Part shown: positions 1-64,000 of the stretch, one piece after another | How positions within the stretch are numbered: the first letter of the stretch is position 1 | How the letters are laid out: the number at the start of each line of letters is the position of its first letter | Source of the DNA: Sulfurirhabdus autotrophica | GTDB taxonomy: Bacteria; Pseudomonadota; Gammaproteobacteria; Burkholderiales; SMCO01 | Direction of reading: 5' to 3' | NCBI RefSeq assembly: GCF_004346685.1 | Contig: NZ_SMCO01000012.1 | Location: 1-64,000 of the forward strand | Length of the DNA: 64,000 nt | The notes under the pieces: model-generated | The model's database searches: none | What the model was told of the DNA's origin: nothing | The model's input: only the letters and a program-made list of their open reading frames with translations | Position numbers and translations under genes: made by a program

Positions 1-48
1 CGATGATAGTGTGGATTACCCATGCGAAAGTAGGTCACCGCCAGGCTT
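1..48 (+). rRNA. rrf: 5S ribosomal RNA, 3' end only
   Basis: The first 48 bases match the conserved 3' portion of bacterial 5S rRNA: a GATAGTGTGG...CCCATGCGAAAGTAGG block ending in CCGCCAGGCTT. The 5' part lies outside the window, so an rRNA operon reading in the plus direction ends here. No tRNA follows it. Confidence 0.93.
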
Positions 49-55
49 CTATTCT

Positions 56-92
56 AAAAACCCCTCCTAGCACTAGCTTCGAGGGGTTTTTT
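56..92 (+). terminator. Rho-independent terminator of the rRNA operon
   Basis: The arms AAAAACCCCTC (56-66) and GAGGGGTTTTT (81-91) are complementary and the right arm ends in a run of T. It sits directly after the 5S rRNA, as expected for the end of an rrn transcript. Confidence 0.9.
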
Positions 93-99
93 ATTGTCC

Positions 100-411
100 A
101 GTTTTCGATAATTGAGTTTATTTAACGTAGTTCTGCTAATTATTTAACTAGGGTTATTTGAGTTCTAAAGCTTTGCCAGTGTTGAGCACGCATTTGCGTT
201 GAATCAATTTGGTCCCAAGATAGTATGTTGTATTCCTAGAGTATGTGAGCTTATCTTGAGTAACATATTGAATCGCTGGTTGAACTTTTGGCTAAGTGAT
301 TTTCTAAATACCGAATATATCAAGTAGTTATTATATCCACATCATTTTCGCAGGAGAGTTTGCAGTAATGAGTGGAGATAACCTGGGTTTGGCGGTATTT
401 CCGAGTGATTG
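100..411. other. Gene-free AT-rich stretch
   Basis: About 310 bases between the rRNA terminator and the 3' end of uppP. It is AT-rich with stop codons in all frames. The only reading frame with a ribosome-binding-like sequence is a 15-codon ORF at 368-415, which I do not consider a gene. I see no RNA, repeat or clear promoter here. Confidence 0.6.
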
Positions 412-1233
412 TTAAATCATAGCCTGGAAGAGTTCAGCACGATAGTAGATGAGTAATATCACACCAAAAATTACCCGGTACCACGCAAACACAATAAAGT
501 TATGATTCGCAATATAGTGCAGTAGCGCTCTGATGGCGAAAAAAGCGCTGATAAAAGCGGTTATGAAACCAACTAAAAATACATTGAGATCGCTGGCATG
601 GAGCAAATCCCAATGCTTGTAAACATCATAGAATGTCGCAGCAAACATGATGGGTATGGCGAGGAAAAAAGAGAACTCGGTGGCAGCTTTTCGGCTTAGC
701 CCGAAATACATACCTCCCATAATGGTTGACCCGGATCGTGACATGCCGGGGATGAGGGCTAAACATTGTGATAAACCCACCTTGAGTGCATCCGGCCAAC
801 GAATGTCGTCAACTGTTTCAATGTGCGTAGTCAGTTTTTTCTTTTCAATCCAAAATATGAATAATCCGCCAACGATAAAGGCAATAGCGACAGAAAAAGG
901 ATTAAACAAATGCGCTTTGATGGACTTGATAAATAGCAAACCCAAAAAAGCTGCCGGGAAAAATCCAATGGTGATGTTGATGATGAATCGCTGGGAGTTT
1001 GCTTCTGATGCAATGCCGCTGATAACAGAACCTATTTTATGCCGGTATTCCCAGCAGACTGCCAGAATTGCTCCTAGCTGAATGACAATCTCAAAAACCT
1101 TTCCGACTTCATCATTAAAGCTTAGTAAATCACCGGCTATAATAAGATGACCAGTACTGGAAATGGGTAAGAATTCTGTCAGACCTTCCACTATGCCCAA
1201 TATGAAAGCCTTGAGCAGGATGATGTAATCCAT
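412..1233 (-). CDS. uppP: Undecaprenyl-diphosphatase UppP (BacA)
   Basis: Integral inner-membrane phosphatase that converts undecaprenyl diphosphate to the monophosphate, recycling the lipid carrier for peptidoglycan and O-antigen. At 273 residues it has the usual family length. Residues 13-29 carry the conserved glutamate-rich motif with E16 and E20 followed by PISSTGH, and residues 162-170 carry PGMSRSGST with the catalytic arginine R166. Several hydrophobic helices fill the rest. The ATG at 1233 is preceded by AAGGGA. It follows thiC on the same strand but is separated from it by a terminator, so it is probably transcribed on its own. It is relevant here because every lipid-linked glycan assembled by the neighbouring genes consumes this carrier. 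Confidence 0.96.
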
Positions 1234-1299
1234 TGTTGTTATTTTCCCTTAGAATTATGCAATTGCATTAAAAGTGGTTATTGTCGCAGACTAGCAGGT

Positions 1300-1348
1300 A
1301 AAAAAATACCCCTGTAAGAATCAGGCATAACCTTTATCTTGAAGGGGC
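1300..1348 (-). terminator. Rho-independent terminator of thiC
   Basis: Read on the minus strand, CCCCTTCAAGA (top of the stem near 1346) can pair with TCTTACAGGGG (near 1310) with a two-base internal loop, followed directly by TATTTTTTT. It lies between thiC and uppP and reads in the thiC direction. Confidence 0.7.
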
Positions 1349-1369
1349 AATTGTATGTTTCTTGCGTGA

Positions 1370-3287
<1,918 letters not shown>

Positions 3288-3290
<3 letters not shown>

Positions 3291-3372
3291 GACGGTATGA
3301 TCCGTATCAGGTTCAAAGGGTATTTCTCACCCTGCAGAAGGGGATAATTTTTCCTGCAGGGACCCCTAGCTA
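3288..3372 (-). promoter_or_regulatory. TPP (THI-box) riboswitch
   Basis: On the minus strand the conserved THI elements occur in order: a CTAGGGGTCCCTGCAGG start, then CTGCAGGGTGAGAAATACCC, then TTTGAACCTGATACGGATCAT. These are the pyrimidine-sensing CUGAGA-like and the GAACCUGAU diphosphate-sensing segments of the TPP aptamer. It lies about 50 bases upstream of thiC, the standard target. Confidence 0.94.
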
Positions 3373-3380
3373 TGGGTGTG

Positions 3381-3409
3381 AAATTACTGGATTTATGAAA
3401 TAATTGCAA
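3381..3409 (-). promoter_or_regulatory. Candidate sigma70 promoter for thiC
   Basis: Minus-strand TTGCAA (3409-3404), a 17-base spacer, then TAATTT (3386-3381). The -10 is weak, but the predicted transcription start near 3374 would lie just upstream of the riboswitch. Confidence 0.35.
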
Positions 3410-3448
3410 GTTATCGTTACAGTTTAGCAGAGAAATCGGAGCAACCGG

Positions 3449-4108
3449 ATGACTATGGATATTGAGAAAGCACGCTTTAATATGGTGGAGCAGCAAATCC
3501 GACCATGGGATGTATTGGATCAGGGTGTACTGAATCTTCTGTTCAAGGTAAAGCGGGAAGAATTCGTGCCGCTTGCTTACCAAGGCCTTACCTTTGTGGA
3601 TATGGAAATTCCACTGGGTCACGGGGAAGTAATGCTTTCGCCAAAACTCGAAGCACGGATTCTTCAGGAAGTGGCGGTCAAAAAAACCGATAAGGTATTG
3701 GAAGTGGGAACTGGCAGCGGTTATATGACTGCATTGTTGGCACACGAGGCAATGCATGTCTATAGTGTTGAGATTATTCCTGAGTTCAAAATGCAGGCAG
3801 ATCAAAATCTGAAAGCGCACGGGATAACCAATGCTACTTTGGAGATTGGCGATGCAGCGTGTGACTGGAATCGACAAGGTCCATATGATGTGATTATCCT
3901 GACTGGATCAGTGCCGGTGATTCCGGAGAAATTTAAACAAAATCTGACTACGGGTGGCAGGTTATTTGTTGTAGAGGGTGATGCTCCTCTGATGGAGGCT
4001 AAACTGATTACCTGTGTTGCAGATGGCGTGTATAACACCGTGGTGCTGTTTGAGACATGTATTGCCCCGTTGAAAAATGTGCTGCAACCTCAGCGTTTTG
4101 TGTTTTAG
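3449..4108 (+). CDS. Protein-L-isoaspartate O-methyltransferase-like protein
   Basis: Cytoplasmic SAM-dependent methyltransferase of the PCMT family, 219 residues. The SAM-binding motif LEVGTGSGYMTALLA lies at about residues 84-98. The N-terminal half has the family pattern VKREEFVP and a glycine-rich GHGE segment. The canonical PCMT substrate motif (QTISQPYIVA type) is replaced here by EVMLSPKLEARIL, so the repair reaction on isoaspartyl residues is not certain. The gene starts a plus-strand group with a rhodanese and a TolC homologue, an arrangement I know from betaproteobacteria. It is divergent from thiC. The second codon pair offers an alternative ATG at 3455. Confidence 0.85.
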   Translation: MTMDIEKARFNMVEQQIRPWDVLDQGVLNLLFKVKREEFVPLAYQGLTFVDMEIPLGHGEVMLSPKLEARILQEVAVKKTDKVLEVGTGSGYMTALLAHEAMHVYSVEIIPEFKMQADQNLKAHGITNATLEIGDAACDWNRQGPYDVIILTGSVPVIPEKFKQNLTTGGRLFVVEGDAPLMEAKLITCVADGVYNTVVLFETCIAPLKNVLQPQRFVF

Positions 4109-4129
4109 TATTTAATAGTGGTGTGAGTT

Positions 4130-4453
4130 ATGCAACAAATTAGCCCTGATGGATTGCAGCAATGGCTGGGCGATCAAACGCGGGTGCAGCCTTTTTTACT
4201 GGATGTGCGCGAACCTTGGGAGTATGAAACTTGTCATATTGAAGGTTCCAGATTAATTCCGATGAATCAGGTCCCCGACAAGTTTGAAGGTTTGGATAAA
4301 ATGGCTGATATTGTGGTCATTTGCCATCACGGTGTGCGTAGCTACCGTGTCGCTCAATTTTTGGAACATTATGGGTTTGCCAAGGTTTATAATTTACAAA
4401 GTGGTGTGGATGGTTGGGCCAAAGAAGTGGATCCCGCCATGCGACTATATTAA
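4130..4453 (+). CDS. Rhodanese-like sulfurtransferase
   Basis: Single-domain rhodanese of 107 residues, which would carry a persulfide on its active-site cysteine. The loop CHHGVRS at residues 65-71 contains the catalytic C65, and the domain-start motif LLDVREPWEYE is at residues 23-33 with the usual HIEGS a few residues later. No signal peptide, so cytoplasmic. It lies 21 bases after the Pcm-like gene and 9 bases before the TolC homologue, consistent with cotranscription. The sulfur acceptor is unknown. Confidence 0.92.
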   Translation: MQQISPDGLQQWLGDQTRVQPFLLDVREPWEYETCHIEGSRLIPMNQVPDKFEGLDKMADIVVICHHGVRSYRVAQFLEHYGFAKVYNLQSGVDGWAKEVDPAMRLY

Positions 4454-4462
4454 GAGGAAAGT

Positions 4463-5770
4463 ATGAAACGTCTATCAATTCTGATGGTTGGAATGGCTTT
4501 CAGCCCTGTACTTCATGCTGAAAATATGATGGATGCCTACCGTGAGGCACAAAGTCATGATGCGGTTTTTGCTTCCGCAAAGGCTGCGCATCGTGCCGGT
4601 CTGGAAAAATTACCTCAAGGCAGGGCATTGCTGCTGCCTTCGGTCAATTTAAGTGCCGATACCACAGAAAATAGCGTGAAACGCGAAGGCGCGGCGCGGA
4701 CCAATTACAATTCATATGGCTATACATTAGCCTTGAGCCAGCCGATTTTCCGCAAGCAGAACTTTGCACAGTATGAGCAATCAAAACAGCAGGTAACACA
4801 AGCCGAGGCGCAGCTGGCGATTGCTAAACAGGATTTGATTTTACGCGTTGCCCAAGCTTACTTTGATGCTTTGCTGGCGCAGGATAATGTGGCGTTTGCG
4901 TCCAGTTATAAAACGGCTATTTCTGAACAGCTTGCGCAAGCCAAGCGTAATTTTGAGGTGGGTACGGCGACGATTACGGATACCCATGAAGCTCAGGCTC
5001 GATTTGATTTGGCGACTTCACAAGAAATTGCGGCGCGTAATGATCTGGAAGTCAAAAAATTTGCATTGCAGAAAGTGATTGGCAAAATTCCGTCTTCACT
5101 CTCTAGATTGAGTGATAAGCTCCCCCTTAAAACCCCAGAACCTAATGACATGGAACAGTGGGTGGCTTCTTCTGAGCAACAGAATTTGCAATTTCAAATT
5201 CAACAGGCTGCATTTGAAATAGCTAATCAGGAAGTAGAGCGTAATCGTGGCGGTCACTATCCGACGCTTGATGTCGTAGCTTCTTATCGAGATGCAAATA
5301 ACACCAACCTGAGTTTTGGAATTGGTGGAAATACGCAATCTACTGCCATTGGTTTGCAGTTGAATCTGCCGATTTTTTCTGGCGGTTCGACGAGTTCAAA
5401 AGTGCGCGAGGCAGTGGCGAATCAGGATAAGGCGCGGGAAGACCTTGAAGATACGCGACGCCAAGTGGTATTGCAAACTCGTCAGGCTTTTCTGGGTGTA
5501 ACCAGTGGTGAGGCGCAGGTGCGGGCTTTGGAGCAAGCATTGGTTTCCACCCAAAGTTCGCTGGATTCCACCAAGTTGGGTTTTGAAGTCGGAGTGAGAA
5601 CCAGCGTGGATGTGCTGAATGCGCAGCAACAGTTGTTTAGTGCTAAACGGGATCTGTCGCAGGCGCGTTACACTTATATTATGAATCAGCTCAAGCTCAA
5701 ATCTGCTGTTGGTACTCTGGGCGAAGCAGATCTGGAGCAGGTTAACAGTTTGTTGGCGCAAGCCAAGTAA
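4463..5770 (+). CDS. tolC: TolC-family outer membrane efflux protein
   Basis: Outer-membrane channel for type I secretion or tripartite efflux, 435 residues. A signal peptide ending in VLHA is followed from about residue 24 by the duplicated OEP repeat: a first helical-hairpin segment (about 80-210) and a second (about 300-425) rich in Q, A and E, with ARFDLATSQ and the strand motif FSGGSTSS typical of TolC. GAGGAAAG precedes the ATG. No inner-membrane pump or adaptor is encoded nearby, so its partner must lie elsewhere. It converges with kdoO and stops five bases before it. Confidence 0.92.
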   Translation: MKRLSILMVGMAFSPVLHAENMMDAYREAQSHDAVFASAKAAHRAGLEKLPQGRALLLPSVNLSADTTENSVKREGAARTNYNSYGYTLALSQPIFRKQNFAQYEQSKQQVTQAEAQLAIAKQDLILRVAQAYFDALLAQDNVAFASSYKTAISEQLAQAKRNFEVGTATITDTHEAQARFDLATSQEIAARNDLEVKKFALQKVIGKIPSSLSRLSDKLPLKTPEPNDMEQWVASSEQQNLQFQIQQAAFEIANQEVERNRGGHYPTLDVVASYRDANNTNLSFGIGGNTQSTAIGLQLNLPIFSGGSTSSKVREAVANQDKAREDLEDTRRQVVLQTRQAFLGVTSGEAQVRALEQALVSTQSSLDSTKLGFEVGVRTSVDVLNAQQQLFSAKRDLSQARYTYIMNQLKLKSAVGTLGEADLEQVNSLLAQAK

Positions 5771-5774
5771 CTTA

Positions 5775-6650
5775 CTAAGCGACTAACGGCCTTCCCGTTA
5801 GTCGTTCCAGTACTTTCAATGGTGCAGTTTGCTGATTATGCAACGCGGCCAAAGGCAAATGAAAAGTTTGCTCCAGCATGTACTGTCCCGACATGGCAGC
5901 GTGAAGCACTTGGTCGCTGAAAACGATCCAGACGCAGCCTGCGGGAAGTGCGAGTTCCTGTTGTGGCCCATTTTTCTGATAATCCAGATCCGCTTTCATC
6001 GTATCGTGTAAATGTAGCATGATGTGGTCGTATTCTGACCGCCGTCCTTTGGTAATACCCAGCTTATCCATCATCCACGCAGAACCGGGGAATGGCGATT
6101 TGATTTGTGGCAAATAATGATTGGCCAGACTTTCAAAAGGTTCGCCAACGCGCCAGATTCGAGGCCTGTTGTCAGGGTTGATATTGGCAAATACGCGTAG
6201 AATGCGTTCTCCATGGGTTGGTCGCGATGGAAAGGCATCGACGTGAAGGCGTTTATCATCTTTTTTGTAAGAACTAGCTCGTTGCTCAACTTCAAATGGA
6301 CGGAAACTGGTGCGGCCATGTCCCAAGTGGGGAACGTATTCCGGGAACAAGTCTGAAACTAAATGGGTGGCCTGGCTGGCAAATCGGGCAATCATGGCTT
6401 TTAGCTGTGCCAAATCGGATTCATTGCCTTGTGCCCCTTTTATAGCCTTACCGTCATAACTGATATTTTTTGATTTTCCGTCTGACCATTGCGGGGAAAG
6501 AAAGCGGGTTTCCTGGGGTGACAGGGTAAATGCGAGGTGCGGTAAAAACAATACCTGCCCATTTTCCAGAGAGCAGATGGCGTCATTCTGAAGTGCGGGA
6601 GGGAAAGCTTCTTCCCAGGATGTGATTTCAAAGGTTTGCACTGGGTTCAT
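5775..6650 (-). CDS. kdoO: Kdo hydroxylase KdoO (lipid A inner-core dioxygenase)
   Basis: Fe(II)/2-oxoglutarate-dependent oxygenase of 291 residues that hydroxylates the outer Kdo sugar of Kdo2-lipid A to Ko. The iron ligands appear as H136-V-D138 in RLHVDAFPSR and the distal H250 in SDQVLHAAMS; the R and GERILRVF segments match the family. I chose the ATG at 6650, because the longer frame starts only with TTG at 6689 and adds 13 residues without a recognisable domain. It lies directly downstream of waaA on the same strand, which fits acting on the product of WaaA. Function is by family; the substrate is inferred from context. Confidence 0.88.
   Translation of the reverse strand: MNPVQTFEITSWEEAFPPALQNDAICSLENGQVLFLPHLAFTLSPQETRFLSPQWSDGKSKNISYDGKAIKGAQGNESDLAQLKAMIARFASQATHLVSDLFPEYVPHLGHGRTSFRPFEVEQRASSYKKDDKRLHVDAFPSRPTHGERILRVFANINPDNRPRIWRVGEPFESLANHYLPQIKSPFPGSAWMMDKLGITKGRRSEYDHIMLHLHDTMKADLDYQKNGPQQELALPAGCVWIVFSDQVLHAAMSGQYMLEQTFHLPLAALHNQQTAPLKVLERLTGRPLVA
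5780..5804. terminator. Ten-base-pair hairpin between tolC and kdoO
   Basis: CGACTAACGG (5780-5789) and CCGTTAGTCG (5795-5804) are perfect inverted repeats with a five-base loop. The hairpin overlaps the last codons of kdoO and follows the tolC stop by 9 bases. Neither side has a strong T-run, so it may be a shared 3'-end stabiliser or a weak bidirectional terminator. Confidence 0.5.
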
Positions 6651-6704
6651 GTTTTTTTCCAAAGTGGCTGGTTGCGGCAAATATAGCAAATGAAGGTGTC
6701 TGCT

Positions 6705-7964
6705 TCAATCCAAAAAGGGCGATATTAATTTGATGAGTCGATCTGTGGCGCCGCGATGTGCTTGGCTAAAAAGGAGGGCTGATTCGGCCATTTTAATGCG
6801 CTGCGTGTTACTTAGCAGTAGTTCATCGGTTTTCTGGGCAAGCTCGATAAAGTTTTCTATTCTGATCGCAGCGCCTGAATCGACTGCCTGCTTTGCGACA
6901 TCAGTAAAATTAAAGGTATGTGGGCCGATAAGTGCTGGTACGCCCATCGCACTGGCTTCAATCAGGTTTTGCCCACCATAAGGCAGCAGGCTACCGCCAA
7001 TAAAGGCAATATCGCAGGCTCCATAGTAGGCAAATAATTCTCCCATTGTGTCGCCCAAAACCACTTTAGTATCTTCAGCAATGGGCAGGTTGTCGCTCTT
7101 ACGCTGAAATTGAATGCCATTTTGCTCAAGGAGTACCGCTACTTCATCAAAGCGTTGCGGGTGGCGCGGCACGATAACCGTCAGAATATTCGGGGTGTTG
7201 ATATGGGTGAGTGCTTCTAAAATTAACGCCTCTTCTCCGTCCCGTGTGCTTGAAGCTAGAAAAACTGGGCGGTCGGCACCAAATTGTATTCTGAGTGTTT
7301 CGCCTTGTGTTTTAGCGGTTTCTGGCGGGGTGACATCGAATTTCAAATTGCCACTGATGGTGACAGAGGTCGCGCCAAGCTGGTGTAGGCGTGCTGCATC
7401 GTCTTCAGTTTGGGCCGAGATCACTTCGAGCGATTTTAGTGCCTCATTTGTTAAATGCGGAAGGCGAGCATATTTTTTGGCTGATTTGTCGGACAGGCGT
7501 GCATTGGCTAAAATCAGTGGAATTTGGCTTCTTTTGCATGCGTGGATCAGATTGAACCATATTTCTGTTTCCATCAAAATGCCAATTGCAGGCTTAAAGT
7601 GTTGTAAAAAACGTTGTGCCGCAAACGGATAGTCATAGGGTAAGTAGCAGCGCAGGACGTTTTCACCAAATAGCATTTCACTGGTTTCTCGGCCAGTAGG
7701 CGTCATATGGGTGAGTAAAATCTGGTGCTGGGGATATTTTGCTTGCAAGGCTTTTACTAATGGGACAGCAGCGCGAGTTTCTCCAACAGAAACAGCGTGG
7801 ATCCAGATAAGGGGTTTCAGTGGCAGGATGCTATAGAAACCAAAGCGTTCTCTAATATGCTTGTGATAGGCTGGTTGACGACGTCCGCGCCACAGCAATC
7901 GCCATGCGACATATGGCAGCAATAAAAAGAGCAAAACAGTATATATGGTACGGTTTCTGATCAT
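6705..7964 (-). CDS. waaA: Kdo transferase WaaA (KdtA)
   Basis: Transfers Kdo from CMP-Kdo to the lipid A precursor, the first step of the LPS core, at the cytoplasmic face of the inner membrane. The 419-residue length is typical. An N-terminal membrane anchor (about residues 7-25) is followed by WIHAVSVGE with the catalytic E62 and the PTGRE acceptor segment, and the C-terminal half has the GT-B pattern FIGGSLLPYGGQNLIEASA. The ATG at 7964 overlaps the waaC stop (ATGA), so the two are translationally coupled. Whether it adds one or two Kdo units cannot be told from sequence. Confidence 0.97.
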   Translation of the reverse strand: MIRNRTIYTVLLFLLLPYVAWRLLWRGRRQPAYHKHIRERFGFYSILPLKPLIWIHAVSVGETRAAVPLVKALQAKYPQHQILLTHMTPTGRETSEMLFGENVLRCYLPYDYPFAAQRFLQHFKPAIGILMETEIWFNLIHACKRSQIPLILANARLSDKSAKKYARLPHLTNEALKSLEVISAQTEDDAARLHQLGATSVTISGNLKFDVTPPETAKTQGETLRIQFGADRPVFLASSTRDGEEALILEALTHINTPNILTVIVPRHPQRFDEVAVLLEQNGIQFQRKSDNLPIAEDTKVVLGDTMGELFAYYGACDIAFIGGSLLPYGGQNLIEASAMGVPALIGPHTFNFTDVAKQAVDSGAAIRIENFIELAQKTDELLLSNTQRIKMAESALLFSQAHRGATDRLIKLISPFLD

Positions 7965-8920
7965 GCTTTATTTACTGCTTCTACGGCGCTAATGACTTCC
8001 GCAACAGTTGGTGGGGTGCCAAAGTTGCCCAGGTTGCGTATGGGGCTATCTGCATACAGACCATTTACCGCCGGGTCGGAGCCACAGAAAATAGCCACAA
8101 CAGGCTTTTGGAGGGCTGCAGTCAGATGCACCAGTCCTGTATCTACGCCAACTACGCCTCTAGCATGGGCGAGCATGGCTGCAGCCTCTTCCAGGCGCAT
8201 GGCAGGGGGTACGATTGCGTCAGGGATCAGTTCTGCAAGGCGTTTGCTGCGCGCATGTTCACTGGAATTACCCCAAGGTAATATACATATGATTCCTTGA
8301 TTTTTATAATAAGCACCTAGTTCTATCCATGCAGACTCAGGCCAGAGTTTCTCATTTCGGCTCGTGGCGTGAAGTAATACCGCATAGGGATTTTCAGGGA
8401 GCCATGATGGTGTCAGGGCAGGCGCAACAATGCCATAATTAATATGCGGCTCAGGCTTGTATCCAAACGTTTGTGCTGCGAGCAGCCGATAACGGTCAAC
8501 AGCATGACGTGTTTTATCAACAGAAAATTTCTTGTTGTAGAAAAGAGTAGCTAAAGGTTCCCAGGCACTGTCCCAAGCGAATCCACAACGCGTGCCTTTT
8601 GCAATTCGAGTAATAAGCGCACTTTTCATCAAACCTTGTGTATCGAGCACAATATCGTACTGCTTGTTTTGCAGTTTTTGTTTGAAGTCCTTGATCTCAT
8701 GCCATGTGGAGCGCTTGAAAAGGTTTTTCCTCCAGCGCCGGATGGAAACAGGGATTATCGTTTTTACCCCGGGATGCATCTTGGGAATATCTGAGAATGG
8801 CGCTTCCACAACCCAGTCGATTTGGGCGTCTGGGAAATGGGAAAGAATGTCCGTTACCACGGGTAAATTGTTAATCACATCTCCCATGGAGGAGGTTTTT
8901 ACAAGTAATATGTTGATCAT
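7961..8920 (-). CDS. waaC: LPS heptosyltransferase I, WaaC
   Basis: Family-9 glycosyltransferase of 319 residues that adds the first L-glycero-D-manno-heptose to Kdo. The N-terminal motif ILLVKTSSMGDVINNLP contains the catalytic aspartate D14, and the C-terminal nucleotide-sugar motif GVDTGLVHLTAAL is present near residue 250. The KTSSMGD signature separates WaaC from WaaF. It opens the minus-strand series waaC-waaA-kdoO and is divergent from the family-2 transferase, with only 50 bases between the two starts, where promoters for both directions must lie. Confidence 0.95.
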   Translation of the reverse strand: MINILLVKTSSMGDVINNLPVVTDILSHFPDAQIDWVVEAPFSDIPKMHPGVKTIIPVSIRRWRKNLFKRSTWHEIKDFKQKLQNKQYDIVLDTQGLMKSALITRIAKGTRCGFAWDSAWEPLATLFYNKKFSVDKTRHAVDRYRLLAAQTFGYKPEPHINYGIVAPALTPSWLPENPYAVLLHATSRNEKLWPESAWIELGAYYKNQGIICILPWGNSSEHARSKRLAELIPDAIVPPAMRLEEAAAMLAHARGVVGVDTGLVHLTAALQKPVVAIFCGSDPAVNGLYADSPIRNLGNFGTPPTVAEVISAVEAVNKA

Positions 8921-8970
8921 CCGCCTATTTTAACGTAACGGGCGGCTCAGTTTCGCATAAAATAGCGAGC

Positions 8971-9750
8971 ATGATGCAAAATACAAATAAGAACACTCGA
9001 CAGCCATTATCTGTGACCATTGTTGCACTGAATGCAGCGCATCAGATCACTGCCTGTCTGGAATCCGTCGCGTTCGCCGATGAAATTGTGGTGGTCGATT
9101 CAGGTAGCACGGACGCTACGCTGGAGATTGCTCGCAAACATGGTGCGCGTGTAATCCATCAGGATTGGTTGGGTTTTGGCCCTCAAAAACAATTTGCTGT
9201 AACACAGGCGAGTTATGATTGGGTGTTGTGTCTGGATTGCGATGAACGTATTAGTGAGGGTTTGCGTCAATCTATCGAAGCTGCCTTGGTAAATCCGGAA
9301 TATCAGGCTTATCAAATGCCACGGTGCAACCGTTTTATGGGACGCTGGTTAAGGCATGGTGAAGGTTATCCAGACTGGAGTTTACGCTTGTTTAATCGTC
9401 ATGTGGCTGGTTGGAGCGAAGATGCCGTGCATGAGAAAGTAATCACTGCGACAACGGTGTGCAGGCTCAAAGGTGATCTCCTGCATGAGTCGGCAGAAAG
9501 TCTGGATACTTATCTGGAAAAGCAAAATCGTTATACGACACTTCAGGCGCAAAAAATGGCCGACCTGGGGAAGCTGGCCAGTTTGGTGCAACTGATATTC
9601 AGCCCGGTGTTAAGGTTTATCAAGTTTTACTTTGTTCGCTTGGGATTTCTCGATGGTTTGCCGGGTTTGGTGCATATATCAATTGGTTGTTTTAATAGTT
9701 TTATAAAATACGCCAAACTGAAAGCCCTGTCGCGCAAAGATGAGGGTTAA
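8971..9750 (+). CDS. Family-2 glycosyltransferase, WaaE/KdtX-like
   Basis: Cytoplasmic GT-A glycosyltransferase of 259 residues resembling the WaaE/KdtX group that adds glucose to inner-core heptose. The N-terminal VTIVALNAAHQI and VVVDSGSTDAT segments bind the nucleotide, and LDCDERISEGL holds the DXD-like metal site near residue 85. The W-x-E-D-A-V-H-E-K pattern near 150 is typical of this subgroup. Two adjacent ATG codons (8971, 8974) are possible starts. Its position next to waaC and waaA supports a role in the core. The exact sugar is not known. Confidence 0.85.
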   Translation: MMQNTNKNTRQPLSVTIVALNAAHQITACLESVAFADEIVVVDSGSTDATLEIARKHGARVIHQDWLGFGPQKQFAVTQASYDWVLCLDCDERISEGLRQSIEAALVNPEYQAYQMPRCNRFMGRWLRHGEGYPDWSLRLFNRHVAGWSEDAVHEKVITATTVCRLKGDLLHESAESLDTYLEKQNRYTTLQAQKMADLGKLASLVQLIFSPVLRFIKFYFVRLGFLDGLPGLVHISIGCFNSFIKYAKLKALSRKDEG

Positions 9751-9810
9751 AGGCACATCGTATTCCATGCTAATATGTCACAAACATTAATATTCCGAGA
9801 AGCAAAAACA

Positions 9811-10815
9811 ATGAAAATTCTGGTTACCGGCGCGGCAGGTTTTATCGGCATGCATGTCGCCAAGCGCTTGTTAGCACGTGGGGATGAAGTGGTAGGCGTA
9901 GATAATCTCAACGATTATTACGATGTCCAGTTGAAGCAGGACCGACTTGAACAGCTAAAGCCACACGATAATTTCCGTTTTGTTAAGATGGATATCGCAG
10001 ATCGTGAGGCTATGGCGGCACTGTTTGCCAAGGAGAAGTTTCAGCGGGTCATCAATCTGGCCGCGCAACCCGGCGTAAGATATTCACTTAAAAATCCCCA
10101 CGCCTATATCAATAGCAATATTGTCGGGTTTACCAATGTTCTCGAAGGCTGTCGCCACAATAATGTAGAGCATCTGGTTTATGCCAGCAGTTCCAGTGTT
10201 TATGGCGCCAACAGTAACATGCCATTTTCTGTGCACCAGAATGTGGATCATCCCGTTAGTCTTTACGCGGCGACCAAAAAAGCCAGTGAATTGATGGCGC
10301 ATACCTACAGCCATCTTTATAACCTGCCCACAACTGGTTTGCGTTTTTTTACGGTATACGGACCTTGGGGTCGGCCGGATATGTCGCCCTCTTTATTTAC
10401 AAGCGCAATTGTGGAAAACAGGCCGATAGATGTATTCAATGAGGGAAAAATGCAACGTGATTTTACCTATGTTGATGATATCGTTGAAGGGGTTGTCAGA
10501 GTGCTGGATCGGATTGCAACTCCCGATCCTGAATTTGACACCAATCAGCCGGATCCGGCTACAAGCTATGCACCTTACCGCCTATACAACATCGGTAACC
10601 ACGAACCCGTTCAGCTAATGGCATTTATTGAAACCATTGAAAAAGCAGTTGGCAAAACGGCGGTTAAAAATATGCTACCGATGCAGGCGGGTGATGTGGT
10701 GGCTACTTATGCAGATGTGGAAGATTTGAAGCAGGCAGTTGGGTTCGAACCTAAAACACCGTTGGCATCTGGGATTGGCAAGTTTGTGGAATGGTATAAG
10801 TCGTACTATAAATAG
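9811..10815 (+). CDS. UDP-glucuronate 4-epimerase (CapI/GalE-like SDR)
   Basis: Extended short-chain dehydrogenase of 334 residues that most likely interconverts UDP-glucuronate and UDP-galacturonate. The NAD-binding GAAGFIG is at residues 7-13, the serine motif ASSSSVYG at about 125-132, and the catalytic Y152-x3-K156. The [16 protein letters not shown] segment is characteristic of the CapI-type glucuronate epimerases rather than of GalE. I used the ATG at 9811, which follows GAGAAG; an upstream ATG at 9775 would add 12 residues unlike the family. It precedes the rhamnose genes and supplies a sugar for LPS or O-antigen. Confidence 0.88.
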
Positions 10816-10833
10816 TAACTGGCAGGAATTGAT

Positions 10834-11904
10834 ATGATATTGGTCACTGGTGGCGCTGGATTTATCGGCTCGAATTTCATTCTGAACTGGATTGCTGCTA
10901 CTGGTGAACCAGTGGTGAATCTGGACAAGTTGACGTACGCGGGTAATCTGGAAAATCTGGTTAGCTTGAAACAGGATGCACGTCACATATTTGTTCACGG
11001 TGATATCAATGACCGGACGCTGGTTTCGAAACTGCTAGAACAGCATCGACCTCGTGCCATTCTCCATTTTGCGGCAGAAAGTCATGTGGACAGGTCTATT
11101 CATGGCCCTGAAGATTTTATTCAAACGAATATTACCGGCACATTTCACTTGCTGGAAGAAGTAAGGGCTTATTGGCAGAGTTTAGCAGCGGCGGAAAAAA
11201 ACGCATTTCGGTTTTTGCATGTATCGACTGACGAAGTGTATGGTTCGCTCGGCGCTGATGATGCTCCTTTCAGCGAAACTACACCCTATGCACCGAATAG
11301 CCCCTATTCTGCTTCCAAGGCGGCTTCGGATCATTTGGTGCGAGCCTATCATCACACTTATGGCCTGCCTGTACTTACTACCAATTGTTCCAACAATTAC
11401 GGCCCCTACCAGTTTCCTGAAAAACTCATCCCGCTCATTATGTTGAATGCCTTAAATGGTAAGGCTTTGCCGATTTATGGGGATGGTATGAATGTTCGGG
11501 ATTGGTTATATGTAGGGGATCATTGCGATGCTATTTGTGCAGTGTTAGCCAAGGGGCATTTAGGTGAAACCTACAATATAGGCGGCTGGAACGAGATGAC
11601 CAATCTTGATGTGGTACACACGGTTTGTGCCATTCTTGACAAACTTCATCCGGACTCCCCTGTTACACCTCACGCTTCATTGATTACTTATGTGAAAGAT
11701 CGTCCAGGACATGACCGGCGTTATGCCATTGATGCGCGTAAAATTGAACAGGAACTTGGCTGGAAACCCAAAGAAAATTTCGAAACCGGCATCCAAAAAA
11801 CCGTTCAGTGGTATCTGGATAATATGCAGTGGGTGGAAAACATCACCAGTGGCACATACCAAAAATGGGTCGATAAAAATTACGGTGGAAGGAACGTTTC
11901 ATGA
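10834..11904 (+). CDS. rfbB: dTDP-glucose 4,6-dehydratase RfbB
   Basis: Second step of dTDP-L-rhamnose synthesis: converts dTDP-glucose to dTDP-4-keto-6-deoxyglucose. The protein has 356 residues, with GGAGFIG at 6-12, the diagnostic T132-D133-E134 in STDEVYG and Y158-x3-K162. AGGAATT precedes the ATG. The stop overlaps the start of rfbA (ATGA), indicating coupled translation in the rfbBAC series. Confidence 0.97.
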
Positions 11905-12776
11905 AAGGCATTATTTTAGCAGGGGGTTCCGGCACTCGCCTCTACCCTGTAACGCAGGCGGTTTCCAAGCAACTATTGCCGATTTACGACAAACCAATGA
12001 TCTATTATCCCCTTGCTACGCTCATGCTGGCAGGTATTAGGGATATTTTGATTATTTCTACACCGCAGGATACGCCCAGATTTACACAGTTATTGGATGA
12101 CGGCAGTCGCTGGGGCTTAAATATTACTTATGCAGTTCAGGCAGAGCCGGAAGGCATCGCCCAGGCATTTATTATTGGCAAGAAATTTATAGCCAATGAA
12201 CCTTGTGCGCTGGTGCTGGGAGATAATATTTTTCATGGCCACGAACTTGCTGAAGATTTACAGGCGGCTACAAAGAAACAACAGGGAGCCACAGTATTTG
12301 CTTATCCGGTAAATGATCCAGAGCGCTATGGTGTGGTGGAATTTGATCAATCCGGCAAAGCGTTAAGTATCGAAGAAAAGCCAGTAAAACCAAAATCCCG
12401 GTACGCAGTAACAGGGCTCTATTTTTACGACAATCAAGTTGTTGATATCGCCACTTCGCTGAAACCCTCGCCAAGAGGGGAGCTTGAAATAACCGATGTT
12501 AACAAGATTTATTTGGCAAAAGGTGAGCTTGATGTAGGCGTCATGGGCCGTGGAATGGCTTGGCTGGATACGGGCACGCATGAGTCGCTTTTGGAAGCAT
12601 CCCTCTTTATACAAACCATCGAAAAGCGTCAAGGGCTCAAGATTGCCTGTCCCGAAGAAATCGCGTTTCGTATGGGGTACATAACACCAGCGCAATTAGA
12701 AGTGCTTGCTATCCCGTTAAGTAAAAATGGCTATGGGCAATATCTGTTAGAGATTCTTACGGAGAAAGTGTTTTAA
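11901..12776 (+). CDS. rfbA: Glucose-1-phosphate thymidylyltransferase RfbA
   Basis: First step of dTDP-rhamnose synthesis: joins dTTP and glucose-1-phosphate. The 291 residues include the nucleotide-binding [11 protein letters not shown] at 8-18, [16 protein letters not shown] and [10 protein letters not shown] with the metal-binding aspartate near residue 110. AAGGAAC lies upstream inside rfbB. The product usually inhibits this enzyme allosterically, which is family knowledge. rfbC starts at the base after its stop. Confidence 0.97.
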
Positions 12777-13319
12777 ATGAATGTAATTAAAACAGCTATT
12801 CCCGATGTACTGATTCTTGAACCCAAAGTCTTTGGGGATGAGCGTGGTTTTTTTTATGAAAGCTATAACAAGCGCATTATGGAAGCAGCGGGGATTGTTG
12901 GGGATTTCGTGCAGGATAACCATTCCCGCTCTGCAAAAGGCGTGTTGCGCGGCCTGCATTATCAGATCAAGCAACCTCAAGGCAAGTTAGTCAGGGTGAC
13001 ATTTGGAGAAGTGTTTGACGTTGCAGTGGATATTCGCAAAAACTCCCCCTCGTTTGGTAAATGGGTGGGAATCAGCCTTTCGTCGGAAAACAAGCGTATG
13101 GCATGGATACCACCTGGGTTTGCTCATGGTTTTCTAGTGATGTCTGATTACGCCGAGTTTTTATACAAGACTACAGATTACTGGGCGCCTGAGCATGAGC
13201 GCTGCATTGCATGGGATGATTCTGATCTAGCGATAAACTGGCCGCTTCAAAGTGATCCGCAACTCTCTGGTAAAGATAAGCAGGGTTGGTTGTTTAAAAA
13301 TGCCGATGTTTTTGTTTGA
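12777..13319 (+). CDS. rfbC: dTDP-4-dehydrorhamnose 3,5-epimerase RfbC
   Basis: Third step of dTDP-rhamnose synthesis, a cupin-fold epimerase of 180 residues. The catalytic H61 in GVLRGLHYQ, the H117 in IPPGFAHGF and Y130 in FLYKTTDYW are all in place. It starts immediately after rfbA. The fourth gene, rfbD, does not follow directly but comes after the mntA/hepT pair 0.9 kb away. Confidence 0.97.
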   Translation: MNVIKTAIPDVLILEPKVFGDERGFFYESYNKRIMEAAGIVGDFVQDNHSRSAKGVLRGLHYQIKQPQGKLVRVTFGEVFDVAVDIRKNSPSFGKWVGISLSSENKRMAWIPPGFAHGFLVMSDYAEFLYKTTDYWAPEHERCIAWDDSDLAINWPLQSDPQLSGKDKQGWLFKNADVFV

Positions 13320-13403
13320 ATTGCCTAGGTTTTCGGTGGCGCCCCTGCAATCTGCTTCTGTGCGATACAATGTACAATCCCTCAATAAATTTGGGAAATT
13401 ATA

Positions 13404-13808
13404 ATGAGTACGCCTCACTCACTTCTTAAACAAACGATCCTGGATGCTATAAGCAAACACCCCGATATTCGATTGGCCATACTGTTTGGTTCGTTGGCGT
13501 CTGGCAAAGAGCGCAAAGAAAGTGATTTGGATCTCGCTATTGACGTTGGGCACACTATTTCTGCAAGTGAGAAAATCGCACTCATAAATGAATTGGCGTT
13601 GGCAATTGCCCGTCCCATTGACTTGGTAGACCTAATGGCTGTTGGTGAGCCGTTGCTAGGACAAATATTACGCCATGGAAGAAAAATACTTGGTGAAGAC
13701 AGGCAGTATGCAGAATTAATAAGCAGACACCTATTTGATCAAAGTGATTTTCTTCCCTACAGGAATAGAATTCTTGCGGAAAGGAGGATGGCGTGGATAG
13801 GGAAGTAA
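13404..13808 (+). CDS. mntA: MntA-type nucleotidyltransferase antitoxin
   Basis: Minimal nucleotidyltransferase of 134 residues, the antitoxin partner of HepT. The family signature GS-x7-SDxDL appears as G29-S30 and D41/D43 in LFGSLASGKERKESDLDLAI. In the studied systems MntA transfers AMP to a tyrosine next to the toxin's active site and so silences it. Two overlapping TACAAT boxes at 13366-13378 could be -10 elements, but no good -35 is visible. The last 16 bases overlap hepT. The pair sits between rfbC and rfbD, genes that normally abut. Confidence 0.88.
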   Translation: MSTPHSLLKQTILDAISKHPDIRLAILFGSLASGKERKESDLDLAIDVGHTISASEKIALINELALAIARPIDLVDLMAVGEPLLGQILRHGRKILGEDRQYAELISRHLFDQSDFLPYRNRILAERRMAWIGK

Positions 13809-14227
13809 TCGAGCAAAAGCTCGAGTCTTTGCGCCGCTGTCTTAAACGGATAGCAGAAAAATGCCCGACTGAATCAGAGAAATTAATAAATGATTTAGAT
13901 TTGCAGGATATTATCGCCCTCAACCTTAGTAGGGCTGTTCAATTATGTGTAGATATTGGCGCACATCTGATTGCCGGGATGGAAGTGACTCCTCCAGACA
14001 CCATGGGCCAAACTTTCGATATCTTGGCACAAGAAGGTCTCATGCAACCGCATCTAGCGTTGCGGCTAAAAAAAGCTGTAGGGTTTCGTAATATTGCAGT
14101 GCATAACTACGAAGTAATTAATTGGCTAATAGTCCATGCCATTGCACAACATCACCTAGCCGATTTTAATGAATTTGCCAAAATGGTTGCAACCAGATTG
14201 GAAAATGAAAACCACTTTAGGGAATAA
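13793..14227 (+). CDS. hepT: HepT-type HEPN toxin ribonuclease
   Basis: HEPN-domain protein of 144 residues, a probable RNase toxin. The diagnostic RX4HXY motif is intact: R99, H104 and Y106 in FRNIAVHNYE; Y106 is the expected AMPylation target of MntA. The start is GTG at 13793, six bases after the strong AAGGAGG at 13781-13787, so it is translated from within the end of mntA. The antitoxin comes first here, the reverse of the order in the Shewanella hepT-mntA pair I know. rfbD starts 8 bases downstream, so transcription of rhamnose synthesis probably runs through the module. Confidence 0.88.
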   Translation: MDREVIEQKLESLRRCLKRIAEKCPTESEKLINDLDLQDIIALNLSRAVQLCVDIGAHLIAGMEVTPPDTMGQTFDILAQEGLMQPHLALRLKKAVGFRNIAVHNYEVINWLIVHAIAQHHLADFNEFAKMVATRLENENHFRE

Positions 14228-14235
14228 CATTTCCA

Positions 14236-15132
14236 ATGAAAATTCTGCTCATCGGAAAAAATGGTCAGGTTGGCTGGGAACTCCAAAGAACATTAGCTAC
14301 TTTAGGGGACGTCATCCCGGTAGACAGAAACCAAATGGATCTAGCCAATCCGGATTCCATTCGCGCAGTAATTCGCGAGGCAAAGCCCGATATTATTGTT
14401 AATGCAGCCGCCTATACTGCGGTTGATAAAGCTGAATCAGAACCAGAACTTGCCATGGCAATAAATGGGGTAGCCCCAGGTATCATGGCTGAAGAAGCAA
14501 AACGGTTGAATGCTTTAGTAGTCCATTATTCCACAGACTATGTATTCGATGGCACTAAGCAAGGTGCATATACTGAAGAAGATATTCCTAATCCAATCAA
14601 TGTGTACGGCAAAACCAAATTAGCGGGAGAGCAGGCGGTTCAGGCCGTTGATGTGCAGCATATTATTCTCCGTACCAGCTGGGTATATGGAGTACGTGGA
14701 AAAAATTTTTTGCTTACCATTTTGCGTCTGGCCAAAGAGCGGGATGAACTTAAAATTGTGGATGACCAGATTGGCGCACCTACCTGGAGCAGGATGATTG
14801 CAGAGGCAACGGGGCAAATTCTGGCACAAAAACTCTCACCGTTCTCTATAAATCAGCATTCTTTTTCCGAGTTGTATGGTGTTTATCACCTGACTTCCGG
14901 TGGGCAAACCACTTGGTATGGCTTTACAAAAGCTATTCTGCAACATCAATCAGTTATTGATTGCGGCCTTTTGCCAAAATTAATTCCTATTTCTACCAAA
15001 GAGTATCCGCTTCCTGCCAAACGCCCCGAAAATTCAGTGTTATCGAGTGGTAGTCTAATAAAAACTTTTGGCTTGACCTTACCAGTTTGGGATCGGGCAT
15101 TAAGCATTTGTTTGGATGAAATAAATTTTTAA
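14236..15132 (+). CDS. rfbD: dTDP-4-dehydrorhamnose reductase RfbD
   Basis: Last step of dTDP-L-rhamnose synthesis: NAD(P)H reduction of the 4-keto group. The 298 residues carry GKNGQVGWEL at 7-16, STDYVFDG at 99-106 and the catalytic Y124-x3-K128. It completes the pathway begun by rfbBAC but is separated from them by the mntA/hepT pair. It starts 8 bases after hepT and has no promoter of its own that I can see, so it may depend on read-through from the toxin-antitoxin genes. Confidence 0.96.
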   Translation: MKILLIGKNGQVGWELQRTLATLGDVIPVDRNQMDLANPDSIRAVIREAKPDIIVNAAAYTAVDKAESEPELAMAINGVAPGIMAEEAKRLNALVVHYSTDYVFDGTKQGAYTEEDIPNPINVYGKTKLAGEQAVQAVDVQHIILRTSWVYGVRGKNFLLTILRLAKERDELKIVDDQIGAPTWSRMIAEATGQILAQKLSPFSINQHSFSELYGVYHLTSGGQTTWYGFTKAILQHQSVIDCGLLPKLIPISTKEYPLPAKRPENSVLSSGSLIKTFGLTLPVWDRALSICLDEINF

Positions 15133-15230
15133 ACCGAGTTCAGGTGAGATCTTACGAAACGTACTTAGCAGTGAAATGGGTATGTGGAATAGTAATATCA
15201 ACACTTTCCTTGATTAGCAAAACAAAAAGT

Positions 15231-15261
15231 GTTCAAATATTAACTTGTTCAATTGTTGAAC
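15231..15261. promoter_or_regulatory. Candidate operator upstream of the MarR regulator
   Basis: GTTCAA-TTG-TTGAAC at 15247-15261 is a perfect palindrome with a three-base centre, and a further GTTCAA lies at 15231-15236. It is in the 173-base gap between rfbD and the MarR-type gene, a usual place for autoregulation. No clear -35/-10 pair could be fixed. Binding is inference. Confidence 0.45.
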
Positions 15262-15305
15262 GCTTAGTAATTTCTCACGAACGATCTTAGTATTACCAAT
15301 CCCGA

Positions 15306-15707
15306 ATGTTAAGTGACGAATACCGATACAAGATTTTAAAGCGCCTTGAAACCGAGCCTGAAGTTAGCCAGCGTGAGTTGGCGAAAGAATTAGGTATCAG
15401 TCTCGGTAAGGCAAATTATTGTCTTAAGGCATTGGTCGAGAGGGGGTTGGTAAAAGTAAATAATTTTCGTAACAATCAAAATAAAAAAGCTTATATTTAT
15501 TTCCTTACTACAAAGGGTGTAGAAGAAAAATCAAGAATTACTGTCCAATTTCTTAAATCTAAAATTGTAGAATATGAAACCTTGAAATGTGAGGTAGAGA
15601 AACTTCAGTATGAAGCTGAGCAGATTCAAATTTCCAAGAATGGAAATGGATGTAATTCAGAATTTGAGGGGCGCGATCCCATCATTGAACCCATCACTAG
15701 TAAATAG
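15306..15707 (+). CDS. EPS-associated MarR-family transcriptional regulator
   Basis: Winged-helix DNA-binding protein of 133 residues. Residues 1-75 form the MarR-type domain with the helix-turn-helix VSQRELAKELGISLGKANYCLKALVERGLV; the C-terminal part from about 80 is a charged coiled coil (KSKIVEYETLKCEVEKLQ) probably for dimerisation. This short form matches the family found at the head of exopolysaccharide clusters in betaproteobacteria. It sits directly before the pseudaminic acid genes with 26 bases between, suggesting it regulates or is cotranscribed with them. The ligand is unknown. Confidence 0.82.
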   Translation: MLSDEYRYKILKRLETEPEVSQRELAKELGISLGKANYCLKALVERGLVKVNNFRNNQNKKAYIYFLTTKGVEEKSRITVQFLKSKIVEYETLKCEVEKLQYEAEQIQISKNGNGCNSEFEGRDPIIEPITSK

Positions 15708-15733
15708 ATAGTATCTGCCAGGAAATCATTAAA

Positions 15734-16732
15734 ATGCTCAATAACTCGTCAATTCTTATCACCGGGGGTACAGGATCCTTTGGCCATACCTTCGTGCCTA
15801 TGACGCTGGCAAAATACAACCCGCGTCGTTTAGTTATCTACTCACGCGACGAGATGAAACAGTGGGAAATGGCCAAACTTTATGGCAACGACGAACGGGT
15901 ACGCTTCTTTATCGGGGATGTACGCGACAAGGACCGTCTTTCGCGTGCACTTGATGGCATTGATTACGTGGTACACGCAGCCGCGACCAAGATCGTTCCA
16001 ACGGCCGAGTACAACCCATTTGAATGCGTGAAGACCAATGTGTTGGGTGCGATGAACCTGATCGATGCCTGTATAGACCAAAAGGTTAAGCGAGTCGTCG
16101 CACTTTCGACCGACAAAGCGAGTAGCCCGGCAAACCTATACGGCGCAACAAAACTCACCTCAGACAAACTATTCGTTGCGGGTAATTCCTACGCAGGTGC
16201 TCACGAAACCCGTTTTGGGGTGGTTCGTTACGGCAATGTGATGGGTTCGCGTGGTTCGGTTATCCCATTCTTCCTTTCTATCGCTGACAAAGGGGTATTG
16301 CCGATCACCGATGAACGCATGACCCGCTTCATGATCACTTTGGAGCAGGGTGTCGATCTTGTGTGGCATGCCTTCGAAGATATGGTGGGTGGGGAAATCT
16401 ACGTCAAGAAGATCCCTTCCATGAAGGTGACCGATATTGCCCGCGCCGTTGCGCCCGATGCCCATCATGAAGTCGTCGGTATTCGCCCCGGGGAAAAGCT
16501 CCACGAGCAGATGCTCGGCACGGAAGATGCGCTGCATACCTATGAATACCCCGATCATTTCAAAATTCTGCCAGCAATTCATAATTGGAGTAATGACCCC
16601 GCTCGCATTAATGGCGGGAAAAAAGTTGCTGAAGACTTCACCTACTGCTCGGACAATAATGCTGAGTGGATGAGCGTTGAGGCGCTGCGCACTTGGATTG
16701 AGCATAATCGCAACAAAATTGGGAACATCTGA
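15734..16732 (+). CDS. pseB: UDP-GlcNAc 4,6-dehydratase (inverting), PseB
   Basis: First enzyme of pseudaminic acid synthesis, a soluble SDR that dehydrates UDP-GlcNAc and inverts C5. The 332 residues show GGTGSFG at 11-17, T126-D127-K128 in LSTDKAS, Y136-x3-K140, and the PseB-type AATKIVPTAEYNP with a catalytic lysine. It lacks the membrane part of the large FlaA1/PglF enzymes such as the one at 44570-46393, so the two dehydratases in this window serve different pathways. The stop overlaps the pseC start (TGATG). Confidence 0.95.
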   Translation: MLNNSSILITGGTGSFGHTFVPMTLAKYNPRRLVIYSRDEMKQWEMAKLYGNDERVRFFIGDVRDKDRLSRALDGIDYVVHAAATKIVPTAEYNPFECVKTNVLGAMNLIDACIDQKVKRVVALSTDKASSPANLYGATKLTSDKLFVAGNSYAGAHETRFGVVRYGNVMGSRGSVIPFFLSIADKGVLPITDERMTRFMITLEQGVDLVWHAFEDMVGGEIYVKKIPSMKVTDIARAVAPDAHHEVVGIRPGEKLHEQMLGTEDALHTYEYPDHFKILPAIHNWSNDPARINGGKKVAEDFTYCSDNNAEWMSVEALRTWIEHNRNKIGNI

Positions 16733-17892
16733 TGCATATTCCCTATGGGCGACAGAACATAAACGAGGCTGACATCCAGTCAGTTATTGATGTCCTGCGC
16801 TCTGATTTCCTAACTCAGGGCCCGGCAGTTCCTGCTTTTGAGAATGCAGTAGCTGAGTATTGTGGTGCACGGCATGCGGTTGCGGTTAATAGTGCTACAT
16901 CAGCCTTGCACATTGCTTGCCTTTCCCTTGGGGTTGGCTCAGGTGATTCCGTCTGGACCAGTCCAATAACCTTTGTGGCTAGTGCCAACTGTGCCCGCTA
17001 TTGTGGTGCTGACGTCGATTTTGTAGACATCGCCCCGCGTACTTACAACATGAGCGTTGTACGGTTGAAAGAAAAGCTGCTGCAGGCCGAGGCTAAGGGC
17101 AGATTGCCCAAGGTTGTGATTCCTGTTCATCTATGCGGTCAACCTTGCGATATGGAAGGCATATACGCGCTTAGTCAGCAATACGGCTTTAAGATCATCG
17201 AAGATGCATCGCATGCCATTGGTGGCAAATATCATAATGAACCGATCGGTAACTGTCATTATAGCGACATCACAGTCTTTAGTTTTCACCCGGTCAAGAT
17301 CATCACCACAGGCGAAGGTGGTATGGCATTGACCAACGATGCAAGTCTTGCCAAGAGCATGCAACTCCTGCGTAGCCACGGTATTACCCGCGACGAGGGG
17401 GGCATGACACGCGCTTCGGATGGCCCTTGGTATTACCAGCAAATAGAGTTGGGTTATAACTATCGCATGACTGACCTACAGGCTGCGTTGGGGCTGAGCC
17501 AGAAGCAGCGACTGGATGAATTTGTTACTAAGCGCCATTCCTTGGCGCATCGATATGATGATTTGTTGGCTGGCTTGCCAATAACGACACCTTGGCAACA
17601 CCCAGACAGTTATTCGGGATGGCATCTATATGTGATTCGGCTGAAGCTGAACGAGATAAACAAGTGCCATCTAGATGTATTTGAAGCCTTGCGTGCAGCC
17701 GGTATTGGCGTGAATTTGCATTATATTCCTGTGTATCAACAGCCATATTATGAAAGCCTGGGCTTTGGTGCGGGTTATTGCCCAGAAGCGGAACGGTATT
17801 ACGCTGAGGCGATCAGTTTGCCGATGTATCCGGGCTTGACAGAAGAGCAACAGAACAGTGTAGTGAGTGCCTTGATCGAGGCGATCCGATAA
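16732..17892 (+). CDS. pseC: Pseudaminic acid pathway aminotransferase PseC
   Basis: PLP-dependent DegT/DnrJ/EryC1/StrS aminotransferase of 386 residues that aminates C4 of the PseB product. The PLP lysine is K189 in FSFHPVKIITTGEGG, and D158 in IIEDASHAIGG contacts the pyridine nitrogen. Start and stop overlap both neighbours by one base, so it is translationally coupled to pseB and to the aldo/keto reductase. Confidence 0.95.
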   Translation: MHIPYGRQNINEADIQSVIDVLRSDFLTQGPAVPAFENAVAEYCGARHAVAVNSATSALHIACLSLGVGSGDSVWTSPITFVASANCARYCGADVDFVDIAPRTYNMSVVRLKEKLLQAEAKGRLPKVVIPVHLCGQPCDMEGIYALSQQYGFKIIEDASHAIGGKYHNEPIGNCHYSDITVFSFHPVKIITTGEGGMALTNDASLAKSMQLLRSHGITRDEGGMTRASDGPWYYQQIELGYNYRMTDLQAALGLSQKQRLDEFVTKRHSLAHRYDDLLAGLPITTPWQHPDSYSGWHLYVIRLKLNEINKCHLDVFEALRAAGIGVNLHYIPVYQQPYYESLGFGAGYCPEAERYYAEAISLPMYPGLTEEQQNSVVSALIEAIR

Positions 17893-18758
17893 TGAGGCTC
17901 GTCCTTGGCACAGTCCAATTCGGTTTGCCCTATGGCGTTGCCAATCAAGACGGACAAGTAAGCCGTTCGGTCGCAAAAGACATGCTGAAACTTGCTGAGG
18001 CCAATGGCATCGACACGCTCGATACCGCCATCGCATACGGTGAGAGTGAAACTTGCCTGGGTGAAGTGGGCACGCAAGGTTTCAAGCTGGTGACTAAACT
18101 ACCATCAGTGCCCGTTGATTGTGCTGATGTAAGCGGTTGGGTTCAAGAACAAGTTAACGAATCACTGGCACGCCTTGGTGTGAGTGTGGTGTATGGTCTG
18201 TTGCTGCACCGTTCTGAGCAATTGCTTGGCAAAGGCGGCAAAGCACTTTTTCAAACCTTGCAAGGTTTGAAAGAAGCGGGACAAGTGCAAAAGGTAGGTG
18301 TCTCCATCTACGATCCAAGCGAATTAGAAGCGCTAATCCCACAATATCGTTTTGATCTGGTACAAGCCCCATTTAATCTTGTAGATCGTCGCCTTCACAC
18401 CACTGGCTGGCTACAACGACTGAAGCATGTGGGCGTTGAAATTCATGCGCGCTCAGCCTTTTTGCAAGGCCTGTTATTGATGCCGCGAGCCGATATTCCG
18501 GCCAAGTTTGCACCGTGGACTGAGCTGTGGGATAAATGGCACAACTGGCTCGCGAGCCATTCAGTTTCAGCAGTCCAGGCATGTTTGGCTTATCCACTCT
18601 CTTTTTCAGAAGTTGATCGCGTTGTCATCGGGGCAGACAGTGTGAGCCAGCTGGAGCAAATTATCAGGGCAGCGAACAGTGCTGTGTCAGATGAACTACC
18701 AGACCTGCACTGCGATGCAGAGGATTTGATTAACCCATCCCATTGGCCCCGTTTATGA
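17892..18758 (+). CDS. Aldo/keto reductase of the pseudaminic acid cassette
   Basis: NADPH-dependent aldo/keto reductase-fold protein of 288 residues. GTVQFGLPYGVAN at the start, DTAIAYGESE with the catalytic Asp/Tyr pair near residues 43-48 and KLPSVP with lysine near 66 match the AKR active site; the expected histidine follows in LLLHRSEQLL near 100. Genes of this kind occur in several pse clusters, but no step of the known pathway needs one. It may modify a side group or act on another sugar. Overlaps both neighbours by a few bases. Confidence 0.83.
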   Translation: MRLVLGTVQFGLPYGVANQDGQVSRSVAKDMLKLAEANGIDTLDTAIAYGESETCLGEVGTQGFKLVTKLPSVPVDCADVSGWVQEQVNESLARLGVSVVYGLLLHRSEQLLGKGGKALFQTLQGLKEAGQVQKVGVSIYDPSELEALIPQYRFDLVQAPFNLVDRRLHTTGWLQRLKHVGVEIHARSAFLQGLLLMPRADIPAKFAPWTELWDKWHNWLASHSVSAVQACLAYPLSFSEVDRVVIGADSVSQLEQIIRAANSAVSDELPDLHCDAEDLINPSHWPRL

Positions 18759-20782
18759 AAATTGTTGCACTCGTTCAAGCCCGTATGGGTTCTACCCGTT
18801 TGCCGAACAAAGTTATGAAGCCGATAGGCGGCATACCAATGATTGAGCTGCTGCTCTCACGTTTGTCCCAAGCAAAAATGGTGGATCAGATTGTTGTTGC
18901 TACCTCAGTGGATGAACGGAATTTACCGCTAATTCAGCATGTGCAGAAACTCGGCTATGCCTGCGAACAAGGTAGTGAAAATGATGTGCTCGAGCGTTTT
19001 GTGCAAGCAGCAAAGACGCACAAGGCTGATGTGGTCGTGCGCATCACAGGCGACTGTCCGCTAGTTGATCCAGAGTTGGTCGATGAAGTTATCCGTCGTT
19101 TTAAAGCGGCTGATGTGGACTACTTTAGCAATGTTAGCCCGCCGACCTACCCAGATGGACTAGATATTGAAGTTTGCTCATTTAGGGTGCTGGAGCAAGC
19201 CAGTCAAGAAACCGATAAACCCTATGATCGGGAACATGTTACCCCTTATGTACGCGAATCTGGGAAATTCAATACTTCCTCCATGCAGTATGGCCAAGAC
19301 CTCTCTGCCTTACGTTGGACGGTAGATGAACCCGCTGATTTTGCAGTGATTGAAAAGGTTTTTCAGCACTTTTATCCGCGTACCGATTTTACCTGGAGCG
19401 AAGTGCTTAATTTGCAAAACCAGCAGCCGGATATTTTTAACATCAATCAACATTTGAACCGTAACGAAGGAGCCACTATGGGCACCGGTCAGAAACTTTG
19501 GAAACGCGCAAAACAAGTTATTCCCGGTGGCAACATGCTGCTCTCCAAACGTGCCGAAATGTTTTTGCCTGATCTATGGCCAGCCTATTTTAGCAAATCC
19601 AAAGGCTGCAAAGTGTGGGATCTGGACGGTAAAGAATACATTGATATGTCCATCATGGGTATTGGCACCAATACCTTGGGCTACGGTCATCAGGAAGTGG
19701 ATGACGCAGTGCGCAAGACCATTGATGCCGGCAATATGTCCACCCTCAATTGCCCGGAAGAAGTATACCTGGCCGAAAAACTGATTGAGATACACCCCTG
19801 GGCTGATATGGTGCGTTTCGCGCGCTCAGGCGGCGAAGCTAATGCTATTGCTATTCGTATTGCTCGGGCTGCTACGGGTAAGGATAAAGTAGCCATTTGC
19901 GGATATCACGGCTGGCACGATTGGTATCTGTCCGCTAATCTTGGCGATGACAAAAATCTGGCGGGCCATTTGCTTCCGGGTCTGGCGCCCAATGGTGTTC
20001 CCCAGAACTTGCGCGGCACAGTCTTTCCATTCAACTACAATAACTACGCCGAACTGGAAGCGCTGGTCAATGCCAATGATATTGGCGTGATCAAAATGGA
20101 AGTGGTGCGTAATATGGGCCCCGAAGATAATTTTCTGCACAAGGTGCGCAAACTGGCTACAGATCGCGGCATCGTGCTGATTTTTGATGAATGTACCTCC
20201 GGTTTTCGCGAAACTTTTGGCGGCTTGCACAAGAAATACGGCGTCGAGCCGGACATGGCCATGTTTGGCAAGGCAATGGGCAACGGCTATGGCATCACAG
20301 CGACTATTGGCAGACGCGAGGTCATGGAAGCGGCTCAAACCACGTTTATCAGCAGCACTTTCTGGACTGAGCGAATCGGGCCGACTGCCGCACTCAAAAC
20401 GCTAGAAGTTATGCAACGTGTGAAATCCTGGGAGCAAATTACGCAAACTGGATCTGATATCACTAGCAAGTGGAAGGCGCTGGCGGAAAAACATGGCTTA
20501 TCGATTGCTACTAACGGCTTGCCAGCACTAACAGGATTCTCGTTTAACAGCCAGAATGCGCTGGCTTACAAAACGCTCATTACGCAGGAAATGCTGGCAA
20601 AGGGTTATCTGGCCGCGACTAGCGTCTATGTCTGTACCGAGCATACGCCAGAAGTTGTCAGCAATTATTTCGAGGCATTGGCCCCGATATTTGCGCTTAT
20701 TAGGGAATGTGAAGAAGGCAGAGATGTGATGAGCCTGCTCAAAGGACCTGTGTGTCATGGCGGATTTAAGCGGTTAAACTGA
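18755..20782 (+). CDS. Fused SpsF-like cytidylyltransferase and class III aminotransferase
   Basis: Two-domain cytoplasmic protein of 675 residues. Residues 1 to about 236 are an SpsF/PseF-like CMP-sugar synthetase with VQARMGSTRLPNKV, RITGDCPLVDP and the acidic metal-binding positions, the likely CMP activator of pseudaminic acid. From about 242 to the end is a glutamate-1-semialdehyde-aminomutase-like PLP enzyme with GGEANAIAIR, FDECTSGFRE and the PLP lysine in MFGKAMGNGY. I started at the ATG at 18755, which overlaps the previous stop; an in-frame TTG lies 12 bases upstream. AAGGAG (19467-19472) followed by ATG at 19478 marks a possible internal start exactly at the domain border. The aminotransferase substrate is unknown. 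Confidence 0.88.
   Translation: MKIVALVQARMGSTRLPNKVMKPIGGIPMIELLLSRLSQAKMVDQIVVATSVDERNLPLIQHVQKLGYACEQGSENDVLERFVQAAKTHKADVVVRITGDCPLVDPELVDEVIRRFKAADVDYFSNVSPPTYPDGLDIEVCSFRVLEQASQETDKPYDREHVTPYVRESGKFNTSSMQYGQDLSALRWTVDEPADFAVIEKVFQHFYPRTDFTWSEVLNLQNQQPDIFNINQHLNRNEGATMGTGQKLWKRAKQVIPGGNMLLSKRAEMFLPDLWPAYFSKSKGCKVWDLDGKEYIDMSIMGIGTNTLGYGHQEVDDAVRKTIDAGNMSTLNCPEEVYLAEKLIEIHPWADMVRFARSGGEANAIAIRIARAATGKDKVAICGYHGWHDWYLSANLGDDKNLAGHLLPGLAPNGVPQNLRGTVFPFNYNNYAELEALVNANDIGVIKMEVVRNMGPEDNFLHKVRKLATDRGIVLIFDECTSGFRETFGGLHKKYGVEPDMAMFGKAMGNGYGITATIGRREVMEAAQTTFISSTFWTERIGPTAALKTLEVMQRVKSWEQITQTGSDITSKWKALAEKHGLSIATNGLPALTGFSFNSQNALAYKTLITQEMLAKGYLAATSVYVCTEHTPEVVSNYFEALAPIFALIRECEEGRDVMSLLKGPVCHGGFKRLN
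19467..19480 (+). promoter_or_regulatory. Internal ribosome binding site and start codon at domain junction
   Basis: AAGGAG, five bases, then ATG in the reading frame of the fused gene, at the first residue of the aminotransferase domain (MGTGQKLWKRAK). It could yield a free aminotransferase of about 434 residues besides the fusion. Use in the cell is not shown. Confidence 0.55.
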
Positions 20783-21465
20783 TGGCCCACTCCATTCTGA
20801 TTCTCGCTGCCCACCCAGACGATGAAGTTCTCGGCTGTGGCGGCACCATTGCTAAATTGGCTGATCAAGGTGCTATTGTGCATGTCGCCTTCTTGGCCGA
20901 TGGTGTTTTTTCACGGGCTGGTGATACGGCAGCGCAGCAGGAAGAACTAAATGTTCGCCGGGCGGCAGCCCGGAAAGCCTGCGCTATTCTGGGAGTGAAG
21001 TCGGTGTCTTTTGGAGACTTTCCAGATAATCGTATGGATACAGTTGCGTTGCTCGACATTACCAAAGCAGTTGAGCCTTTGATTGCAGAGCACCAGCCTG
21101 AAATGGTGTTTACCCACCATGCAGGTGATGTCAACATAGATCATCGACGTATGCATGAAGCTGTTGTTACAGCCTGCCGTCCACAACTAGGTCATCCGGT
21201 TAAGACTTTACTTAGTTTCGAGGTGCCCTCCAGTACCGAATGGCAACTTCCAGGAAGTGCACCAGCCTTCGCGCCTAACTGGTTTGTGGATGTTTCAGAT
21301 ACACTTAATCGTAAGCTTGCAGCACTGGATGCTTATGCGGCAGAACTTCGTGCCTGGCCTCATCCGCGTTCGAGACAAGGTGTAGAGTATTTAGCACGTT
21401 GGCGCGGGGCGACTGTAGGCGTAGATGCGGCTGAAGCATTTATGCTAGGACGACAATTGGCATGA
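20782..21465 (+). CDS. PIG-L/LmbE-type N-deacetylase
   Basis: Zinc-dependent amidase of 227 residues. The metal motif AHPDDEVLGCGG has H11, D13 and D14, and the second ligand region HHAGDVNIDHRRMHEAV supplies another histidine near residue 120. The family removes N-acetyl groups from sugars. Within a pseudaminic acid cassette it may deacetylate an amino sugar so that another acyl group can be attached by the formyltransferase encoded 1.6 kb downstream. Start and stop overlap both neighbours, so it is fully embedded in the translated series. Confidence 0.88.
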   Translation: MAHSILILAAHPDDEVLGCGGTIAKLADQGAIVHVAFLADGVFSRAGDTAAQQEELNVRRAAARKACAILGVKSVSFGDFPDNRMDTVALLDITKAVEPLIAEHQPEMVFTHHAGDVNIDHRRMHEAVVTACRPQLGHPVKTLLSFEVPSSTEWQLPGSAPAFAPNWFVDVSDTLNRKLAALDAYAAELRAWPHPRSRQGVEYLARWRGATVGVDAAEAFMLGRQLA

Positions 21466-23012
21466 AGGTAGTTTTCCGTGTAGATGCCTCTGCAAGAATG
21501 GGGGTCGGCCACCTTATGCGTTGCTTGACCCTGGCAGAGGTTCTGCGCGAGCGTGGCGCTCAGATAAGTTTTGTTTGTCGCGAGCACACGGGAAATCTTA
21601 TTCCATTAGTGCGGCAAAAGGCGATGTCTGTCAAAGCACTACCGACCACGGAAGCAAATGCTACTGAGACTGGCGAAGACTACGCCAGTTGGTTGGGTGT
21701 GACACAAGCTGTAGACGCTGAGCAGTCCATCGAAGCACTCAATGGCGAAAAGCCGGATTGGCTGGTGGTGGATCATTACGGGCTTGATATCGAGTGGGAA
21801 CAAAGGTTGCGCCCACACGTAGGAAAGTTGATAGTGATTGACGATCTGGCCAACCGTCATCACGATTGTGATGTGTTGTTAGATCAGAACTTTTCTGCAG
21901 AGGGCGAGCGCCGTTATTCAGGTCTAGTCCCGGATGCCTGCAGGCTGCTGGCAGGGCCCCGTTATGCGTTGCTTCGCCCAGAATATGCGGATTATCGGAG
22001 AAAGCACCGTTTCCGTGATGGCCAAGTTAAAAAGGTGTTGGTATTTTTCGGCGGTTCAGATCCGCAGAACATGACCGGGAAAACGCTTGAAGCATTATCC
22101 CGTACCGATCTGAAGGATTTGGAAGTAGATGTCGTGGTCGGTGCCAATAATCCTCACCGCAAGTCCATTGAACAGCAGGCGTTTCACAGACCGTTTACTA
22201 ATTTGCACGAGCCTCGTCCACACTTGGCGGATTTAATGGCAAAAGCAGATTTGGCATTGGGTGCGGGAGGTGCAACGACATGGGAGCGCATGTGTTTAGG
22301 GTTGCCAGCAGTAGTTATCTTGATTGCCGAGAATCAGCGCCCGGGAACTGAAGCACTTGCTGCAGTGAAATTGATTCAATATGTGGGCCAAGCTTCAGAC
22401 ATGACTCCAGAAAGTATTTCAAAAGAGGTTGTCGGGTTAATTTCAAATCCTAAACGCTTAATTGAGTTGAGCGTGCAAAATCAGCTTATGGTTGATGGGC
22501 TTGGTGCGATGAGAGTTCGGGAAGTCATGATGCCGACTGACACCGTTAAACTCCAACTTCGGGCAGCATACCAAGAGGACATGATTAGCTATTTCAACTG
22601 GGCAAATGATCCGGAAGTACGAAAAAATGCAATTCACACTGATCCAGTTCCTTGGGCAGCGCATACAGAATGGTTTACGAAAAAATTGAGTGACCCAAAT
22701 AGTCATTTGTATGTTTTAGATGCTGCGGGGCTTCCTGTAGGGCAGATTCGATTTGATGAGGAAGGCAAGCAGGCAAGAATTGATTATTCACTCGATACTT
22801 TGGTGCGGGGAAGAGGATGGGGCGCAAAACTGGTTTCTCTTGGTTCGGATATATTGCAAAAAATTAAGCCAACAGAATTGCTAGCGGAAGTAAAAACAGA
22901 AAACCAGGCATCTCGCTCAGTTTTCTTACGCCTCGGATTTACACTGGATGGAAGTAATGGTGGCCTCTTAATCTTTCATCGCAATCCTGAAAAATCAAAT
23001 GAAGTACTTTAG
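21462..23012 (+). CDS. pseG: PseG-PseH fusion: UDP-sugar hydrolase plus N-acetyltransferase
   Basis: Bifunctional protein of 516 residues covering two pathway steps. Residues 1 to about 345 are PseG, a GT-B-fold hydrolase that removes UDP from the diacetamido-altrose intermediate: DASARMGVGHLMRC near the start, IDDLANRHHDCDVLLDQN and GAGGATTWERMCLGLP are all typical. Residues about 355-510 are a GNAT N-acetyltransferase like PseH, which acetylates the C4 amino group before PseG acts. The two are separate genes in Campylobacter and Helicobacter. A fusion would pass the intermediate between consecutive steps. The start overlaps the deacetylase stop (ATGA). Confidence 0.92.
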   Translation: MKVVFRVDASARMGVGHLMRCLTLAEVLRERGAQISFVCREHTGNLIPLVRQKAMSVKALPTTEANATETGEDYASWLGVTQAVDAEQSIEALNGEKPDWLVVDHYGLDIEWEQRLRPHVGKLIVIDDLANRHHDCDVLLDQNFSAEGERRYSGLVPDACRLLAGPRYALLRPEYADYRRKHRFRDGQVKKVLVFFGGSDPQNMTGKTLEALSRTDLKDLEVDVVVGANNPHRKSIEQQAFHRPFTNLHEPRPHLADLMAKADLALGAGGATTWERMCLGLPAVVILIAENQRPGTEALAAVKLIQYVGQASDMTPESISKEVVGLISNPKRLIELSVQNQLMVDGLGAMRVREVMMPTDTVKLQLRAAYQEDMISYFNWANDPEVRKNAIHTDPVPWAAHTEWFTKKLSDPNSHLYVLDAAGLPVGQIRFDEEGKQARIDYSLDTLVRGRGWGAKLVSLGSDILQKIKPTELLAEVKTENQASRSVFLRLGFTLDGSNGGLLIFHRNPEKSNEVL

Positions 23013-23039
23013 AGAGTTTTAGCTTTGAAGAATGCGACG

Positions 23040-23756
23040 ATGAGCAACAATCAACTTAAACGATGCTGTGTCATAGCGACAAGTCGGGCGTGGAACCAGG
23101 ATATGGTTGAGCGACTGGGTGCTTTGACCGGACGAGATTTCAGGTTGATTACTACTCCGGGAGAGCTGACAGTAGAGAAATTGGCCCCCATTAATCCTGA
23201 ATTTATATTTTTCCCGCATTGGTCGCATCATATTGATTCAGGTATTTATGAGCAGTTCGAGTGTGTGATATTTCATATGACGGATTTGCCCTTTGGCAGA
23301 GGGGGAAGTCCGTTGCAAAATCTGATTGCACGCGGCATCTATGAAACCAAGATTTCAGCACTTCGTTGCGTGGAAGAAATGGATGCAGGGTCAATTTACC
23401 TGAAGAGGCTATTCAGCCTTTATGGCTCGGCAGAAGAGATTTTTATACGTGCATCCAGTGTCATCGAAGATATGATCGCAGAGATACTGCAAAAACTACC
23501 TGAACCAAAGCCGCAAGAGGGGGAGCCCACAGTATTCAAGCGGAGAAGACCGGAAGACGGTGATTTAGCCACAGCGCAATCACTGGAACAGATGTTTGAC
23601 CAGATCCGCATGCTGGATGCGGAGGGTTATCCTAACGCATTTTTGAATATTGGGCCTTTCAAGTTTGAATTTACCAGGGCATCACAGAAAGTCGGCCAGA
23701 TAATGGCGGATGTACGGGTTACGCTGGTCGACAACGTCAAAGAAAGAGATAACTAA
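23040..23756 (+). CDS. Formyltransferase-family protein of the pseudaminic acid cassette
   Basis: Protein of 238 residues with the core of the N10-formyl-THF-dependent formyltransferase fold. The motif FHMTDLPFGRGGSP corresponds to the catalytic HxSLLPxxRGxxP, giving H79, and MDAGSIY gives the catalytic D115. The asparagine normally two residues before the histidine is isoleucine here (I77). It could add a formyl group to an amino sugar of pseudaminic acid. The start is uncertain: TTG at 23025 with AGAGAG upstream is as plausible as the ATG used. The stop overlaps the pseI start (TAATG). Confidence 0.78.
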   Translation: MSNNQLKRCCVIATSRAWNQDMVERLGALTGRDFRLITTPGELTVEKLAPINPEFIFFPHWSHHIDSGIYEQFECVIFHMTDLPFGRGGSPLQNLIARGIYETKISALRCVEEMDAGSIYLKRLFSLYGSAEEIFIRASSVIEDMIAEILQKLPEPKPQEGEPTVFKRRRPEDGDLATAQSLEQMFDQIRMLDAEGYPNAFLNIGPFKFEFTRASQKVGQIMADVRVTLVDNVKERDN

Positions 23757-24802
23757 TGATCAAGATAGGTAATTTTGAGATCGGGCAGCAGAGCAAACCT
23801 TTTGTTATTGCTGAAATGTCCGGTAACCATAACCAGTCGCTGGAACGCGCATTGGAAATTGTCGAAGCCGCAGCCAAGACCGGTGCTCATGCGCTGAAAA
23901 TTCAGACTTATACGCCCGATACCATGACGATTGATCTGGACGAGCGTGAATTCCATATCAGCGATCCTAAGAGCCTGTGGGCAGGCACTTCGCTCTATAA
24001 GCTGTATGGCCAGGCCTACACGCCGTGGGAATGGCACAAAGCTATATTTGACCGGGCGCGTGAACTCGGGATTATGGCTTTCAGCACGCCGTTTGATGAC
24101 ACGGCGGTAGACTTTCTCGAAAGCCTGGATGTGCCATTCTACAAAATTGCGTCCTTTGAGAATACCGATTTGCCTCTGATTCGCCGCGTGGCAGCAACGG
24201 GTAAACCGCTAATCATTTCAACTGGCATGGCTACCGTGGCAGAGCTTGATGAAACAGTTCGGGCTGCACGTGAGGCCGGTTGTCAGGATCTGATTTTGTT
24301 AAAATGTACTAGCACTTACCCGGCTACTGCCGAGAATACGAATATTCTTACTATTCCGCATCTGCGCGAACTGTTCGGTTGTGAAGTGGGGCTGTCTGAT
24401 CACACCATGGGTATAGGGGTATCGGTGGCAAGCGTTGCGTTAGGTGCCACTGTCATCGAAAAGCACTTTACGCTCAATCGTGCCGATGGGGGGGTGGATA
24501 GCACCTTTTCCATGGAACCTGCGGAAATGGCACAGCTCGTAGTGGAAACAGAACGCGCTTGGCAGGCGCTTGGGCAGGTCAGCTACGGGCCTACAGAAGC
24601 TGAAAAGAAATCTATACAGTTTCGTCGCTCTTTGTATGTTGTTAAGGATCTTGCGGCAGGCGATGTCCTCACGCGTGATAATGTCCGGGCAATTCGACCC
24701 GGTTTGGGTTTGCCACCAAAATATCTGGAACAGGTTCTAGGTATGACTGTAAAACAAAATGTTAAACGTGGGGAGGCTTTGGGATGGGGGTTGCTTGCGT
24801 AA
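23756..24802 (+). CDS. pseI: Pseudaminic acid synthase PseI
   Basis: NeuB-family enzyme of 348 residues that condenses the 2,4-diacetamido hexose with phosphoenolpyruvate. The TIM barrel (about 1-270) has KIQTYTPDTMT, LWAGTSLYKLYGQAYTPWEW, which is characteristic of PseI rather than of sialic or legionaminic synthases, and SDHTMGIGVSV. The C-terminal SAF antifreeze-like domain (about 285-345) includes RSLYVVKDLAAGD. It completes a route of PseB, PseC, PseH/PseG, PseI and the SpsF-like domain. Confidence 0.95.
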   Translation: MIKIGNFEIGQQSKPFVIAEMSGNHNQSLERALEIVEAAAKTGAHALKIQTYTPDTMTIDLDEREFHISDPKSLWAGTSLYKLYGQAYTPWEWHKAIFDRARELGIMAFSTPFDDTAVDFLESLDVPFYKIASFENTDLPLIRRVAATGKPLIISTGMATVAELDETVRAAREAGCQDLILLKCTSTYPATAENTNILTIPHLRELFGCEVGLSDHTMGIGVSVASVALGATVIEKHFTLNRADGGVDSTFSMEPAEMAQLVVETERAWQALGQVSYGPTEAEKKSIQFRRSLYVVKDLAAGDVLTRDNVRAIRPGLGLPPKYLEQVLGMTVKQNVKRGEALGWGLLA

Positions 24803-24828
24803 GATTATTTCATTTAATGAGGCCATAA

Positions 24829-25782
24829 TTGGATAAGAAACAAGACTTTTCACTACGCTCTGACACTGCAGAACTACGCAATTTAATCTTAGGGATGCGT
24901 GCTGCCTATGCACGAGGTGAGAATGCTATGGAATTCGCACGTCAGACTGCGGGTGCTGGGGGGAACTCGCTTGTTTCTACGCTGCTTGCTTACGATCTTC
25001 AAGCCGGCTCTTACATTTCGGAAGCGCGAGCAAATCCGGAGGCGAATGCGCTCTGGTGTGCGCAGTTAGCAGGAATTTTAGATCCGTTTATTACAGATCA
25101 AAGTTCAATGTTAGAAGTTGGCTGTGGTGAAGCCACCACACTTACGGGTGTTCTGCGGCACTTACGAACCATTCCTCAGCATGCTTTGGGGTTTGATATC
25201 AGTTGGTCACGTTGTGCCGAAGGTCTCGGATGGCTGTTAGAAAAAGAAGTCAATGCACGACTGTTTGTGGCGGATTTGTTTGAAATCCCATTAGAAGATG
25301 GAAGCGTGGATGTTATTTACACCTCGCACTCGCTTGAACCCAATGGCGGACGAGAAGAGGAAGCGATTCGCGAACTGATGCGTGTCGCTCGTCGCGCAGT
25401 GGTTCTGATCGAACCAATTTACGAACTGGCCAACATGGCGGCGCAATCTCGTATGCGCCATCATGGCTATGTGCAAAGTCTTAAAGAAACTGCCGAGCGT
25501 CTGGGGGCGAATGTTACTGACTATCGCTTGCTCGACCACATAAATAACCCTCTCAACCCAAGTGGGTTGGTTCTTATTGAAAAGAGTGAAATCATCAAAG
25601 CGGTGGGGGGCGCCCCAGCTTGGCGTTGCCCACTTACGCATATCCCGATGAGTGATCTGGGGGATGTTTTTGTCGGTGAACAGTCTGGATTAGCTTATCC
25701 CGTTTTACGCGAGATTCCGTTGCTGAGGATGGAGCACGGGGTGATAGCTTCGAAGATCCACGGATCAACCAAGAAGAAATGA
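24829..25782 (+). CDS. SAM-dependent methyltransferase with degenerate Trm112-like tail
   Basis: Class I methyltransferase of 317 residues. SAM-binding motif MLEVGCGEATT at about residues 96-106 and the acidic loop VADLFEIP near 145. The last 50 residues, with WRCPLTHIPM and GLAYPVLREIPLL, look like a Trm112/UPF0434 domain but keep only one of the usual four zinc cysteines. The start is TTG at 24829 with GAGG six bases before it; no ATG fits. It follows pseI by 26 bases, so it may methylate the pseudaminic acid or a glycan end. The acceptor is unknown. Confidence 0.8.
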   Translation: MDKKQDFSLRSDTAELRNLILGMRAAYARGENAMEFARQTAGAGGNSLVSTLLAYDLQAGSYISEARANPEANALWCAQLAGILDPFITDQSSMLEVGCGEATTLTGVLRHLRTIPQHALGFDISWSRCAEGLGWLLEKEVNARLFVADLFEIPLEDGSVDVIYTSHSLEPNGGREEEAIRELMRVARRAVVLIEPIYELANMAAQSRMRHHGYVQSLKETAERLGANVTDYRLLDHINNPLNPSGLVLIEKSEIIKAVGGAPAWRCPLTHIPMSDLGDVFVGEQSGLAYPVLREIPLLRMEHGVIASKIHGSTKKK

Positions 25783-25812
25783 TGCATGTTTAGGTGGGAG
25801 CTGTTGGGCTAA

Positions 25813-27627
25813 ATGAATAATATTCATGCGAATGGAAATGAAGAGGTTTTTCTTGTTACGACAGCGTTAGCAGAGTTTTGGGATACAACGAAGCCAATTA
25901 TTTTTCTGGGCGAGTGGTGTTTACGCTATAAACAACACGCATTTTGGGAAAAAGTTGACGGTAAGCTTATGGAAAGCCCTTTTCGTGAGCATGAGCAGAC
26001 CAAGGAGGCTTATGATTATATCAATCGGCTGTATGAAAAAATATTGCCTTTGCTTGGAGACGCGTTAAATTCGATTCATGAGGTAAATTATAGCAATCAC
26101 TATTGGAGGATAGTTGTTGGACCTTGGCTTCATTACTATTTGTCAACAGTATACGATAGGTATATACATTTAAAGAGCGCAATGGAAAAGCACCCGAAGT
26201 GCACCACTATCGGATTATCGGAGGAGTCATTTGTTACCCCTCATGATACGCTCGATTTTATTTGTTACCTTTTAGAAGATTCTTTCAACCTCCAGATTTA
26301 TACAAAACTGTTGTCTGCTTTGGGACGAGCGTTTCCAAGAAAGAAAGTGCAAATTAACTCCAACACGTTGTATACAAAAATGCAATCTAGCTCACTGAAG
26401 TCAAGAATATTTAGTAGAGCATTAAAAGTATGTTTAGATTTGTTTGCCAATATCTGGCACCCCACCTTACTAGTAAGTCCATATTTTTCTAGACATGCAG
26501 AATTTCAGTTGCTATTTAAGAGTTACGGGAAAGTATTGCCATTTCGAGCTATTAAGAAGAATTGGTCTTCAGTTTCGTGCGACAAAGCTATTCGAGAAAA
26601 ATTGAAGGTGATTCCGCTTGGAAAGGATGAATTTGAATGCTGCTTATCGAGTATGCTGTTTTCGGACGTGCCGCATTGTTATTTAGAAGGATTTAAGGGG
26701 AACAAAGAGTCGGCCGACACGATTTATCCCAAAAAAGTGAAAGCGATATTTAGTGCAAATAGCTGGTATTACGATGAGCCATTCAAACATTGGGCAGCAA
26801 CATCTGCTGATAAGGGCGCTTTGTTATTGGGAGCTCAGCATGGTGGAAGTTATGGGGGGCTGGCAATGATGGTCAGTGAGAATCACGAAACGGCAATAAC
26901 GGATTATTATTTTTCTTGGGGGTGGGAACGAGCAGATTGCATGTCCAGGGTAATTCCATTCTCAGCTACTAAATTAGCAGGTAGGGAAAAAATTGGAGCG
27001 AATAATCAGCAGTTTGGTATTTTATGGGCAGGTACAGCTTTACCAAGATATTTGGTGCAGTTTCCATTATTGCCAAAGTATTTTAATGAATACCTTTCAT
27101 GGCAAAGGCGCTTCGCTAACGTATTGTCGCAAAATGCCAGAGCCGAAGTTCGGGTGCGGCTTCTGGATGAAGATTATGGTTGGGATATTGCTCAGCGACT
27201 GATTGATACCTTTCCAGATATTAAAATTGAAACATCGACGGTGTCTTTTCTGGAGAGCCTCGGTAATTGTCGGCTATATGTATGCGATCATTTCTCAACG
27301 ACATTTGCCGAGGCTCTCGCGGCAAATAAGCCAACTATCCTGTTTTGGAACTCCCAAACTAATGAGTTGAGGCCTGAGGCTCAGTCTTATTTTGATTTAC
27401 TTCGAAAAGGCGGGATTCTTTTTGATACGCCGGAAAGTGCTGGGGAGGCCCTCAATCAAATTTATGATGACGTTGAAACTTGGTGGAATGATTCAGAACG
27501 GCAGAATATTGTTGAGATGTTTTGTGAGCGGTTTGCCCGGAATTCTCCTGATGCTATTGAATTGTGGGTCGCTGAATTCAAAAGGTTAGAAGCGATGCCT
27601 GGACTCAAGGTTAATCGCGTCGGATAG
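25813..27627 (+). CDS. LIC12162-type putative transferase
   Basis: Protein of 604 residues resembling the LIC12162 family of putative surface-glycan transferases. The N-terminus LVTTALAEFWDTTKPIIFLGEWC is the family hallmark; a C-terminal half with QHGGSYGG, YFSWGWE and FSTTFAEALAANKPTILFWN resembles GT-B enzymes that use CMP-nonulosonic acids. It lies next to the pseudaminic acid genes, so a pseudaminyltransferase is an attractive guess, but that is inference. The coding sequence is clearly more AT-rich than the pse genes upstream. Confidence 0.75.
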   Translation: MNNIHANGNEEVFLVTTALAEFWDTTKPIIFLGEWCLRYKQHAFWEKVDGKLMESPFREHEQTKEAYDYINRLYEKILPLLGDALNSIHEVNYSNHYWRIVVGPWLHYYLSTVYDRYIHLKSAMEKHPKCTTIGLSEESFVTPHDTLDFICYLLEDSFNLQIYTKLLSALGRAFPRKKVQINSNTLYTKMQSSSLKSRIFSRALKVCLDLFANIWHPTLLVSPYFSRHAEFQLLFKSYGKVLPFRAIKKNWSSVSCDKAIREKLKVIPLGKDEFECCLSSMLFSDVPHCYLEGFKGNKESADTIYPKKVKAIFSANSWYYDEPFKHWAATSADKGALLLGAQHGGSYGGLAMMVSENHETAITDYYFSWGWERADCMSRVIPFSATKLAGREKIGANNQQFGILWAGTALPRYLVQFPLLPKYFNEYLSWQRRFANVLSQNARAEVRVRLLDEDYGWDIAQRLIDTFPDIKIETSTVSFLESLGNCRLYVCDHFSTTFAEALAANKPTILFWNSQTNELRPEAQSYFDLLRKGGILFDTPESAGEALNQIYDDVETWWNDSERQNIVEMFCERFARNSPDAIELWVAEFKRLEAMPGLKVNRVG

Positions 27628-27637
27628 TTATCAAGCC

Positions 27638-29170
27638 ATGCTTCATTCTAGGTCAGTAAAAACCAGATTCTTGGTGTCCGTTGGTTCCAATAGTATCCGA
27701 GGCATGATCGGTTTCGCTTCCGGATTGCTTATTGCGCGTGGTTTGAATCCATCTGGATATGGCGATTTAATGTTCCTTTTGGGTAGTTTTGTCGCCATTC
27801 GGTCGTTGCTGGATATGGGAAGTTCAAGTGCGTTTTACACCTTCATGTCCCGGCATGTCCAAGGACCCAGATTCTATTCATTCTATTTTACTTGGTTGGT
27901 ATTGCAATTTGTAATAACGCTGTTGTTCGTTGCATTGATTATCCCTGATAATATTTTTGCAAGAGTTTGGCTAGGGCATAACCGAGAAATTGTTTTAATT
28001 ACCCTCTTGGCGGCTTTCATGCAACAACAAGTCTGGCAGACGGTTAGTCAGATCGGTGAAAGCATGCGGAAAACTGTAAAGGTGCAATTGCTGAACCTTT
28101 TCATTGCAATATTCTATTTGGCGATGGTTTCATTATTGTTGATTCTGGAGAGTATGTCGATAGAAAACATCCTGTTTTTAATGATTGTCCAATATGTACT
28201 CGCTACGCTATTGGCCTACCAGTTTTTCAGAGAAGATCAAGCTGGGTTCGTTGAAAAAGACGCAACTCTCAAACAAATATTTCAGGAATATTGGGTGTAT
28301 TGCAAGCCCCTGATCGCGCTTTCTCTGGTTAGCTTTTTGTACGATTTCGCTGACAAATGGATGCTTCAAAAATTCGGAGGGTCGACACAGCAAGGTTATT
28401 TCCAGATCGCGAGCCAGTTTTCAACTGTCAGCCTTTTAGCAACAACTTCAATTTTGAGTATCTTTTGGAAGGAAATTTCCAATGCGCTTGCAAAGCACGA
28501 CCACGCTAGGGTCACTATGCTCTACCATAAGGTAAGTAGAGGGCTTGTTATGTTGGGGGCAATTATTACCGGATTATTGCTTCCATGGGCAGAGCAGATT
28601 GTGACGGTTTTCTTAGGACCGTCGTATGTGCAGGCTTGGCCAGTACTAGCGATTATGTTGCTTTACCCAATACATCAATCGATGGGGCAAATTGGTGGAA
28701 CTATGCTTTTGGCTGGTGGGCATACACATAAATATATGGTTGTGAGCATGATGATAATGTTAGTTTCTGTTCCTTTTTCTTACCTGATGCTTGCCCCGGC
28801 TGCTGGGGCGTTGGTTCCTGGTCTAGGGATGGGGGCTGTCGGTATCGCGTCAAAAACTGTGTTATTGAGCATAGTCGCCGTAAATATTCAGGCATTGGTT
28901 ATAGCGCGATACAGCGGATGGAAGTTCGATTGGTTGTATCAGGTGATTGGCATTCCGTTAATGGTTGGATTGGGTTATTTGGCTAAGATGTTTGTGGGAT
29001 TGTTGTGGAACTCAGATGGGACTGGTAATATGACCGACCTGATTATTTCGGTTATGCTTACATTCTTGGTTTACGGTATTTCTGTTACGTTGGTGTTATG
29101 GTTGCTTCCATGGTTGTTCGGTATGGAAAGGGAGGAAATTGAATACCTATTTAGGAAATCTAAATCCTGA
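27638..29170 (+). CDS. Wzx-like oligosaccharide flippase (MOP superfamily)
   Basis: Polytopic inner-membrane protein of 510 residues with about 12-14 hydrophobic helices. The N-terminal SNSIRGMIGFASGLLIARGLNPSGYGDL pattern is typical of polysaccharide exporters of the MOP superfamily, which flip undecaprenyl-linked repeat units. It follows the LIC12162-like gene by 10 bases. A second MOP domain exists in the fusion at 37887-40796, so the cluster has two candidate flippases. Confidence 0.87.
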   Translation: MLHSRSVKTRFLVSVGSNSIRGMIGFASGLLIARGLNPSGYGDLMFLLGSFVAIRSLLDMGSSSAFYTFMSRHVQGPRFYSFYFTWLVLQFVITLLFVALIIPDNIFARVWLGHNREIVLITLLAAFMQQQVWQTVSQIGESMRKTVKVQLLNLFIAIFYLAMVSLLLILESMSIENILFLMIVQYVLATLLAYQFFREDQAGFVEKDATLKQIFQEYWVYCKPLIALSLVSFLYDFADKWMLQKFGGSTQQGYFQIASQFSTVSLLATTSILSIFWKEISNALAKHDHARVTMLYHKVSRGLVMLGAIITGLLLPWAEQIVTVFLGPSYVQAWPVLAIMLLYPIHQSMGQIGGTMLLAGGHTHKYMVVSMMIMLVSVPFSYLMLAPAAGALVPGLGMGAVGIASKTVLLSIVAVNIQALVIARYSGWKFDWLYQVIGIPLMVGLGYLAKMFVGLLWNSDGTGNMTDLIISVMLTFLVYGISVTLVLWLLPWLFGMEREEIEYLFRKSKS

Positions 29171-29338
29171 AGTGGCGGTTTACGTAAGCAGAGGATGGAG
29201 CGGACGAAGAAAAGTCATGCGATTTGATTCAATCCTAAAATAAATGGCTCCAGATATTATCAGGGACGATAAGGCGCTGGCTGAATGTTGGTGCGATTTT
29301 ATGTCCATTCCCAATCCCAAGTTAAGCGCTCAATAAGA

Positions 29339-30100
29339 ATGAATCCAGCCAGCATCTACAGCGATGGAACCTACATAGAGCATAATCCGTCACTTCATCA
29401 GGAAGACAGCGCTTACAAGATGACCTATCTCGAATCTTTGCTAGAGACGATCGAGTGGCCTAAGGGATTGATTCGTATATTAGATGTAGGGGGCGGTGCA
29501 GGAATATTGGGGTGGCTTGTGTGCGAATGGTTTCACCAGCATGGTTATACCGTAGAGTGCTGGGCGCTAGACCTTTCTGAGGAAATGCTGGCTCTGCAGC
29601 GCGCTCATAATCCGTATATTACTGAAACCAGGTTAGGTGGCATGGAACAACTTGGAAATCAAGATTTTGATCTTGCACTGGTTATTGATGTGATTGAGCA
29701 TGTTCCAGAGCACCACCTGTTTTCAGAGGCGCTGAATCGTAGAGCGAAATACATCTTGTATAACATTCCTATAGAGCAAAACCTGTTTGATGTACTCCGC
29801 AATCTGTATATGCGGGGACGTTATTACGCTTTGCAAACAAAATCATTAGGGCATGTACATTTTTTTACTCCGGGCGCTGCCAAAGCCTTTGTCCGCGTTC
29901 ACCATCAGTTGTTGGGAACGCGCTTTTCTCATTTCGCGATGCATCTTCTCACGACAGATCATCCTGCCTATAAGATTCAATTGCAACACCGGTTGCGCTA
30001 TGTAGAGTTGAAATTGTCGGCATGGATTCGCCGTTGGCTATGCAGCTTGGCGCCATGGCTGGTACAAGGTTCGCTTTTCATATTGGCACGCAGGAAATAA
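29339..30100 (+). CDS. Class I SAM-dependent methyltransferase
   Basis: Protein of 252 residues with the SAM motif ILDVGGGAGILGWL near residue 45 and post-I acidic segment LDLSEEMLALQ. LVIDVIEHVPE matches UbiG/methyltransf_11-type proteins. I prefer the ATG at 29339 (MNPASIYSDGTYIEHNP); an in-frame ATG at 29285 would add 18 residues without a domain. The 3' half lacks other known motifs. Probably O- or C-methylates a glycan residue; not known. The next methyltransferase gene starts 7 bases after its stop. Confidence 0.8.
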   Translation: MNPASIYSDGTYIEHNPSLHQEDSAYKMTYLESLLETIEWPKGLIRILDVGGGAGILGWLVCEWFHQHGYTVECWALDLSEEMLALQRAHNPYITETRLGGMEQLGNQDFDLALVIDVIEHVPEHHLFSEALNRRAKYILYNIPIEQNLFDVLRNLYMRGRYYALQTKSLGHVHFFTPGAAKAFVRVHHQLLGTRFSHFAMHLLTTDHPAYKIQLQHRLRYVELKLSAWIRRWLCSLAPWLVQGSLFILARRK

Positions 30101-30107
30101 TGGGACT

Positions 30108-30968
30108 ATGCGACTAACAGATAAGGATTACTGGGAGCGAGTTTATGCGAAGAACTCAGGTGCGCCGGCAATATCTCCGCCACCTGCATCTCGGCGTAGT
30201 AAGGAATGGTTGCGACGTTTGTTGGGGCAATCTTTGATTACTTATTCGGAGCCGTATGACGATTATCTCCTTTGGGACGTTATTTTGCCTTCCTATTTTG
30301 GGGATGCAAAGGGCAAGAGCGCGATCGAGATCGGAAGTGCACCGGGAAACTTTATGGTGAAGTTGGCCGACAAATTTAGTGTGGTTCCCTTTGGTGTTGA
30401 ATATACCGCGGCTGGAACTGCGGCTAACCGTTTGACATTTTCTGAGCATGGCTACAATCCAGAAGGGGTGATTGAAGCTGATGTATTTTCGTCTGATTTT
30501 CAGGCTGCATACCGTGGAAAATTCGATGTGGTTATTTCACGGGGCTTCATTGAACATTTCAGCGATCCGAAAAATGTGTTAGATGCACATCTCTCACTTC
30601 TTAAACAGGGTGGTCTGCTGATTGTATTGATTCCTAATTTGCGCGGTATTTACTGGGCTTGGACTTGGTTGTTCAACCGGAAAGAGCTGCCATTACATAA
30701 CCTTGATATTATGCGAATTAATCATTTTCGCACACTGTTTGATCCTTCTAGTGTCGATACACTGCGCTGTAACTACCTTGGTACCTTTACTTTCTGGTTG
30801 TTCACTGCCGAGTCATCGGCGCTGTTTATGAATAAAGTCTTGCGGGGTATGCACTTGGTTCAGCGAGGTATTAATATAGGGTTTCGATTGCTGTTTGGGC
30901 GAAGAGGATGTGAAACAGCGTGGTTCAGCCCCAATTTGCTTTTTGTGGGGAAAAAATGCAAGGAATGA
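30108..30968 (+). CDS. Class I SAM-dependent methyltransferase
   Basis: Protein of 286 residues with SAM-binding AIEIGSAPGNFMVKLA near residue 73 and VVISRGFIEHFSDPKNVLDAH near 140. The family is the general methyltransf_11/23 type and not closely related to the preceding methyltransferase. A C-terminal hydrophobic stretch (LVQRGINIGFRLLFGR) may attach it to the membrane. Its 3' end overlaps the acyltransferase gene by 13 bases. Confidence 0.8.
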   Translation: MRLTDKDYWERVYAKNSGAPAISPPPASRRSKEWLRRLLGQSLITYSEPYDDYLLWDVILPSYFGDAKGKSAIEIGSAPGNFMVKLADKFSVVPFGVEYTAAGTAANRLTFSEHGYNPEGVIEADVFSSDFQAAYRGKFDVVISRGFIEHFSDPKNVLDAHLSLLKQGGLLIVLIPNLRGIYWAWTWLFNRKELPLHNLDIMRINHFRTLFDPSSVDTLRCNYLGTFTFWLFTAESSALFMNKVLRGMHLVQRGINIGFRLLFGRRGCETAWFSPNLLFVGKKCKE

Positions 30969-31573
30969 CGGCGTGGGGGTGGTTGGCAAAGCTTCTCGAA
31001 ATTCCGGCGCTCTGTCACAATGCAGCACGAAATCTGGATTATCGATCGCGAATGGGTTGGTGTGGGCGAGGTGTACGCTTCAGTACGGGCATCCACATTG
31101 AATATCCAGAATATGTTTGGATTGGTGATGGTGTCTACCTTAATGACCAATGCTGGATCAGTATTATTCCACCCAAATTGGCAGACAGCGCGCCTATACT
31201 TAAAATTGGTGCAGGCACTTATATTGGGCGTTTTGCCACACTTGCATGTATGCAGCGGGTTGAGTTGGGCGAAAGGGTTTTGATTTCGGATCGTGTGTTT
31301 ATAGGGGATGCCATGCACGGATTCCAACGACTTGATTTGCAGATTGCTGATCAGCCAATGGTTTCCCCTGGGCCTGTATTTATTGGTGATGGAACGTGGA
31401 TTGGTATTGGTGCGTCGATCTTGCCAAATGTTCGGATTGGCCGGCATTGTGTAATTGGGGCTAACGCGGTAGTAACGAGAGATGTTCCGGATTTTCATGT
31501 GGCAGCGGGAGTTCCAGCACGTATTCTGCGTAAAATTGATGAGCATGCAACGTCCGCTGATTGTTTTCCTTGA
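30956..31573 (+). CDS. Hexapeptide-repeat acyltransferase (WbbJ/CatB-like)
   Basis: Left-handed beta-helix O-acetyltransferase of 205 residues. Repeats of the [LIV]-G-x4 type run from about residue 55 to 175 (IGDGVYLNDQCWIS, IGAGTYIGRFATL, IGDGTWIGIGASI, IGRHCVIGANAVV). The active-site histidine is in GDAMHGFQR. I used the ATG at 30956 with GGGGA four bases upstream, inside the previous gene; a GTG at 30920 is less likely. It probably acetylates a sugar of the surface glycan. Confidence 0.83.
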   Translation: MQGMTAWGWLAKLLEIPALCHNAARNLDYRSRMGWCGRGVRFSTGIHIEYPEYVWIGDGVYLNDQCWISIIPPKLADSAPILKIGAGTYIGRFATLACMQRVELGERVLISDRVFIGDAMHGFQRLDLQIADQPMVSPGPVFIGDGTWIGIGASILPNVRIGRHCVIGANAVVTRDVPDFHVAAGVPARILRKIDEHATSADCFP

Positions 31574-32750
31574 AAGCTATGTTGCGGGCGGCGCCGATCA
31601 GGTTGTGGCGTCTCTTCTGCCATATCTCGTTAAGCGAAGACCGATAGAGGTCTTCGTGAATGCGCGTAGTGATACTTCGGTGTTGCTTGCTAAGCCATTG
31701 CCCCCAGGAGTGGGCCTGCACTATTATGCTTGGCCAAATATTGCTGAATGGGCTAATTGGTCCCGGCAGGCGGGTACCAGTTGGGGGCGCCTTTGGCGAC
31801 AATTTTTAACGTTGAGTTTACGTTATCCATGGCTGATGTTTCTTACTGTTCTTCTTTTTTTTCGATTAAGAGCGTTAGCCCCATGTGCCGTCTGGGTAAA
31901 TAACGGAGGTTATCCGGGTGGGGACACTTGTCGTGTTGCAACAGTTGCTGCGGGTTGGTTGCGCAATTGTCGTGTTATACATGTGGTACATAGTATGGCG
32001 CAATCACCCCGGATTCTGGTAAGACCATTTGAGTGGTTGCTGGATCGTCTCGTGGATAGATCGGCTACGGTTGTGGCTGTATCAAATGCCGTGGCACGAT
32101 CGCTGACTGATGTGCGCGACATTCGCCAAGTACCGATGGTGATTTACAACGGCCTCAATGATAGCTTCCCAACACCCCCTCCGCCCGCGGTTGGGCCAAT
32201 TCTTCGTGTGTTGCAGGTGGGCTATCTGGATAGCAATAAAAATCAAGCCCTCTCAATAAGTGCTTTAGGGATGTTAAAGCAGAATGGTATTAGATCCATT
32301 GAGTTGTTGCTGGTGGGAAAGGAAGTGGAGCTTGGCTTCCAAGCAGAACTGGAGGCTTTGGCCGAGAGGTTGGGGGTTTCAAATCAAATTCGATTTTCTG
32401 GATTCGTTAAGAATGTTGATCCTTTTTACACCGCTTGTGATGTGGTAGTGTTGACCTCAAAAGTCGAGGGTTTGCCAATGTGTTTGATCGAGGCAATGCG
32501 TGCGGGACGGGCGGTGGTATCGACTCGGGTTGGCGGCGTGCCTGAACTCGTGGTTGAAGGAGAGACCGGTTGGCTGCTGTGTAGCTCCGGTTCTGAAGAA
32601 TTGGCCCAGATTTTTCGGCACTTGCTGGAAAGGAAGGAAATTTTGATATTGGCAGGGGCGGCAGCACGGCTGAGGTTTATGGCTGAATTTCAACTCTCAC
32701 GCCAAGTTTCTGAATATGCGAATCTACTAGGGATTTCTGCAGAAGCATAG
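31539..32750 (+). CDS. Family-4 glycosyltransferase
   Basis: Retaining GT-B glycosyltransferase of 403 residues. The N-terminal VFLESYVAGGADQVV loop binds the acceptor; the C-terminal domain has VLQVGYLDSNKNQ and the nucleotide-sugar EX7E motif in TSKVEGLPMCLIEAMRAGRAVVST. It overlaps the acyltransferase gene by 35 bases; ATG codons at 31539 and 31545 are both possible starts. The sugar it transfers is unknown. Confidence 0.87.
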   Translation: MSMQRPLIVFLESYVAGGADQVVASLLPYLVKRRPIEVFVNARSDTSVLLAKPLPPGVGLHYYAWPNIAEWANWSRQAGTSWGRLWRQFLTLSLRYPWLMFLTVLLFFRLRALAPCAVWVNNGGYPGGDTCRVATVAAGWLRNCRVIHVVHSMAQSPRILVRPFEWLLDRLVDRSATVVAVSNAVARSLTDVRDIRQVPMVIYNGLNDSFPTPPPPAVGPILRVLQVGYLDSNKNQALSISALGMLKQNGIRSIELLLVGKEVELGFQAELEALAERLGVSNQIRFSGFVKNVDPFYTACDVVVLTSKVEGLPMCLIEAMRAGRAVVSTRVGGVPELVVEGETGWLLCSSGSEELAQIFRHLLERKEILILAGAAARLRFMAEFQLSRQVSEYANLLGISAEA

Positions 32751-32788
32751 CAGGAAGCTAGTCGATTTTGAATAATACTTAAGGTGAC

Positions 32789-33568
32789 ATGCTTATGAAA
32801 GTCGTGATTCTGTGTGGCGGCTACGGAACTCGGATTCGAGACGTTGCAGATAATATTCCCAAGCCAATGATTCCAATTGGGCGCTATCCAATTTTGTGGC
32901 ACATCATGAAATATTACGCAAGCTTTGGGCATCAGGATTTTGTGTTATGTCTTGGCTATAAAAGTCAGGTGATCAAGGATTTTTTTCTGAATTATGAGGC
33001 TCACACCAAGGACTTCACAATAGAACTAGGCAAGCGAGAGAAAATTGAATTTCATACTGATCATGATGAATCTGATTGGCGAGTAACGCTAGCCGATACG
33101 GGTATGGAAGCAATGACTGGAGCGCGTATCGCGCGAATTCGGAAATATGTTGGTGATGAAGATTTTATGCTGACTTACGGCGATGGTGTGGGAGATATTG
33201 ACGTTGAGGCTTTACTGGCTTTCCACCGTTCGCATGGAAAAACACTGACGGTATCTGGAGTGCGTCCACCAGGCCGATTTGGAGAGTTGGTCAGCGATAT
33301 GGGGCAGGTGGTAGAGTTTAACGAAAAACCCCAGGCAACAGGAGGGAGGATTTCCGGCGGATACTTTGTTGCAACGCCTAAATTGTTTGATTATCTGGAT
33401 GATGCTGAAGATCTGGTGTTTGAGCAGGAGCCCATGCGTAAACTGGTGGCTGATGGTGAGTTGATGGTGTTTGAGCATGATGGTTTTTGGCAACCAATGG
33501 ACACAAGTCGTGAGTATCAATTGCTTAACGCGCTATATGAGCAGGGAAAAGCGCCGTGGGTGAAATGA
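32789..33568 (+). CDS. rfbF: Glucose-1-phosphate cytidylyltransferase RfbF (DdhA)
   Basis: First step of CDP-6-deoxyhexose synthesis: CTP plus glucose-1-phosphate to CDP-glucose. The 259 residues include LCGGYGTRIRDV near the start, IPKPMIPIG and the metal-binding TYGDGVGDID near 132. Length and motifs match the DdhA family. AAGG lies upstream of the ATG; a second ATG two codons in is possible. The last bases overlap rfbG. Confidence 0.95.
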   Translation: MLMKVVILCGGYGTRIRDVADNIPKPMIPIGRYPILWHIMKYYASFGHQDFVLCLGYKSQVIKDFFLNYEAHTKDFTIELGKREKIEFHTDHDESDWRVTLADTGMEAMTGARIARIRKYVGDEDFMLTYGDGVGDIDVEALLAFHRSHGKTLTVSGVRPPGRFGELVSDMGQVVEFNEKPQATGGRISGGYFVATPKLFDYLDDAEDLVFEQEPMRKLVADGELMVFEHDGFWQPMDTSREYQLLNALYEQGKAPWVK

Positions 33569-34638
33569 TGGCTACGGAGTTCCTGTCTGTTTTTGCCGGT
33601 CGCCGCGTGATGGTAACCGGACATACCGGTTTTAAAGGCTCATGGTTGGCTTTCCTGCTCAACGAGATCGGTGCGGAAGTATTGGGGTATGCGCTCCCCG
33701 CAGAACAAAAGGAGAGTCATTTTGTAGTCTTGGCGTTGGACAAGTCAATTCGACACGTCGAAGGTGATGTGCGCGATGGGACGAAGCTCACGGAAACTAT
33801 GGCTGGTTTCCAGCCTGAGTTCGTATTTCATTTGGCTGCTCAAGCTTTGGTGAGGCCATCCTATACGGATCCAAAAGCAACATTTGAGACAAATGTGATG
33901 GGTTCAGTGAATCTGCTGGAAGCTGTGCGCCAGTGTGAATCAGTTCGTTCTCTGGTTTATATTACCTCTGACAAATGCTACGAAAACCTGGAATGGGTGT
34001 GGGGGTATCGGGAGAATGACCGATTGGGAGGGTACGATCCTTATAGTGCCTCGAAAGCCGCAGCAGAAATTGCCTTCTCGGCCTATGCGCGCTCCTTTTT
34101 TGCCCATCGTCCTGAATTAGGTGCCGCAACGGCACGGGCCGGCAATGTGATCGGAGGTGGCGATTGGGCATTGGATCGGATTGTGCCAGATTGTATCCGC
34201 GCTATTGGTTTGGGTAAGCCAGTTGTGTTGCGCAACCCCAAGGCTACTCGGCCATGGCAGCATGTCCTAGAGCCACTTGCCGGTTATCTGTTGCTTGCAA
34301 TGCGCTTGCGGGAGCAACCATTGACTTATTCAAGTGCCTGGAACTTTGGCCCACCTTCCAGTGAAGTGCGGACCGTGTTACAAGTGGCGGAGCAAATTGT
34401 AAGTCGTATCGGGCGTGGAAGTGTCGTTATTGAACCCAGCGAGGTAAAATTGCATGAAGCAAATTTACTGCAACTTAATTGTGACAAGGCGCACCGATTG
34501 CTTGGTTGGAAACCACGCTGGAACGTAGAAAAAACGCTGGAAGCAACTGCTGACTGGTATAAGGCGGTGATGGATGGTGCTGAGGTTGCTATGGTTACCC
34601 GCCAACAATTGCGAGATTATTTTCCGGAGCTAAAATGA
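33565..34638 (+). CDS. rfbG: CDP-glucose 4,6-dehydratase RfbG (DdhB)
   Basis: SDR of 357 residues converting CDP-glucose to CDP-4-keto-6-deoxyglucose. The diagnostic VTGHTGFKGSWLAFLL is at about 17-32, ITSDKCYEN gives the catalytic Thr/Asp/Lys, and [10 protein letters not shown] the Tyr-x3-Lys. The ATG at 33565 overlaps the rfbF stop; ATG at 33568 is equally possible and a GTG lies at 33556. No rfbH (3-dehydrase) follows, so the route keeps the 3-hydroxyl and does not lead to paratose, abequose or ascarylose. Confidence 0.95.
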   Translation: MMATEFLSVFAGRRVMVTGHTGFKGSWLAFLLNEIGAEVLGYALPAEQKESHFVVLALDKSIRHVEGDVRDGTKLTETMAGFQPEFVFHLAAQALVRPSYTDPKATFETNVMGSVNLLEAVRQCESVRSLVYITSDKCYENLEWVWGYRENDRLGGYDPYSASKAAAEIAFSAYARSFFAHRPELGAATARAGNVIGGGDWALDRIVPDCIRAIGLGKPVVLRNPKATRPWQHVLEPLAGYLLLAMRLREQPLTYSSAWNFGPPSSEVRTVLQVAEQIVSRIGRGSVVIEPSEVKLHEANLLQLNCDKAHRLLGWKPRWNVEKTLEATADWYKAVMDGAEVAMVTRQQLRDYFPELK

Positions 34639-35084
34639 TTGATGGTGTAATTATTTCCCCCCTACGGCAGATGCTTGATGAGCGAGGCAAGGTCATGCAT
34701 ATGTTCAAGGTTGGCGATCCAGCCTTTCAGCAGTTTGGTGAGATTTATTTTTCCTGCGTATACCCTGAGGCTATAAAGGGTTGGCATATTCACAAGGAAA
34801 TGACTCTTAATTATGCTGTGCCACACGGGCATATTAAATTCGTGCTTTACGACGATCGACCAGAAAGTCCAACTCGTGGTGAAGTGCAGGAGATTTTTAT
34901 GGGGTCGGACAATTATTGTTTAGTGACTGTGCCCCCCATGGTGTGGAACGGATTCAAGGGCATCGGAATGGAGATGGCCATTGTAGCAAATTGTGCCAGC
35001 ATTCCCCATTCACCGGACGAAATTGATCGTCGTGATCCTTTTGATCCGGCTATTCCATATGACTGGGCAATCAAGCACCGATGA
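34635..35084 (+). CDS. RmlC-like sugar-nucleotide epimerase
   Basis: Cupin-fold protein of 149 residues, shorter than RfbC (180). The segment EIYFSCVYPEAIKGWHIHKEMTLNYAV contains the catalytic histidine region and PPMVWNGFKGIG the second metal/substrate loop. In this position it most likely epimerises CDP-4-keto-6-deoxyglucose at C3 and/or C5 before reduction. It overlaps both rfbG (ATGA) and the SDR that follows, so four coupled genes form one pathway. The final sugar cannot be named from sequence. Confidence 0.82.
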   Translation: MIDGVIISPLRQMLDERGKVMHMFKVGDPAFQQFGEIYFSCVYPEAIKGWHIHKEMTLNYAVPHGHIKFVLYDDRPESPTRGEVQEIFMGSDNYCLVTVPPMVWNGFKGIGMEMAIVANCASIPHSPDEIDRRDPFDPAIPYDWAIKHR

Positions 35085-36043
35085 GTGGAACTGTTCTTTT
35101 AACCGGGGCTATGGGGTATGTGGGTGGGCGCATCGCCCAAACATTGGCTGAAAAAAACAGTGGAACGCTTCGCATGGCAAGTCGTACCCCTCCCATTCAT
35201 CGTCCGGTTTGGCTGGCGCGTGGTGAGATGGTGGCTTTGGATTTGTTCAGTGATGAAGATTTGCAAAAGGCATGCAGTGGTGTCAACTGTATAGTGCATT
35301 TTGCAGCTATGAACGAGATTGATTGTGCACAGTATCCTCAGCAAGCGCTTCAGGTAAATGGGTTGGGTACGCTTAGACTGCTACAAGCCGCAATAAGCGC
35401 TGGAGTGGAACGATTTATTTATTTTTCAACTGCCCACGTATACGGTGCGCCATTAGTGGGAGATATTGATGAAGAGCTTTTGCCTAGGCCAATTCATCCG
35501 TATGCGATCACTCACAGAGTTGCTGAAGACTTTGTTTTGGCCGCTCATGATTGTGGTGATTTAACGGGTATTGTGGTAAGGCTTTCAAATGGGCTGGGCG
35601 CTCCAACTCACCCTGAGGTAAACCGATGGACCTTGATTGGAAATGATCTTTGTCGCCAAGCCGTTCAAAATAAAGAACTGACATTACGTTCGAGTGGTTT
35701 GCAATGGCGTGATTTTGTCACTATGACAGACGTAGGCAGGGCTGTGCTGCATTTGATGGGTCTTTCTAAATCAGCGTGTGGTAATGGTTTGTTCAATCTT
35801 GGCGGCGCAAACTCAATGCGTATAATTGATTTAGCAACCCATATTGCTGAGCGCTGTGGTGAAGTGCTCGGGTATGTTCCACCTATCACAAGACCTCAGC
35901 CCAATTTCAGTGAAAAGGATATTGGGTTAACTTACCGAATGGATAAATTGCTTTCAACTGGTTTCAAATTAAGTGGCAATTTTGATGAGGAAGTCGATGC
36001 GACCCTCCGTTTGTGTAATCAGTATTTTGGCGGAGCTAGGTGA
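35081..36043 (+). CDS. NAD-dependent SDR, probable CDP-4-keto-6-deoxyhexose reductase
   Basis: Extended SDR of 320 residues. The NAD motif GAMGYVGGRIAQTL is at 9-22, and FSTAHVYG near 115 is the serine region. The catalytic motif reads Y141-A-I-T-H145, with histidine in place of the usual lysine. It ends the set rfbF, rfbG, epimerase, reductase and should reduce the 4-keto group to give a CDP-6-deoxyhexose. An epimerase or lyase role is possible instead. The gene overlaps the upstream epimerase by four bases. Confidence 0.8.
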   Translation: MSGTVLLTGAMGYVGGRIAQTLAEKNSGTLRMASRTPPIHRPVWLARGEMVALDLFSDEDLQKACSGVNCIVHFAAMNEIDCAQYPQQALQVNGLGTLRLLQAAISAGVERFIYFSTAHVYGAPLVGDIDEELLPRPIHPYAITHRVAEDFVLAAHDCGDLTGIVVRLSNGLGAPTHPEVNRWTLIGNDLCRQAVQNKELTLRSSGLQWRDFVTMTDVGRAVLHLMGLSKSACGNGLFNLGGANSMRIIDLATHIAERCGEVLGYVPPITRPQPNFSEKDIGLTYRMDKLLSTGFKLSGNFDEEVDATLRLCNQYFGGAR

Positions 36044-36074
36044 CTTCGAGTGATCGATCTCAAGGGGATTTTGT

Positions 36075-36857
36075 TTGATTAACGAAGCACCTTTGGTTTC
36101 TGTCGTCATTCCTACCTATAATCGGGTAGGGCTGCTGCGCGAGACAATCGGGTCAATTCTGTCTCAGACGCTTCAAGATTTCGAGATTATTATTGTTGAT
36201 AACATGTCCATTGATGGAACAGAGGACTATGCTTCACATCTTGATGACTCCAGAATAAGATACTTCAGAAACCCCAATAATGGGGTGATCGCTGTAAATC
36301 GCAATTTGGGGATTAGGCATGCCAAAGGTAAATACCTGGCTTTCTGTGATGATGATGATCTTTGGATGCCAGAAAAGCTTCAGCGCCAAATAGATGTTAT
36401 GGAGAACAATGTCGATATTGGACTCTGTTATACCAATGGTTATTCATTTCGAGAAAACGATGTTATACATACTCGGCTGGCTAGAAAAAGGGTATTTAGT
36501 GAACATTTTCGTCATTTGCTATGGGAAAACTGCATTCCCAGTTCAAGCGTTCTAGTCAGAAAAGTAATTTTTGAAGAAACTGGCCTTATAGATGAGAACA
36601 TAGAATTAGTCGCTGTAGAGGATTACGAGATGTGGCTAAGAATTGCCTATATCTCGAAATTGGCCTATGTGGATGAGGCTTTAATCAAATACAGGTTTCA
36701 TAATAATATTTCATCAGGACTTGCCAATATAGCATTAAAAAATGTTCGTGCGATAAAGGGCTTAGGGGAAAAGCTGGGAATTAACAGCTTATTAATACTG
36801 AGATCGATTTTGCATCAATATGCGAAGTATATTTATTTTCGCTTAACCGGTAGGTAG
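36075..36857 (+). CDS. Family-2 glycosyltransferase
   Basis: GT-A glycosyltransferase of 260 residues. PLVSVVIPTYNRVGLLRETI at the start, DNMSIDGTED, and the DXD-like FCDDDDLWMPEKL near residue 95 are all present. EDYEMWLRIA near 190 is the usual catalytic-base region. The start is ATT-adjacent and not certain: TTG at 36075 is the only codon that keeps the full N-terminal strand. It is AT-rich like the genes after it. Acceptor and donor unknown. Confidence 0.86.
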   Translation: MINEAPLVSVVIPTYNRVGLLRETIGSILSQTLQDFEIIIVDNMSIDGTEDYASHLDDSRIRYFRNPNNGVIAVNRNLGIRHAKGKYLAFCDDDDLWMPEKLQRQIDVMENNVDIGLCYTNGYSFRENDVIHTRLARKRVFSEHFRHLLWENCIPSSSVLVRKVIFEETGLIDENIELVAVEDYEMWLRIAYISKLAYVDEALIKYRFHNNISSGLANIALKNVRAIKGLGEKLGINSLLILRSILHQYAKYIYFRLTGR

Positions 36858-36887
36858 TCGTGTCTCAAACCCCCAACTCCTTTTCTT

Positions 36888-37799
36888 ATGCATCGCATTA
36901 GTTTAATCATTCCTTGTTATCGGGATTCCGCAACGTTAGGCCGGGCAATTGAGTCGGCATATGCCCAAACGATGCCTGCCTATGAAATTATTGTTATTAA
37001 TGATTGTTCCCCAGAGACTGAAGAAATTGAGAAGGTTTTAAAAGCCTACAAGGATGTTGTTTACTTTAAAAACCCTGTCAATATTGGGTTGGCGGCTACA
37101 AGAAACAAAGGAGTTTCCATTGCAGGCGGTGAAATTGTTACATTTCTTGATGCGGATGATGAGTTGCACCCGCAGAAATTAGAATTGCAATATCCATTTG
37201 TTGGGAAAAATTGTGTAGTCGCATGCAATGTTGAGCGGGTTGCTATCGGACGTCTGCCTGGACAGTGGTGTCATTATGAGCAGGCAAATGCCAAGCTCTT
37301 CCGGGGTTCGAGATGGATGATCTATCGAAATGCCCTGACCGGAGCTTCACTGATGGTTTATAAATGCTTGCTAGAGCGAATGGGCGGGTATGATAGTGAC
37401 CTGCGTTCGTGTGAAGACTTCGATCTTTGGTTGCGTTTTGCTAAAGAGGGTATACAGATTAATAATATTCGCTTGCCACTGTACCGTTATTATTTTAATC
37501 AGAGCGGATTATCGAAGAATTATTTAAATATTTCTAACTGGGAAGTTAAAGTATTGCTAAAACACTTCAGCCGCGAATGCGTGACTTTGAGTAATTCAAA
37601 ATGGGCGGCTAGCGTATGGGCATTCTATTTATTAAAGCAAATGGCGCGTTATGAAGCTAGCAATGATCCTCAATTGGCAGAATTAATTGATAGTAATCTG
37701 TCAAAGTTGGATTCTGTATCATACTTGTTCACTTTGTTGCGATTAATCTGGATTTCTAGACTGCCTAAAGCATACGTTAAGTTGTTTGGTGGATTGTAA
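36888..37799 (+). CDS. Family-2 glycosyltransferase
   Basis: GT-A glycosyltransferase of 303 residues. ISLIIPCYRDSATLGRAIESAYAQT at the start, VINDCSPETEEIE, and TFLDADDELHPQKLE near residue 87 form the donor and metal site, while SCEDFDLWLRFAKEG near 185 is the catalytic-base region. It is related to its upstream neighbour but clearly distinct. Together they probably extend the lipid-linked glycan by two residues. Confidence 0.87.
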   Translation: MHRISLIIPCYRDSATLGRAIESAYAQTMPAYEIIVINDCSPETEEIEKVLKAYKDVVYFKNPVNIGLAATRNKGVSIAGGEIVTFLDADDELHPQKLELQYPFVGKNCVVACNVERVAIGRLPGQWCHYEQANAKLFRGSRWMIYRNALTGASLMVYKCLLERMGGYDSDLRSCEDFDLWLRFAKEGIQINNIRLPLYRYYFNQSGLSKNYLNISNWEVKVLLKHFSRECVTLSNSKWAASVWAFYLLKQMARYEASNDPQLAELIDSNLSKLDSVSYLFTLLRLIWISRLPKAYVKLFGGL

Positions 37800-37886
37800 A
37801 AGTGCTAAAAATAGTAGCCGTGAATCCTCTTTCCAATTTATCAAATTGTAATATAACAATCAGCAGTGAATTTCGGGAAAAAGTGG

Positions 37887-40796
37887 ATGCTTGATCAAAA
37901 TCAAGTTAATACTAAAACACATATCCATAAGTTTGGTATTCAGCCCTCAATATTATTGTGGATTGTTTTTTTCTGTTATGCCACTTTTATGGCATTGATA
38001 TTTCAAAAATTAATCTTACCTTTAATTCCGTCGCTACATGCTGGAAAAGGTTTGATGACAAATGATGCTGCATATTTTCATTCGGTAGCCGTAACACTTG
38101 CAGATGCTATTAATCAGCATGGCTGGGGAAGTTGGAAGCTATGGCCAGCTCCACCTGGAGCTATGGGGAATGTTGGGCTGCTTGCAGCATTATATGTGCT
38201 ATTTGGAAATGACCCATCGTTAATTATACCGATCAATGCAGCCGTACACGCGAGCGGGGGAGTGCTGATTTATCTTATTACCCGGAGGCTATGGGAAGGT
38301 AATGTAGGCAATGTTGCAGGTGTGATTGCAGCCTGTTTGTTTATTACGTTTCCATCTGCCCTCAATTGGTATGGTCAACTACACAAAGATGGGTATGCAA
38401 TACTTGGTATATTACTCGTATTATATTCTTGGGTCTGGTATATAGACCAACCCGGGAAATTAAAGGATGCCATTAGACTGGCACTGGGAAGCCTTTTAGG
38501 TATCCTTTTGATAGATTTTGTCAGGCCATACATTTTAAATTTGCTCATGATTGCCATTATGGGGTTTGTTGTAGGAATGCTGTTTTTTTCAATTTTCACA
38601 AAGAAGCTGGAACGACAATATAGTCATGCAGCTTTTGCAATTGTAGTGTTTGCACTAGTAGTTATTAGTTCGGTGATTTCCATAAAACTGCTTCCTTCAT
38701 CTGCTTCAATTAATGTAGAAAATGACAGCGAGATAGTTGCAAACATGTATGAGAGTTGCCCGGAACTTAAAAAATGGCAGTGGCATGCTAATGAATATTT
38801 GCCTGAGAAGTTTGAACATTATTTGGAAGCTGCTGCACGAGTGAGAGCCTTTTCTATATGTAAAGGTGCTTCAGCAAGATCTCAGATAGATAGCGATCGA
38901 TCGCCCAATAGTTTTCTGTCAGTTTTAGCGTATATGCCACGAAGTTTAGAAATTTCATTGTTAGCGCCTTTTCCAACCACTTGGGTTCAAAATATTAGCG
39001 CAATGAAACTGGTTGGGGTTATGGAAACAGCCATTTGGTATTTGATTATTCCAGGGGTCTTGCTAGCACTATACTATCGTCCTACACCTAAAATTATACT
39101 TTCGCTTGTTTTTGCCACAGTATTTTTAGCTATTTATGGTTTTGTTACTCCAAACGTAGGCACCTTATACCGCATTCGATTCCCATATTTATTTGTTTTC
39201 ATAGTGGTAGGTGCTTTGGGTTGGACATATTTTTTTATGAAAAGAAAAAAATATGAAAATGAAAAACAAATTGACAAAGAAGACACAGAGTTTGAAGTTA
39301 ATGATCAATCCTTGAGTAAAAATGATGCTCTTTCAAGGAGATCAATAACAACTGCAGGTTTTATGGTGTCAATCTTGACAATGGTTTCTTTTTTAGGCTT
39401 GTTTGTTCGTGACGTTTTGATGGCCAGATGGTTTGGTTTGGGTAACGAACTCGATATATTTTTTATCGCAATGATGTTGCCAATGTTCTTTGTTAATGTT
39501 CTTTGCGTGCCATTTGGAGCCGCCGTTATACCGTTTTTTATGGAATTAAAGGAAAAGATGTCTGTAGCTTTAGCGGATACGGTCGCTGAGCTTTCTTTTG
39601 CGGTCAATGCATTTTTGGCATTGTTATGCCTTGGTATCTATTTGTTGATGCCTATTCTGCTTCCGTTAATGGGATGGAGTTTTGAACAGGAAAAAATAAA
39701 CCACGTTTCCAGAATAATGTTGTTTGCATTGCCAATATTGTTCTTTAGTGGGATGACAATATTGGGTAATTCTTTATTAAATGCTTCTGGAAAGCTTTCT
39801 CAGCCCGCATTGTTACAACTTGTGGTACCTGTCCTGGCAGTTATTGTATTGATATTGTTTGGCCATCAGTTTGGTGTCATAGTTGTGGCTGCAGGTATGC
39901 TTTTTGGGCAAATAATCAATTTAGGATTAGTAATTATTTCCCTTAGAGGCCAAGGAATTACATTTTATCCACGCTGGCCTAAGCATTTGAAGTCTGTGTA
40001 TGCAGTATTGCCGCAATTTACAGTACTTGTTGCATCTGCATTATTTATTAATGCAGCAATCTTAATAGATAATGTTATGGCATCAAGTTTGGATACTGGT
40101 AGTGTTGCAGCGTTAAATTTGGGAAATAAGGTGGTGTTGTTTGTTACTGGCGTTATTGGTACGGGTTTGACTACGGTGATGTTGCCATATTTTTCTGGTT
40201 TCATGGCTCAACGCCGGCTGAGTGAAATGCGTCATGAACTATCCTTTTTTTTGTTTCTCATTAACCTGTTTGCTATTCCAGTGGCTCTAGGGCTTTATTT
40301 GATGTCGGATAATATTGTGCATTTCGCTTTTGAAGGAGGTGCTTTTGGTCGAGAGGAGGCTTCATTGGTTTCACGAGTAGTGAAATTTGGCGTGATACAA
40401 CTCCCATTTTTTGCCTGTAACGTTTTGTTATTGAAATTTGCGGTCGCGAGCCGCCACAATGCCTTGATAATAGTTACTTCTCTATCTGGACTTTGTTTAA
40501 ATGTAATTTTGAATCTTGCGTTTATGCCGCATTTTGGGGTGTCAGGTATCGCTTTAGCTACGACACTTTCCATGATGGTGACGACTGGACTTTTGTTAAT
40601 AATGATTTATAAGTTAAAGCATTTGGAAGGGTTGGATTTAGTATGTATCCTCCTTTTCTGGGCCCTTTTTCTGACAGAAGTTCTCTGTTTATATTATAAA
40701 AGCTATGTTGGAGTGTTCGTCGCAACTTTAGCGATGTTGTTTCTGGTTGCAGGAAGCGGCAAATTGTTTTTTGGAAACAAACCTATCTCTATTTAG
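37887..40796 (+). CDS. Fused GT-C-like membrane glycosyltransferase and MurJ/Wzx-like flippase
   Basis: Very large inner-membrane protein of 969 residues. Residues 1 to about 450 are polytopic, with about ten hydrophobic helices and an early extracytoplasmic MTNDAAYFHSVA loop like the acidic loop-1 motif of GT-C (PMT/ArnT-like) enzymes. A charged cytoplasmic linker (about 450-480, MKRKKYENEKQIDKEDTE) leads into a complete MOP-superfamily domain most like MurJ, with SFLGLFVRDVLMARWFG, VPFGAAVIPFF and GVSGIALATTLSM. I used the ATG at 37887 with GGGA eight bases upstream; a GTG at 37866 lacks a ribosome binding site. Such a protein could both glycosylate and flip lipid-linked glycans, but that is inference. 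Strongly AT-rich. Confidence 0.8.
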   Translation: MLDQNQVNTKTHIHKFGIQPSILLWIVFFCYATFMALIFQKLILPLIPSLHAGKGLMTNDAAYFHSVAVTLADAINQHGWGSWKLWPAPPGAMGNVGLLAALYVLFGNDPSLIIPINAAVHASGGVLIYLITRRLWEGNVGNVAGVIAACLFITFPSALNWYGQLHKDGYAILGILLVLYSWVWYIDQPGKLKDAIRLALGSLLGILLIDFVRPYILNLLMIAIMGFVVGMLFFSIFTKKLERQYSHAAFAIVVFALVVISSVISIKLLPSSASINVENDSEIVANMYESCPELKKWQWHANEYLPEKFEHYLEAAARVRAFSICKGASARSQIDSDRSPNSFLSVLAYMPRSLEISLLAPFPTTWVQNISAMKLVGVMETAIWYLIIPGVLLALYYRPTPKIILSLVFATVFLAIYGFVTPNVGTLYRIRFPYLFVFIVVGALGWTYFFMKRKKYENEKQIDKEDTEFEVNDQSLSKNDALSRRSITTAGFMVSILTMVSFLGLFVRDVLMARWFGLGNELDIFFIAMMLPMFFVNVLCVPFGAAVIPFFMELKEKMSVALADTVAELSFAVNAFLALLCLGIYLLMPILLPLMGWSFEQEKINHVSRIMLFALPILFFSGMTILGNSLLNASGKLSQPALLQLVVPVLAVIVLILFGHQFGVIVVAAGMLFGQIINLGLVIISLRGQGITFYPRWPKHLKSVYAVLPQFTVLVASALFINAAILIDNVMASSLDTGSVAALNLGNKVVLFVTGVIGTGLTTVMLPYFSGFMAQRRLSEMRHELSFFLFLINLFAIPVALGLYLMSDNIVHFAFEGGAFGREEASLVSRVVKFGVIQLPFFACNVLLLKFAVASRHNALIIVTSLSGLCLNVILNLAFMPHFGVSGIALATTLSMMVTTGLLLIMIYKLKHLEGLDLVCILLFWALFLTEVLCLYYKSYVGVFVATLAMLFLVAGSGKLFFGNKPISI

Positions 40797-40918
40797 AGTT
40801 CAGGATGAGTATTTACAATTTAAATCCGCGTAACATTGCTTTTTATAAGATGGCGAAATGTTTATAGTCCGATATTTCTGTTTTTCGATTCCTCATATAA
40901 AAAAGTTGTAGATCCATT

Positions 40919-42061
40919 GTGAAAAAAATTTGTATTGTTACTGCAAGTGAAATGACAGTTCAAGCCTTTTTGCTTAACCATTTGAAGGCTATGCAAGAAA
41001 TCTATGAAGTTTATGTTATTACAAATACAGTGACGCCCGATTTTCTTCAAGCGTTTGGAATTCAAGCTAAAGTAATCCCTTTACGGATTGAAAGGAAAAT
41101 TTCACTTTGGACAGATTTGCGTGCAATGTTTAGCCTTTTTCTTGTTTTTCGGCAGAACCATTTTGACCTGGTTCATTCGGTTACTCCTAAAGCAGGTTTG
41201 TTATCAATGATGGCAGGATGTTTTGCTTTTATCCCGATTCGACTTCATACATTTACAGGTCAGGTTTGGGCAACAAGATCTGGCTTGGGACGTTTTGTGT
41301 TAAAAAATGTGGATAGGCTGCTAGGTAAGTGTGCCACACATCTCTTGGTGGATAGTGTTTCACAGAAGGAGTTCTTAGTTCACGAGCATGTTCTCTCTTC
41401 AAATAAGGCGACTGTTCTTGTACACGGTTCCATAAGTGGTGTGAATACCGAGCGCTTTAAACCAAATCCCATTTCCCGGAGGAAAATTAGACAGCAAATT
41501 GGCATTGCTGAAACTGGCATTCTGTTTCTTTTTTTGGGGCGATTAACCAAAGATAAAGGCATATTGGATTTGGTTGAGGCATTTACCCGGCTTCGCAAAG
41601 ATAATCAAGAGATCCATTTGCTGTTGGTTGGCCCAGATGAGGATGCAGTTCAAAAGGCTATTAGAGAAGTTAGCAGTGATTGCATAGGTAGTATTAATTT
41701 TGTAGGGTTTACTAATACTCCGGAAGCGTATATGGCTGCAGCAGATGTATTTTGCCTTCCCAGTTATCGAGAAGGCTTTGGAAGCGTCATTATCGAAGCA
41801 GCATGTGTGGGTATCCCGGCTATTGGTTCGAGGATTTATGGCATTGTTGATGCTATTGAAGACGGAAAGTCAGGCTTGTTGCATGATGCAAAAAATGTTC
41901 AGGATTTGTTGGATAAAATGCGATTGTTGGCATCAGACAGCGAGTTGAGGGGTAAAATGGGACGATATGCGCAAAACCGTGCGAAAAGTCTTTTTCCAAC
42001 ATCAATAGTGACTGCGGCACTGTTGGAATATTATCAGGAATTGCTGCCGGAAACGTTATGA
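40919..42061 (+). CDS. Family-4 glycosyltransferase (PglA/WbnK-like)
   Basis: GT-B glycosyltransferase of 380 residues. Its N-terminal part ([28 protein letters not shown]) matches the group that adds a second sugar to undecaprenyl-linked bacillosamine or QuiNAc, such as PglA. The C-terminal domain has [18 protein letters not shown] and the EX7E motif in [18 protein letters not shown]. Start is GTG at 40919. It overlaps the next gene (ATGA), which encodes the phosphoglycosyl transferase that makes its probable acceptor. Confidence 0.88.
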
Positions 42062-42666
42062 TAAAACGCTTTCTTGATATGCTTTCTTCATTGATTTTGT
42101 TGATACTTTTTTCCCCTGTTATGGTTGTTGTAGCAATCTTGGTTCAGATTTTTATCGGTAGCCCGTTTTTGTTTAAACAGTTAAGGCCCGGCAAAAATGC
42201 CAAACCTTTTTATCTGTATAAATTTCGCACCATGAGTAATGAGCGTAATGGCAGAGGTGAGTTTTTGCCTGATGAGTATCGATTGCAGAGATTCGGGAAA
42301 ATATTACGTCGTTTAAGTTTGGATGAACTTCCGCAGTTGATTAATGTGTTGAAAGGCGATATGAGTTTGGTCGGCCCTCGTCCGTTATTGATGGAATATT
42401 TGTCGTTGTATTCTGCTGATCAGGCCAGACGACATGATGTAAGGCCAGGTATTACAGGATGGGCGCAGGTGAACGGACGAAATGCAATCAGTTGGGAGGA
42501 GCGATTTAAGCTGGATGTCTGGTATGTGGATCACCAGTCTTTGCTGCTTGATTTAAAGATCTTTTGGCTTACAGTGATGAAAGTATTGCGTTCAGAAGGG
42601 GTCAATCAAGAGGGGCATGTAACGATGGAAAAATTTGCGGGCAATGCAAGAAACGATGTTAGATGA
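42058..42666 (+). CDS. Initiating phosphoglycosyl transferase (PglC-like)
   Basis: Small monotopic bacterial sugar transferase of 202 residues that moves a phospho-sugar from a UDP-sugar to undecaprenyl phosphate, the committed first step of a lipid-linked glycan. The re-entrant hydrophobic helix is at about 10-33, [21 protein letters not shown] follows, and the catalytic dyad is D89-E90 in [10 protein letters not shown], then [12 protein letters not shown]. Short forms like this belong to the PglC class, and the next three genes make the matching UDP-sugar. Overlaps its neighbour by 23 bases. Confidence 0.92.
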
Positions 42667-43300
42667 AAAAGAATCCATTTTTGTGTTTGGCGCTAGCGGC
42701 CACGCAAAAGTAGTTATTGATGCGATTGAAAAGCAGGGAGCGTTTAAAATTGCTTTTCTGATAGATGATAATAAGGCTCTCTGGGGGCAAGACTTTTATG
42801 GTTATCCTGTCTATGGAGGCAGGGAAACATTAGTTGCCGAAAGCCAAGAAATTCTGACAGATAGAGGGATTGTCGCAATCGGTGAAAATAATATCAGGTT
42901 GAAAGTGGCTGAATGGCTTGTGAAAAATGGATTTAAACTTGTGAGCGTGATTCATCCATCCGTACAAATTGCTCGTGGGGTAAAGGTTGGGCGTGGATCC
43001 GTGATTATGGCGGGTTGCATTATTAATTCGGACGCGGTTATAGGTGAAAATGCCATTATCAATACTGCAGCAACAGTGGACCATGATTGTGCAGTTGGTA
43101 ATGGGGTGCATATTGCGCCAGGAAGCCATCTGTGTGGCAATGTACAAGTGGGTGAGGGTAGTTTGATAGGTGCGGCCAGTGTTATCACGCCAGGTATTTC
43201 TATTGGCAATGGGGTTGTCGTTGGAGCTGGATCGACTGTGATTAAAAACGTAAATGAAAATGAAAAAGTGGTGGGTTCACCCGCCCGCATCGTTAAATAA
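42644..43300 (+). CDS. Sugar N-acetyltransferase, PglD/NeuD-like
   Basis: Acetyltransferase of 218 residues. The N-terminal alpha/beta domain [16 protein letters not shown] binds the UDP-sugar, and from about residue 100 a left-handed beta-helix of hexapeptide repeats ([37 protein letters not shown]) holds acetyl-CoA; H in VDHDCAVG is the catalytic base. With the aminotransferase downstream it should make UDP-N,N'-diacetylbacillosamine. ATG codons at 42644 and 42656 are possible starts. Confidence 0.9.
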
Positions 43301-43320
43301 AGATTCTGGATCAATTTGAT

Positions 43321-44535
43321 ATGAAATTTGTAGATCATTTGGCCATTGATGGTAATGAGCCACTACGCTCAGAGCCATTCGCCCCTTGGCCTTATTTTGA
43401 GCGGGATGAGATAGCGGTTGTCGAAAACGTGCTTGCATCTGGCAAAGTGAACTATTGGACCGGACAAGAAGGCCGCAAGTTTGAAGAAGAATTTGCATCC
43501 TTTGTTGGGTGTCAGTATGCAATTGCCCTTGCCAATGGAACGGTGGCGCTGGAGTTGGCTTTGTATGCGTTAGGTATTGGCCCCGGTGATGAGGTGATTC
43601 TTACTAGCCGGACTTTCATTGCTTCTGCAAGCTGTGTGGTTATGCGTGGCGCGACTCCAGTTATGGCTGACGTTGATCTGGTTAGCCAGAATGTAACAGC
43701 TGACAGCATCCGAGCTGTCTTATCACCCAGGACGAAAGCGATAATAGCGGTGCATTTAGCTGGATGGCCATGTGAAATGGATCCTATCCTAGCATTGGCT
43801 AATGAGTATGGGCTGAAGGTAATTGAAGACTGCGCTCAGGCCCATGGTGCAACTTATAAAGGAAAGCTGGTTGGTTCGTTGGGTGATGTGGCAGCTTTCT
43901 CATTTTGTCAGGACAAGATTATGACCACTGGAGGTGAAGGTGGCATGTTTACGACTAATGACCGGCAAATATGGGAAAAAGCTTGGGCATTTAAAGATCA
44001 TGGCAAGAGCTATGATGCAATTTATAACCGGGAAGCTAAGCCAGGCTTCAACTGGGTGCATGATTCTTTTGGCACAAATTGGCGTATAACCGAAATGCAG
44101 GCAGCTATCGGGCGGGTCCAGCTTCTAAAATTACCCGCTTGGCTAGAAACCAGGCGGCGAAATGCCCTGATTTTGAGACAATGTTTTGAGAAAATACCTG
44201 GATTGCGAGTAACCGTTGCACCAGAATATGTGGACCATGCTTACTACAAATTTTATACATTTACAAAATCAGAAATGTTAAAAGCAGGTTGGGATAGGGA
44301 TAAAATAATGCTGGCGATTGTGGCTGAAGGCGTTCCATGCTTTAGTGGCAGCTGCAGTGAAATATATCTGGAGAAAGCCTTCCCAAAATCCATGCGACCT
44401 CCTGCGAGACTGCCGATAGCTAAACAACTTGGTGAAACCAGCTTGATGTTTTTGGTGCATCCGACGCTTGAAGAAAAAGATATGCACGATATTTGCCAGG
44501 CTGTAGAAAAAGTCATGAGAGCTGCGGTGCAATGA
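43321..44535 (+). CDS. UDP-4-keto-sugar aminotransferase, PglE-like
   Basis: DegT/DnrJ/EryC1/StrS PLP aminotransferase of 404 residues. The PLP lysine is K199 in FSFCQDKIMTTGGEGG and D170 lies in VIEDCAQAHGA. It aminates C4 of the 4-keto-6-deoxy UDP-sugar produced by the dehydratase downstream. The serine-lysine region and the size are normal. A second, only distantly similar aminotransferase (PseC) serves the pseudaminic acid route. Confidence 0.92.
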   Translation: MKFVDHLAIDGNEPLRSEPFAPWPYFERDEIAVVENVLASGKVNYWTGQEGRKFEEEFASFVGCQYAIALANGTVALELALYALGIGPGDEVILTSRTFIASASCVVMRGATPVMADVDLVSQNVTADSIRAVLSPRTKAIIAVHLAGWPCEMDPILALANEYGLKVIEDCAQAHGATYKGKLVGSLGDVAAFSFCQDKIMTTGGEGGMFTTNDRQIWEKAWAFKDHGKSYDAIYNREAKPGFNWVHDSFGTNWRITEMQAAIGRVQLLKLPAWLETRRRNALILRQCFEKIPGLRVTVAPEYVDHAYYKFYTFTKSEMLKAGWDRDKIMLAIVAEGVPCFSGSCSEIYLEKAFPKSMRPPARLPIAKQLGETSLMFLVHPTLEEKDMHDICQAVEKVMRAAVQ

Positions 44536-44569
44536 TCCGAATAAACATAATTTTGGATTTGAGAGCCGA

Positions 44570-46393
44570 ATGAACATAAGAGGTTTGTTGGCTTTTTTAC
44601 ATGATGTTTTGGCTTCGGCAGCGGCGTGGGTTGTGGCTTATTGGCTGCGTTTCAACCTGGATATTCCTCCTTCTTATACCCAGAATATGCTGCAAACCTT
44701 GCTCTATGTGGTCCCTGTACAGGCTGCGGTATTCTGGTATTTCGGTTTGTATCGTGGTATCTGGCGCTATGCTAGTTTGCCTGATATTAAGCGGATATTG
44801 ATAGCCGTTATTTTGGCAACCTTACTGGGTTCGCTTACTTTAATGTTGTTCAGGGCGTCAGGCCAGATTCCTCGTACGGTATTTTTGCTTGATCCCGTTT
44901 TGTTAGTGATGTTAATGGGCGGAAGTCGGCTACTCTATCGCGCTTGGAAAGAACATCGGTTATATGGCACATTTCAGTTGCAAGGCTTGCCGGTTCTGAT
45001 TCTGGGAGCGGGTGATGCGGCGGCTAACTTGATCAAGGCACTTGAGAGAAGTAACGAATGGCGCGTTGTTGGTGTCCTTGATGACAATATACACAAGCAT
45101 GGAAGGTTGGTTCAGGGTGTGCCTATTTTGGGCAGGCTGGATGAATTGCCTTTATTTGCAACAAAACTATCTGTCGGACAGGCAATTATTGCAATGCCGT
45201 CTGCCTCTCATGCCATTCGCAGACGAGTGGTAGGGCTATGCACCGATGCTGGAATTAGGGTTCTAACGGTTCCGTCATTTGAAGATTTGATGTCAGGGAA
45301 GGTTGCAGTCTCGCAAATACGGAATGTCGAGCTCGATGATTTGCTTGGGCGTGACCCGGTGGTGCTGGATGATAAACAGTTACACAATTTCTTGACAGAT
45401 AAAGTGGTGATGGTAAGTGGAGCTGGTGGCTCTATTGGCTCGGAGCTTTGCCGTCAAATTGCTAAATTTAATCCAAAGCATTTGGTGCTATTTGAACTGA
45501 ATGAATTTGCTCTGTACACGATAGAGCAGGAATTTCTTGAGAAGTTTCCAAAAATCAGTGTGATATCTGTAGTAGGGGATGTAAAAAAACGAGCCAGAGT
45601 GGATCAGGTAATTGAGACGCATCAACCTACGGTGATATTTCACGCGGCAGCGTATAAGCACGTGCCTCTCATGGAGAGAGAAAATGCTTGGGAGGCTATG
45701 CAAAATAATATTTTAGGAACTTATTGTCTGGCCAGTTCTGCAGTGCAACACGGAGTAGAAAAGTTTGTGCTGATTTCGACTGACAAGGCGGTGAATCCCA
45801 CAAATGTCATGGGGGCAAGTAAGCGTCTCGCTGAAATGGTATGTCAAGGCCTGCAACAGAAAGAGCAAACAAAGTTTGTGATGGTGAGATTTGGAAATGT
45901 ATTGGGCAGTACAGGCAGCGTGATACCAAAATTCCGTGAGCAAATTGCAAATGGAGGACCTATTACCGTGACTGACCCCGAAATAACCCGCTACTTCATG
46001 TCTATTCCTGAGGCTGCGCAACTGGTATTGCAGGCAGGTTCAATGGGTAAGGGCGGTGAAGTATTTGTCATGGATATGGGTGAGCCGGTTCGTATTGTTG
46101 AACTGGCAAAAGACATGATCAGATTGTCTGGATTTAATGAGGAAGATATAAAAATAGTCTTTACTGGATTAAGGCCCGGTGAAAAGCTGTATGAGGAATT
46201 ACTTGCTGATGACGAGCATACGTTACCTACGCCTCATCCAAAATTGAGAATCGCAAAAGCCCGTGAAGCAGATTTGAAGTGGCTTGAGAAATTGGTAACG
46301 TATTTGTCTGAAAGCCCCATTTTGAAAGATGAAGACGTCAGGCGAGACTTAAAAGAGTGGGTGCCAGAGTATTCATGTAGTAATGGTAAATAG
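44570..46393 (+). CDS. Membrane UDP-GlcNAc 4,6-dehydratase, PglF/WbpM/CapD-like
   Basis: Two-part protein of 607 residues. Four hydrophobic helices occupy about 1-110, then a CoA-binding-like Rossmann domain (VLILGAGDAAANLI, about 140-250), then a catalytic SDR domain with SGAGGSIGSELCRQI near 283, AAYKHVPLME with the catalytic lysine near 362, and STDKAVNPTNVMGASK near 402-420. Methionine replaces the SDR tyrosine in the last motif, which is normal in this family. It makes the 4-keto-6-deoxy-UDP-sugar for the PglE- and PglD-like enzymes just upstream and ends the long plus-strand series. Confidence 0.94.
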   Translation: MNIRGLLAFLHDVLASAAAWVVAYWLRFNLDIPPSYTQNMLQTLLYVVPVQAAVFWYFGLYRGIWRYASLPDIKRILIAVILATLLGSLTLMLFRASGQIPRTVFLLDPVLLVMLMGGSRLLYRAWKEHRLYGTFQLQGLPVLILGAGDAAANLIKALERSNEWRVVGVLDDNIHKHGRLVQGVPILGRLDELPLFATKLSVGQAIIAMPSASHAIRRRVVGLCTDAGIRVLTVPSFEDLMSGKVAVSQIRNVELDDLLGRDPVVLDDKQLHNFLTDKVVMVSGAGGSIGSELCRQIAKFNPKHLVLFELNEFALYTIEQEFLEKFPKISVISVVGDVKKRARVDQVIETHQPTVIFHAAAYKHVPLMERENAWEAMQNNILGTYCLASSAVQHGVEKFVLISTDKAVNPTNVMGASKRLAEMVCQGLQQKEQTKFVMVRFGNVLGSTGSVIPKFREQIANGGPITVTDPEITRYFMSIPEAAQLVLQAGSMGKGGEVFVMDMGEPVRIVELAKDMIRLSGFNEEDIKIVFTGLRPGEKLYEELLADDEHTLPTPHPKLRIAKAREADLKWLEKLVTYLSESPILKDEDVRRDLKEWVPEYSCSNGK

Positions 46394-46448
46394 TGCTCTT
46401 CATCAAAAAGCAAGTTTTCGCTGAGGAGTTAAGCTTACTTTGAATGGT

Positions 46449-47504
46449 TTATAAGTTGGATTTTTGAAGTAACGCGTCAAATTGTTTTAAAGCAATATCT
46501 GGGCTGATATCTTCTACATTAAAGCTTTCAGGCTGCAACGCAATATAGGGCACTCCCCACGGATGCCATCTTTTCTGGTTGGATTTTCCAAAGAAGCAAA
46601 GAATAGGTTTGCCAAGTCCTGCCGCCAGATGCATGGCTCCGCCATCGCTACAAATAACGGAGTCACATAGAGATAATGCGGCAATGAGCTCTTCGAGTTT
46701 GCTTGTGGGGTAGGCGAGGATCGGTAAGCTGTTTAATTGTGCCCTGATTTCTTGTGCTTTAGTATCATCACCAGGATGCATCGGGTTGGTTTCGTCGCCG
46801 GGTGACCATAATAAAATAAATCCAGATTGGTGCCTTGTATGTAATTCTGAAATCAATTCAACGAAATAAGCGCTAGGCCATCTCTGGCTGGGTTTTCTGG
46901 CACTGATGTGGATGCCGATCAGCATTTTTGTTTCAGAGAGCCATTGCTGATTTTTGAGCAAGGATTGTGCTTGATCTGTTTCCACTGGAGGAGGCGTAAT
47001 ACGTAGTTGAGGTGGGGGTGGCAGTATGCCTAATGGAGTCAGGAGATTAAAAACGTCTTCTGCTTCATGTATGTCTTCCTGGAAGATATAGGGGATGGGC
47101 GTATCGATTTCAATGTGTTGCTCTGTTTGGCTGTGGGAAACAAAGCCAATAATATGTTTTGGCCTAACCATGCGTGCCAATTTAAGAGAGCGTGGCTGAA
47201 AATCGGGTGCTGCTAAAATAACATAATCAAAATGCTGTTTTCTGAGTTTAAAAATAAGTCGAATACGATCCCAATACACGCGGAGAGTAGACTGACCTTT
47301 AGCGCGATGTTTGGCCTTTGTATAAGCAAAGACATCATCAATATCCGGATTGTTTTGCAAGACGGGTAGGTTATAGCTATTTACCAGCGCAGCAATATAC
47401 GCTTTGGGAAAATGAGCGCGCAAAGCAAGAAACATGGGTGTGGTGCAAACCAGATCACCAATATTGTCTCGACGGATAACAAGGATTTTTAGCGATGTGC
47501 TCAT
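46449..47504 (-). CDS. Family-9 glycosyltransferase (heptosyltransferase-like)
   Basis: GT-B glycosyltransferase of 351 residues from the LPS heptosyltransferase family. VIRRDNIGDLVCTTPMFLALR at the start contains the catalytic aspartate of the GD motif, and SDGGAMHLAAGLGKPILCFFG near 290 is the nucleotide-sugar loop. It overlaps the next gene by four bases. It should add a heptose or hexose to the core. Converges with the PglF-like gene 55 bases away. Confidence 0.88.
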   Translation of the reverse strand: MSTSLKILVIRRDNIGDLVCTTPMFLALRAHFPKAYIAALVNSYNLPVLQNNPDIDDVFAYTKAKHRAKGQSTLRVYWDRIRLIFKLRKQHFDYVILAAPDFQPRSLKLARMVRPKHIIGFVSHSQTEQHIEIDTPIPYIFQEDIHEAEDVFNLLTPLGILPPPPQLRITPPPVETDQAQSLLKNQQWLSETKMLIGIHISARKPSQRWPSAYFVELISELHTRHQSGFILLWSPGDETNPMHPGDDTKAQEIRAQLNSLPILAYPTSKLEELIAALSLCDSVICSDGGAMHLAAGLGKPILCFFGKSNQKRWHPWGVPYIALQPESFNVEDISPDIALKQFDALLQKSNL

Positions 47505-48487
47505 GACAGATAGCTCAGCATAAGTTGGGCTCTTGCAATATAGGAATGATGCTGTAGAAAATATTGATTTCCTTGCTTTGCAATTAATTGCCTTTCCTCT
47601 TCATGAGCCAGAAAGTAGTTGATTTTGGTTCTGAGTTCTTCAACGTTTCGCCAACAGGCGATATGTTTATCTTCAGTGTAGGCATCATCTATTTCTGCAA
47701 CCCAGTCTGTCAGCAAGAATCCACCCGCAGCAGGAACCTCAAAAAGCCTCAGGTTCATGGCCGAGCCTTGTCCGAACCAGTTATGAATATTGAGATTGAT
47801 TTTTGTCTGATTAAATATTTCGTTAGTCTTCTTACCAAATGCTTCGGGGTAAACACAGGATTTTCTTAACTGGGCTTTATGCCATCCAGGCCCATAAACC
47901 CGTAAATCAAAATCTTGTAATTGCTGGACAATGCTTTCCCGATAAGGGGAGTGTGTGCCAACAAAAATGATATCTGCCAAGCTTGTGGAATGCGGCAGAG
48001 GATAAAAGGTATGTGTATCAGCAGCTGAGGGCAGGTGCTGAATTCGGGTAACACCTTCTGTTTTATACAGCGCTACAGAGGAAGCATCGTTGGTAAAATA
48101 ATAGTGATAAAAAGGCGCATTGATAATTGAGCGCTTGTGATCAAGTGGATCATCAATCCAGTAACCGATAGTAGTGACACCAAGTGCGTTTATTTGCTGA
48201 ATGGTTTCAGGGAATAATTGAACACCTTTAACACAGAGAAACAAGTCAGGTTTTTGCTGTTTGATAACATTGATTAACTGGTCATTGATATATTGCTCCT
48301 GCCGCTGTTGCCAACCTTTTGCCCTTAAGGCGCGAGGCAAATAGCGTTCTAGCGGAGGTTTGATATCATAATCAAAATAGGTGACCTGATGGCCTAATGC
48401 TGAAAATGCTTGGCCAAGGTTCAACCCAACTTTTGTGCGGCCAATTTTTGTGGGTGTGGCAATGACAAAATTCAGCGATTTGGTCAT
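47501..48487 (-). CDS. CgeB-like glycosyltransferase
   Basis: Glycosyltransferase of 328 residues with the CgeB/YkvP layout: an N-terminal half with GLNLGQAFSALGHQVTYFDYD and LFLCVKGVQ, and a C-terminal half with IFVGTHSPYRESIV, NIHNWFGQGSAMNLRLFEVPAAGGFLLTD containing the donor-binding Glu. It starts 9 bases after the WaaL-like stop and overlaps the GT9 gene. The family acts on surface glycans and spore coats; the acceptor here is unknown. Confidence 0.82.
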   Translation of the reverse strand: MTKSLNFVIATPTKIGRTKVGLNLGQAFSALGHQVTYFDYDIKPPLERYLPRALRAKGWQQRQEQYINDQLINVIKQQKPDLFLCVKGVQLFPETIQQINALGVTTIGYWIDDPLDHKRSIINAPFYHYYFTNDASSVALYKTEGVTRIQHLPSAADTHTFYPLPHSTSLADIIFVGTHSPYRESIVQQLQDFDLRVYGPGWHKAQLRKSCVYPEAFGKKTNEIFNQTKINLNIHNWFGQGSAMNLRLFEVPAAGGFLLTDWVAEIDDAYTEDKHIACWRNVEELRTKINYFLAHEEERQLIAKQGNQYFLQHHSYIARAQLMLSYLS

Positions 48488-48496
48488 CAGATACTC

Positions 48497-49753
48497 TTAT
48501 TTCGCTGTTGTAGTAGTGGATACGTTTTGTTTTTTGAGATGCAAATAGGCAAGCCACATACCAAGCAATGTGGCACTTAAAATACCATGTTCGTGATGCA
48601 GTGTGGTATTGACAAAACCTACACCAACGTTGACAAGCCACGCTGATAAACTGGACCCCCAAAGCGCCCATTCAATATCCTCATCCTGTATTTTCGGGCG
48701 AAAGCGTATTAAAGTATAGAGCCACGACAACAGAATGGTGACTAAGACTGACAAACCAATGGCACCCCGTTCAGCCAAGGCAGTGAAAAAGAGACTATGG
48801 CCATGCGCGCTGCCTAAATAATAAGAAGGGTCAAAAGGTTTGCCCGATGCTTCAACCCAGGTTTGAACCTTTTCCATGCTAATTTGGTTGTAGTTGTGCA
48901 TACCCACGCCAAATAATGGAAACTCTTTCCAGGCAACGATGGCGCTATGCCAAATCTGATCACGGCCCGTGAGTAGCCGGTTTTCTTTGGCAACAGCTTC
49001 TTGTTTCTTTACCACATCAATTTTGGCAAAGTAAGCACCTGCAACAACGCACATGATACCGACAAGAAGCAAGATACCGGATTTGCCTGAACGCTTTACC
49101 CAGGCAATTCCGAGGATGATTGCAAACACGATTGCCATTGCGACCGCTGCACGACTAGCGCTAATCAATACGGCCACTGCAAACAGCACTATGCAGAGTG
49201 TGCCTAATAGCCGCCCTATGATACCCAGTTTTTTCCAGAGGGCTAATGTATACGATAAAGCAACACCAAAGCTGATCGCCATATAAATTGCGCTGTGGTT
49301 AACATGTCCAACCGAGTTCAGTTCCAACAGTTGTCTAGTGTGCGATACATAGAGTGCCCAGAAGGCATAGGTTAGTGCTATCAGTGTGGATGTAATTACA
49401 GTGAATCCTAACCACATCAGCTCATTACGTTGATAACCGCTGCGCTTGATGAGCCATAAGATGGAGCCGTAACGAAGAATGTCATTCGCACCGCCCCATT
49501 CACTACTGTGCATACCGGCAAAGGCAGAAATAACATACCCGGAAACAATCCAGGTGAAAATAAGACTATCCCAGATGTCCCACTGACCGCCAAAATTTTT
49601 GTCTTTGAAGCGATTGAACAACCAAGTAATGCAATATGCAAGCCAAAATATATTTTTAGGTGCCTCAAGGAGCGGAACTGCGATAATTAAACCGATAAGC
49701 AATACGACTTCAATTAAATATTTTGAGGTGAGTTTTGTGACTATGCTGGTCAT
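48497..49753 (-). CDS. O-antigen ligase WaaL family protein
   Basis: Polytopic inner-membrane protein of 418 residues with about 10-12 helices. The Wzy_C region shows ISASRAAVAM, LTGRDQIWHSA, LFGVGMHNY and SAHGHSLFFTALAERG, the large periplasmic loop with the essential histidine of ligases. It is predicted to move lipid-linked glycans onto the lipid A-core. Ligases and Wzy polymerases share this domain and sequence alone does not separate them fully; its place among core genes favours ligase. Confidence 0.82.
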   Translation of the reverse strand: MTSIVTKLTSKYLIEVVLLIGLIIAVPLLEAPKNIFWLAYCITWLFNRFKDKNFGGQWDIWDSLIFTWIVSGYVISAFAGMHSSEWGGANDILRYGSILWLIKRSGYQRNELMWLGFTVITSTLIALTYAFWALYVSHTRQLLELNSVGHVNHSAIYMAISFGVALSYTLALWKKLGIIGRLLGTLCIVLFAVAVLISASRAAVAMAIVFAIILGIAWVKRSGKSGILLLVGIMCVVAGAYFAKIDVVKKQEAVAKENRLLTGRDQIWHSAIVAWKEFPLFGVGMHNYNQISMEKVQTWVEASGKPFDPSYYLGSAHGHSLFFTALAERGAIGLSVLVTILLSWLYTLIRFRPKIQDEDIEWALWGSSLSAWLVNVGVGFVNTTLHHEHGILSATLLGMWLAYLHLKKQNVSTTTTAK

Positions 49754-49860
49754 AGAAAGTTAAGGGCTAATAAGTGAAAAACTGTACAATTATACAGGTT
49801 TTCAGTGAGACGAGCGTTTCCGCTACAGATAATGCAGGGAAGAAAGGCGTTTAATAATTT

Positions 49861-50778
49861 ATGAGTATTCGTGACAAAATCAGGGCGTTGCGCCTTTATT
49901 ATAAATCAGTTCGAGCTATCAGCCAGGTGCTATCCCCTAATTGGCACATTTTGACTTTCCCCTTTTTTGGTAAAGGTGAGTTTGTTAGTCATAGCGAGGG
50001 TAAGGTTTTTTCGGTACCTAAAAAATATTGGCAAATGTTGCCATCAGCAGCAAGAATGATCGAAGTTGGTGCTTACCCATATTGGAAGGATGATGTATTG
50101 CATGTGGCTTTCCAAGGTTCTGAATTTACTGCACCACCTATGGATAAATCTCTTGGAGGTACGCTTAAGGAAATCTTTCTTGATAATGTCTATAAGCTTG
50201 ATGAGATGGATTTGAATGGTAAGGTCGTACTCGATGTGGGTGCTTATGTGGGAGATTCGGCTATTGCATTCGCAAAGCAAGGCGCAATGGTCCATGCATT
50301 TGAGCCGTTGCCTATTCTTCAAACGTACTTGAAGGAAAATATTCGACTTAATAACTTGGGAAATCAGATTGAGATTCACCCCGTTGGTTTATCGGATAAA
50401 AATGAAGTCATTACCATCAACGCTACTACTTGTGGATTTGCGGGTGCCACAGTACTTGATAGTACTGAAAAAAGCGCAAAAGGAGAAAGAGTCTTACAGA
50501 ACCTGCAATTGGTTAATGCAGTTGAATATCTCCACAAAAGCGGAATTGGAAAAGTATATTTCCTGAAACTGGATTGTGAAGGTTGTGAGTACGCGTTATT
50601 CCAGAATGTGCCATTTTGGGAAATGATAAAGCCGGAAATCATTATGATGGAATTTCATCGTGGTGGTGCCGTGTTGGCTTCCAAGCTTGAAGAATGGGGC
50701 TACCAAGTGGACCCGTATGAAAAAGGCCAAGTAGGGTATATCTACGCAAGATTCCAACATGAAAATTCTGATTCTTAA
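49861..50778 (+). CDS. FkbM-family methyltransferase
   Basis: SAM-dependent O-methyltransferase of 305 residues. The FkbM domain spans about 115-290: VVLDVGAYVGDSAIAFAKQGAMVHAFEPLP is the SAM site, LKLDCEGCEYALFQNVP the conserved post-III region, and MMEFHRGG the end. FkbM proteins in glycan clusters usually methylate a sugar hydroxyl. It is divergent from the WaaL-like gene and its 3' end overlaps the plus-strand GT9 gene by 20 bases, so the two form a unit. Confidence 0.87.
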   Translation: MSIRDKIRALRLYYKSVRAISQVLSPNWHILTFPFFGKGEFVSHSEGKVFSVPKKYWQMLPSAARMIEVGAYPYWKDDVLHVAFQGSEFTAPPMDKSLGGTLKEIFLDNVYKLDEMDLNGKVVLDVGAYVGDSAIAFAKQGAMVHAFEPLPILQTYLKENIRLNNLGNQIEIHPVGLSDKNEVITINATTCGFAGATVLDSTEKSAKGERVLQNLQLVNAVEYLHKSGIGKVYFLKLDCEGCEYALFQNVPFWEMIKPEIIMMEFHRGGAVLASKLEEWGYQVDPYEKGQVGYIYARFQHENSDS

Positions 50779-51775
50779 GCGCGATAAAATAGGGGATTTG
50801 TTACTGACAACACCCATGTTAAGTCATTTGCGCCAATCTTTGCCGAACGCTGAGATTCATTTGCTCGCGAACAACTACAATGCTTGGGTCGTAGCAGAAA
50901 ATACCGATATTGATCAGTTGTGGATATATCGCAGAGCTAAATCAGGACGAAAAATTGATTTTGGAGCGGTCATTCACCAGATATGGCAACAGCTTCAATT
51001 GCGATTTCAACGTTTTGATGTGGCAATTGTAGCTGGAGGGGAATTTTCCCCTCGTGCGGTTAAACGTGCGTTGAGCATTCACGCCAAGCGTACGATAACC
51101 TATTGTGATGAGAGCGCTGTTTGCGCTCGTGTATCTGACCCTTTACCTGCGCCTGCAGGCGAGCATGAATCTGATCGCATGTTGAATTTGCTGTTGCCAC
51201 TTCAAATCAGGTTGCATGAGCAGGTGATAAACCCGACATTTAACCTTCCGGCTCAGTGGCAGTTATTTGCCGAAAATTGGTTGTTTGGGCGACATATATC
51301 CCCCAGAAAATATATTGTGATCGGGTTGGGTGCTCGTCGGGCAAAAAAACAACCCACTTCGGAACAGGTTTTTCACTGGGCAGCATATTTTAAAGAGCAC
51401 TTTCAGTTGGATACATTATTCATGTGGACGCCTGGTAAGAGTGATAACCCGTTGTACCCGGGGGATGATGAGGTGGCTCAGCCGGTGCTTGATGCAGCAG
51501 TACCTTATATTTATCCATTCCGGGGCGCTTTGATGCCAGCATTGGGATTGATCTGGAACGCGCGTACCTCTATTTTCCCCGATAGCGGGCTGATGCATTT
51601 TGCAGCGGCGAGCCCGGGCGGTGTACTTGGATTATTTGCCGAAACGGATGTGTCTCCATCCCCGGTCCAATGGGGGCCGCGTGGCGCTAAAGTCGCATTT
51701 CTGGAAGCAACTAAAAGTGTAGCAGAAATAGGTGATCAGATGATTTATGACAAGCTCGAATCGTTACTTGCCTGA
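50759..51775 (+). CDS. Family-9 glycosyltransferase (heptosyltransferase-like)
   Basis: GT-B glycosyltransferase of 338 residues. ILILKRDKIGDLLLTTPMLSHLR is the acceptor/catalytic region with the GD aspartate, while FPDSGLMHFAAASPGGVLGLFAETD near 280 is the donor loop. It resembles the GT9 protein of 46449-47504 in overall plan (LKRDKIGDL vs IRRDNIGDL), suggesting duplication. It is the only GT9 gene on the plus strand and overlaps the FkbM gene upstream. Ends 12 bases inside the convergent DUF4254 gene. Confidence 0.88.
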   Translation: MKILILKRDKIGDLLLTTPMLSHLRQSLPNAEIHLLANNYNAWVVAENTDIDQLWIYRRAKSGRKIDFGAVIHQIWQQLQLRFQRFDVAIVAGGEFSPRAVKRALSIHAKRTITYCDESAVCARVSDPLPAPAGEHESDRMLNLLLPLQIRLHEQVINPTFNLPAQWQLFAENWLFGRHISPRKYIVIGLGARRAKKQPTSEQVFHWAAYFKEHFQLDTLFMWTPGKSDNPLYPGDDEVAQPVLDAAVPYIYPFRGALMPALGLIWNARTSIFPDSGLMHFAAASPGGVLGLFAETDVSPSPVQWGPRGAKVAFLEATKSVAEIGDQMIYDKLESLLA

Positions 51776-52381
51776 GTTATTTTTTTCCTGGTACATGCTG
51801 GGATTGAGATTCGGATCGTTGTACATTTTGAACTGCCTGTAAATTTTAAAATACGCTTGCCCTTGAGATGCAGATTCGAGCAGTGTATCCAGACATGACT
51901 GCAAATCGGTTCGTTGTTCAAGCAGTTTTGCGAGTTTCGCAGAGCAAGTTTCAATGTGATTAATATCTACATCCGTACGCTGGGTTTGGAATCTCATGTG
52001 GTGAATTTTTAAACTTAGTATTGAAAGCCGATCCATCATAGCGCCAGCTGTTTCACTGTTTAATTTCGCATTGTTCTGAAGAGTGACGTTCGAGAGAGTA
52101 TGCAGCAGGGCTTCATCCATACCTTCAATGGCATCATTGCGTTTCTGGTTATAACCATCAATTGCACGCTTATTAGCGGCTATCTCGCTGTCAGGGACAT
52201 TCTTGCGTCTTGCGAGATCTTCTTCATTCCACAACAGGCAATTAAAGCGGTGATTCAGTTCGATAGCTTGCCATACCCCGGAATCAAATTTTGCTGGGGA
52301 CTGCTTAGGCCATTCTGGATTGGCGAGGCAAGTGTCGTGAAATGCGCCGAGATCAATTGCGGAAACGTTCATATCATTCAT
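51764..52381 (-). CDS. DUF4254 protein
   Basis: Soluble, mostly helical protein of 205 residues without signal peptide. The N-terminal pattern FNCLLWNEEDLARRKNVPDSEIAANKRAIDGYNQKRND and MMDRLSILSLKIHHM match the DUF4254 family, whose genes I know mainly beside family-9 and family-4 glycosyltransferases. No catalytic motif is visible; the function is unknown. It ends the minus-strand series waaQ to here, 26 bases after the GT9 gene, and may act as an accessory to a core glycosyltransferase. Confidence 0.78.
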   Translation of the reverse strand: MNDMNVSAIDLGAFHDTCLANPEWPKQSPAKFDSGVWQAIELNHRFNCLLWNEEDLARRKNVPDSEIAANKRAIDGYNQKRNDAIEGMDEALLHTLSNVTLQNNAKLNSETAGAMMDRLSILSLKIHHMRFQTQRTDVDINHIETCSAKLAKLLEQRTDLQSCLDTLLESASQGQAYFKIYRQFKMYNDPNLNPSMYQEKNNSGK

Positions 52382-52407
52382 TTTTTACTCTATATTCTGT
52401 TTTATCT

Positions 52408-53520
52408 TTATTGGGTTGAGCCAAGAATCTCTGTTATTAGATTCGTGACATCAGGTAACGTAATAGCATGCATGCATTGAGGGGTATTGCATTCCTTCGT
52501 GCTCCTGCCACATCGCCTGACCCATGAAATTTCTCGTCTGAAAAGTTTTTGTTGGTTGCGGCAGGGAAAATCTTCGATAGTTACCGCATGGTAAGGACTA
52601 TTCGACCAAAATTCGCCTTTTCCACAAATGACGTCTGAGCCAGGGCCAAAGAGGGTGATAGTGGGTGCATTAACGAGCCTGCCCAGATGCGCGATGCCAG
52701 TATCAGGGCACACTAGCAATGCAGCATTTTTAATCAGATGCCACATTTGCGGAAGCGTAAGCTGACCAGCACAGGAAGGAAATTTTTGTTCAGGGTCAAT
52801 GGTGGCAATGTATTTTTCCTCTCCTTTGCCACCGCTCCAGATTACTTGGTAGCCTCGGTTGGACAAATATTCTGCCAGAGCTAACCACTTGGTATTATCC
52901 CAATGCTTGAGGGGGCTGCTAGCACCTACATGCAACACACAATAAGGCCTATTGGGTAACTGGAATGGAGTGTATGCAGGCGATGGCCAATCAGCTGGGC
53001 GATATGCTTCCGGTGGTTTCCCTGGCATTAAGGCAGCTACCATGTCTCCCCATGTGGCGGGTAAGTCTGGATAAGGAATCAGGGTATCAACTGCCCAGTT
53101 CTTATAGGCAGGATGGTCAGCAGCGTGCGCAATCACCCATTTTGCACCAAGGGCGCGTGCAAGCCAACTGTGGCGATTGTCCCCGGGCACTATCGCCAGG
53201 TCAAATCCCCGTAAGGCGAATAATATCTGAAAGGTGGCAGGATCACGGGGATCAAACGGTATGGCTTTAACGCCATAGGGTTGTTTCTCGTACAGAGGAG
53301 CAATGGCTTTTGGTGTGGCCATAATGATTTCTGCTGCAGGATATTGCTCACGAAGTTTGGCCAGTAACGGTGTGAGCATAAGGGTGTCGCCCAGCAATAA
53401 GTGGTGGGCTATTAATATCCGTTTGGGTTCGGTAGGCGATTTGCGCCTGCCAAGCGTTGCAAAACTATTCCATAACGCGAGGGTAATGATTTTAACGCGG
53501 GAGGAAAAACGGCTAGCCAT
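52408..53520 (-). CDS. Family-9 glycosyltransferase (heptosyltransferase-like)
   Basis: GT-B glycosyltransferase of 370 residues. ILIAHHLLLGDTLMLTPLLAKLR has the GD catalytic aspartate of the family, and CPDTGIAHLGRLVNAPTITLFGPGSD near 275 is the donor site. A cysteine-rich tail (about 325-360) with RRCGRSTKECNTPQC is not usual in WaaC or WaaF. It overlaps the GT4 gene by 8 bases and precedes the DUF4254 gene. Acceptor unknown. Confidence 0.86.
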   Translation of the reverse strand: MASRFSSRVKIITLALWNSFATLGRRKSPTEPKRILIAHHLLLGDTLMLTPLLAKLREQYPAAEIIMATPKAIAPLYEKQPYGVKAIPFDPRDPATFQILFALRGFDLAIVPGDNRHSWLARALGAKWVIAHAADHPAYKNWAVDTLIPYPDLPATWGDMVAALMPGKPPEAYRPADWPSPAYTPFQLPNRPYCVLHVGASSPLKHWDNTKWLALAEYLSNRGYQVIWSGGKGEEKYIATIDPEQKFPSCAGQLTLPQMWHLIKNAALLVCPDTGIAHLGRLVNAPTITLFGPGSDVICGKGEFWSNSPYHAVTIEDFPCRNQQKLFRREISWVRRCGRSTKECNTPQCMHAITLPDVTNLITEILGSTQ

Positions 53521-54631
53521 GGGTAGCAGCGTTGTTAAAAATCACTTCCATTTTGTCCAGCATAGCTTCGAGACCAAATTTTTCTTGTGCCCTTGCTCTG
53601 GCTGCGCTGCCTAGTACCTTACAAAGCTCAGGGTCAAGTAAAAGTCTGTTTATCGCTTCCTGCAATTGCTGTGCGTTTTTTGGTTCAACTATTAAACCCG
53701 TTTGTTCAGGCAGGATCGCCTCCAGAATACTGCCAATAGGGGTGCTGATAATAGGCAGGCCACACAACATGGCTTGTAAAATGGCTTGTGGTACGCCCTC
53801 GTTGGCGTAAGAAGGCAGTACAAAGATATCCAGTGCTTGCAACCACGGCAGGACATCTAGCTGGTTACCGGGCATAGTGACACGATCATTCAGTTTGAGT
53901 TCAGTAATTCGTGTTTGTAACGCGGCATGTTGTGGGCCATCCCCTACAATCACCAGCCTGGTATTTTGGTCGGCAAGGTGGGCGAAGGCATCCAGCAAAT
54001 ATTGATGGCCTTTCCAACTGCGTAAGGTTGCGATAATGCCGATAATTTTTGCGTCCTGCGGCAAATTCAGTGTTTCCCTTGCGGTTGTTTTGTCGCCTGG
54101 AACAAAATGTTCCGTATCAATACCCGTAGGGACAGATGTGATTTGCGACGGGGAATAGCCGTTTTGTTTGATCAGTTGCTCGCGCAATAGCTCCCCTGTC
54201 GTAGCAATATGTTGTGTAGCGCTTTTGTATAGCCAGCGCGTAGAAGCGTTATCGGGAATGGGGGCTGATATATGGCGTGTTCGTACAATGGCTGCCGGGT
54301 GCGAAAGACCAACTGAAGCAAGGGCCACTAACCAGCTGTCTGTAGAACTGTGGGTGTTGATGACGTCGGCTTTGTTGGCTTTGAGCCAACGGCGCATGGC
54401 CAGCAAACCACTGAAATTTTTCCGGCCTATGGGTAAAGCAACCACAGGGATATTACGGGTTTTTGCTTCGGTAAAAATCTTTGCTTCGGGCGGGCACAGT
54501 AAAGTTACTTGATGACCACGCCTGATCATGCCGGCAGCTTCCGTCAGAATACGAATTTCCTGTCCACCCCAGCCGAGAGAGGCTTCGGTATGAACAATAT
54601 GTATCGGAGTTTTGTTTGGAGTGCCAGTCAT
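53513..54631 (-). CDS. Family-4 glycosyltransferase
   Basis: Retaining GT-B glycosyltransferase of 372 residues. IVHTEASLGWGGQEIRILTEA near the start binds the acceptor, GIIATLRSWKGHQYLLDAF and PSYANEGVPQAILQAMLCGLP (with the EX7E-type donor glutamates) form the nucleotide-sugar site. It starts one base inside the msbA stop, so it is tightly coupled to the lipid A flippase gene and most likely acts on the LPS core. Confidence 0.88.
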   Translation of the reverse strand: MTGTPNKTPIHIVHTEASLGWGGQEIRILTEAAGMIRRGHQVTLLCPPEAKIFTEAKTRNIPVVALPIGRKNFSGLLAMRRWLKANKADVINTHSSTDSWLVALASVGLSHPAAIVRTRHISAPIPDNASTRWLYKSATQHIATTGELLREQLIKQNGYSPSQITSVPTGIDTEHFVPGDKTTARETLNLPQDAKIIGIIATLRSWKGHQYLLDAFAHLADQNTRLVIVGDGPQHAALQTRITELKLNDRVTMPGNQLDVLPWLQALDIFVLPSYANEGVPQAILQAMLCGLPIISTPIGSILEAILPEQTGLIVEPKNAQQLQEAINRLLLDPELCKVLGSAARARAQEKFGLEAMLDKMEVIFNNAATHG

Positions 54632-56397
54632 TATTGTGCCGTTTGAGTGTTTTCATGGACAAACTGAATGCGATGCAAGTTGGCGTATACGCCATTTTGT
54701 TCTATCAGTTTGCGGTGATTGCCGATCTCTACAATGCGTCCTTTTTGCATGACAACGATGCGGTCGGCGTTCTCTATAGTGGAGAGGCGGTGGGCAATCA
54801 CAATGGTAGTACGGTTTTGCATCAGGTTTTCCAGAGCGGCCTGCACATGGCGTTCGGATTGGGTATCCAGCGCTGATGTGGCTTCATCCAGAATCAGGAT
54901 GGGTGCATTTTTGAGGATAGCCCGTGCTATGGCAATGCGCTGACGCTGACCGCCAGAAAGTTTAACGCCATTTTCACCCACCAATGTTTGCAAACCCTGA
55001 GGCATTTCGTGGATAAATTCCATGGCGTGTGCAGCTTCTGCAGCAGCGGTAATGGCTTCGATCGTTGCCTGTTGCTGACCATAGGCGATATTGGCAGCGA
55101 CCGTGTCATTAAATAGCACGACATCCTGGCTGACAAATGCAATATGACTGCGCAAGCTGGTTAGCTTGATGGTTGTGGTGTCGTACCCATCCAGTAAAAT
55201 TTGGCCACTTGTCGGATGATAAAAGCGGGGGATCAAATTCACCAAAGAGGTTTTGCCGCTTCCAGACTGACCAACCAAGGCAACGGTCTCACCAGGTGCG
55301 ATTTTAAGGGAGAAGTCTTTGAGTGCTAAATTATGAGATCCTGCTTCGTATTCCAGATTGATATTCTGAAATTCCAGTGCACCTTGTGTATGGGGGATTT
55401 CAATTGTTCCGCTATCCGGTTCGGGCTCTTTGTCCAATAATGCAAATACAATTTCAGCGGCGGCTAACCCTCTTTGCAGGGCCTCACTTACGCCGGTTAA
55501 TCGTTTTACCGGTGCCAGCAGCATGAGCATGGCAGTGATGAAAGAGACAAACCCGCCCACAGTGGTTTGATTGCCGCTTGACTGAAGCGTGGCAAAGTAG
55601 ATGATCAATGCCAAAGCAATGGCCGCAACAAGCTGTACAAGCGGCACGTTGGCACTGGCAGCTACAGTCTGTTTCATGCTGAAACGGCGTGCCCGGTTGG
55701 TCGCTTCTGAAAAACGCTTGATTTCATAGTCCTGACCTCCAAAAACCTTGACAACTTTATGCGCACCCAGCGTTTCATCCAGGACATGGGTGATATCACC
55801 TAATGCGCTTTGGCTGCTGCGACTCATTTCTCGCAAGCGTTTGCTGAATAATCTGACGATCAACGCAGTGATAGGCGCGATAGCGAAAGCGATTAAAGTG
55901 AGTTTCCAGTTCAGGTAAAGCATCCATCCCAATAAACCAAGGACTGTAAAAAAATCCCTGACTAAAACAGTAATGACATTTGTGCCTGCGGAGGTCACCT
56001 GGCTCACGTTAAATGCCACATTGGCAATCACTTCACCGGATGAGGCATTGTCGTAATAAGGGGTGGGTAGTGTAATCAGTTTCTGAAACATCAGGTTGCG
56101 AAGGTCTGTGACCAACTTGGTGGAGACCCAGTTCACAGTATAGTTACTGGTAAAGGTGAAAATGCCGCGTAGCAGAAACAACCCGATTAGCAGCAGGGGA
56201 ATCAGTTTGATGAGGGTTTGGTCGCGATTAACAAAACTGCCATCCAGCAAGGGCTTGAGTAATGCTGGTAAAGCCGGTTCAGTCGCGGCGACAGCGATTG
56301 TGCTTACGACTGATACGGCAAAAACCCGCCAGTAGGGAAGAATGTATCGTAGCAAGCGCAGATACAAGTCTTTGCTGCTCATTTCCGAATTTGCCAT
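54631..56397 (-). CDS. msbA: Lipid A-core flippase MsbA (ABC exporter)
   Basis: ABC transporter half-molecule of 588 residues that flips lipid A-core across the inner membrane. The N-terminal six-helix domain (about 1-330) is followed by an ATPase with Walker A GQSGSGKTSL near 376, signature LSGGQRQRIAIARA near 480 and Walker B ILILDEATSALD near 500. I set the start at the ATG at 56397 (MANSEMSSKDLYLRLL): the reading frame stays open for 94 more codons upstream, but that part overlaps the previous gene and has no domain. An ATG at 56382 is also possible. Embedded in the core-assembly series. Confidence 0.93.
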   Translation of the reverse strand: MANSEMSSKDLYLRLLRYILPYWRVFAVSVVSTIAVAATEPALPALLKPLLDGSFVNRDQTLIKLIPLLLIGLFLLRGIFTFTSNYTVNWVSTKLVTDLRNLMFQKLITLPTPYYDNASSGEVIANVAFNVSQVTSAGTNVITVLVRDFFTVLGLLGWMLYLNWKLTLIAFAIAPITALIVRLFSKRLREMSRSSQSALGDITHVLDETLGAHKVVKVFGGQDYEIKRFSEATNRARRFSMKQTVAASANVPLVQLVAAIALALIIYFATLQSSGNQTTVGGFVSFITAMLMLLAPVKRLTGVSEALQRGLAAAEIVFALLDKEPEPDSGTIEIPHTQGALEFQNINLEYEAGSHNLALKDFSLKIAPGETVALVGQSGSGKTSLVNLIPRFYHPTSGQILLDGYDTTTIKLTSLRSHIAFVSQDVVLFNDTVAANIAYGQQQATIEAITAAAEAAHAMEFIHEMPQGLQTLVGENGVKLSGGQRQRIAIARAILKNAPILILDEATSALDTQSERHVQAALENLMQNRTTIVIAHRLSTIENADRIVVMQKGRIVEIGNHRKLIEQNGVYANLHRIQFVHENTQTAQ

Positions 56398-56506
56398 GTA
56401 GTGCTTACTTAATATCCAATAACTGATTGGTTTGGAAGCTGAAAAATGTTTGATTATACCTGAGTTGCCATGGATGCTGAAACGGCTTCGTAACAGGCGA
56501 GCGAGC

Positions 56507-57640
56507 TCAGGAGGGCAGTAACGTTTTATACAGTTCCAGTAACTGGATTCCCATGGTATCCAGATTTCTGGTGGCCATGGTTTCTCTGGCCGCAGTACCA
56601 GTTGATATCTGCATTTCGGGTGACATAAGCTGATGCATATGGCGGACCAATTGCGGCAGGTCAAGCGCATCGCACACAAAGCCGTTTTTGCCCTGAATGA
56701 TCAATTCTGCAGCACCGCTTTTAAGGCTGGTGATTACTGGTAAGCCGGATGCCATTGCTTCCAGAGCGACATTGGGGAATGGGTCGTAGAGTGTAGGGAG
56801 GACAAAAACATCAGCCGCGCCGTAATAGGGTTTGGTGTCTTGCTGGCCACCAGCAAAATGAATACGGCTGGATAAGCCCATAGTGTGCGACTGCGTCTTG
56901 AGAGAGGCGAGTTTTTTATCTTTGCCTACAATGAGCAAGTGGGCGTTTTCAGGCAATTGTTTCATGGCCTGTAGCAAAACCGGCAGCCCTTTTCTTTCAA
57001 ATCCGGAACCAACGAACAGAAACAGCGGCGCATCTTGGGGAATCTGGTATTGGTTGCGGATGGATTCCCGGTGTGCCAATTTAAGACGAGGGTGGTAGGC
57101 CTCAGTATCCACGCCACTATAGATAACATGTAATTTGGCTTCATCAAGACCAAAATAGCGCTGGATTTCTGCTTTCACCATGCTCGAATTGCAGATGACG
57201 GCCTTGAGTTGCGGGCTATGGAACATTTTTTTTTCAGCAGCCATCACATAGTGGTGATAGGGGTTCAAATTAATACCGAGTTTGCCGAATAGGCCCATGG
57301 TGCGTTTACGTTGTGATAGCCATTCTCGGTGTACTCCATCCCCTGCACGGAAAACATCACAGCAAGAGAGGCGTTCGTGAGATTGGATCAGATCAAAGGT
57401 TTGGTGCTTGAGAGTGCGGCAAACGCACCGTGCAAACCCCCAGTCCCGCCATAAATTGCCGAAATATAAAGGGTCGCAGATTAAGTGCTCGCGCTCTACA
57501 TTGGCATCCCAGCTACGGGTGATCAAGGTTAATTGAGCACCTTGACCTTGCAAAGCTTGTACAGCCCGTTCTACAAAGCGTTCTGCGCCGCCAAAAGCCG
57601 TGTACCGTTGACGAATAAGCGCAATTTTAATTGGTTTCAT
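56507..57640 (-). CDS. Family-4 glycosyltransferase, WaaG-like
   Basis: GT-B glycosyltransferase of 377 residues resembling the LPS core glucosyltransferase I group. TAFGGAERFVERAVQAL at the start, FRAGDGVHREWLSQR, IYSGVDTEAYHP and FVGSGFERKGLPVLLQAM are the acceptor and donor segments, and PTLYDPFPNVALEAMASGLP holds the EX7E donor site. Overlaps the waaQ stop (ATGA). The donor sugar is not proven. Confidence 0.88.
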   Translation of the reverse strand: MKPIKIALIRQRYTAFGGAERFVERAVQALQGQGAQLTLITRSWDANVEREHLICDPLYFGNLWRDWGFARCVCRTLKHQTFDLIQSHERLSCCDVFRAGDGVHREWLSQRKRTMGLFGKLGINLNPYHHYVMAAEKKMFHSPQLKAVICNSSMVKAEIQRYFGLDEAKLHVIYSGVDTEAYHPRLKLAHRESIRNQYQIPQDAPLFLFVGSGFERKGLPVLLQAMKQLPENAHLLIVGKDKKLASLKTQSHTMGLSSRIHFAGGQQDTKPYYGAADVFVLPTLYDPFPNVALEAMASGLPVITSLKSGAAELIIQGKNGFVCDALDLPQLVRHMHQLMSPEMQISTGTAARETMATRNLDTMGIQLLELYKTLLPS

Positions 57641-58719
57641 CCTATTTTCAACATTTCCTGGACGGCGCTTAAAACCCGTTCAACAGGTATCGATGTCAGG
57701 CATTCACTTACTTTGCTTCCTCCACACCCGTCATTCCCACAGGGGCGGCAGGTGTGGTTTGAGGTGATGATGCGATGAGGTGCCATCCAGGGCCCCCATT
57801 CTTTTTCACCGCTAGGGCCAAATAAGGCCACCAAGGGCGTTTGCATGGCGGCAGCAATATGCATAGGGGCTGAATCCACCCCAATGAAACATTTTGCGGC
57901 GCCAGTTAAAGCGGCAAGTTGCTTTAAAGAAAGTTGGCCGGACAAATCAACAACAGGTTGCTTCAAGGGATTTAAAATTGCTCGCAGCATATCGCGTTCT
58001 CTGGTGTCCGGAGCCGCAGTAACAACAATAGCGTGTCCTTGTATCTGCAATGCCTCAATCAACTGAGACATTTTTTCAACCGGCCAGCACTTAAACAACC
58101 AGCGTGAAGTCGGGTGAAGGTGGATGAATTCACCGGCTTTCAGGCTATGCTGGGCAAGCAGATTTGCCATTGACGCGGAAGCTTCATTTCCGGGTGCGAG
58201 CACTAACTTACGCTCATCTTCTTCAGGAAAAAGGCCAATACGTCGCAGTGCATCCAGATTAAGTTCGACAGTATGCCGTGGTGTGTTTCTGGGGAACGAA
58301 TAAAGATGGGAAAAGCTGTCACCCCAGGAACGTCCCTTTTCCGGTAGTTTACGTGCCACACCATAACGTGCACCACATAGCCGTTTGATCCAGGCACCAC
58401 GTGGGTGTTCTGTGAGATGAATGACGAGATCGTAGTTTCTGTTCCGCAAAGTGGAAAACAGCTTCCATTCTGCAGCGGCCTGTGTGAGCAGGCCCATTTT
58501 TTTCCATTTTCGGTCGACGCAGAGTACTTGGCTGATCGCAGGATGAAAAGTTAGCATTTCTGCTGTATCTTGATAAACCAGTGCATCAATTTCCAGATGG
58601 GGTGCATGATTTTTTAAGACACTAAAAACCGGTGAAGAAAGCAAGACGTCGCCATGATGACGAAGTTTGATCACCAAAACACGGCGCAGGGAATTTAAGT
58701 CGATTGCATCATTAACCAT
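57637..58719 (-). CDS. waaQ: LPS heptosyltransferase III-like WaaQ
   Basis: Family-9 glycosyltransferase of 360 residues. The start VLVIKLRHHGDVLLSSPVFSVLK carries the WaaQ-type KLRHHGDVLL motif, and IGVDSAPMHIAAAMQTPLVALFGPSGE near 275 is the donor loop. WaaQ adds a branching heptose to the inner core. It heads the minus-strand series waaQ, WaaG-like, msbA, GT4, GT9, DUF4254. Confidence 0.92.
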   Translation of the reverse strand: MVNDAIDLNSLRRVLVIKLRHHGDVLLSSPVFSVLKNHAPHLEIDALVYQDTAEMLTFHPAISQVLCVDRKWKKMGLLTQAAAEWKLFSTLRNRNYDLVIHLTEHPRGAWIKRLCGARYGVARKLPEKGRSWGDSFSHLYSFPRNTPRHTVELNLDALRRIGLFPEEDERKLVLAPGNEASASMANLLAQHSLKAGEFIHLHPTSRWLFKCWPVEKMSQLIEALQIQGHAIVVTAAPDTRERDMLRAILNPLKQPVVDLSGQLSLKQLAALTGAAKCFIGVDSAPMHIAAAMQTPLVALFGPSGEKEWGPWMAPHRIITSNHTCRPCGNDGCGGSKVSECLTSIPVERVLSAVQEMLKIG

Positions 58720-58788
58720 GACGCGGACGATAGCAAAATTAGGCGAAAAAAGAAATGATTACTGCAAGAAATCAGGTGTAGATAGTGG

Positions 58789-59670
58789 TTATTTTTGTTG
58801 CTCTCTTGCCTGTTCAATCATGGTGCACATTTGCTCAATGCCTTTCAGAATGCGTGGGCTGGGGCGATTGATATAGTCAGCAGGAATAAAAAATAAAGTT
58901 TTGTGCTGCGTGGCTTGCAGTTTGGGCCAGCGCTGCCATTCATTGAGCCAGTCCGGCCGGGATTCTCCAATTCCACTGGTAATAATGGCTTCTGGGTTTG
59001 CTATTAAGACGGCTTCCGTGCTGACATTGGGAGTCAGTGTAGGCAACTTGCCAAATATATTGCGGCCGCCACATAAACTGATGGCATCGCTGATAAAGTG
59101 CTGGTCGTTAATGGTAATCAGTGGATGGTCCCAGATTTGGTAAAACACGCTGACGGGTTTTCTGTTCGAGAAATTATTGCGCAACTTATTTAATTGATTG
59201 CGGAATGCAGTTGCGGCAGTCCGCGAGAAAGATTCTGTGCCAGCTAATCGGCCAAAATGTTCGATCGTAGACGGAATATCGGAAATTTTTTGAGGTTCGC
59301 TGTAAAAAATAGGGATATGTAATTGCCGCAATTTTTCCAGTTGCGCATCGGGATTGCCGCTTTTCCAGGCAATAATCAGATCAGGATGGAGTGCGGCAAT
59401 TGTTTCCAGGTCCAATGAGTTGGAAGTGCCGATTTTGGGTAGTCTTAGAGCGGCAGCTGGATAATCACTGTAATTTGCTACCCCCACCACACGCTCCCCG
59501 GCACCGGCTGCAAATAACAATTCGGTAGCGTGGGGGGCGAGGCTGATGATGCGGGTTGCTAGGCTAGCAAGTCTTACTTCGTTGGAAGTGTCGTCATGCA
59601 CAATGATATCTGCAATAGCTGTACTCGTGACGAGAAGCAGACATATTGCTGATATCAGCTTAACTAGCAT
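58789..59670 (-). CDS. btuF: Periplasmic cobalamin-binding protein BtuF
   Basis: Substrate-binding protein of 293 residues. A signal peptide (about 1-20, ending TAIA) is followed by the class III binding-protein fold: RIISLAPHATELLFAAGAG near 40, ALHPDLIIAWKSGNPD and YQIWDHPLITINDQHFISDAISLCGG are typical of BtuF. It delivers vitamin B12 to BtuCD, but no btuCD genes are in the window. It starts 9 bases after btuB and is presumably controlled by the same cobalamin riboswitch. Confidence 0.92.
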   Translation of the reverse strand: MLVKLISAICLLLVTSTAIADIIVHDDTSNEVRLASLATRIISLAPHATELLFAAGAGERVVGVANYSDYPAAALRLPKIGTSNSLDLETIAALHPDLIIAWKSGNPDAQLEKLRQLHIPIFYSEPQKISDIPSTIEHFGRLAGTESFSRTAATAFRNQLNKLRNNFSNRKPVSVFYQIWDHPLITINDQHFISDAISLCGGRNIFGKLPTLTPNVSTEAVLIANPEAIITSGIGESRPDWLNEWQRWPKLQATQHKTLFFIPADYINRPSPRILKGIEQMCTMIEQAREQQK

Positions 59671-59679
59671 TTATTAATT

Positions 59680-61497
59680 TCAACGTGGTTGATATTGCAA
59701 GCCAACAAATAAGTTGATACCCGGTGTGTTATATCCTTTCACCAGTTCATACCCTTTGTTAAACACGTTGTTGATACGGGCATTGAAGGTTAATTCTTTG
59801 CTCGCTTTATAGCTTGTTGTTAAATTGATTAATCCATAACCACCCATCCGGCTACTGGAGGATTCAGTTCGTGAGTCGAAACGTGCATCACTTCCTGTTA
59901 ATTCGCTCCCAATAGTCCAAGCACCAAATCCTTTGCTGAGGGTTATTGAACCGAATTGGGTGGCTCTATTTTGAAGTCTTTTGCCTGTTATTTCATCAAT
60001 TGGTTTTTGCAACGTCAAATTTGCATGAAGAAGTACTCCTGCCAACTTCGTCTCAAACATGGCTTCCATCCCTGTAATACGCGCTTTGCTGATGTTGATA
60101 GGATAACCAAGCGTACTATCATACTGGATCAAGTCGTCAATTTTGTTTTCAAAATAGGTGGCGTCAAAGCGATTGTGTCCATTCGCATAGTGCATGCCTG
60201 CTTCTGTACCTAGAGAGCGTTCTGGCTGAAGGTTCGGGTTGCTGAAGCCAGGGTAATAAAGGTCTTGGAAATTAGGTGCTTTGAACGCGGTTCCAGCTCC
60301 AGCAGTCATGCGCCAATTTGGGTTGAAACGATATCCATAGCCCAGGTTCCCCGTATCATGCACGCCGAATTGGCTATTGTTGTCCCGGCGAGCACTAGCC
60401 TGGATGCTATGGTCCCCCAAGTCGTTTTGGTAGACTGCAAAGGCAGAGCGCACGTTGCGATCTGTTTTATTATATGTAGTAGTACTGTCAACGTGTTGTT
60501 TGAGGTATTCCAGTCCGACTGAAACCTTTCCGATATCCAATGATAAATCATTTTGCCAGGTAATTTGATCTTGATCGCTTCGGGTATGTGAAGGGTAGGC
60601 TGTATTTACGAAGGTGTAATCATCTTGTCCTCGGTTTAGTTTCAGTAAACTCTGCCATATCGAGGTAAACTGATTCTGGCTGTAAACAGAATAGGTGCGA
60701 AGCTTTTGGATTTTTGTATCGTCCAATTTTGAATTGTAACCATCAAAATGTGCTGTGCCATCAACTAAAAAGATGTTGGCACCGATTTCGTGATCAGCAT
60801 TTAAAGTATGTGCAATCTTTGCTGAAAGATTGGTGTTGCGATATGGGTCACGGTCAGGATTGTAATAATTGCCGGCACCTGCATTTGTCGTCGAAAAAGT
60901 GTTGTTATAAAGATAACCTGTTTGCAGGTAGAAATTTGTGTTGCCAAAAGTGCTTCCAAAACCTGCATTCAGGTTTTGAGTCTGGTTAGAGCCAACGCCA
61001 GCGCTAATTGAAACACCTGGAGCATTTTTACCATTTTTGGTGAAAATCTGGATCACCCCGCCGATGGCATCAGAGCCATATAAGCTACTGGCAGGAGCGC
61101 GTACAATTTCAATTCGTTCAATCTGACTCAGCGGGATATGTTCCAATGCGGTTGTTCCAGCAGTCACATTATCGAGACGAACGCCGTCTACTAGGATCAG
61201 GGTGTGAGTGCTATTTGCGCCTCGCATGAAAATGGCGCTTTGCTGGCCAAGCCCGCCGGTAGTTTTGATCTCCACATTACCTTTGATCTGTAATAGCTCT
61301 GGCAAGGATTGTTGTCCTGCTTTAGTAATATCATCCGAGGTGATTACTGTAGTGCTTTGGAGCGAGGTGCTGAGTTTTTGAGGTATGCGGCTGGCCGTGA
61401 CAATAATGTCCCCGCCTTGAAAAGTGGTGATGTCATCTGCAAAAGCGGTTCCAGTGAGAGCCAAGCTTATTAGAGTAAGTTTAAAAGGGTATTTCAT
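59680..61497 (-). CDS. btuB: TonB-dependent cobalamin receptor BtuB
   Basis: Outer-membrane vitamin B12 transporter of 605 residues. Signal peptide (about 1-19), TonB box GGDIIVTASR near 27-36, plug domain (about 45-150) with LILVDGVRLDN and SSLYGSDAIGGVIQIFT, then a 22-strand barrel. The true start is the ATG at 61497, with AAGGA seven bases upstream; the frame is open for 79 further codons into the riboswitch, which are not coding. The end NLFVGLQYQPR lacks the usual final aromatic residue. Controlled by the cobalamin riboswitch. Confidence 0.94.
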   Translation of the reverse strand: MKYPFKLTLISLALTGTAFADDITTFQGGDIIVTASRIPQKLSTSLQSTTVITSDDITKAGQQSLPELLQIKGNVEIKTTGGLGQQSAIFMRGANSTHTLILVDGVRLDNVTAGTTALEHIPLSQIERIEIVRAPASSLYGSDAIGGVIQIFTKNGKNAPGVSISAGVGSNQTQNLNAGFGSTFGNTNFYLQTGYLYNNTFSTTNAGAGNYYNPDRDPYRNTNLSAKIAHTLNADHEIGANIFLVDGTAHFDGYNSKLDDTKIQKLRTYSVYSQNQFTSIWQSLLKLNRGQDDYTFVNTAYPSHTRSDQDQITWQNDLSLDIGKVSVGLEYLKQHVDSTTTYNKTDRNVRSAFAVYQNDLGDHSIQASARRDNNSQFGVHDTGNLGYGYRFNPNWRMTAGAGTAFKAPNFQDLYYPGFSNPNLQPERSLGTEAGMHYANGHNRFDATYFENKIDDLIQYDSTLGYPINISKARITGMEAMFETKLAGVLLHANLTLQKPIDEITGKRLQNRATQFGSITLSKGFGAWTIGSELTGSDARFDSRTESSSSRMGGYGLINLTTSYKASKELTFNARINNVFNKGYELVKGYNTPGINLFVGLQYQPR

Positions 61498-61627
61498 GTT
61501 CATTTCCTTGTAACAGCAAGCGACCCCGCGAGCTGTGGGTTTGGGCAAGGAAATGCAGGGAAGGCGATGGCTAGAGCAAAACAGTCTCCTGGCCTGCTGC
61601 CTCCCGCAGCATTTCCACATATGTCTC

Positions 61628-61790
61628 CAGGCCGGTATCCGGGCTCGCAAGTTTTGACACATCGCCTTCCCAAGCTGATTGCTCAGTGGCTTTTTTGATG
61701 TGTCCGCACTTGCTGACCGTTGCGGGGGCAGCACAGGCTTTATTCGCCAATTGGCAAATGCACCTGTTTCCCGTTTAACCCAACTTGCCA
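61628..61790 (-). promoter_or_regulatory. Cobalamin (B12) riboswitch upstream of btuB
   Basis: On the minus strand the conserved elements occur in order: ACGGGAAACAGGTGC (near 61780-61758), GCTGCCCCCGCAACGGT, AAGCCACTGAGC (near 61690), GGGAAGGCGATG, and the B12 box AGCCCGGATACCGGCC at 61645-61630. It is followed by a roughly 130-base leader before btuB that can form other hairpins, including GCTGCGGGAGGCAGC. A perfect CTTGCC-AGATC-GGCAAG inverted repeat (61784-61800) sits at its 5' edge. Confidence 0.92.
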
Positions 61791-61847
61791 GATCGGCAAG
61801 TCGAGCACCTGAAGGGGGCGTATTCTACTGGAATTGCTTGAAGCTGA

Positions 61848-62393
61848 CTACTTTGCAGGAGAATCGGCTGTAGCCACGCGCACATAAAATCCGCAACGCT
61901 GGCCGGGAGTGGGGTTCTCCGGTACGCTATCAAAAGGGTAAATGCCTTTGCCCAGGCCATGGCTATCCTGTTCCACCAATTGGCGAATTGCGTCAATGGG
62001 GGTGGGGCTTTCAGAAAAAAGGCGGATGCCGATAGCGCCTTCTTTCTGGCGGGCTGAGTCGATATACATGCGGCGCGTAATTTCGTTAGTCAGTACATTC
62101 AGCAGTTGTACCAGCTTTTCCAGATCGGCAACGATTTTACCCTGTTGAATCAACTTTCTAGCGAGATCGCGCGCGCCTGTCTGTATGAAAAACGGGTCGC
62201 TTAATGCCTCAAATAGCGTATTGAGTGCTTCGGCATCCTGAGGTAAATGAGGGCTGCCTGCCAAATGCAGCGCGATTAATTCCCGGGTAACGGGAACCTG
62301 GTCTGGGCGAGCTTCCGGTGGGACGCCTGCATTGACAACGGGACCTTTGGGCGCCCAGCGCTGTTTTATATAATCAAGTAAGAACATGGCCAT
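61848..62393 (-). CDS. Hypothetical protein
   Basis: I do not recognise this protein of 181 residues. A hydrophobic, basic N-terminus (MAMFLLDYIKQRWAPK) is not a clear signal peptide. The middle is helical and rich in L, and the C-terminal half has a conserved-looking segment DSARQKEGAIGIRLFSESPTPID and a GxGKGIYPFDSVPENPTPGQ turn. It is translated after another unknown gene, two bases apart, and divergent from the ZapB-like/zapA genes. Its stop lies 60 bases before the btuB riboswitch in the same direction, so btuB could receive read-through from it. Confidence 0.7.
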   Translation of the reverse strand: MAMFLLDYIKQRWAPKGPVVNAGVPPEARPDQVPVTRELIALHLAGSPHLPQDAEALNTLFEALSDPFFIQTGARDLARKLIQQGKIVADLEKLVQLLNVLTNEITRRMYIDSARQKEGAIGIRLFSESPTPIDAIRQLVEQDSHGLGKGIYPFDSVPENPTPGQRCGFYVRVATADSPAK

Positions 62394-62395
62394 AA

Positions 62396-62725
62396 TTAAA
62401 AGTTTTCGATTCTTGCAACATAACGGAATACGATGAGCCGGTAGAGATTTTCACCTACCTGAATATGTGAAGACTCTTTGCGATCAAGATTGATCGTTTC
62501 ACCGCCATTTGCGGACAGAGATTTAAATCCAAACGCGTCATTTTCTATTAGCGCATCCAGAATTTCCTGTAATTCGTTTTGAGGAAGACTATCTCCCGTG
62601 TTGTTGATTAGCGAGCATGGCTTCCCTTTTTTTGTGGCGCCTTGTAGATGAATTGCATTCGCTCGCAGCGGATTATTTTCATCAAAATCTGCGTTTGGAT
62701 CAACAAATTCCGAAATGTTGCTCAT
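62396..62725 (-). CDS. Hypothetical protein
   Basis: I do not recognise this acidic protein of 109 residues. It has no signal peptide or membrane helix. Visible features are an acidic N-terminus (DPNADFDENNPLRA), a helix QNELQEILDALIENDAF and a C-terminal strand region ESSHIQVGENLYRLIVFRYV. Its gene ends two bases before the next unknown gene, which suggests one transcript and related work. It is divergent from the ZapB-like gene, with about 100 AT-rich bases between. Confidence 0.68.
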   Translation of the reverse strand: MSNISEFVDPNADFDENNPLRANAIHLQGATKKGKPCSLINNTGDSLPQNELQEILDALIENDAFGFKSLSANGGETINLDRKESSHIQVGENLYRLIVFRYVARIENF

Positions 62726-62789
62726 GATTAAGTGCCTAAATAATATGTCAAAATGGTAGTAAAATACTTTTAAAAGATTCTGTTACCAG

Positions 62790-62819
62790 TTGACTTAACA
62801 AGATTTTTCCAATTATAGT
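62790..62819 (+). promoter_or_regulatory. Candidate sigma70 promoter for the ZapB-like gene
   Basis: TTGACT (62790-62795), 18 bases, TATAGT (62814-62819). The predicted transcription start, about seven bases on, is at or next to the ATG at 62826, so the message may have no leader. Shine-Dalgarno sequence is absent. Confidence 0.55.
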
Positions 62820-62825
62820 GTGCGA

Positions 62826-63026
62826 ATGGAATCTGAACTCATAGCGCTTGAAGAGAAAATAAACCAATTTGTCCAATTGTGCCAGCGTTTGCGCACAGAA
62901 AATGTGCAACTGCGACAGCAATTGGTGACGGTGGTTAATGAAAACAGGCAGTTATCCGAAAAAGTGAACGGGGCTAAGATTCGCCTTGAAACATTATTGA
63001 ATCAAATTCCTGAAGGTAACGAATGA
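62826..63026 (+). CDS. ZapB-like coiled-coil cell division protein
   Basis: Small coiled-coil protein of 66 residues. The whole chain is one heptad-rich helix (LIALEEKINQFVQLCQRLRTEN, LRQQLVTVVNENRQLSEKV) like the ZapB-related TIGR02449 family found before zapA in betaproteobacteria. ZapB layers on ZapA at the Z-ring. I chose the ATG at 62826 over the GTG at 62820 because the promoter would start transcription there. The stop overlaps the zapA start (ATGA). Confidence 0.83.
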   Translation: MESELIALEEKINQFVQLCQRLRTENVQLRQQLVTVVNENRQLSEKVNGAKIRLETLLNQIPEGNE

Positions 63027-63334
63027 GCGCCGAATTTAAGGGTCTGGATGTGACGATCATGGGTCGCGAGTTTCGTGTGGCCTGTCCAGAAAATGAACAA
63101 CATTCACTGCTGGCTTCTGTCGATTACCTGGACAAAAAAATGCGAGAAATTCGTGATACCGGTAAGGTGATCGGTATTGAACGTATTGCCATTATGGCAG
63201 CGCTGAATATTACGAATGATCTCCTGTCTTCACGGGTTCCCAGTGATTTTGACGTAGGGGATTTTAAGCGTAGAATAGATGCATTGCAGGCGCAGATTGA
63301 TCAAGCAATGTCTGAGCAGGACGAGTTGTTTTAA
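63023..63334 (+). CDS. zapA: Cell division protein ZapA
   Basis: FtsZ-binding protein of 103 residues that bundles FtsZ filaments. The N-terminal globular part (about 1-50) has LDVTIMGREFRVACPENEQHSLLASVDYLD, and the rest (about 50-100) is the coiled coil with IGIERIAIMAALNITNDLL. It overlaps the ZapB-like gene by four bases. The order ZapB-like, zapA, 6S RNA, fthC is conserved in proteobacteria. Confidence 0.95.
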   Translation: MSAEFKGLDVTIMGREFRVACPENEQHSLLASVDYLDKKMREIRDTGKVIGIERIAIMAALNITNDLLSSRVPSDFDVGDFKRRIDALQAQIDQAMSEQDELF

Positions 63335-63389
63335 TTATCTGCAAAAGTAAGTGCTAATAAGCGGCTTACATCTCTCAAGATTTTTCGAG

Positions 63390-63570
63390 TTGTCCCCTGC
63401 GGTGTTTGTTAAAGGCTTCAATTCTTTGAACCAATATGCATAGCATAAGGTTACGACCAATTGTAGTGCGGTGTGATCGTCCTATGCGGACGAACCTGAA
63501 GCACTCGGGAAGTGACCATCTTGAACCCTAGGTTCAAGAATGAATCCTTGACGGCATTTGCGGGGGCCTT
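63390..63570 (+). ncRNA. ssrS: 6S RNA
   Basis: About 180 bases between zapA and fthC, the usual 6S RNA place. The terminal stem pairs CCCCTGCGG (63394-63402) with TTGCGGGGG (63558-63566). The apical arm ends in CGTCC-TATGC-GGACG (63478-63492), and TTGAACC-CTA-GGTTCAA (63521-63537) repeats the hairpin seen near the 3' end of E. coli 6S RNA. It binds the sigma70 RNA polymerase holoenzyme in stationary phase. The exact 5' end is uncertain by about ten bases. Confidence 0.88.
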
Positions 63571-63583
63571 ATCCCTTTTTTAT

Positions 63584-63612
63584 TCTTGCGTGGCAAGATC
63601 TTCTTTTTTAGC
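63584..63612 (+). terminator. Possible terminator after 6S RNA
   Basis: TCTTGC (63584-63589) and GCAAGA (63593-63598) form a short hairpin with a GTG loop, followed by TCTTCTTTTTT. It may end some 6S transcripts, though read-through into fthC is normal in other bacteria. Confidence 0.45.
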
Positions 63613-63626
63613 TCTTGGATTTACCA

Positions 63627-64000
63627 GTGAATAAGCGCCAGTTACGCAGCCACTTACGCAAAACCAGAAATGCGGTGCCAGCGCTTGAACGCAGAGTTGC
63701 CGGCCAAAGTATGCTGCGTGTGGCAAAGCAGGAAAAGCTGCTGATTCACCGCCGAAATATCGGGTTTTATCTCCCGTTTGAGGGTGAAATCGATTTATTG
63801 CCTCTACTGAACTATGCCTTGTTGCTCGGTAAAGTAGGTTACTTGCCGATTGTCCCGAAAAAATTCCAGAAATTACTCAAATTTAGCCGTTTGACCAACC
63901 GGAAAACCTGGTACCTCAACCGATTTGGCATTCATGAACACTGGTCGCCCAGACAAATCCGAGCGCGCCAGCTGGATTTACTGTTTGTGCCTTTGGTCGG
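63627..64000 (+). CDS. fthC: 5-formyltetrahydrofolate cyclo-ligase, N-terminal part
   Basis: The frame from GTG at 63627 runs off the end of the window (about 124 codons). It translates to MNKRQLRSHLRKTRNAV, then IGFYLPFEGEIDLLPLL and VGYLPIVPKK, the pattern of the cyclo-ligase that turns 5-formyl-THF into methenyl-THF. Its place directly after 6S RNA matches ygfA/fau in other proteobacteria. The C-terminal half, with the ATP-binding glycine-rich loop, is outside. Confidence 0.88.
   Translation, partial: MNKRQLRSHLRKTRNAVPALERRVAGQSMLRVAKQEKLLIHRRNIGFYLPFEGEIDLLPLLNYALLLGKVGYLPIVPKKFQKLLKFSRLTNRKTWYLNRFGIHEHWSPRQIRARQLDLLFVPLV

Follow-up and report, generated by a model that had tools for sequence, protein, structure and literature searches.

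The window analysed here is a stretch of 64,000 nucleotides from Sulfurirhabdus autotrophica, whose genome is a draft of 3.86 Mb in 59 contigs. Within its 9–46 kb cluster, an open reading frame without internal stop runs on the forward strand from a GTG at 37866 or an ATG at 37887 to position 40796, and encodes a protein of 976 or 969 amino acids. The chain begins with a polytopic domain (residues 1–461), passes through a linker (462–476) and ends in a 14-helix MurJ-type MOP domain (477–969). The gene, its parts and its surroundings are listed in Table 1.

Table 1. The fused gene, the parts of its product and other genes of the window considered in the text
Feature	Position	Strand	Basis
Separate Wzx-like flippase	27638..29170	+	hhalign against Wzx alignment; weak full-length TuaB match
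Two GT2 glycosyltransferases (36075-36857 and 36888-37799), directly upstream of the fused gene	36075..37799	+	Pfam Glycos_transf_2
Whole fused gene	37866..40796	+	ORF call; 22 other loci with homologues of equal length and arrangement
Predicted GT-CA fold domain, aa 1–461, 10 TM helices, conserved site modelled as facing the periplasm	37887..39269	+	AlphaFold2, VIA-align
D60 codon; N-terminal tip of predicted juxtamembrane helix 60–78	38064..38066	+	Conserved in every member covering the position
Motif Q164-x-H166-K167-D168, second predicted periplasmic loop	38376..38390	+	Q164, K167 and D168 invariant in 33/33
R429-x-R431, predicted periplasmic loop preceding the last TM helix of the GT-C domain	39171..39179	+	Invariant where covered
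Cytoplasmic linker (predicted), charged, low-confidence, aa 462–476	39270..39314	+	pLDDT <50 at 462–476
MurJ-type MOP flippase domain, aa 477–969, 14 helices	39315..40793	+	Pfam, VIA-align, residue comparison
GT4 glycosyltransferase, PglA-like place	40919..42061	+	Pfam Glycos_transf_1; synteny
Monotopic phosphoglycosyltransferase, PglC/WcaJ type	42058..42666	+	Pfam Bac_transf 5e-65; TIGR03025 252 bits, below cut-off
PglD/NeuD-type acetyltransferase	42635..43300	+	Pfam PglD_N; TIGR03570 above cut-off
PglE/DegT-type aminotransferase	43321..44535	+	Pfam DegT_DnrJ_EryC1 5e-98
PglF/WbpM-type membrane 4,6-dehydratase	44570..46393	+	Pfam Polysacc_synt_2 1e-122 with CoA_binding_3
Wzy_C/O-antigen-ligase gene	48497-49753	-	Sits among heptosyltransferase genes

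AlphaFold2, supplied with alignments of the window protein and its relatives that were built from the relatives' loci, predicted ten membrane helices in residues 20–461 and 14 in residues 477–962. The whole chain was modelled with a pLDDT of 86.7 and a pTM of 0.86, and the N domain by itself with values of 85.8 and 0.87; in the whole-chain model, pLDDT below 50 is confined to the N-terminal tail, residues 272–279 and the linker. The pTM of the whole chain suggests that the two halves are packed together in a defined way. An earlier note on this DNA had read the gene as a glycosyltransferase-like domain and a MOP flippase joined in one chain of 969 residues, with borders near residues 450 and 480; the uninterrupted reading frame and the good models obtained for the whole chain and for the N half bear out this reading, and the borders were accurate when set against the predicted helices.

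The same layout was found well beyond the window genome. A whole-protein search recovered full-length relatives, among them proteins from genomes G114 (43% identity over residues 20–960) and G074 (30%). A first scan of contigs with a single N-domain sequence gave no match, but a scan of GTDB genomes with an N-domain alignment succeeded and yielded 30 named loci. The fusion is present in 23 loci, the window counted, from gamma-, beta- (Gallionella, Sideroxyarcus, Herbaspirillum, Rhodocyclaceae) and zetaproteobacteria and from records labelled Deltaproteobacteria. By profile search the N domain occurs in 8 of 399 genomes of the order, 7 of 398 from the phylum and 4 of 369 from the class, each count including the window genome, and it is thus sporadic yet widespread. 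The draft state of the window genome and the existence of split versions might suggest two genes joined by an error of sequencing (a danger which the earlier note had itself raised), assembly or annotation; such an artefact is ruled out for practical purposes, because the fusion recurs in 22 other loci, which belong to several classes and were assembled independently, and the layout is natural.

In two loci the halves are encoded by adjacent genes: in L078 several stops in frame, followed by a new start ATG, lie between them, and in L050 they overlap by 4 bases; L077 was discarded as a split pair, as it looks like a frameshifted copy of the fusion in L075. The N domain stands alone in nine other loci, and L086 carries a second, solo copy beside its fusion. 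A contig labelled viral also bears an N domain (L110), together with ordinary bacterial sugar genes, and no link to phage is claimed. In a maximum-likelihood tree of N domains, all fused and split forms fall in one clade (SH-aLRT 99) that includes the solo paralogue of L086, and all other solo N domains lie outside it. The fused and split MOP domains likewise form one clade (support 97), apart from canonical MurJ, and the distances of the two halves correlate with r=0.88, a value reached in none of 2000 permutations. Since the two clades and this correlation agree, the halves have been co-inherited and have travelled together. The long-branched split pair of L050 branches basally among the N domains and yet within the clade of MOP domains, so that evolution may have run from split to fused or the reverse.

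The C half is, as had been proposed, a whole MurJ/Wzx-like domain. It has the two six-helix bundles of the MOP fold, Pfam MurJ (PF03023) matches residues 512–948 (6.1e-46), and NCBIfam murJ_mviN (TIGR01695) matches at 2.1e-50 with 171.9 bits, under the equivalog cut-off of 235.55. Comparison of the model by VIA-align gave Z 37.2 with MurJ 7wax, Z 35.0 with E. coli MurJ 6cc4, Z 31.4 with WzxE and values of 22–30 with MATE transporters. The MurJ alignments extend to at least residue 960 and those with WzxE end near residue 915, a reach that fits the presence of the two extra helices of MurJ in the predicted structure. The central cavity of E. coli MurJ contains three essential arginines, R18, R24 and R270 (PMC9973255). 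When the cavity was compared with that of 22 canonical MurJ proteins, with E. coli numbers assigned by alignment offset, the window protein was found to keep R24-D25 as R508-D509, and to have F502 at the position of R18 and K748 at that of R270. Throughout the fused and split MOP domains R24 is kept (25 of 26), as is D25; most have F, Y or L in place of R18, all 26 have K in place of R270, and the R52/R53 and E273 positions are also lost. These domains form a coherent MurJ-like subfamily with a changed cargo site. An ordinary murJ is present elsewhere in the window genome (G000:C3:40579-41907, E 4.4e-151) and, because of this gene and of the altered cavity residues, lipid II is unlikely to be the cargo of the fused MOP half.

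For the N half, the predicted structure points to the GT-CA glycosyltransferase fold. VIA-align matched the N domain to AglB 3waj with Z 22.4 (320 residues, 4.1 A), to PMT4 with Z 21.0, to ArnT 5f15 with Z 20.6 and to PglB 5ogl with Z 19.9, the alignments with known GT-C enzymes covering 305–361 residues at Z values of about 20–22. Foldseek returned the same kind of matches (OST, AglB, PglB and ArnT entries) with weak E-values of 5e-4 to 0.05. The top fold matches are all GT-CA; GT-CB enzymes are absent among the matches listed, an absence that by itself excludes nothing. At the level of sequence, residues 1–478 gave no Pfam or NCBIfam family above cut-off, and in Pfam nothing stronger than a sub-threshold DUF6541 and one PMT_2 hint was seen; the Pfam test thus produced no match to a known non-glycosyltransferase membrane family, the outcome that would have spoken against the earlier assignment. 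Against the PDB, phmmer found nothing and a profile search one weak, irrelevant match; there was no match among plasmids, and none with E <0.001 among viral structures. A profile alignment with PMT_2 enzymes (E 0.007) places D60 on their DE motif, and is taken as a hint only, its probability being just 5%. The N half is a GT-CA domain family that has no Pfam or NCBIfam name. PIGU has a GT-CA-type fold yet a different function (PMC12041525), and the predicted fold by itself does not prove glycosyltransferase activity of the N half.

The topology was assigned by hand from the model helices with the N-terminus placed inside, so that the ten helices end in the cytoplasm, from where, in the model, the charged linker leads on into the MOP domain. 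Among 33 members, K+R content is 22% in the cytoplasmic loops and 8.5% in the periplasmic ones, and strongly conserved columns number 57 on the periplasmic and 4 on the cytoplasmic side against a background of 288 and 145 (Fisher p=3e-7). Residues D60, Q164, K167, D168, R320, S332, P351, P361, W366, E380, R429 and R431 are invariant wherever covered. The first juxtamembrane helix of PimE, ALG6, ArnT and PglB carries the catalytic Asp at its apex (PMC12041525), and D60 would occupy this place, an equivalence drawn from its position in the model and from sequence rather than from superposed coordinates. Six basic residues are strongly conserved (K167, R213, R320, R352, R429 and R431) and could hold a diphosphate without metal. 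As modelled, then, the conserved site of the N half lies on the periplasmic surface. The earlier view of this half as a periplasmic-side glycosyltransferase is thus supported in part, namely in the GT-C fold and the outward conserved site.

The genes around the fusion are themselves conserved. Of the 23 fused loci, 19 have a GT4 gene of the family seen in the window as a direct neighbour (within 1.5 kb), as does one of nine solo loci; a PglC-like gene lies within 4 kb in 21 of the fused loci (the two lacking it being L081 and L084) and in three solo loci. PglD-like genes are found within 5.5 kb in 20 fused loci and PglE-like genes within 6 kb in 18, compared with no solo locus in either case, and PglF-like genes within 9 kb in 12 fused and three solo loci. 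The counts for fused loci were reached despite contig ends. The stop codon of the fusion and the start codon of the next gene often overlap (gap -3). Judged by sequence, the PglC/WcaJ-type enzyme would be the initiator of an undecaprenyl diphosphate (Und-PP)-linked glycan. The fusion, its two predicted folds, the outward conserved site, the fixed operon and the co-inheritance of the halves are established here.

This neighbourhood resembles Campylobacter pglA-C-D-E-F, and AglB, STT3 and PglB are among the top folds of the N half, so one may ask whether the protein is a flippase-oligosaccharyltransferase for protein glycosylation, the equivalent of PglK plus PglB in a pgl-like cluster. We consider this highly improbable, as the fusion protein has no match to STT3 (PF02516) in Pfam at E up to 1, the WWD motif of oligosaccharyltransferases (WW[DNE] pattern) occurs in no member of the alignment, and no large periplasmic C-terminal domain is seen in the N-half model. 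A search of the rest of the window genome likewise found no STT3.

A different possibility is that two parts of a three-component side-chain system have been fused, the MOP half flipping an Und-P-monosaccharide and the GT-C half adding the sugar to a polymer or lipid-linked glycan. A MATE-family flippase and a GT-C enzyme do so as separate proteins in Citrobacter (PMC11127046), lipid-P-monosaccharides are used by four of the five GT-CA CAZy families, GT66 alone using lipid-PP-oligosaccharides (PMC10920833), and the main repeat has a separate Wzx in the cluster. However, the surroundings of the fusion contain no conserved Und-P-sugar synthase of the GtrB/ArnC type, the fused loci gave only weak, generic GT2 matches to a GtrB-like probe, and the conserved neighbours make an Und-PP-linked glycan; a donor synthase elsewhere in the genome is possible. 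On balance the side-chain reading seems unlikely.

The existence of that separate Wzx, claimed in the earlier note, is supported by profile comparison: the protein gave no Pfam family above cut-off (best E 0.33), and hhalign against an alignment of Wzx proteins gave a probability of 92.9 and an E-value of 3.6e-7. A separate Wzx-type flippase is also present in L062, L063, L065, L066, L072, L074 and L081. With a second flippase in this cluster and in several of its relatives, the lipid served by the MOP half could be a different one. The note had further suggested that the fusion might explain a missing Wzy. Indeed, no Wzy candidate was recognised within the 9–46 kb cluster, but the window does contain a Wzy_C/O-antigen-ligase gene (Table 1), whose product looks like WaaL. 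The fusion might combine the roles of Wzx and Wzy, its GT-CA half being a polymerase to which the flippase cavity passes the Und-PP repeat directly. In about half of the fused loci, no further polytopic candidate was seen within the DNA examined; in the solo loci L061, L089, L090 and L110 a flippase and the N domain are the sole polytopic proteins recognised; and the six basic residues could suit such a substrate. Set against this, Wzy_C proteins are close to the fusion in L070, L072, L074 and L086, the fusion protein has no match to Wzy_C (PF04932) at E up to 1, and known polysaccharide polymerases are classed as GT-CB or left without structural class, none being placed in GT-CA (PMC10920833). 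A combined flippase and polymerase is somewhat doubtful in our estimation. Replacement of Wzy by the fusion is possible, and the fusion is not a general Wzy substitute, because several related clusters have a Wzy_C-type protein beside it.

We hypothesize, with slightly better than even confidence, that the protein is a single-chain 'flip-and-transfer' enzyme, in which the MOP half flips an Und-PP glycan and the GT-CA half uses the same glycan in the periplasm. The PglC-like enzyme, the GT4 and GT2 neighbours and the PglD/E/F-type sugar enzymes would build the Und-PP-linked glycan at the cytoplasmic face, its first sugar probably being of the bacillosamine type; the MurJ-like half would flip it, and the GT-CA half would then take it for the next step at the periplasmic surface without release into the membrane pool. 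We infer that one half flips and the other transfers glycosyl units, and likewise which glycan is involved and that it is handed over from half to half. Because the same fusion and the same gene neighbourhood recur in many unrelated bacteria, the one chain probably couples flipping to glycosyl transfer. Two roles can be envisaged for the flipped glycan, and we give each roughly half of the weight: it may be the donor in a block transfer, the GT-CA half acting as polymerase, terminal transferase or ligase, or it may be the acceptor of one further sugar from an undecaprenyl-P donor. The donor role is favoured by the lack of Wzy candidates and by the conserved set of six basic residues, the acceptor role by precedent, as most GT-CA CAZy families use lipid-P-monosaccharides. 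The combined flippase and polymerase discussed above is nested in the donor branch, and the confidences attached to the two are not additive.

For the Wzx/Wzy, MurJ and N-glycosylation pathways it has long been asked whether a lipid-linked glycan diffuses from flippase to periplasmic enzyme or is handed over directly. The conserved covalent fusion, with its fixed operon, would allow a direct test of coupling in one protein that can be purified. The fusion also reveals a nameless GT-CA domain family and a MurJ-like subfamily with an altered cargo cavity. The open-access literature searched did not yield any account of a GT-C enzyme and a MOP flippase in one protein, nor of any flippase covalently joined to an enzyme that consumes its cargo outside; both parts have known folds.

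The C half shares with MurJ (PF03023, TIGR01695) the 14-helix fold (Z 35–37, 21–22% identity) and the R24, D25 and D39 positions, and differs in its attached GT-C domain, its replaced or lost cavity residues, its score below the equivalog cut-off and its place in a surface-glycan operon of a genome that keeps its own murJ. With ArnT (GT83), PMT (GT39) and PglB/AglB/STT3 (GT66) the N half has in common the predicted fold, a first juxtamembrane helix tipped by an Asp and the outward active-site face; unlike them, it matches no sequence family above cut-off, lacks both WWD and a large soluble domain, and is joined to a flippase. The Campylobacter pgl cluster may be likened to the fusion loci in that it combines PglA/C/D/E/F-type genes with a flippase and a protein of GT-CA fold; there, however, PglK is an ABC flippase and PglB a separate protein with WWDYG. 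In MprF and AglD the enzyme works on the cytoplasmic side, before flipping. MprF and archaeal AglD (PMC5898192) resemble the fusion in uniting an enzyme and a membrane-flippase domain in one protein, but their flippase fold is unrelated, and in the fusion the enzymatic step would follow flipping. The three-component system with GT136 (Kelly et al. 2024, PMC11127046) likewise pairs a MOP/MATE flippase with a GT-C enzyme; there the two are separate proteins that rely on an Und-P-pentofuranose donor and a dedicated donor synthase, whereas here they form one chain beside Und-PP genes.

Besides the fusion of a GT-C-like domain with a MurJ-type MOP flippase domain, the glycan cluster of the window encodes a separate Wzx-like protein, and a second flippase was found repeatedly, in several fusion-bearing clusters. 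The cluster also holds pseudaminic-acid-type genes and a CDP-glucose 4,6-dehydratase gene, the latter adjoined by nucleotidyltransferase and sugar epimerase genes; together these three genes form a CDP-sugar branch within the cluster of the fusion.

Features of the window and of homologous loci (L-numbers) in other genomes
Locus	Position	Feature	Remark
Window	15734-27627	Pseudaminic-acid-type genes	Include two unusual fusions
Window	18743-20782	Cytidylyltransferase + class III aminotransferase fusion	
Window	21462-23012	GT28 C-terminal + GNAT acetyltransferase fusion	
Window	25813-27627	LIC12162-family transferase	Follows the two pseudaminic-acid-region fusions
Window	27638-29170	Wzx-like protein	No Pfam match above cut-off
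Window	33556-34638	CDP-glucose 4,6-dehydratase	NCBIfam TIGR02622, 469 bits, above cut-off
L076	8972-12757	Epimerase + GT-C + MOP triple fusion	1261 aa; untruncated
L083	2527-4791	NAD-dependent epimerase domain, then GT-C domain	Truncated
L086	5745-8987	Fused copy	1080 aa
L086	9938-11323	Solo GT-C-like domain	Close to fused copy
L088	8109-11407	Two solo GT-C-like domains in tandem	Nitrospirota MAG
L090	1175-2539	Solo GT-C domain	
L091	2944-4332	Solo GT-C domain	
L110	583-1959	Solo GT-C domain	

In two Rhodocyclaceae MAGs (L076 and L083), an NAD-dependent epimerase domain is fused N-terminally to the GT-C domain. The fused and solo copies at L086 are sister paralogues, adjoined by a gene of the O-antigen polymerase/ligase-type family Wzy_C, and the tandem copies at L088 are followed by a further polytopic ORF of 500 aa. 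At L090, L091 and L110, a MurJ-like flippase gene lies within a few kilobases of the solo GT-C domain, as if the two were the same working pair in unfused form.
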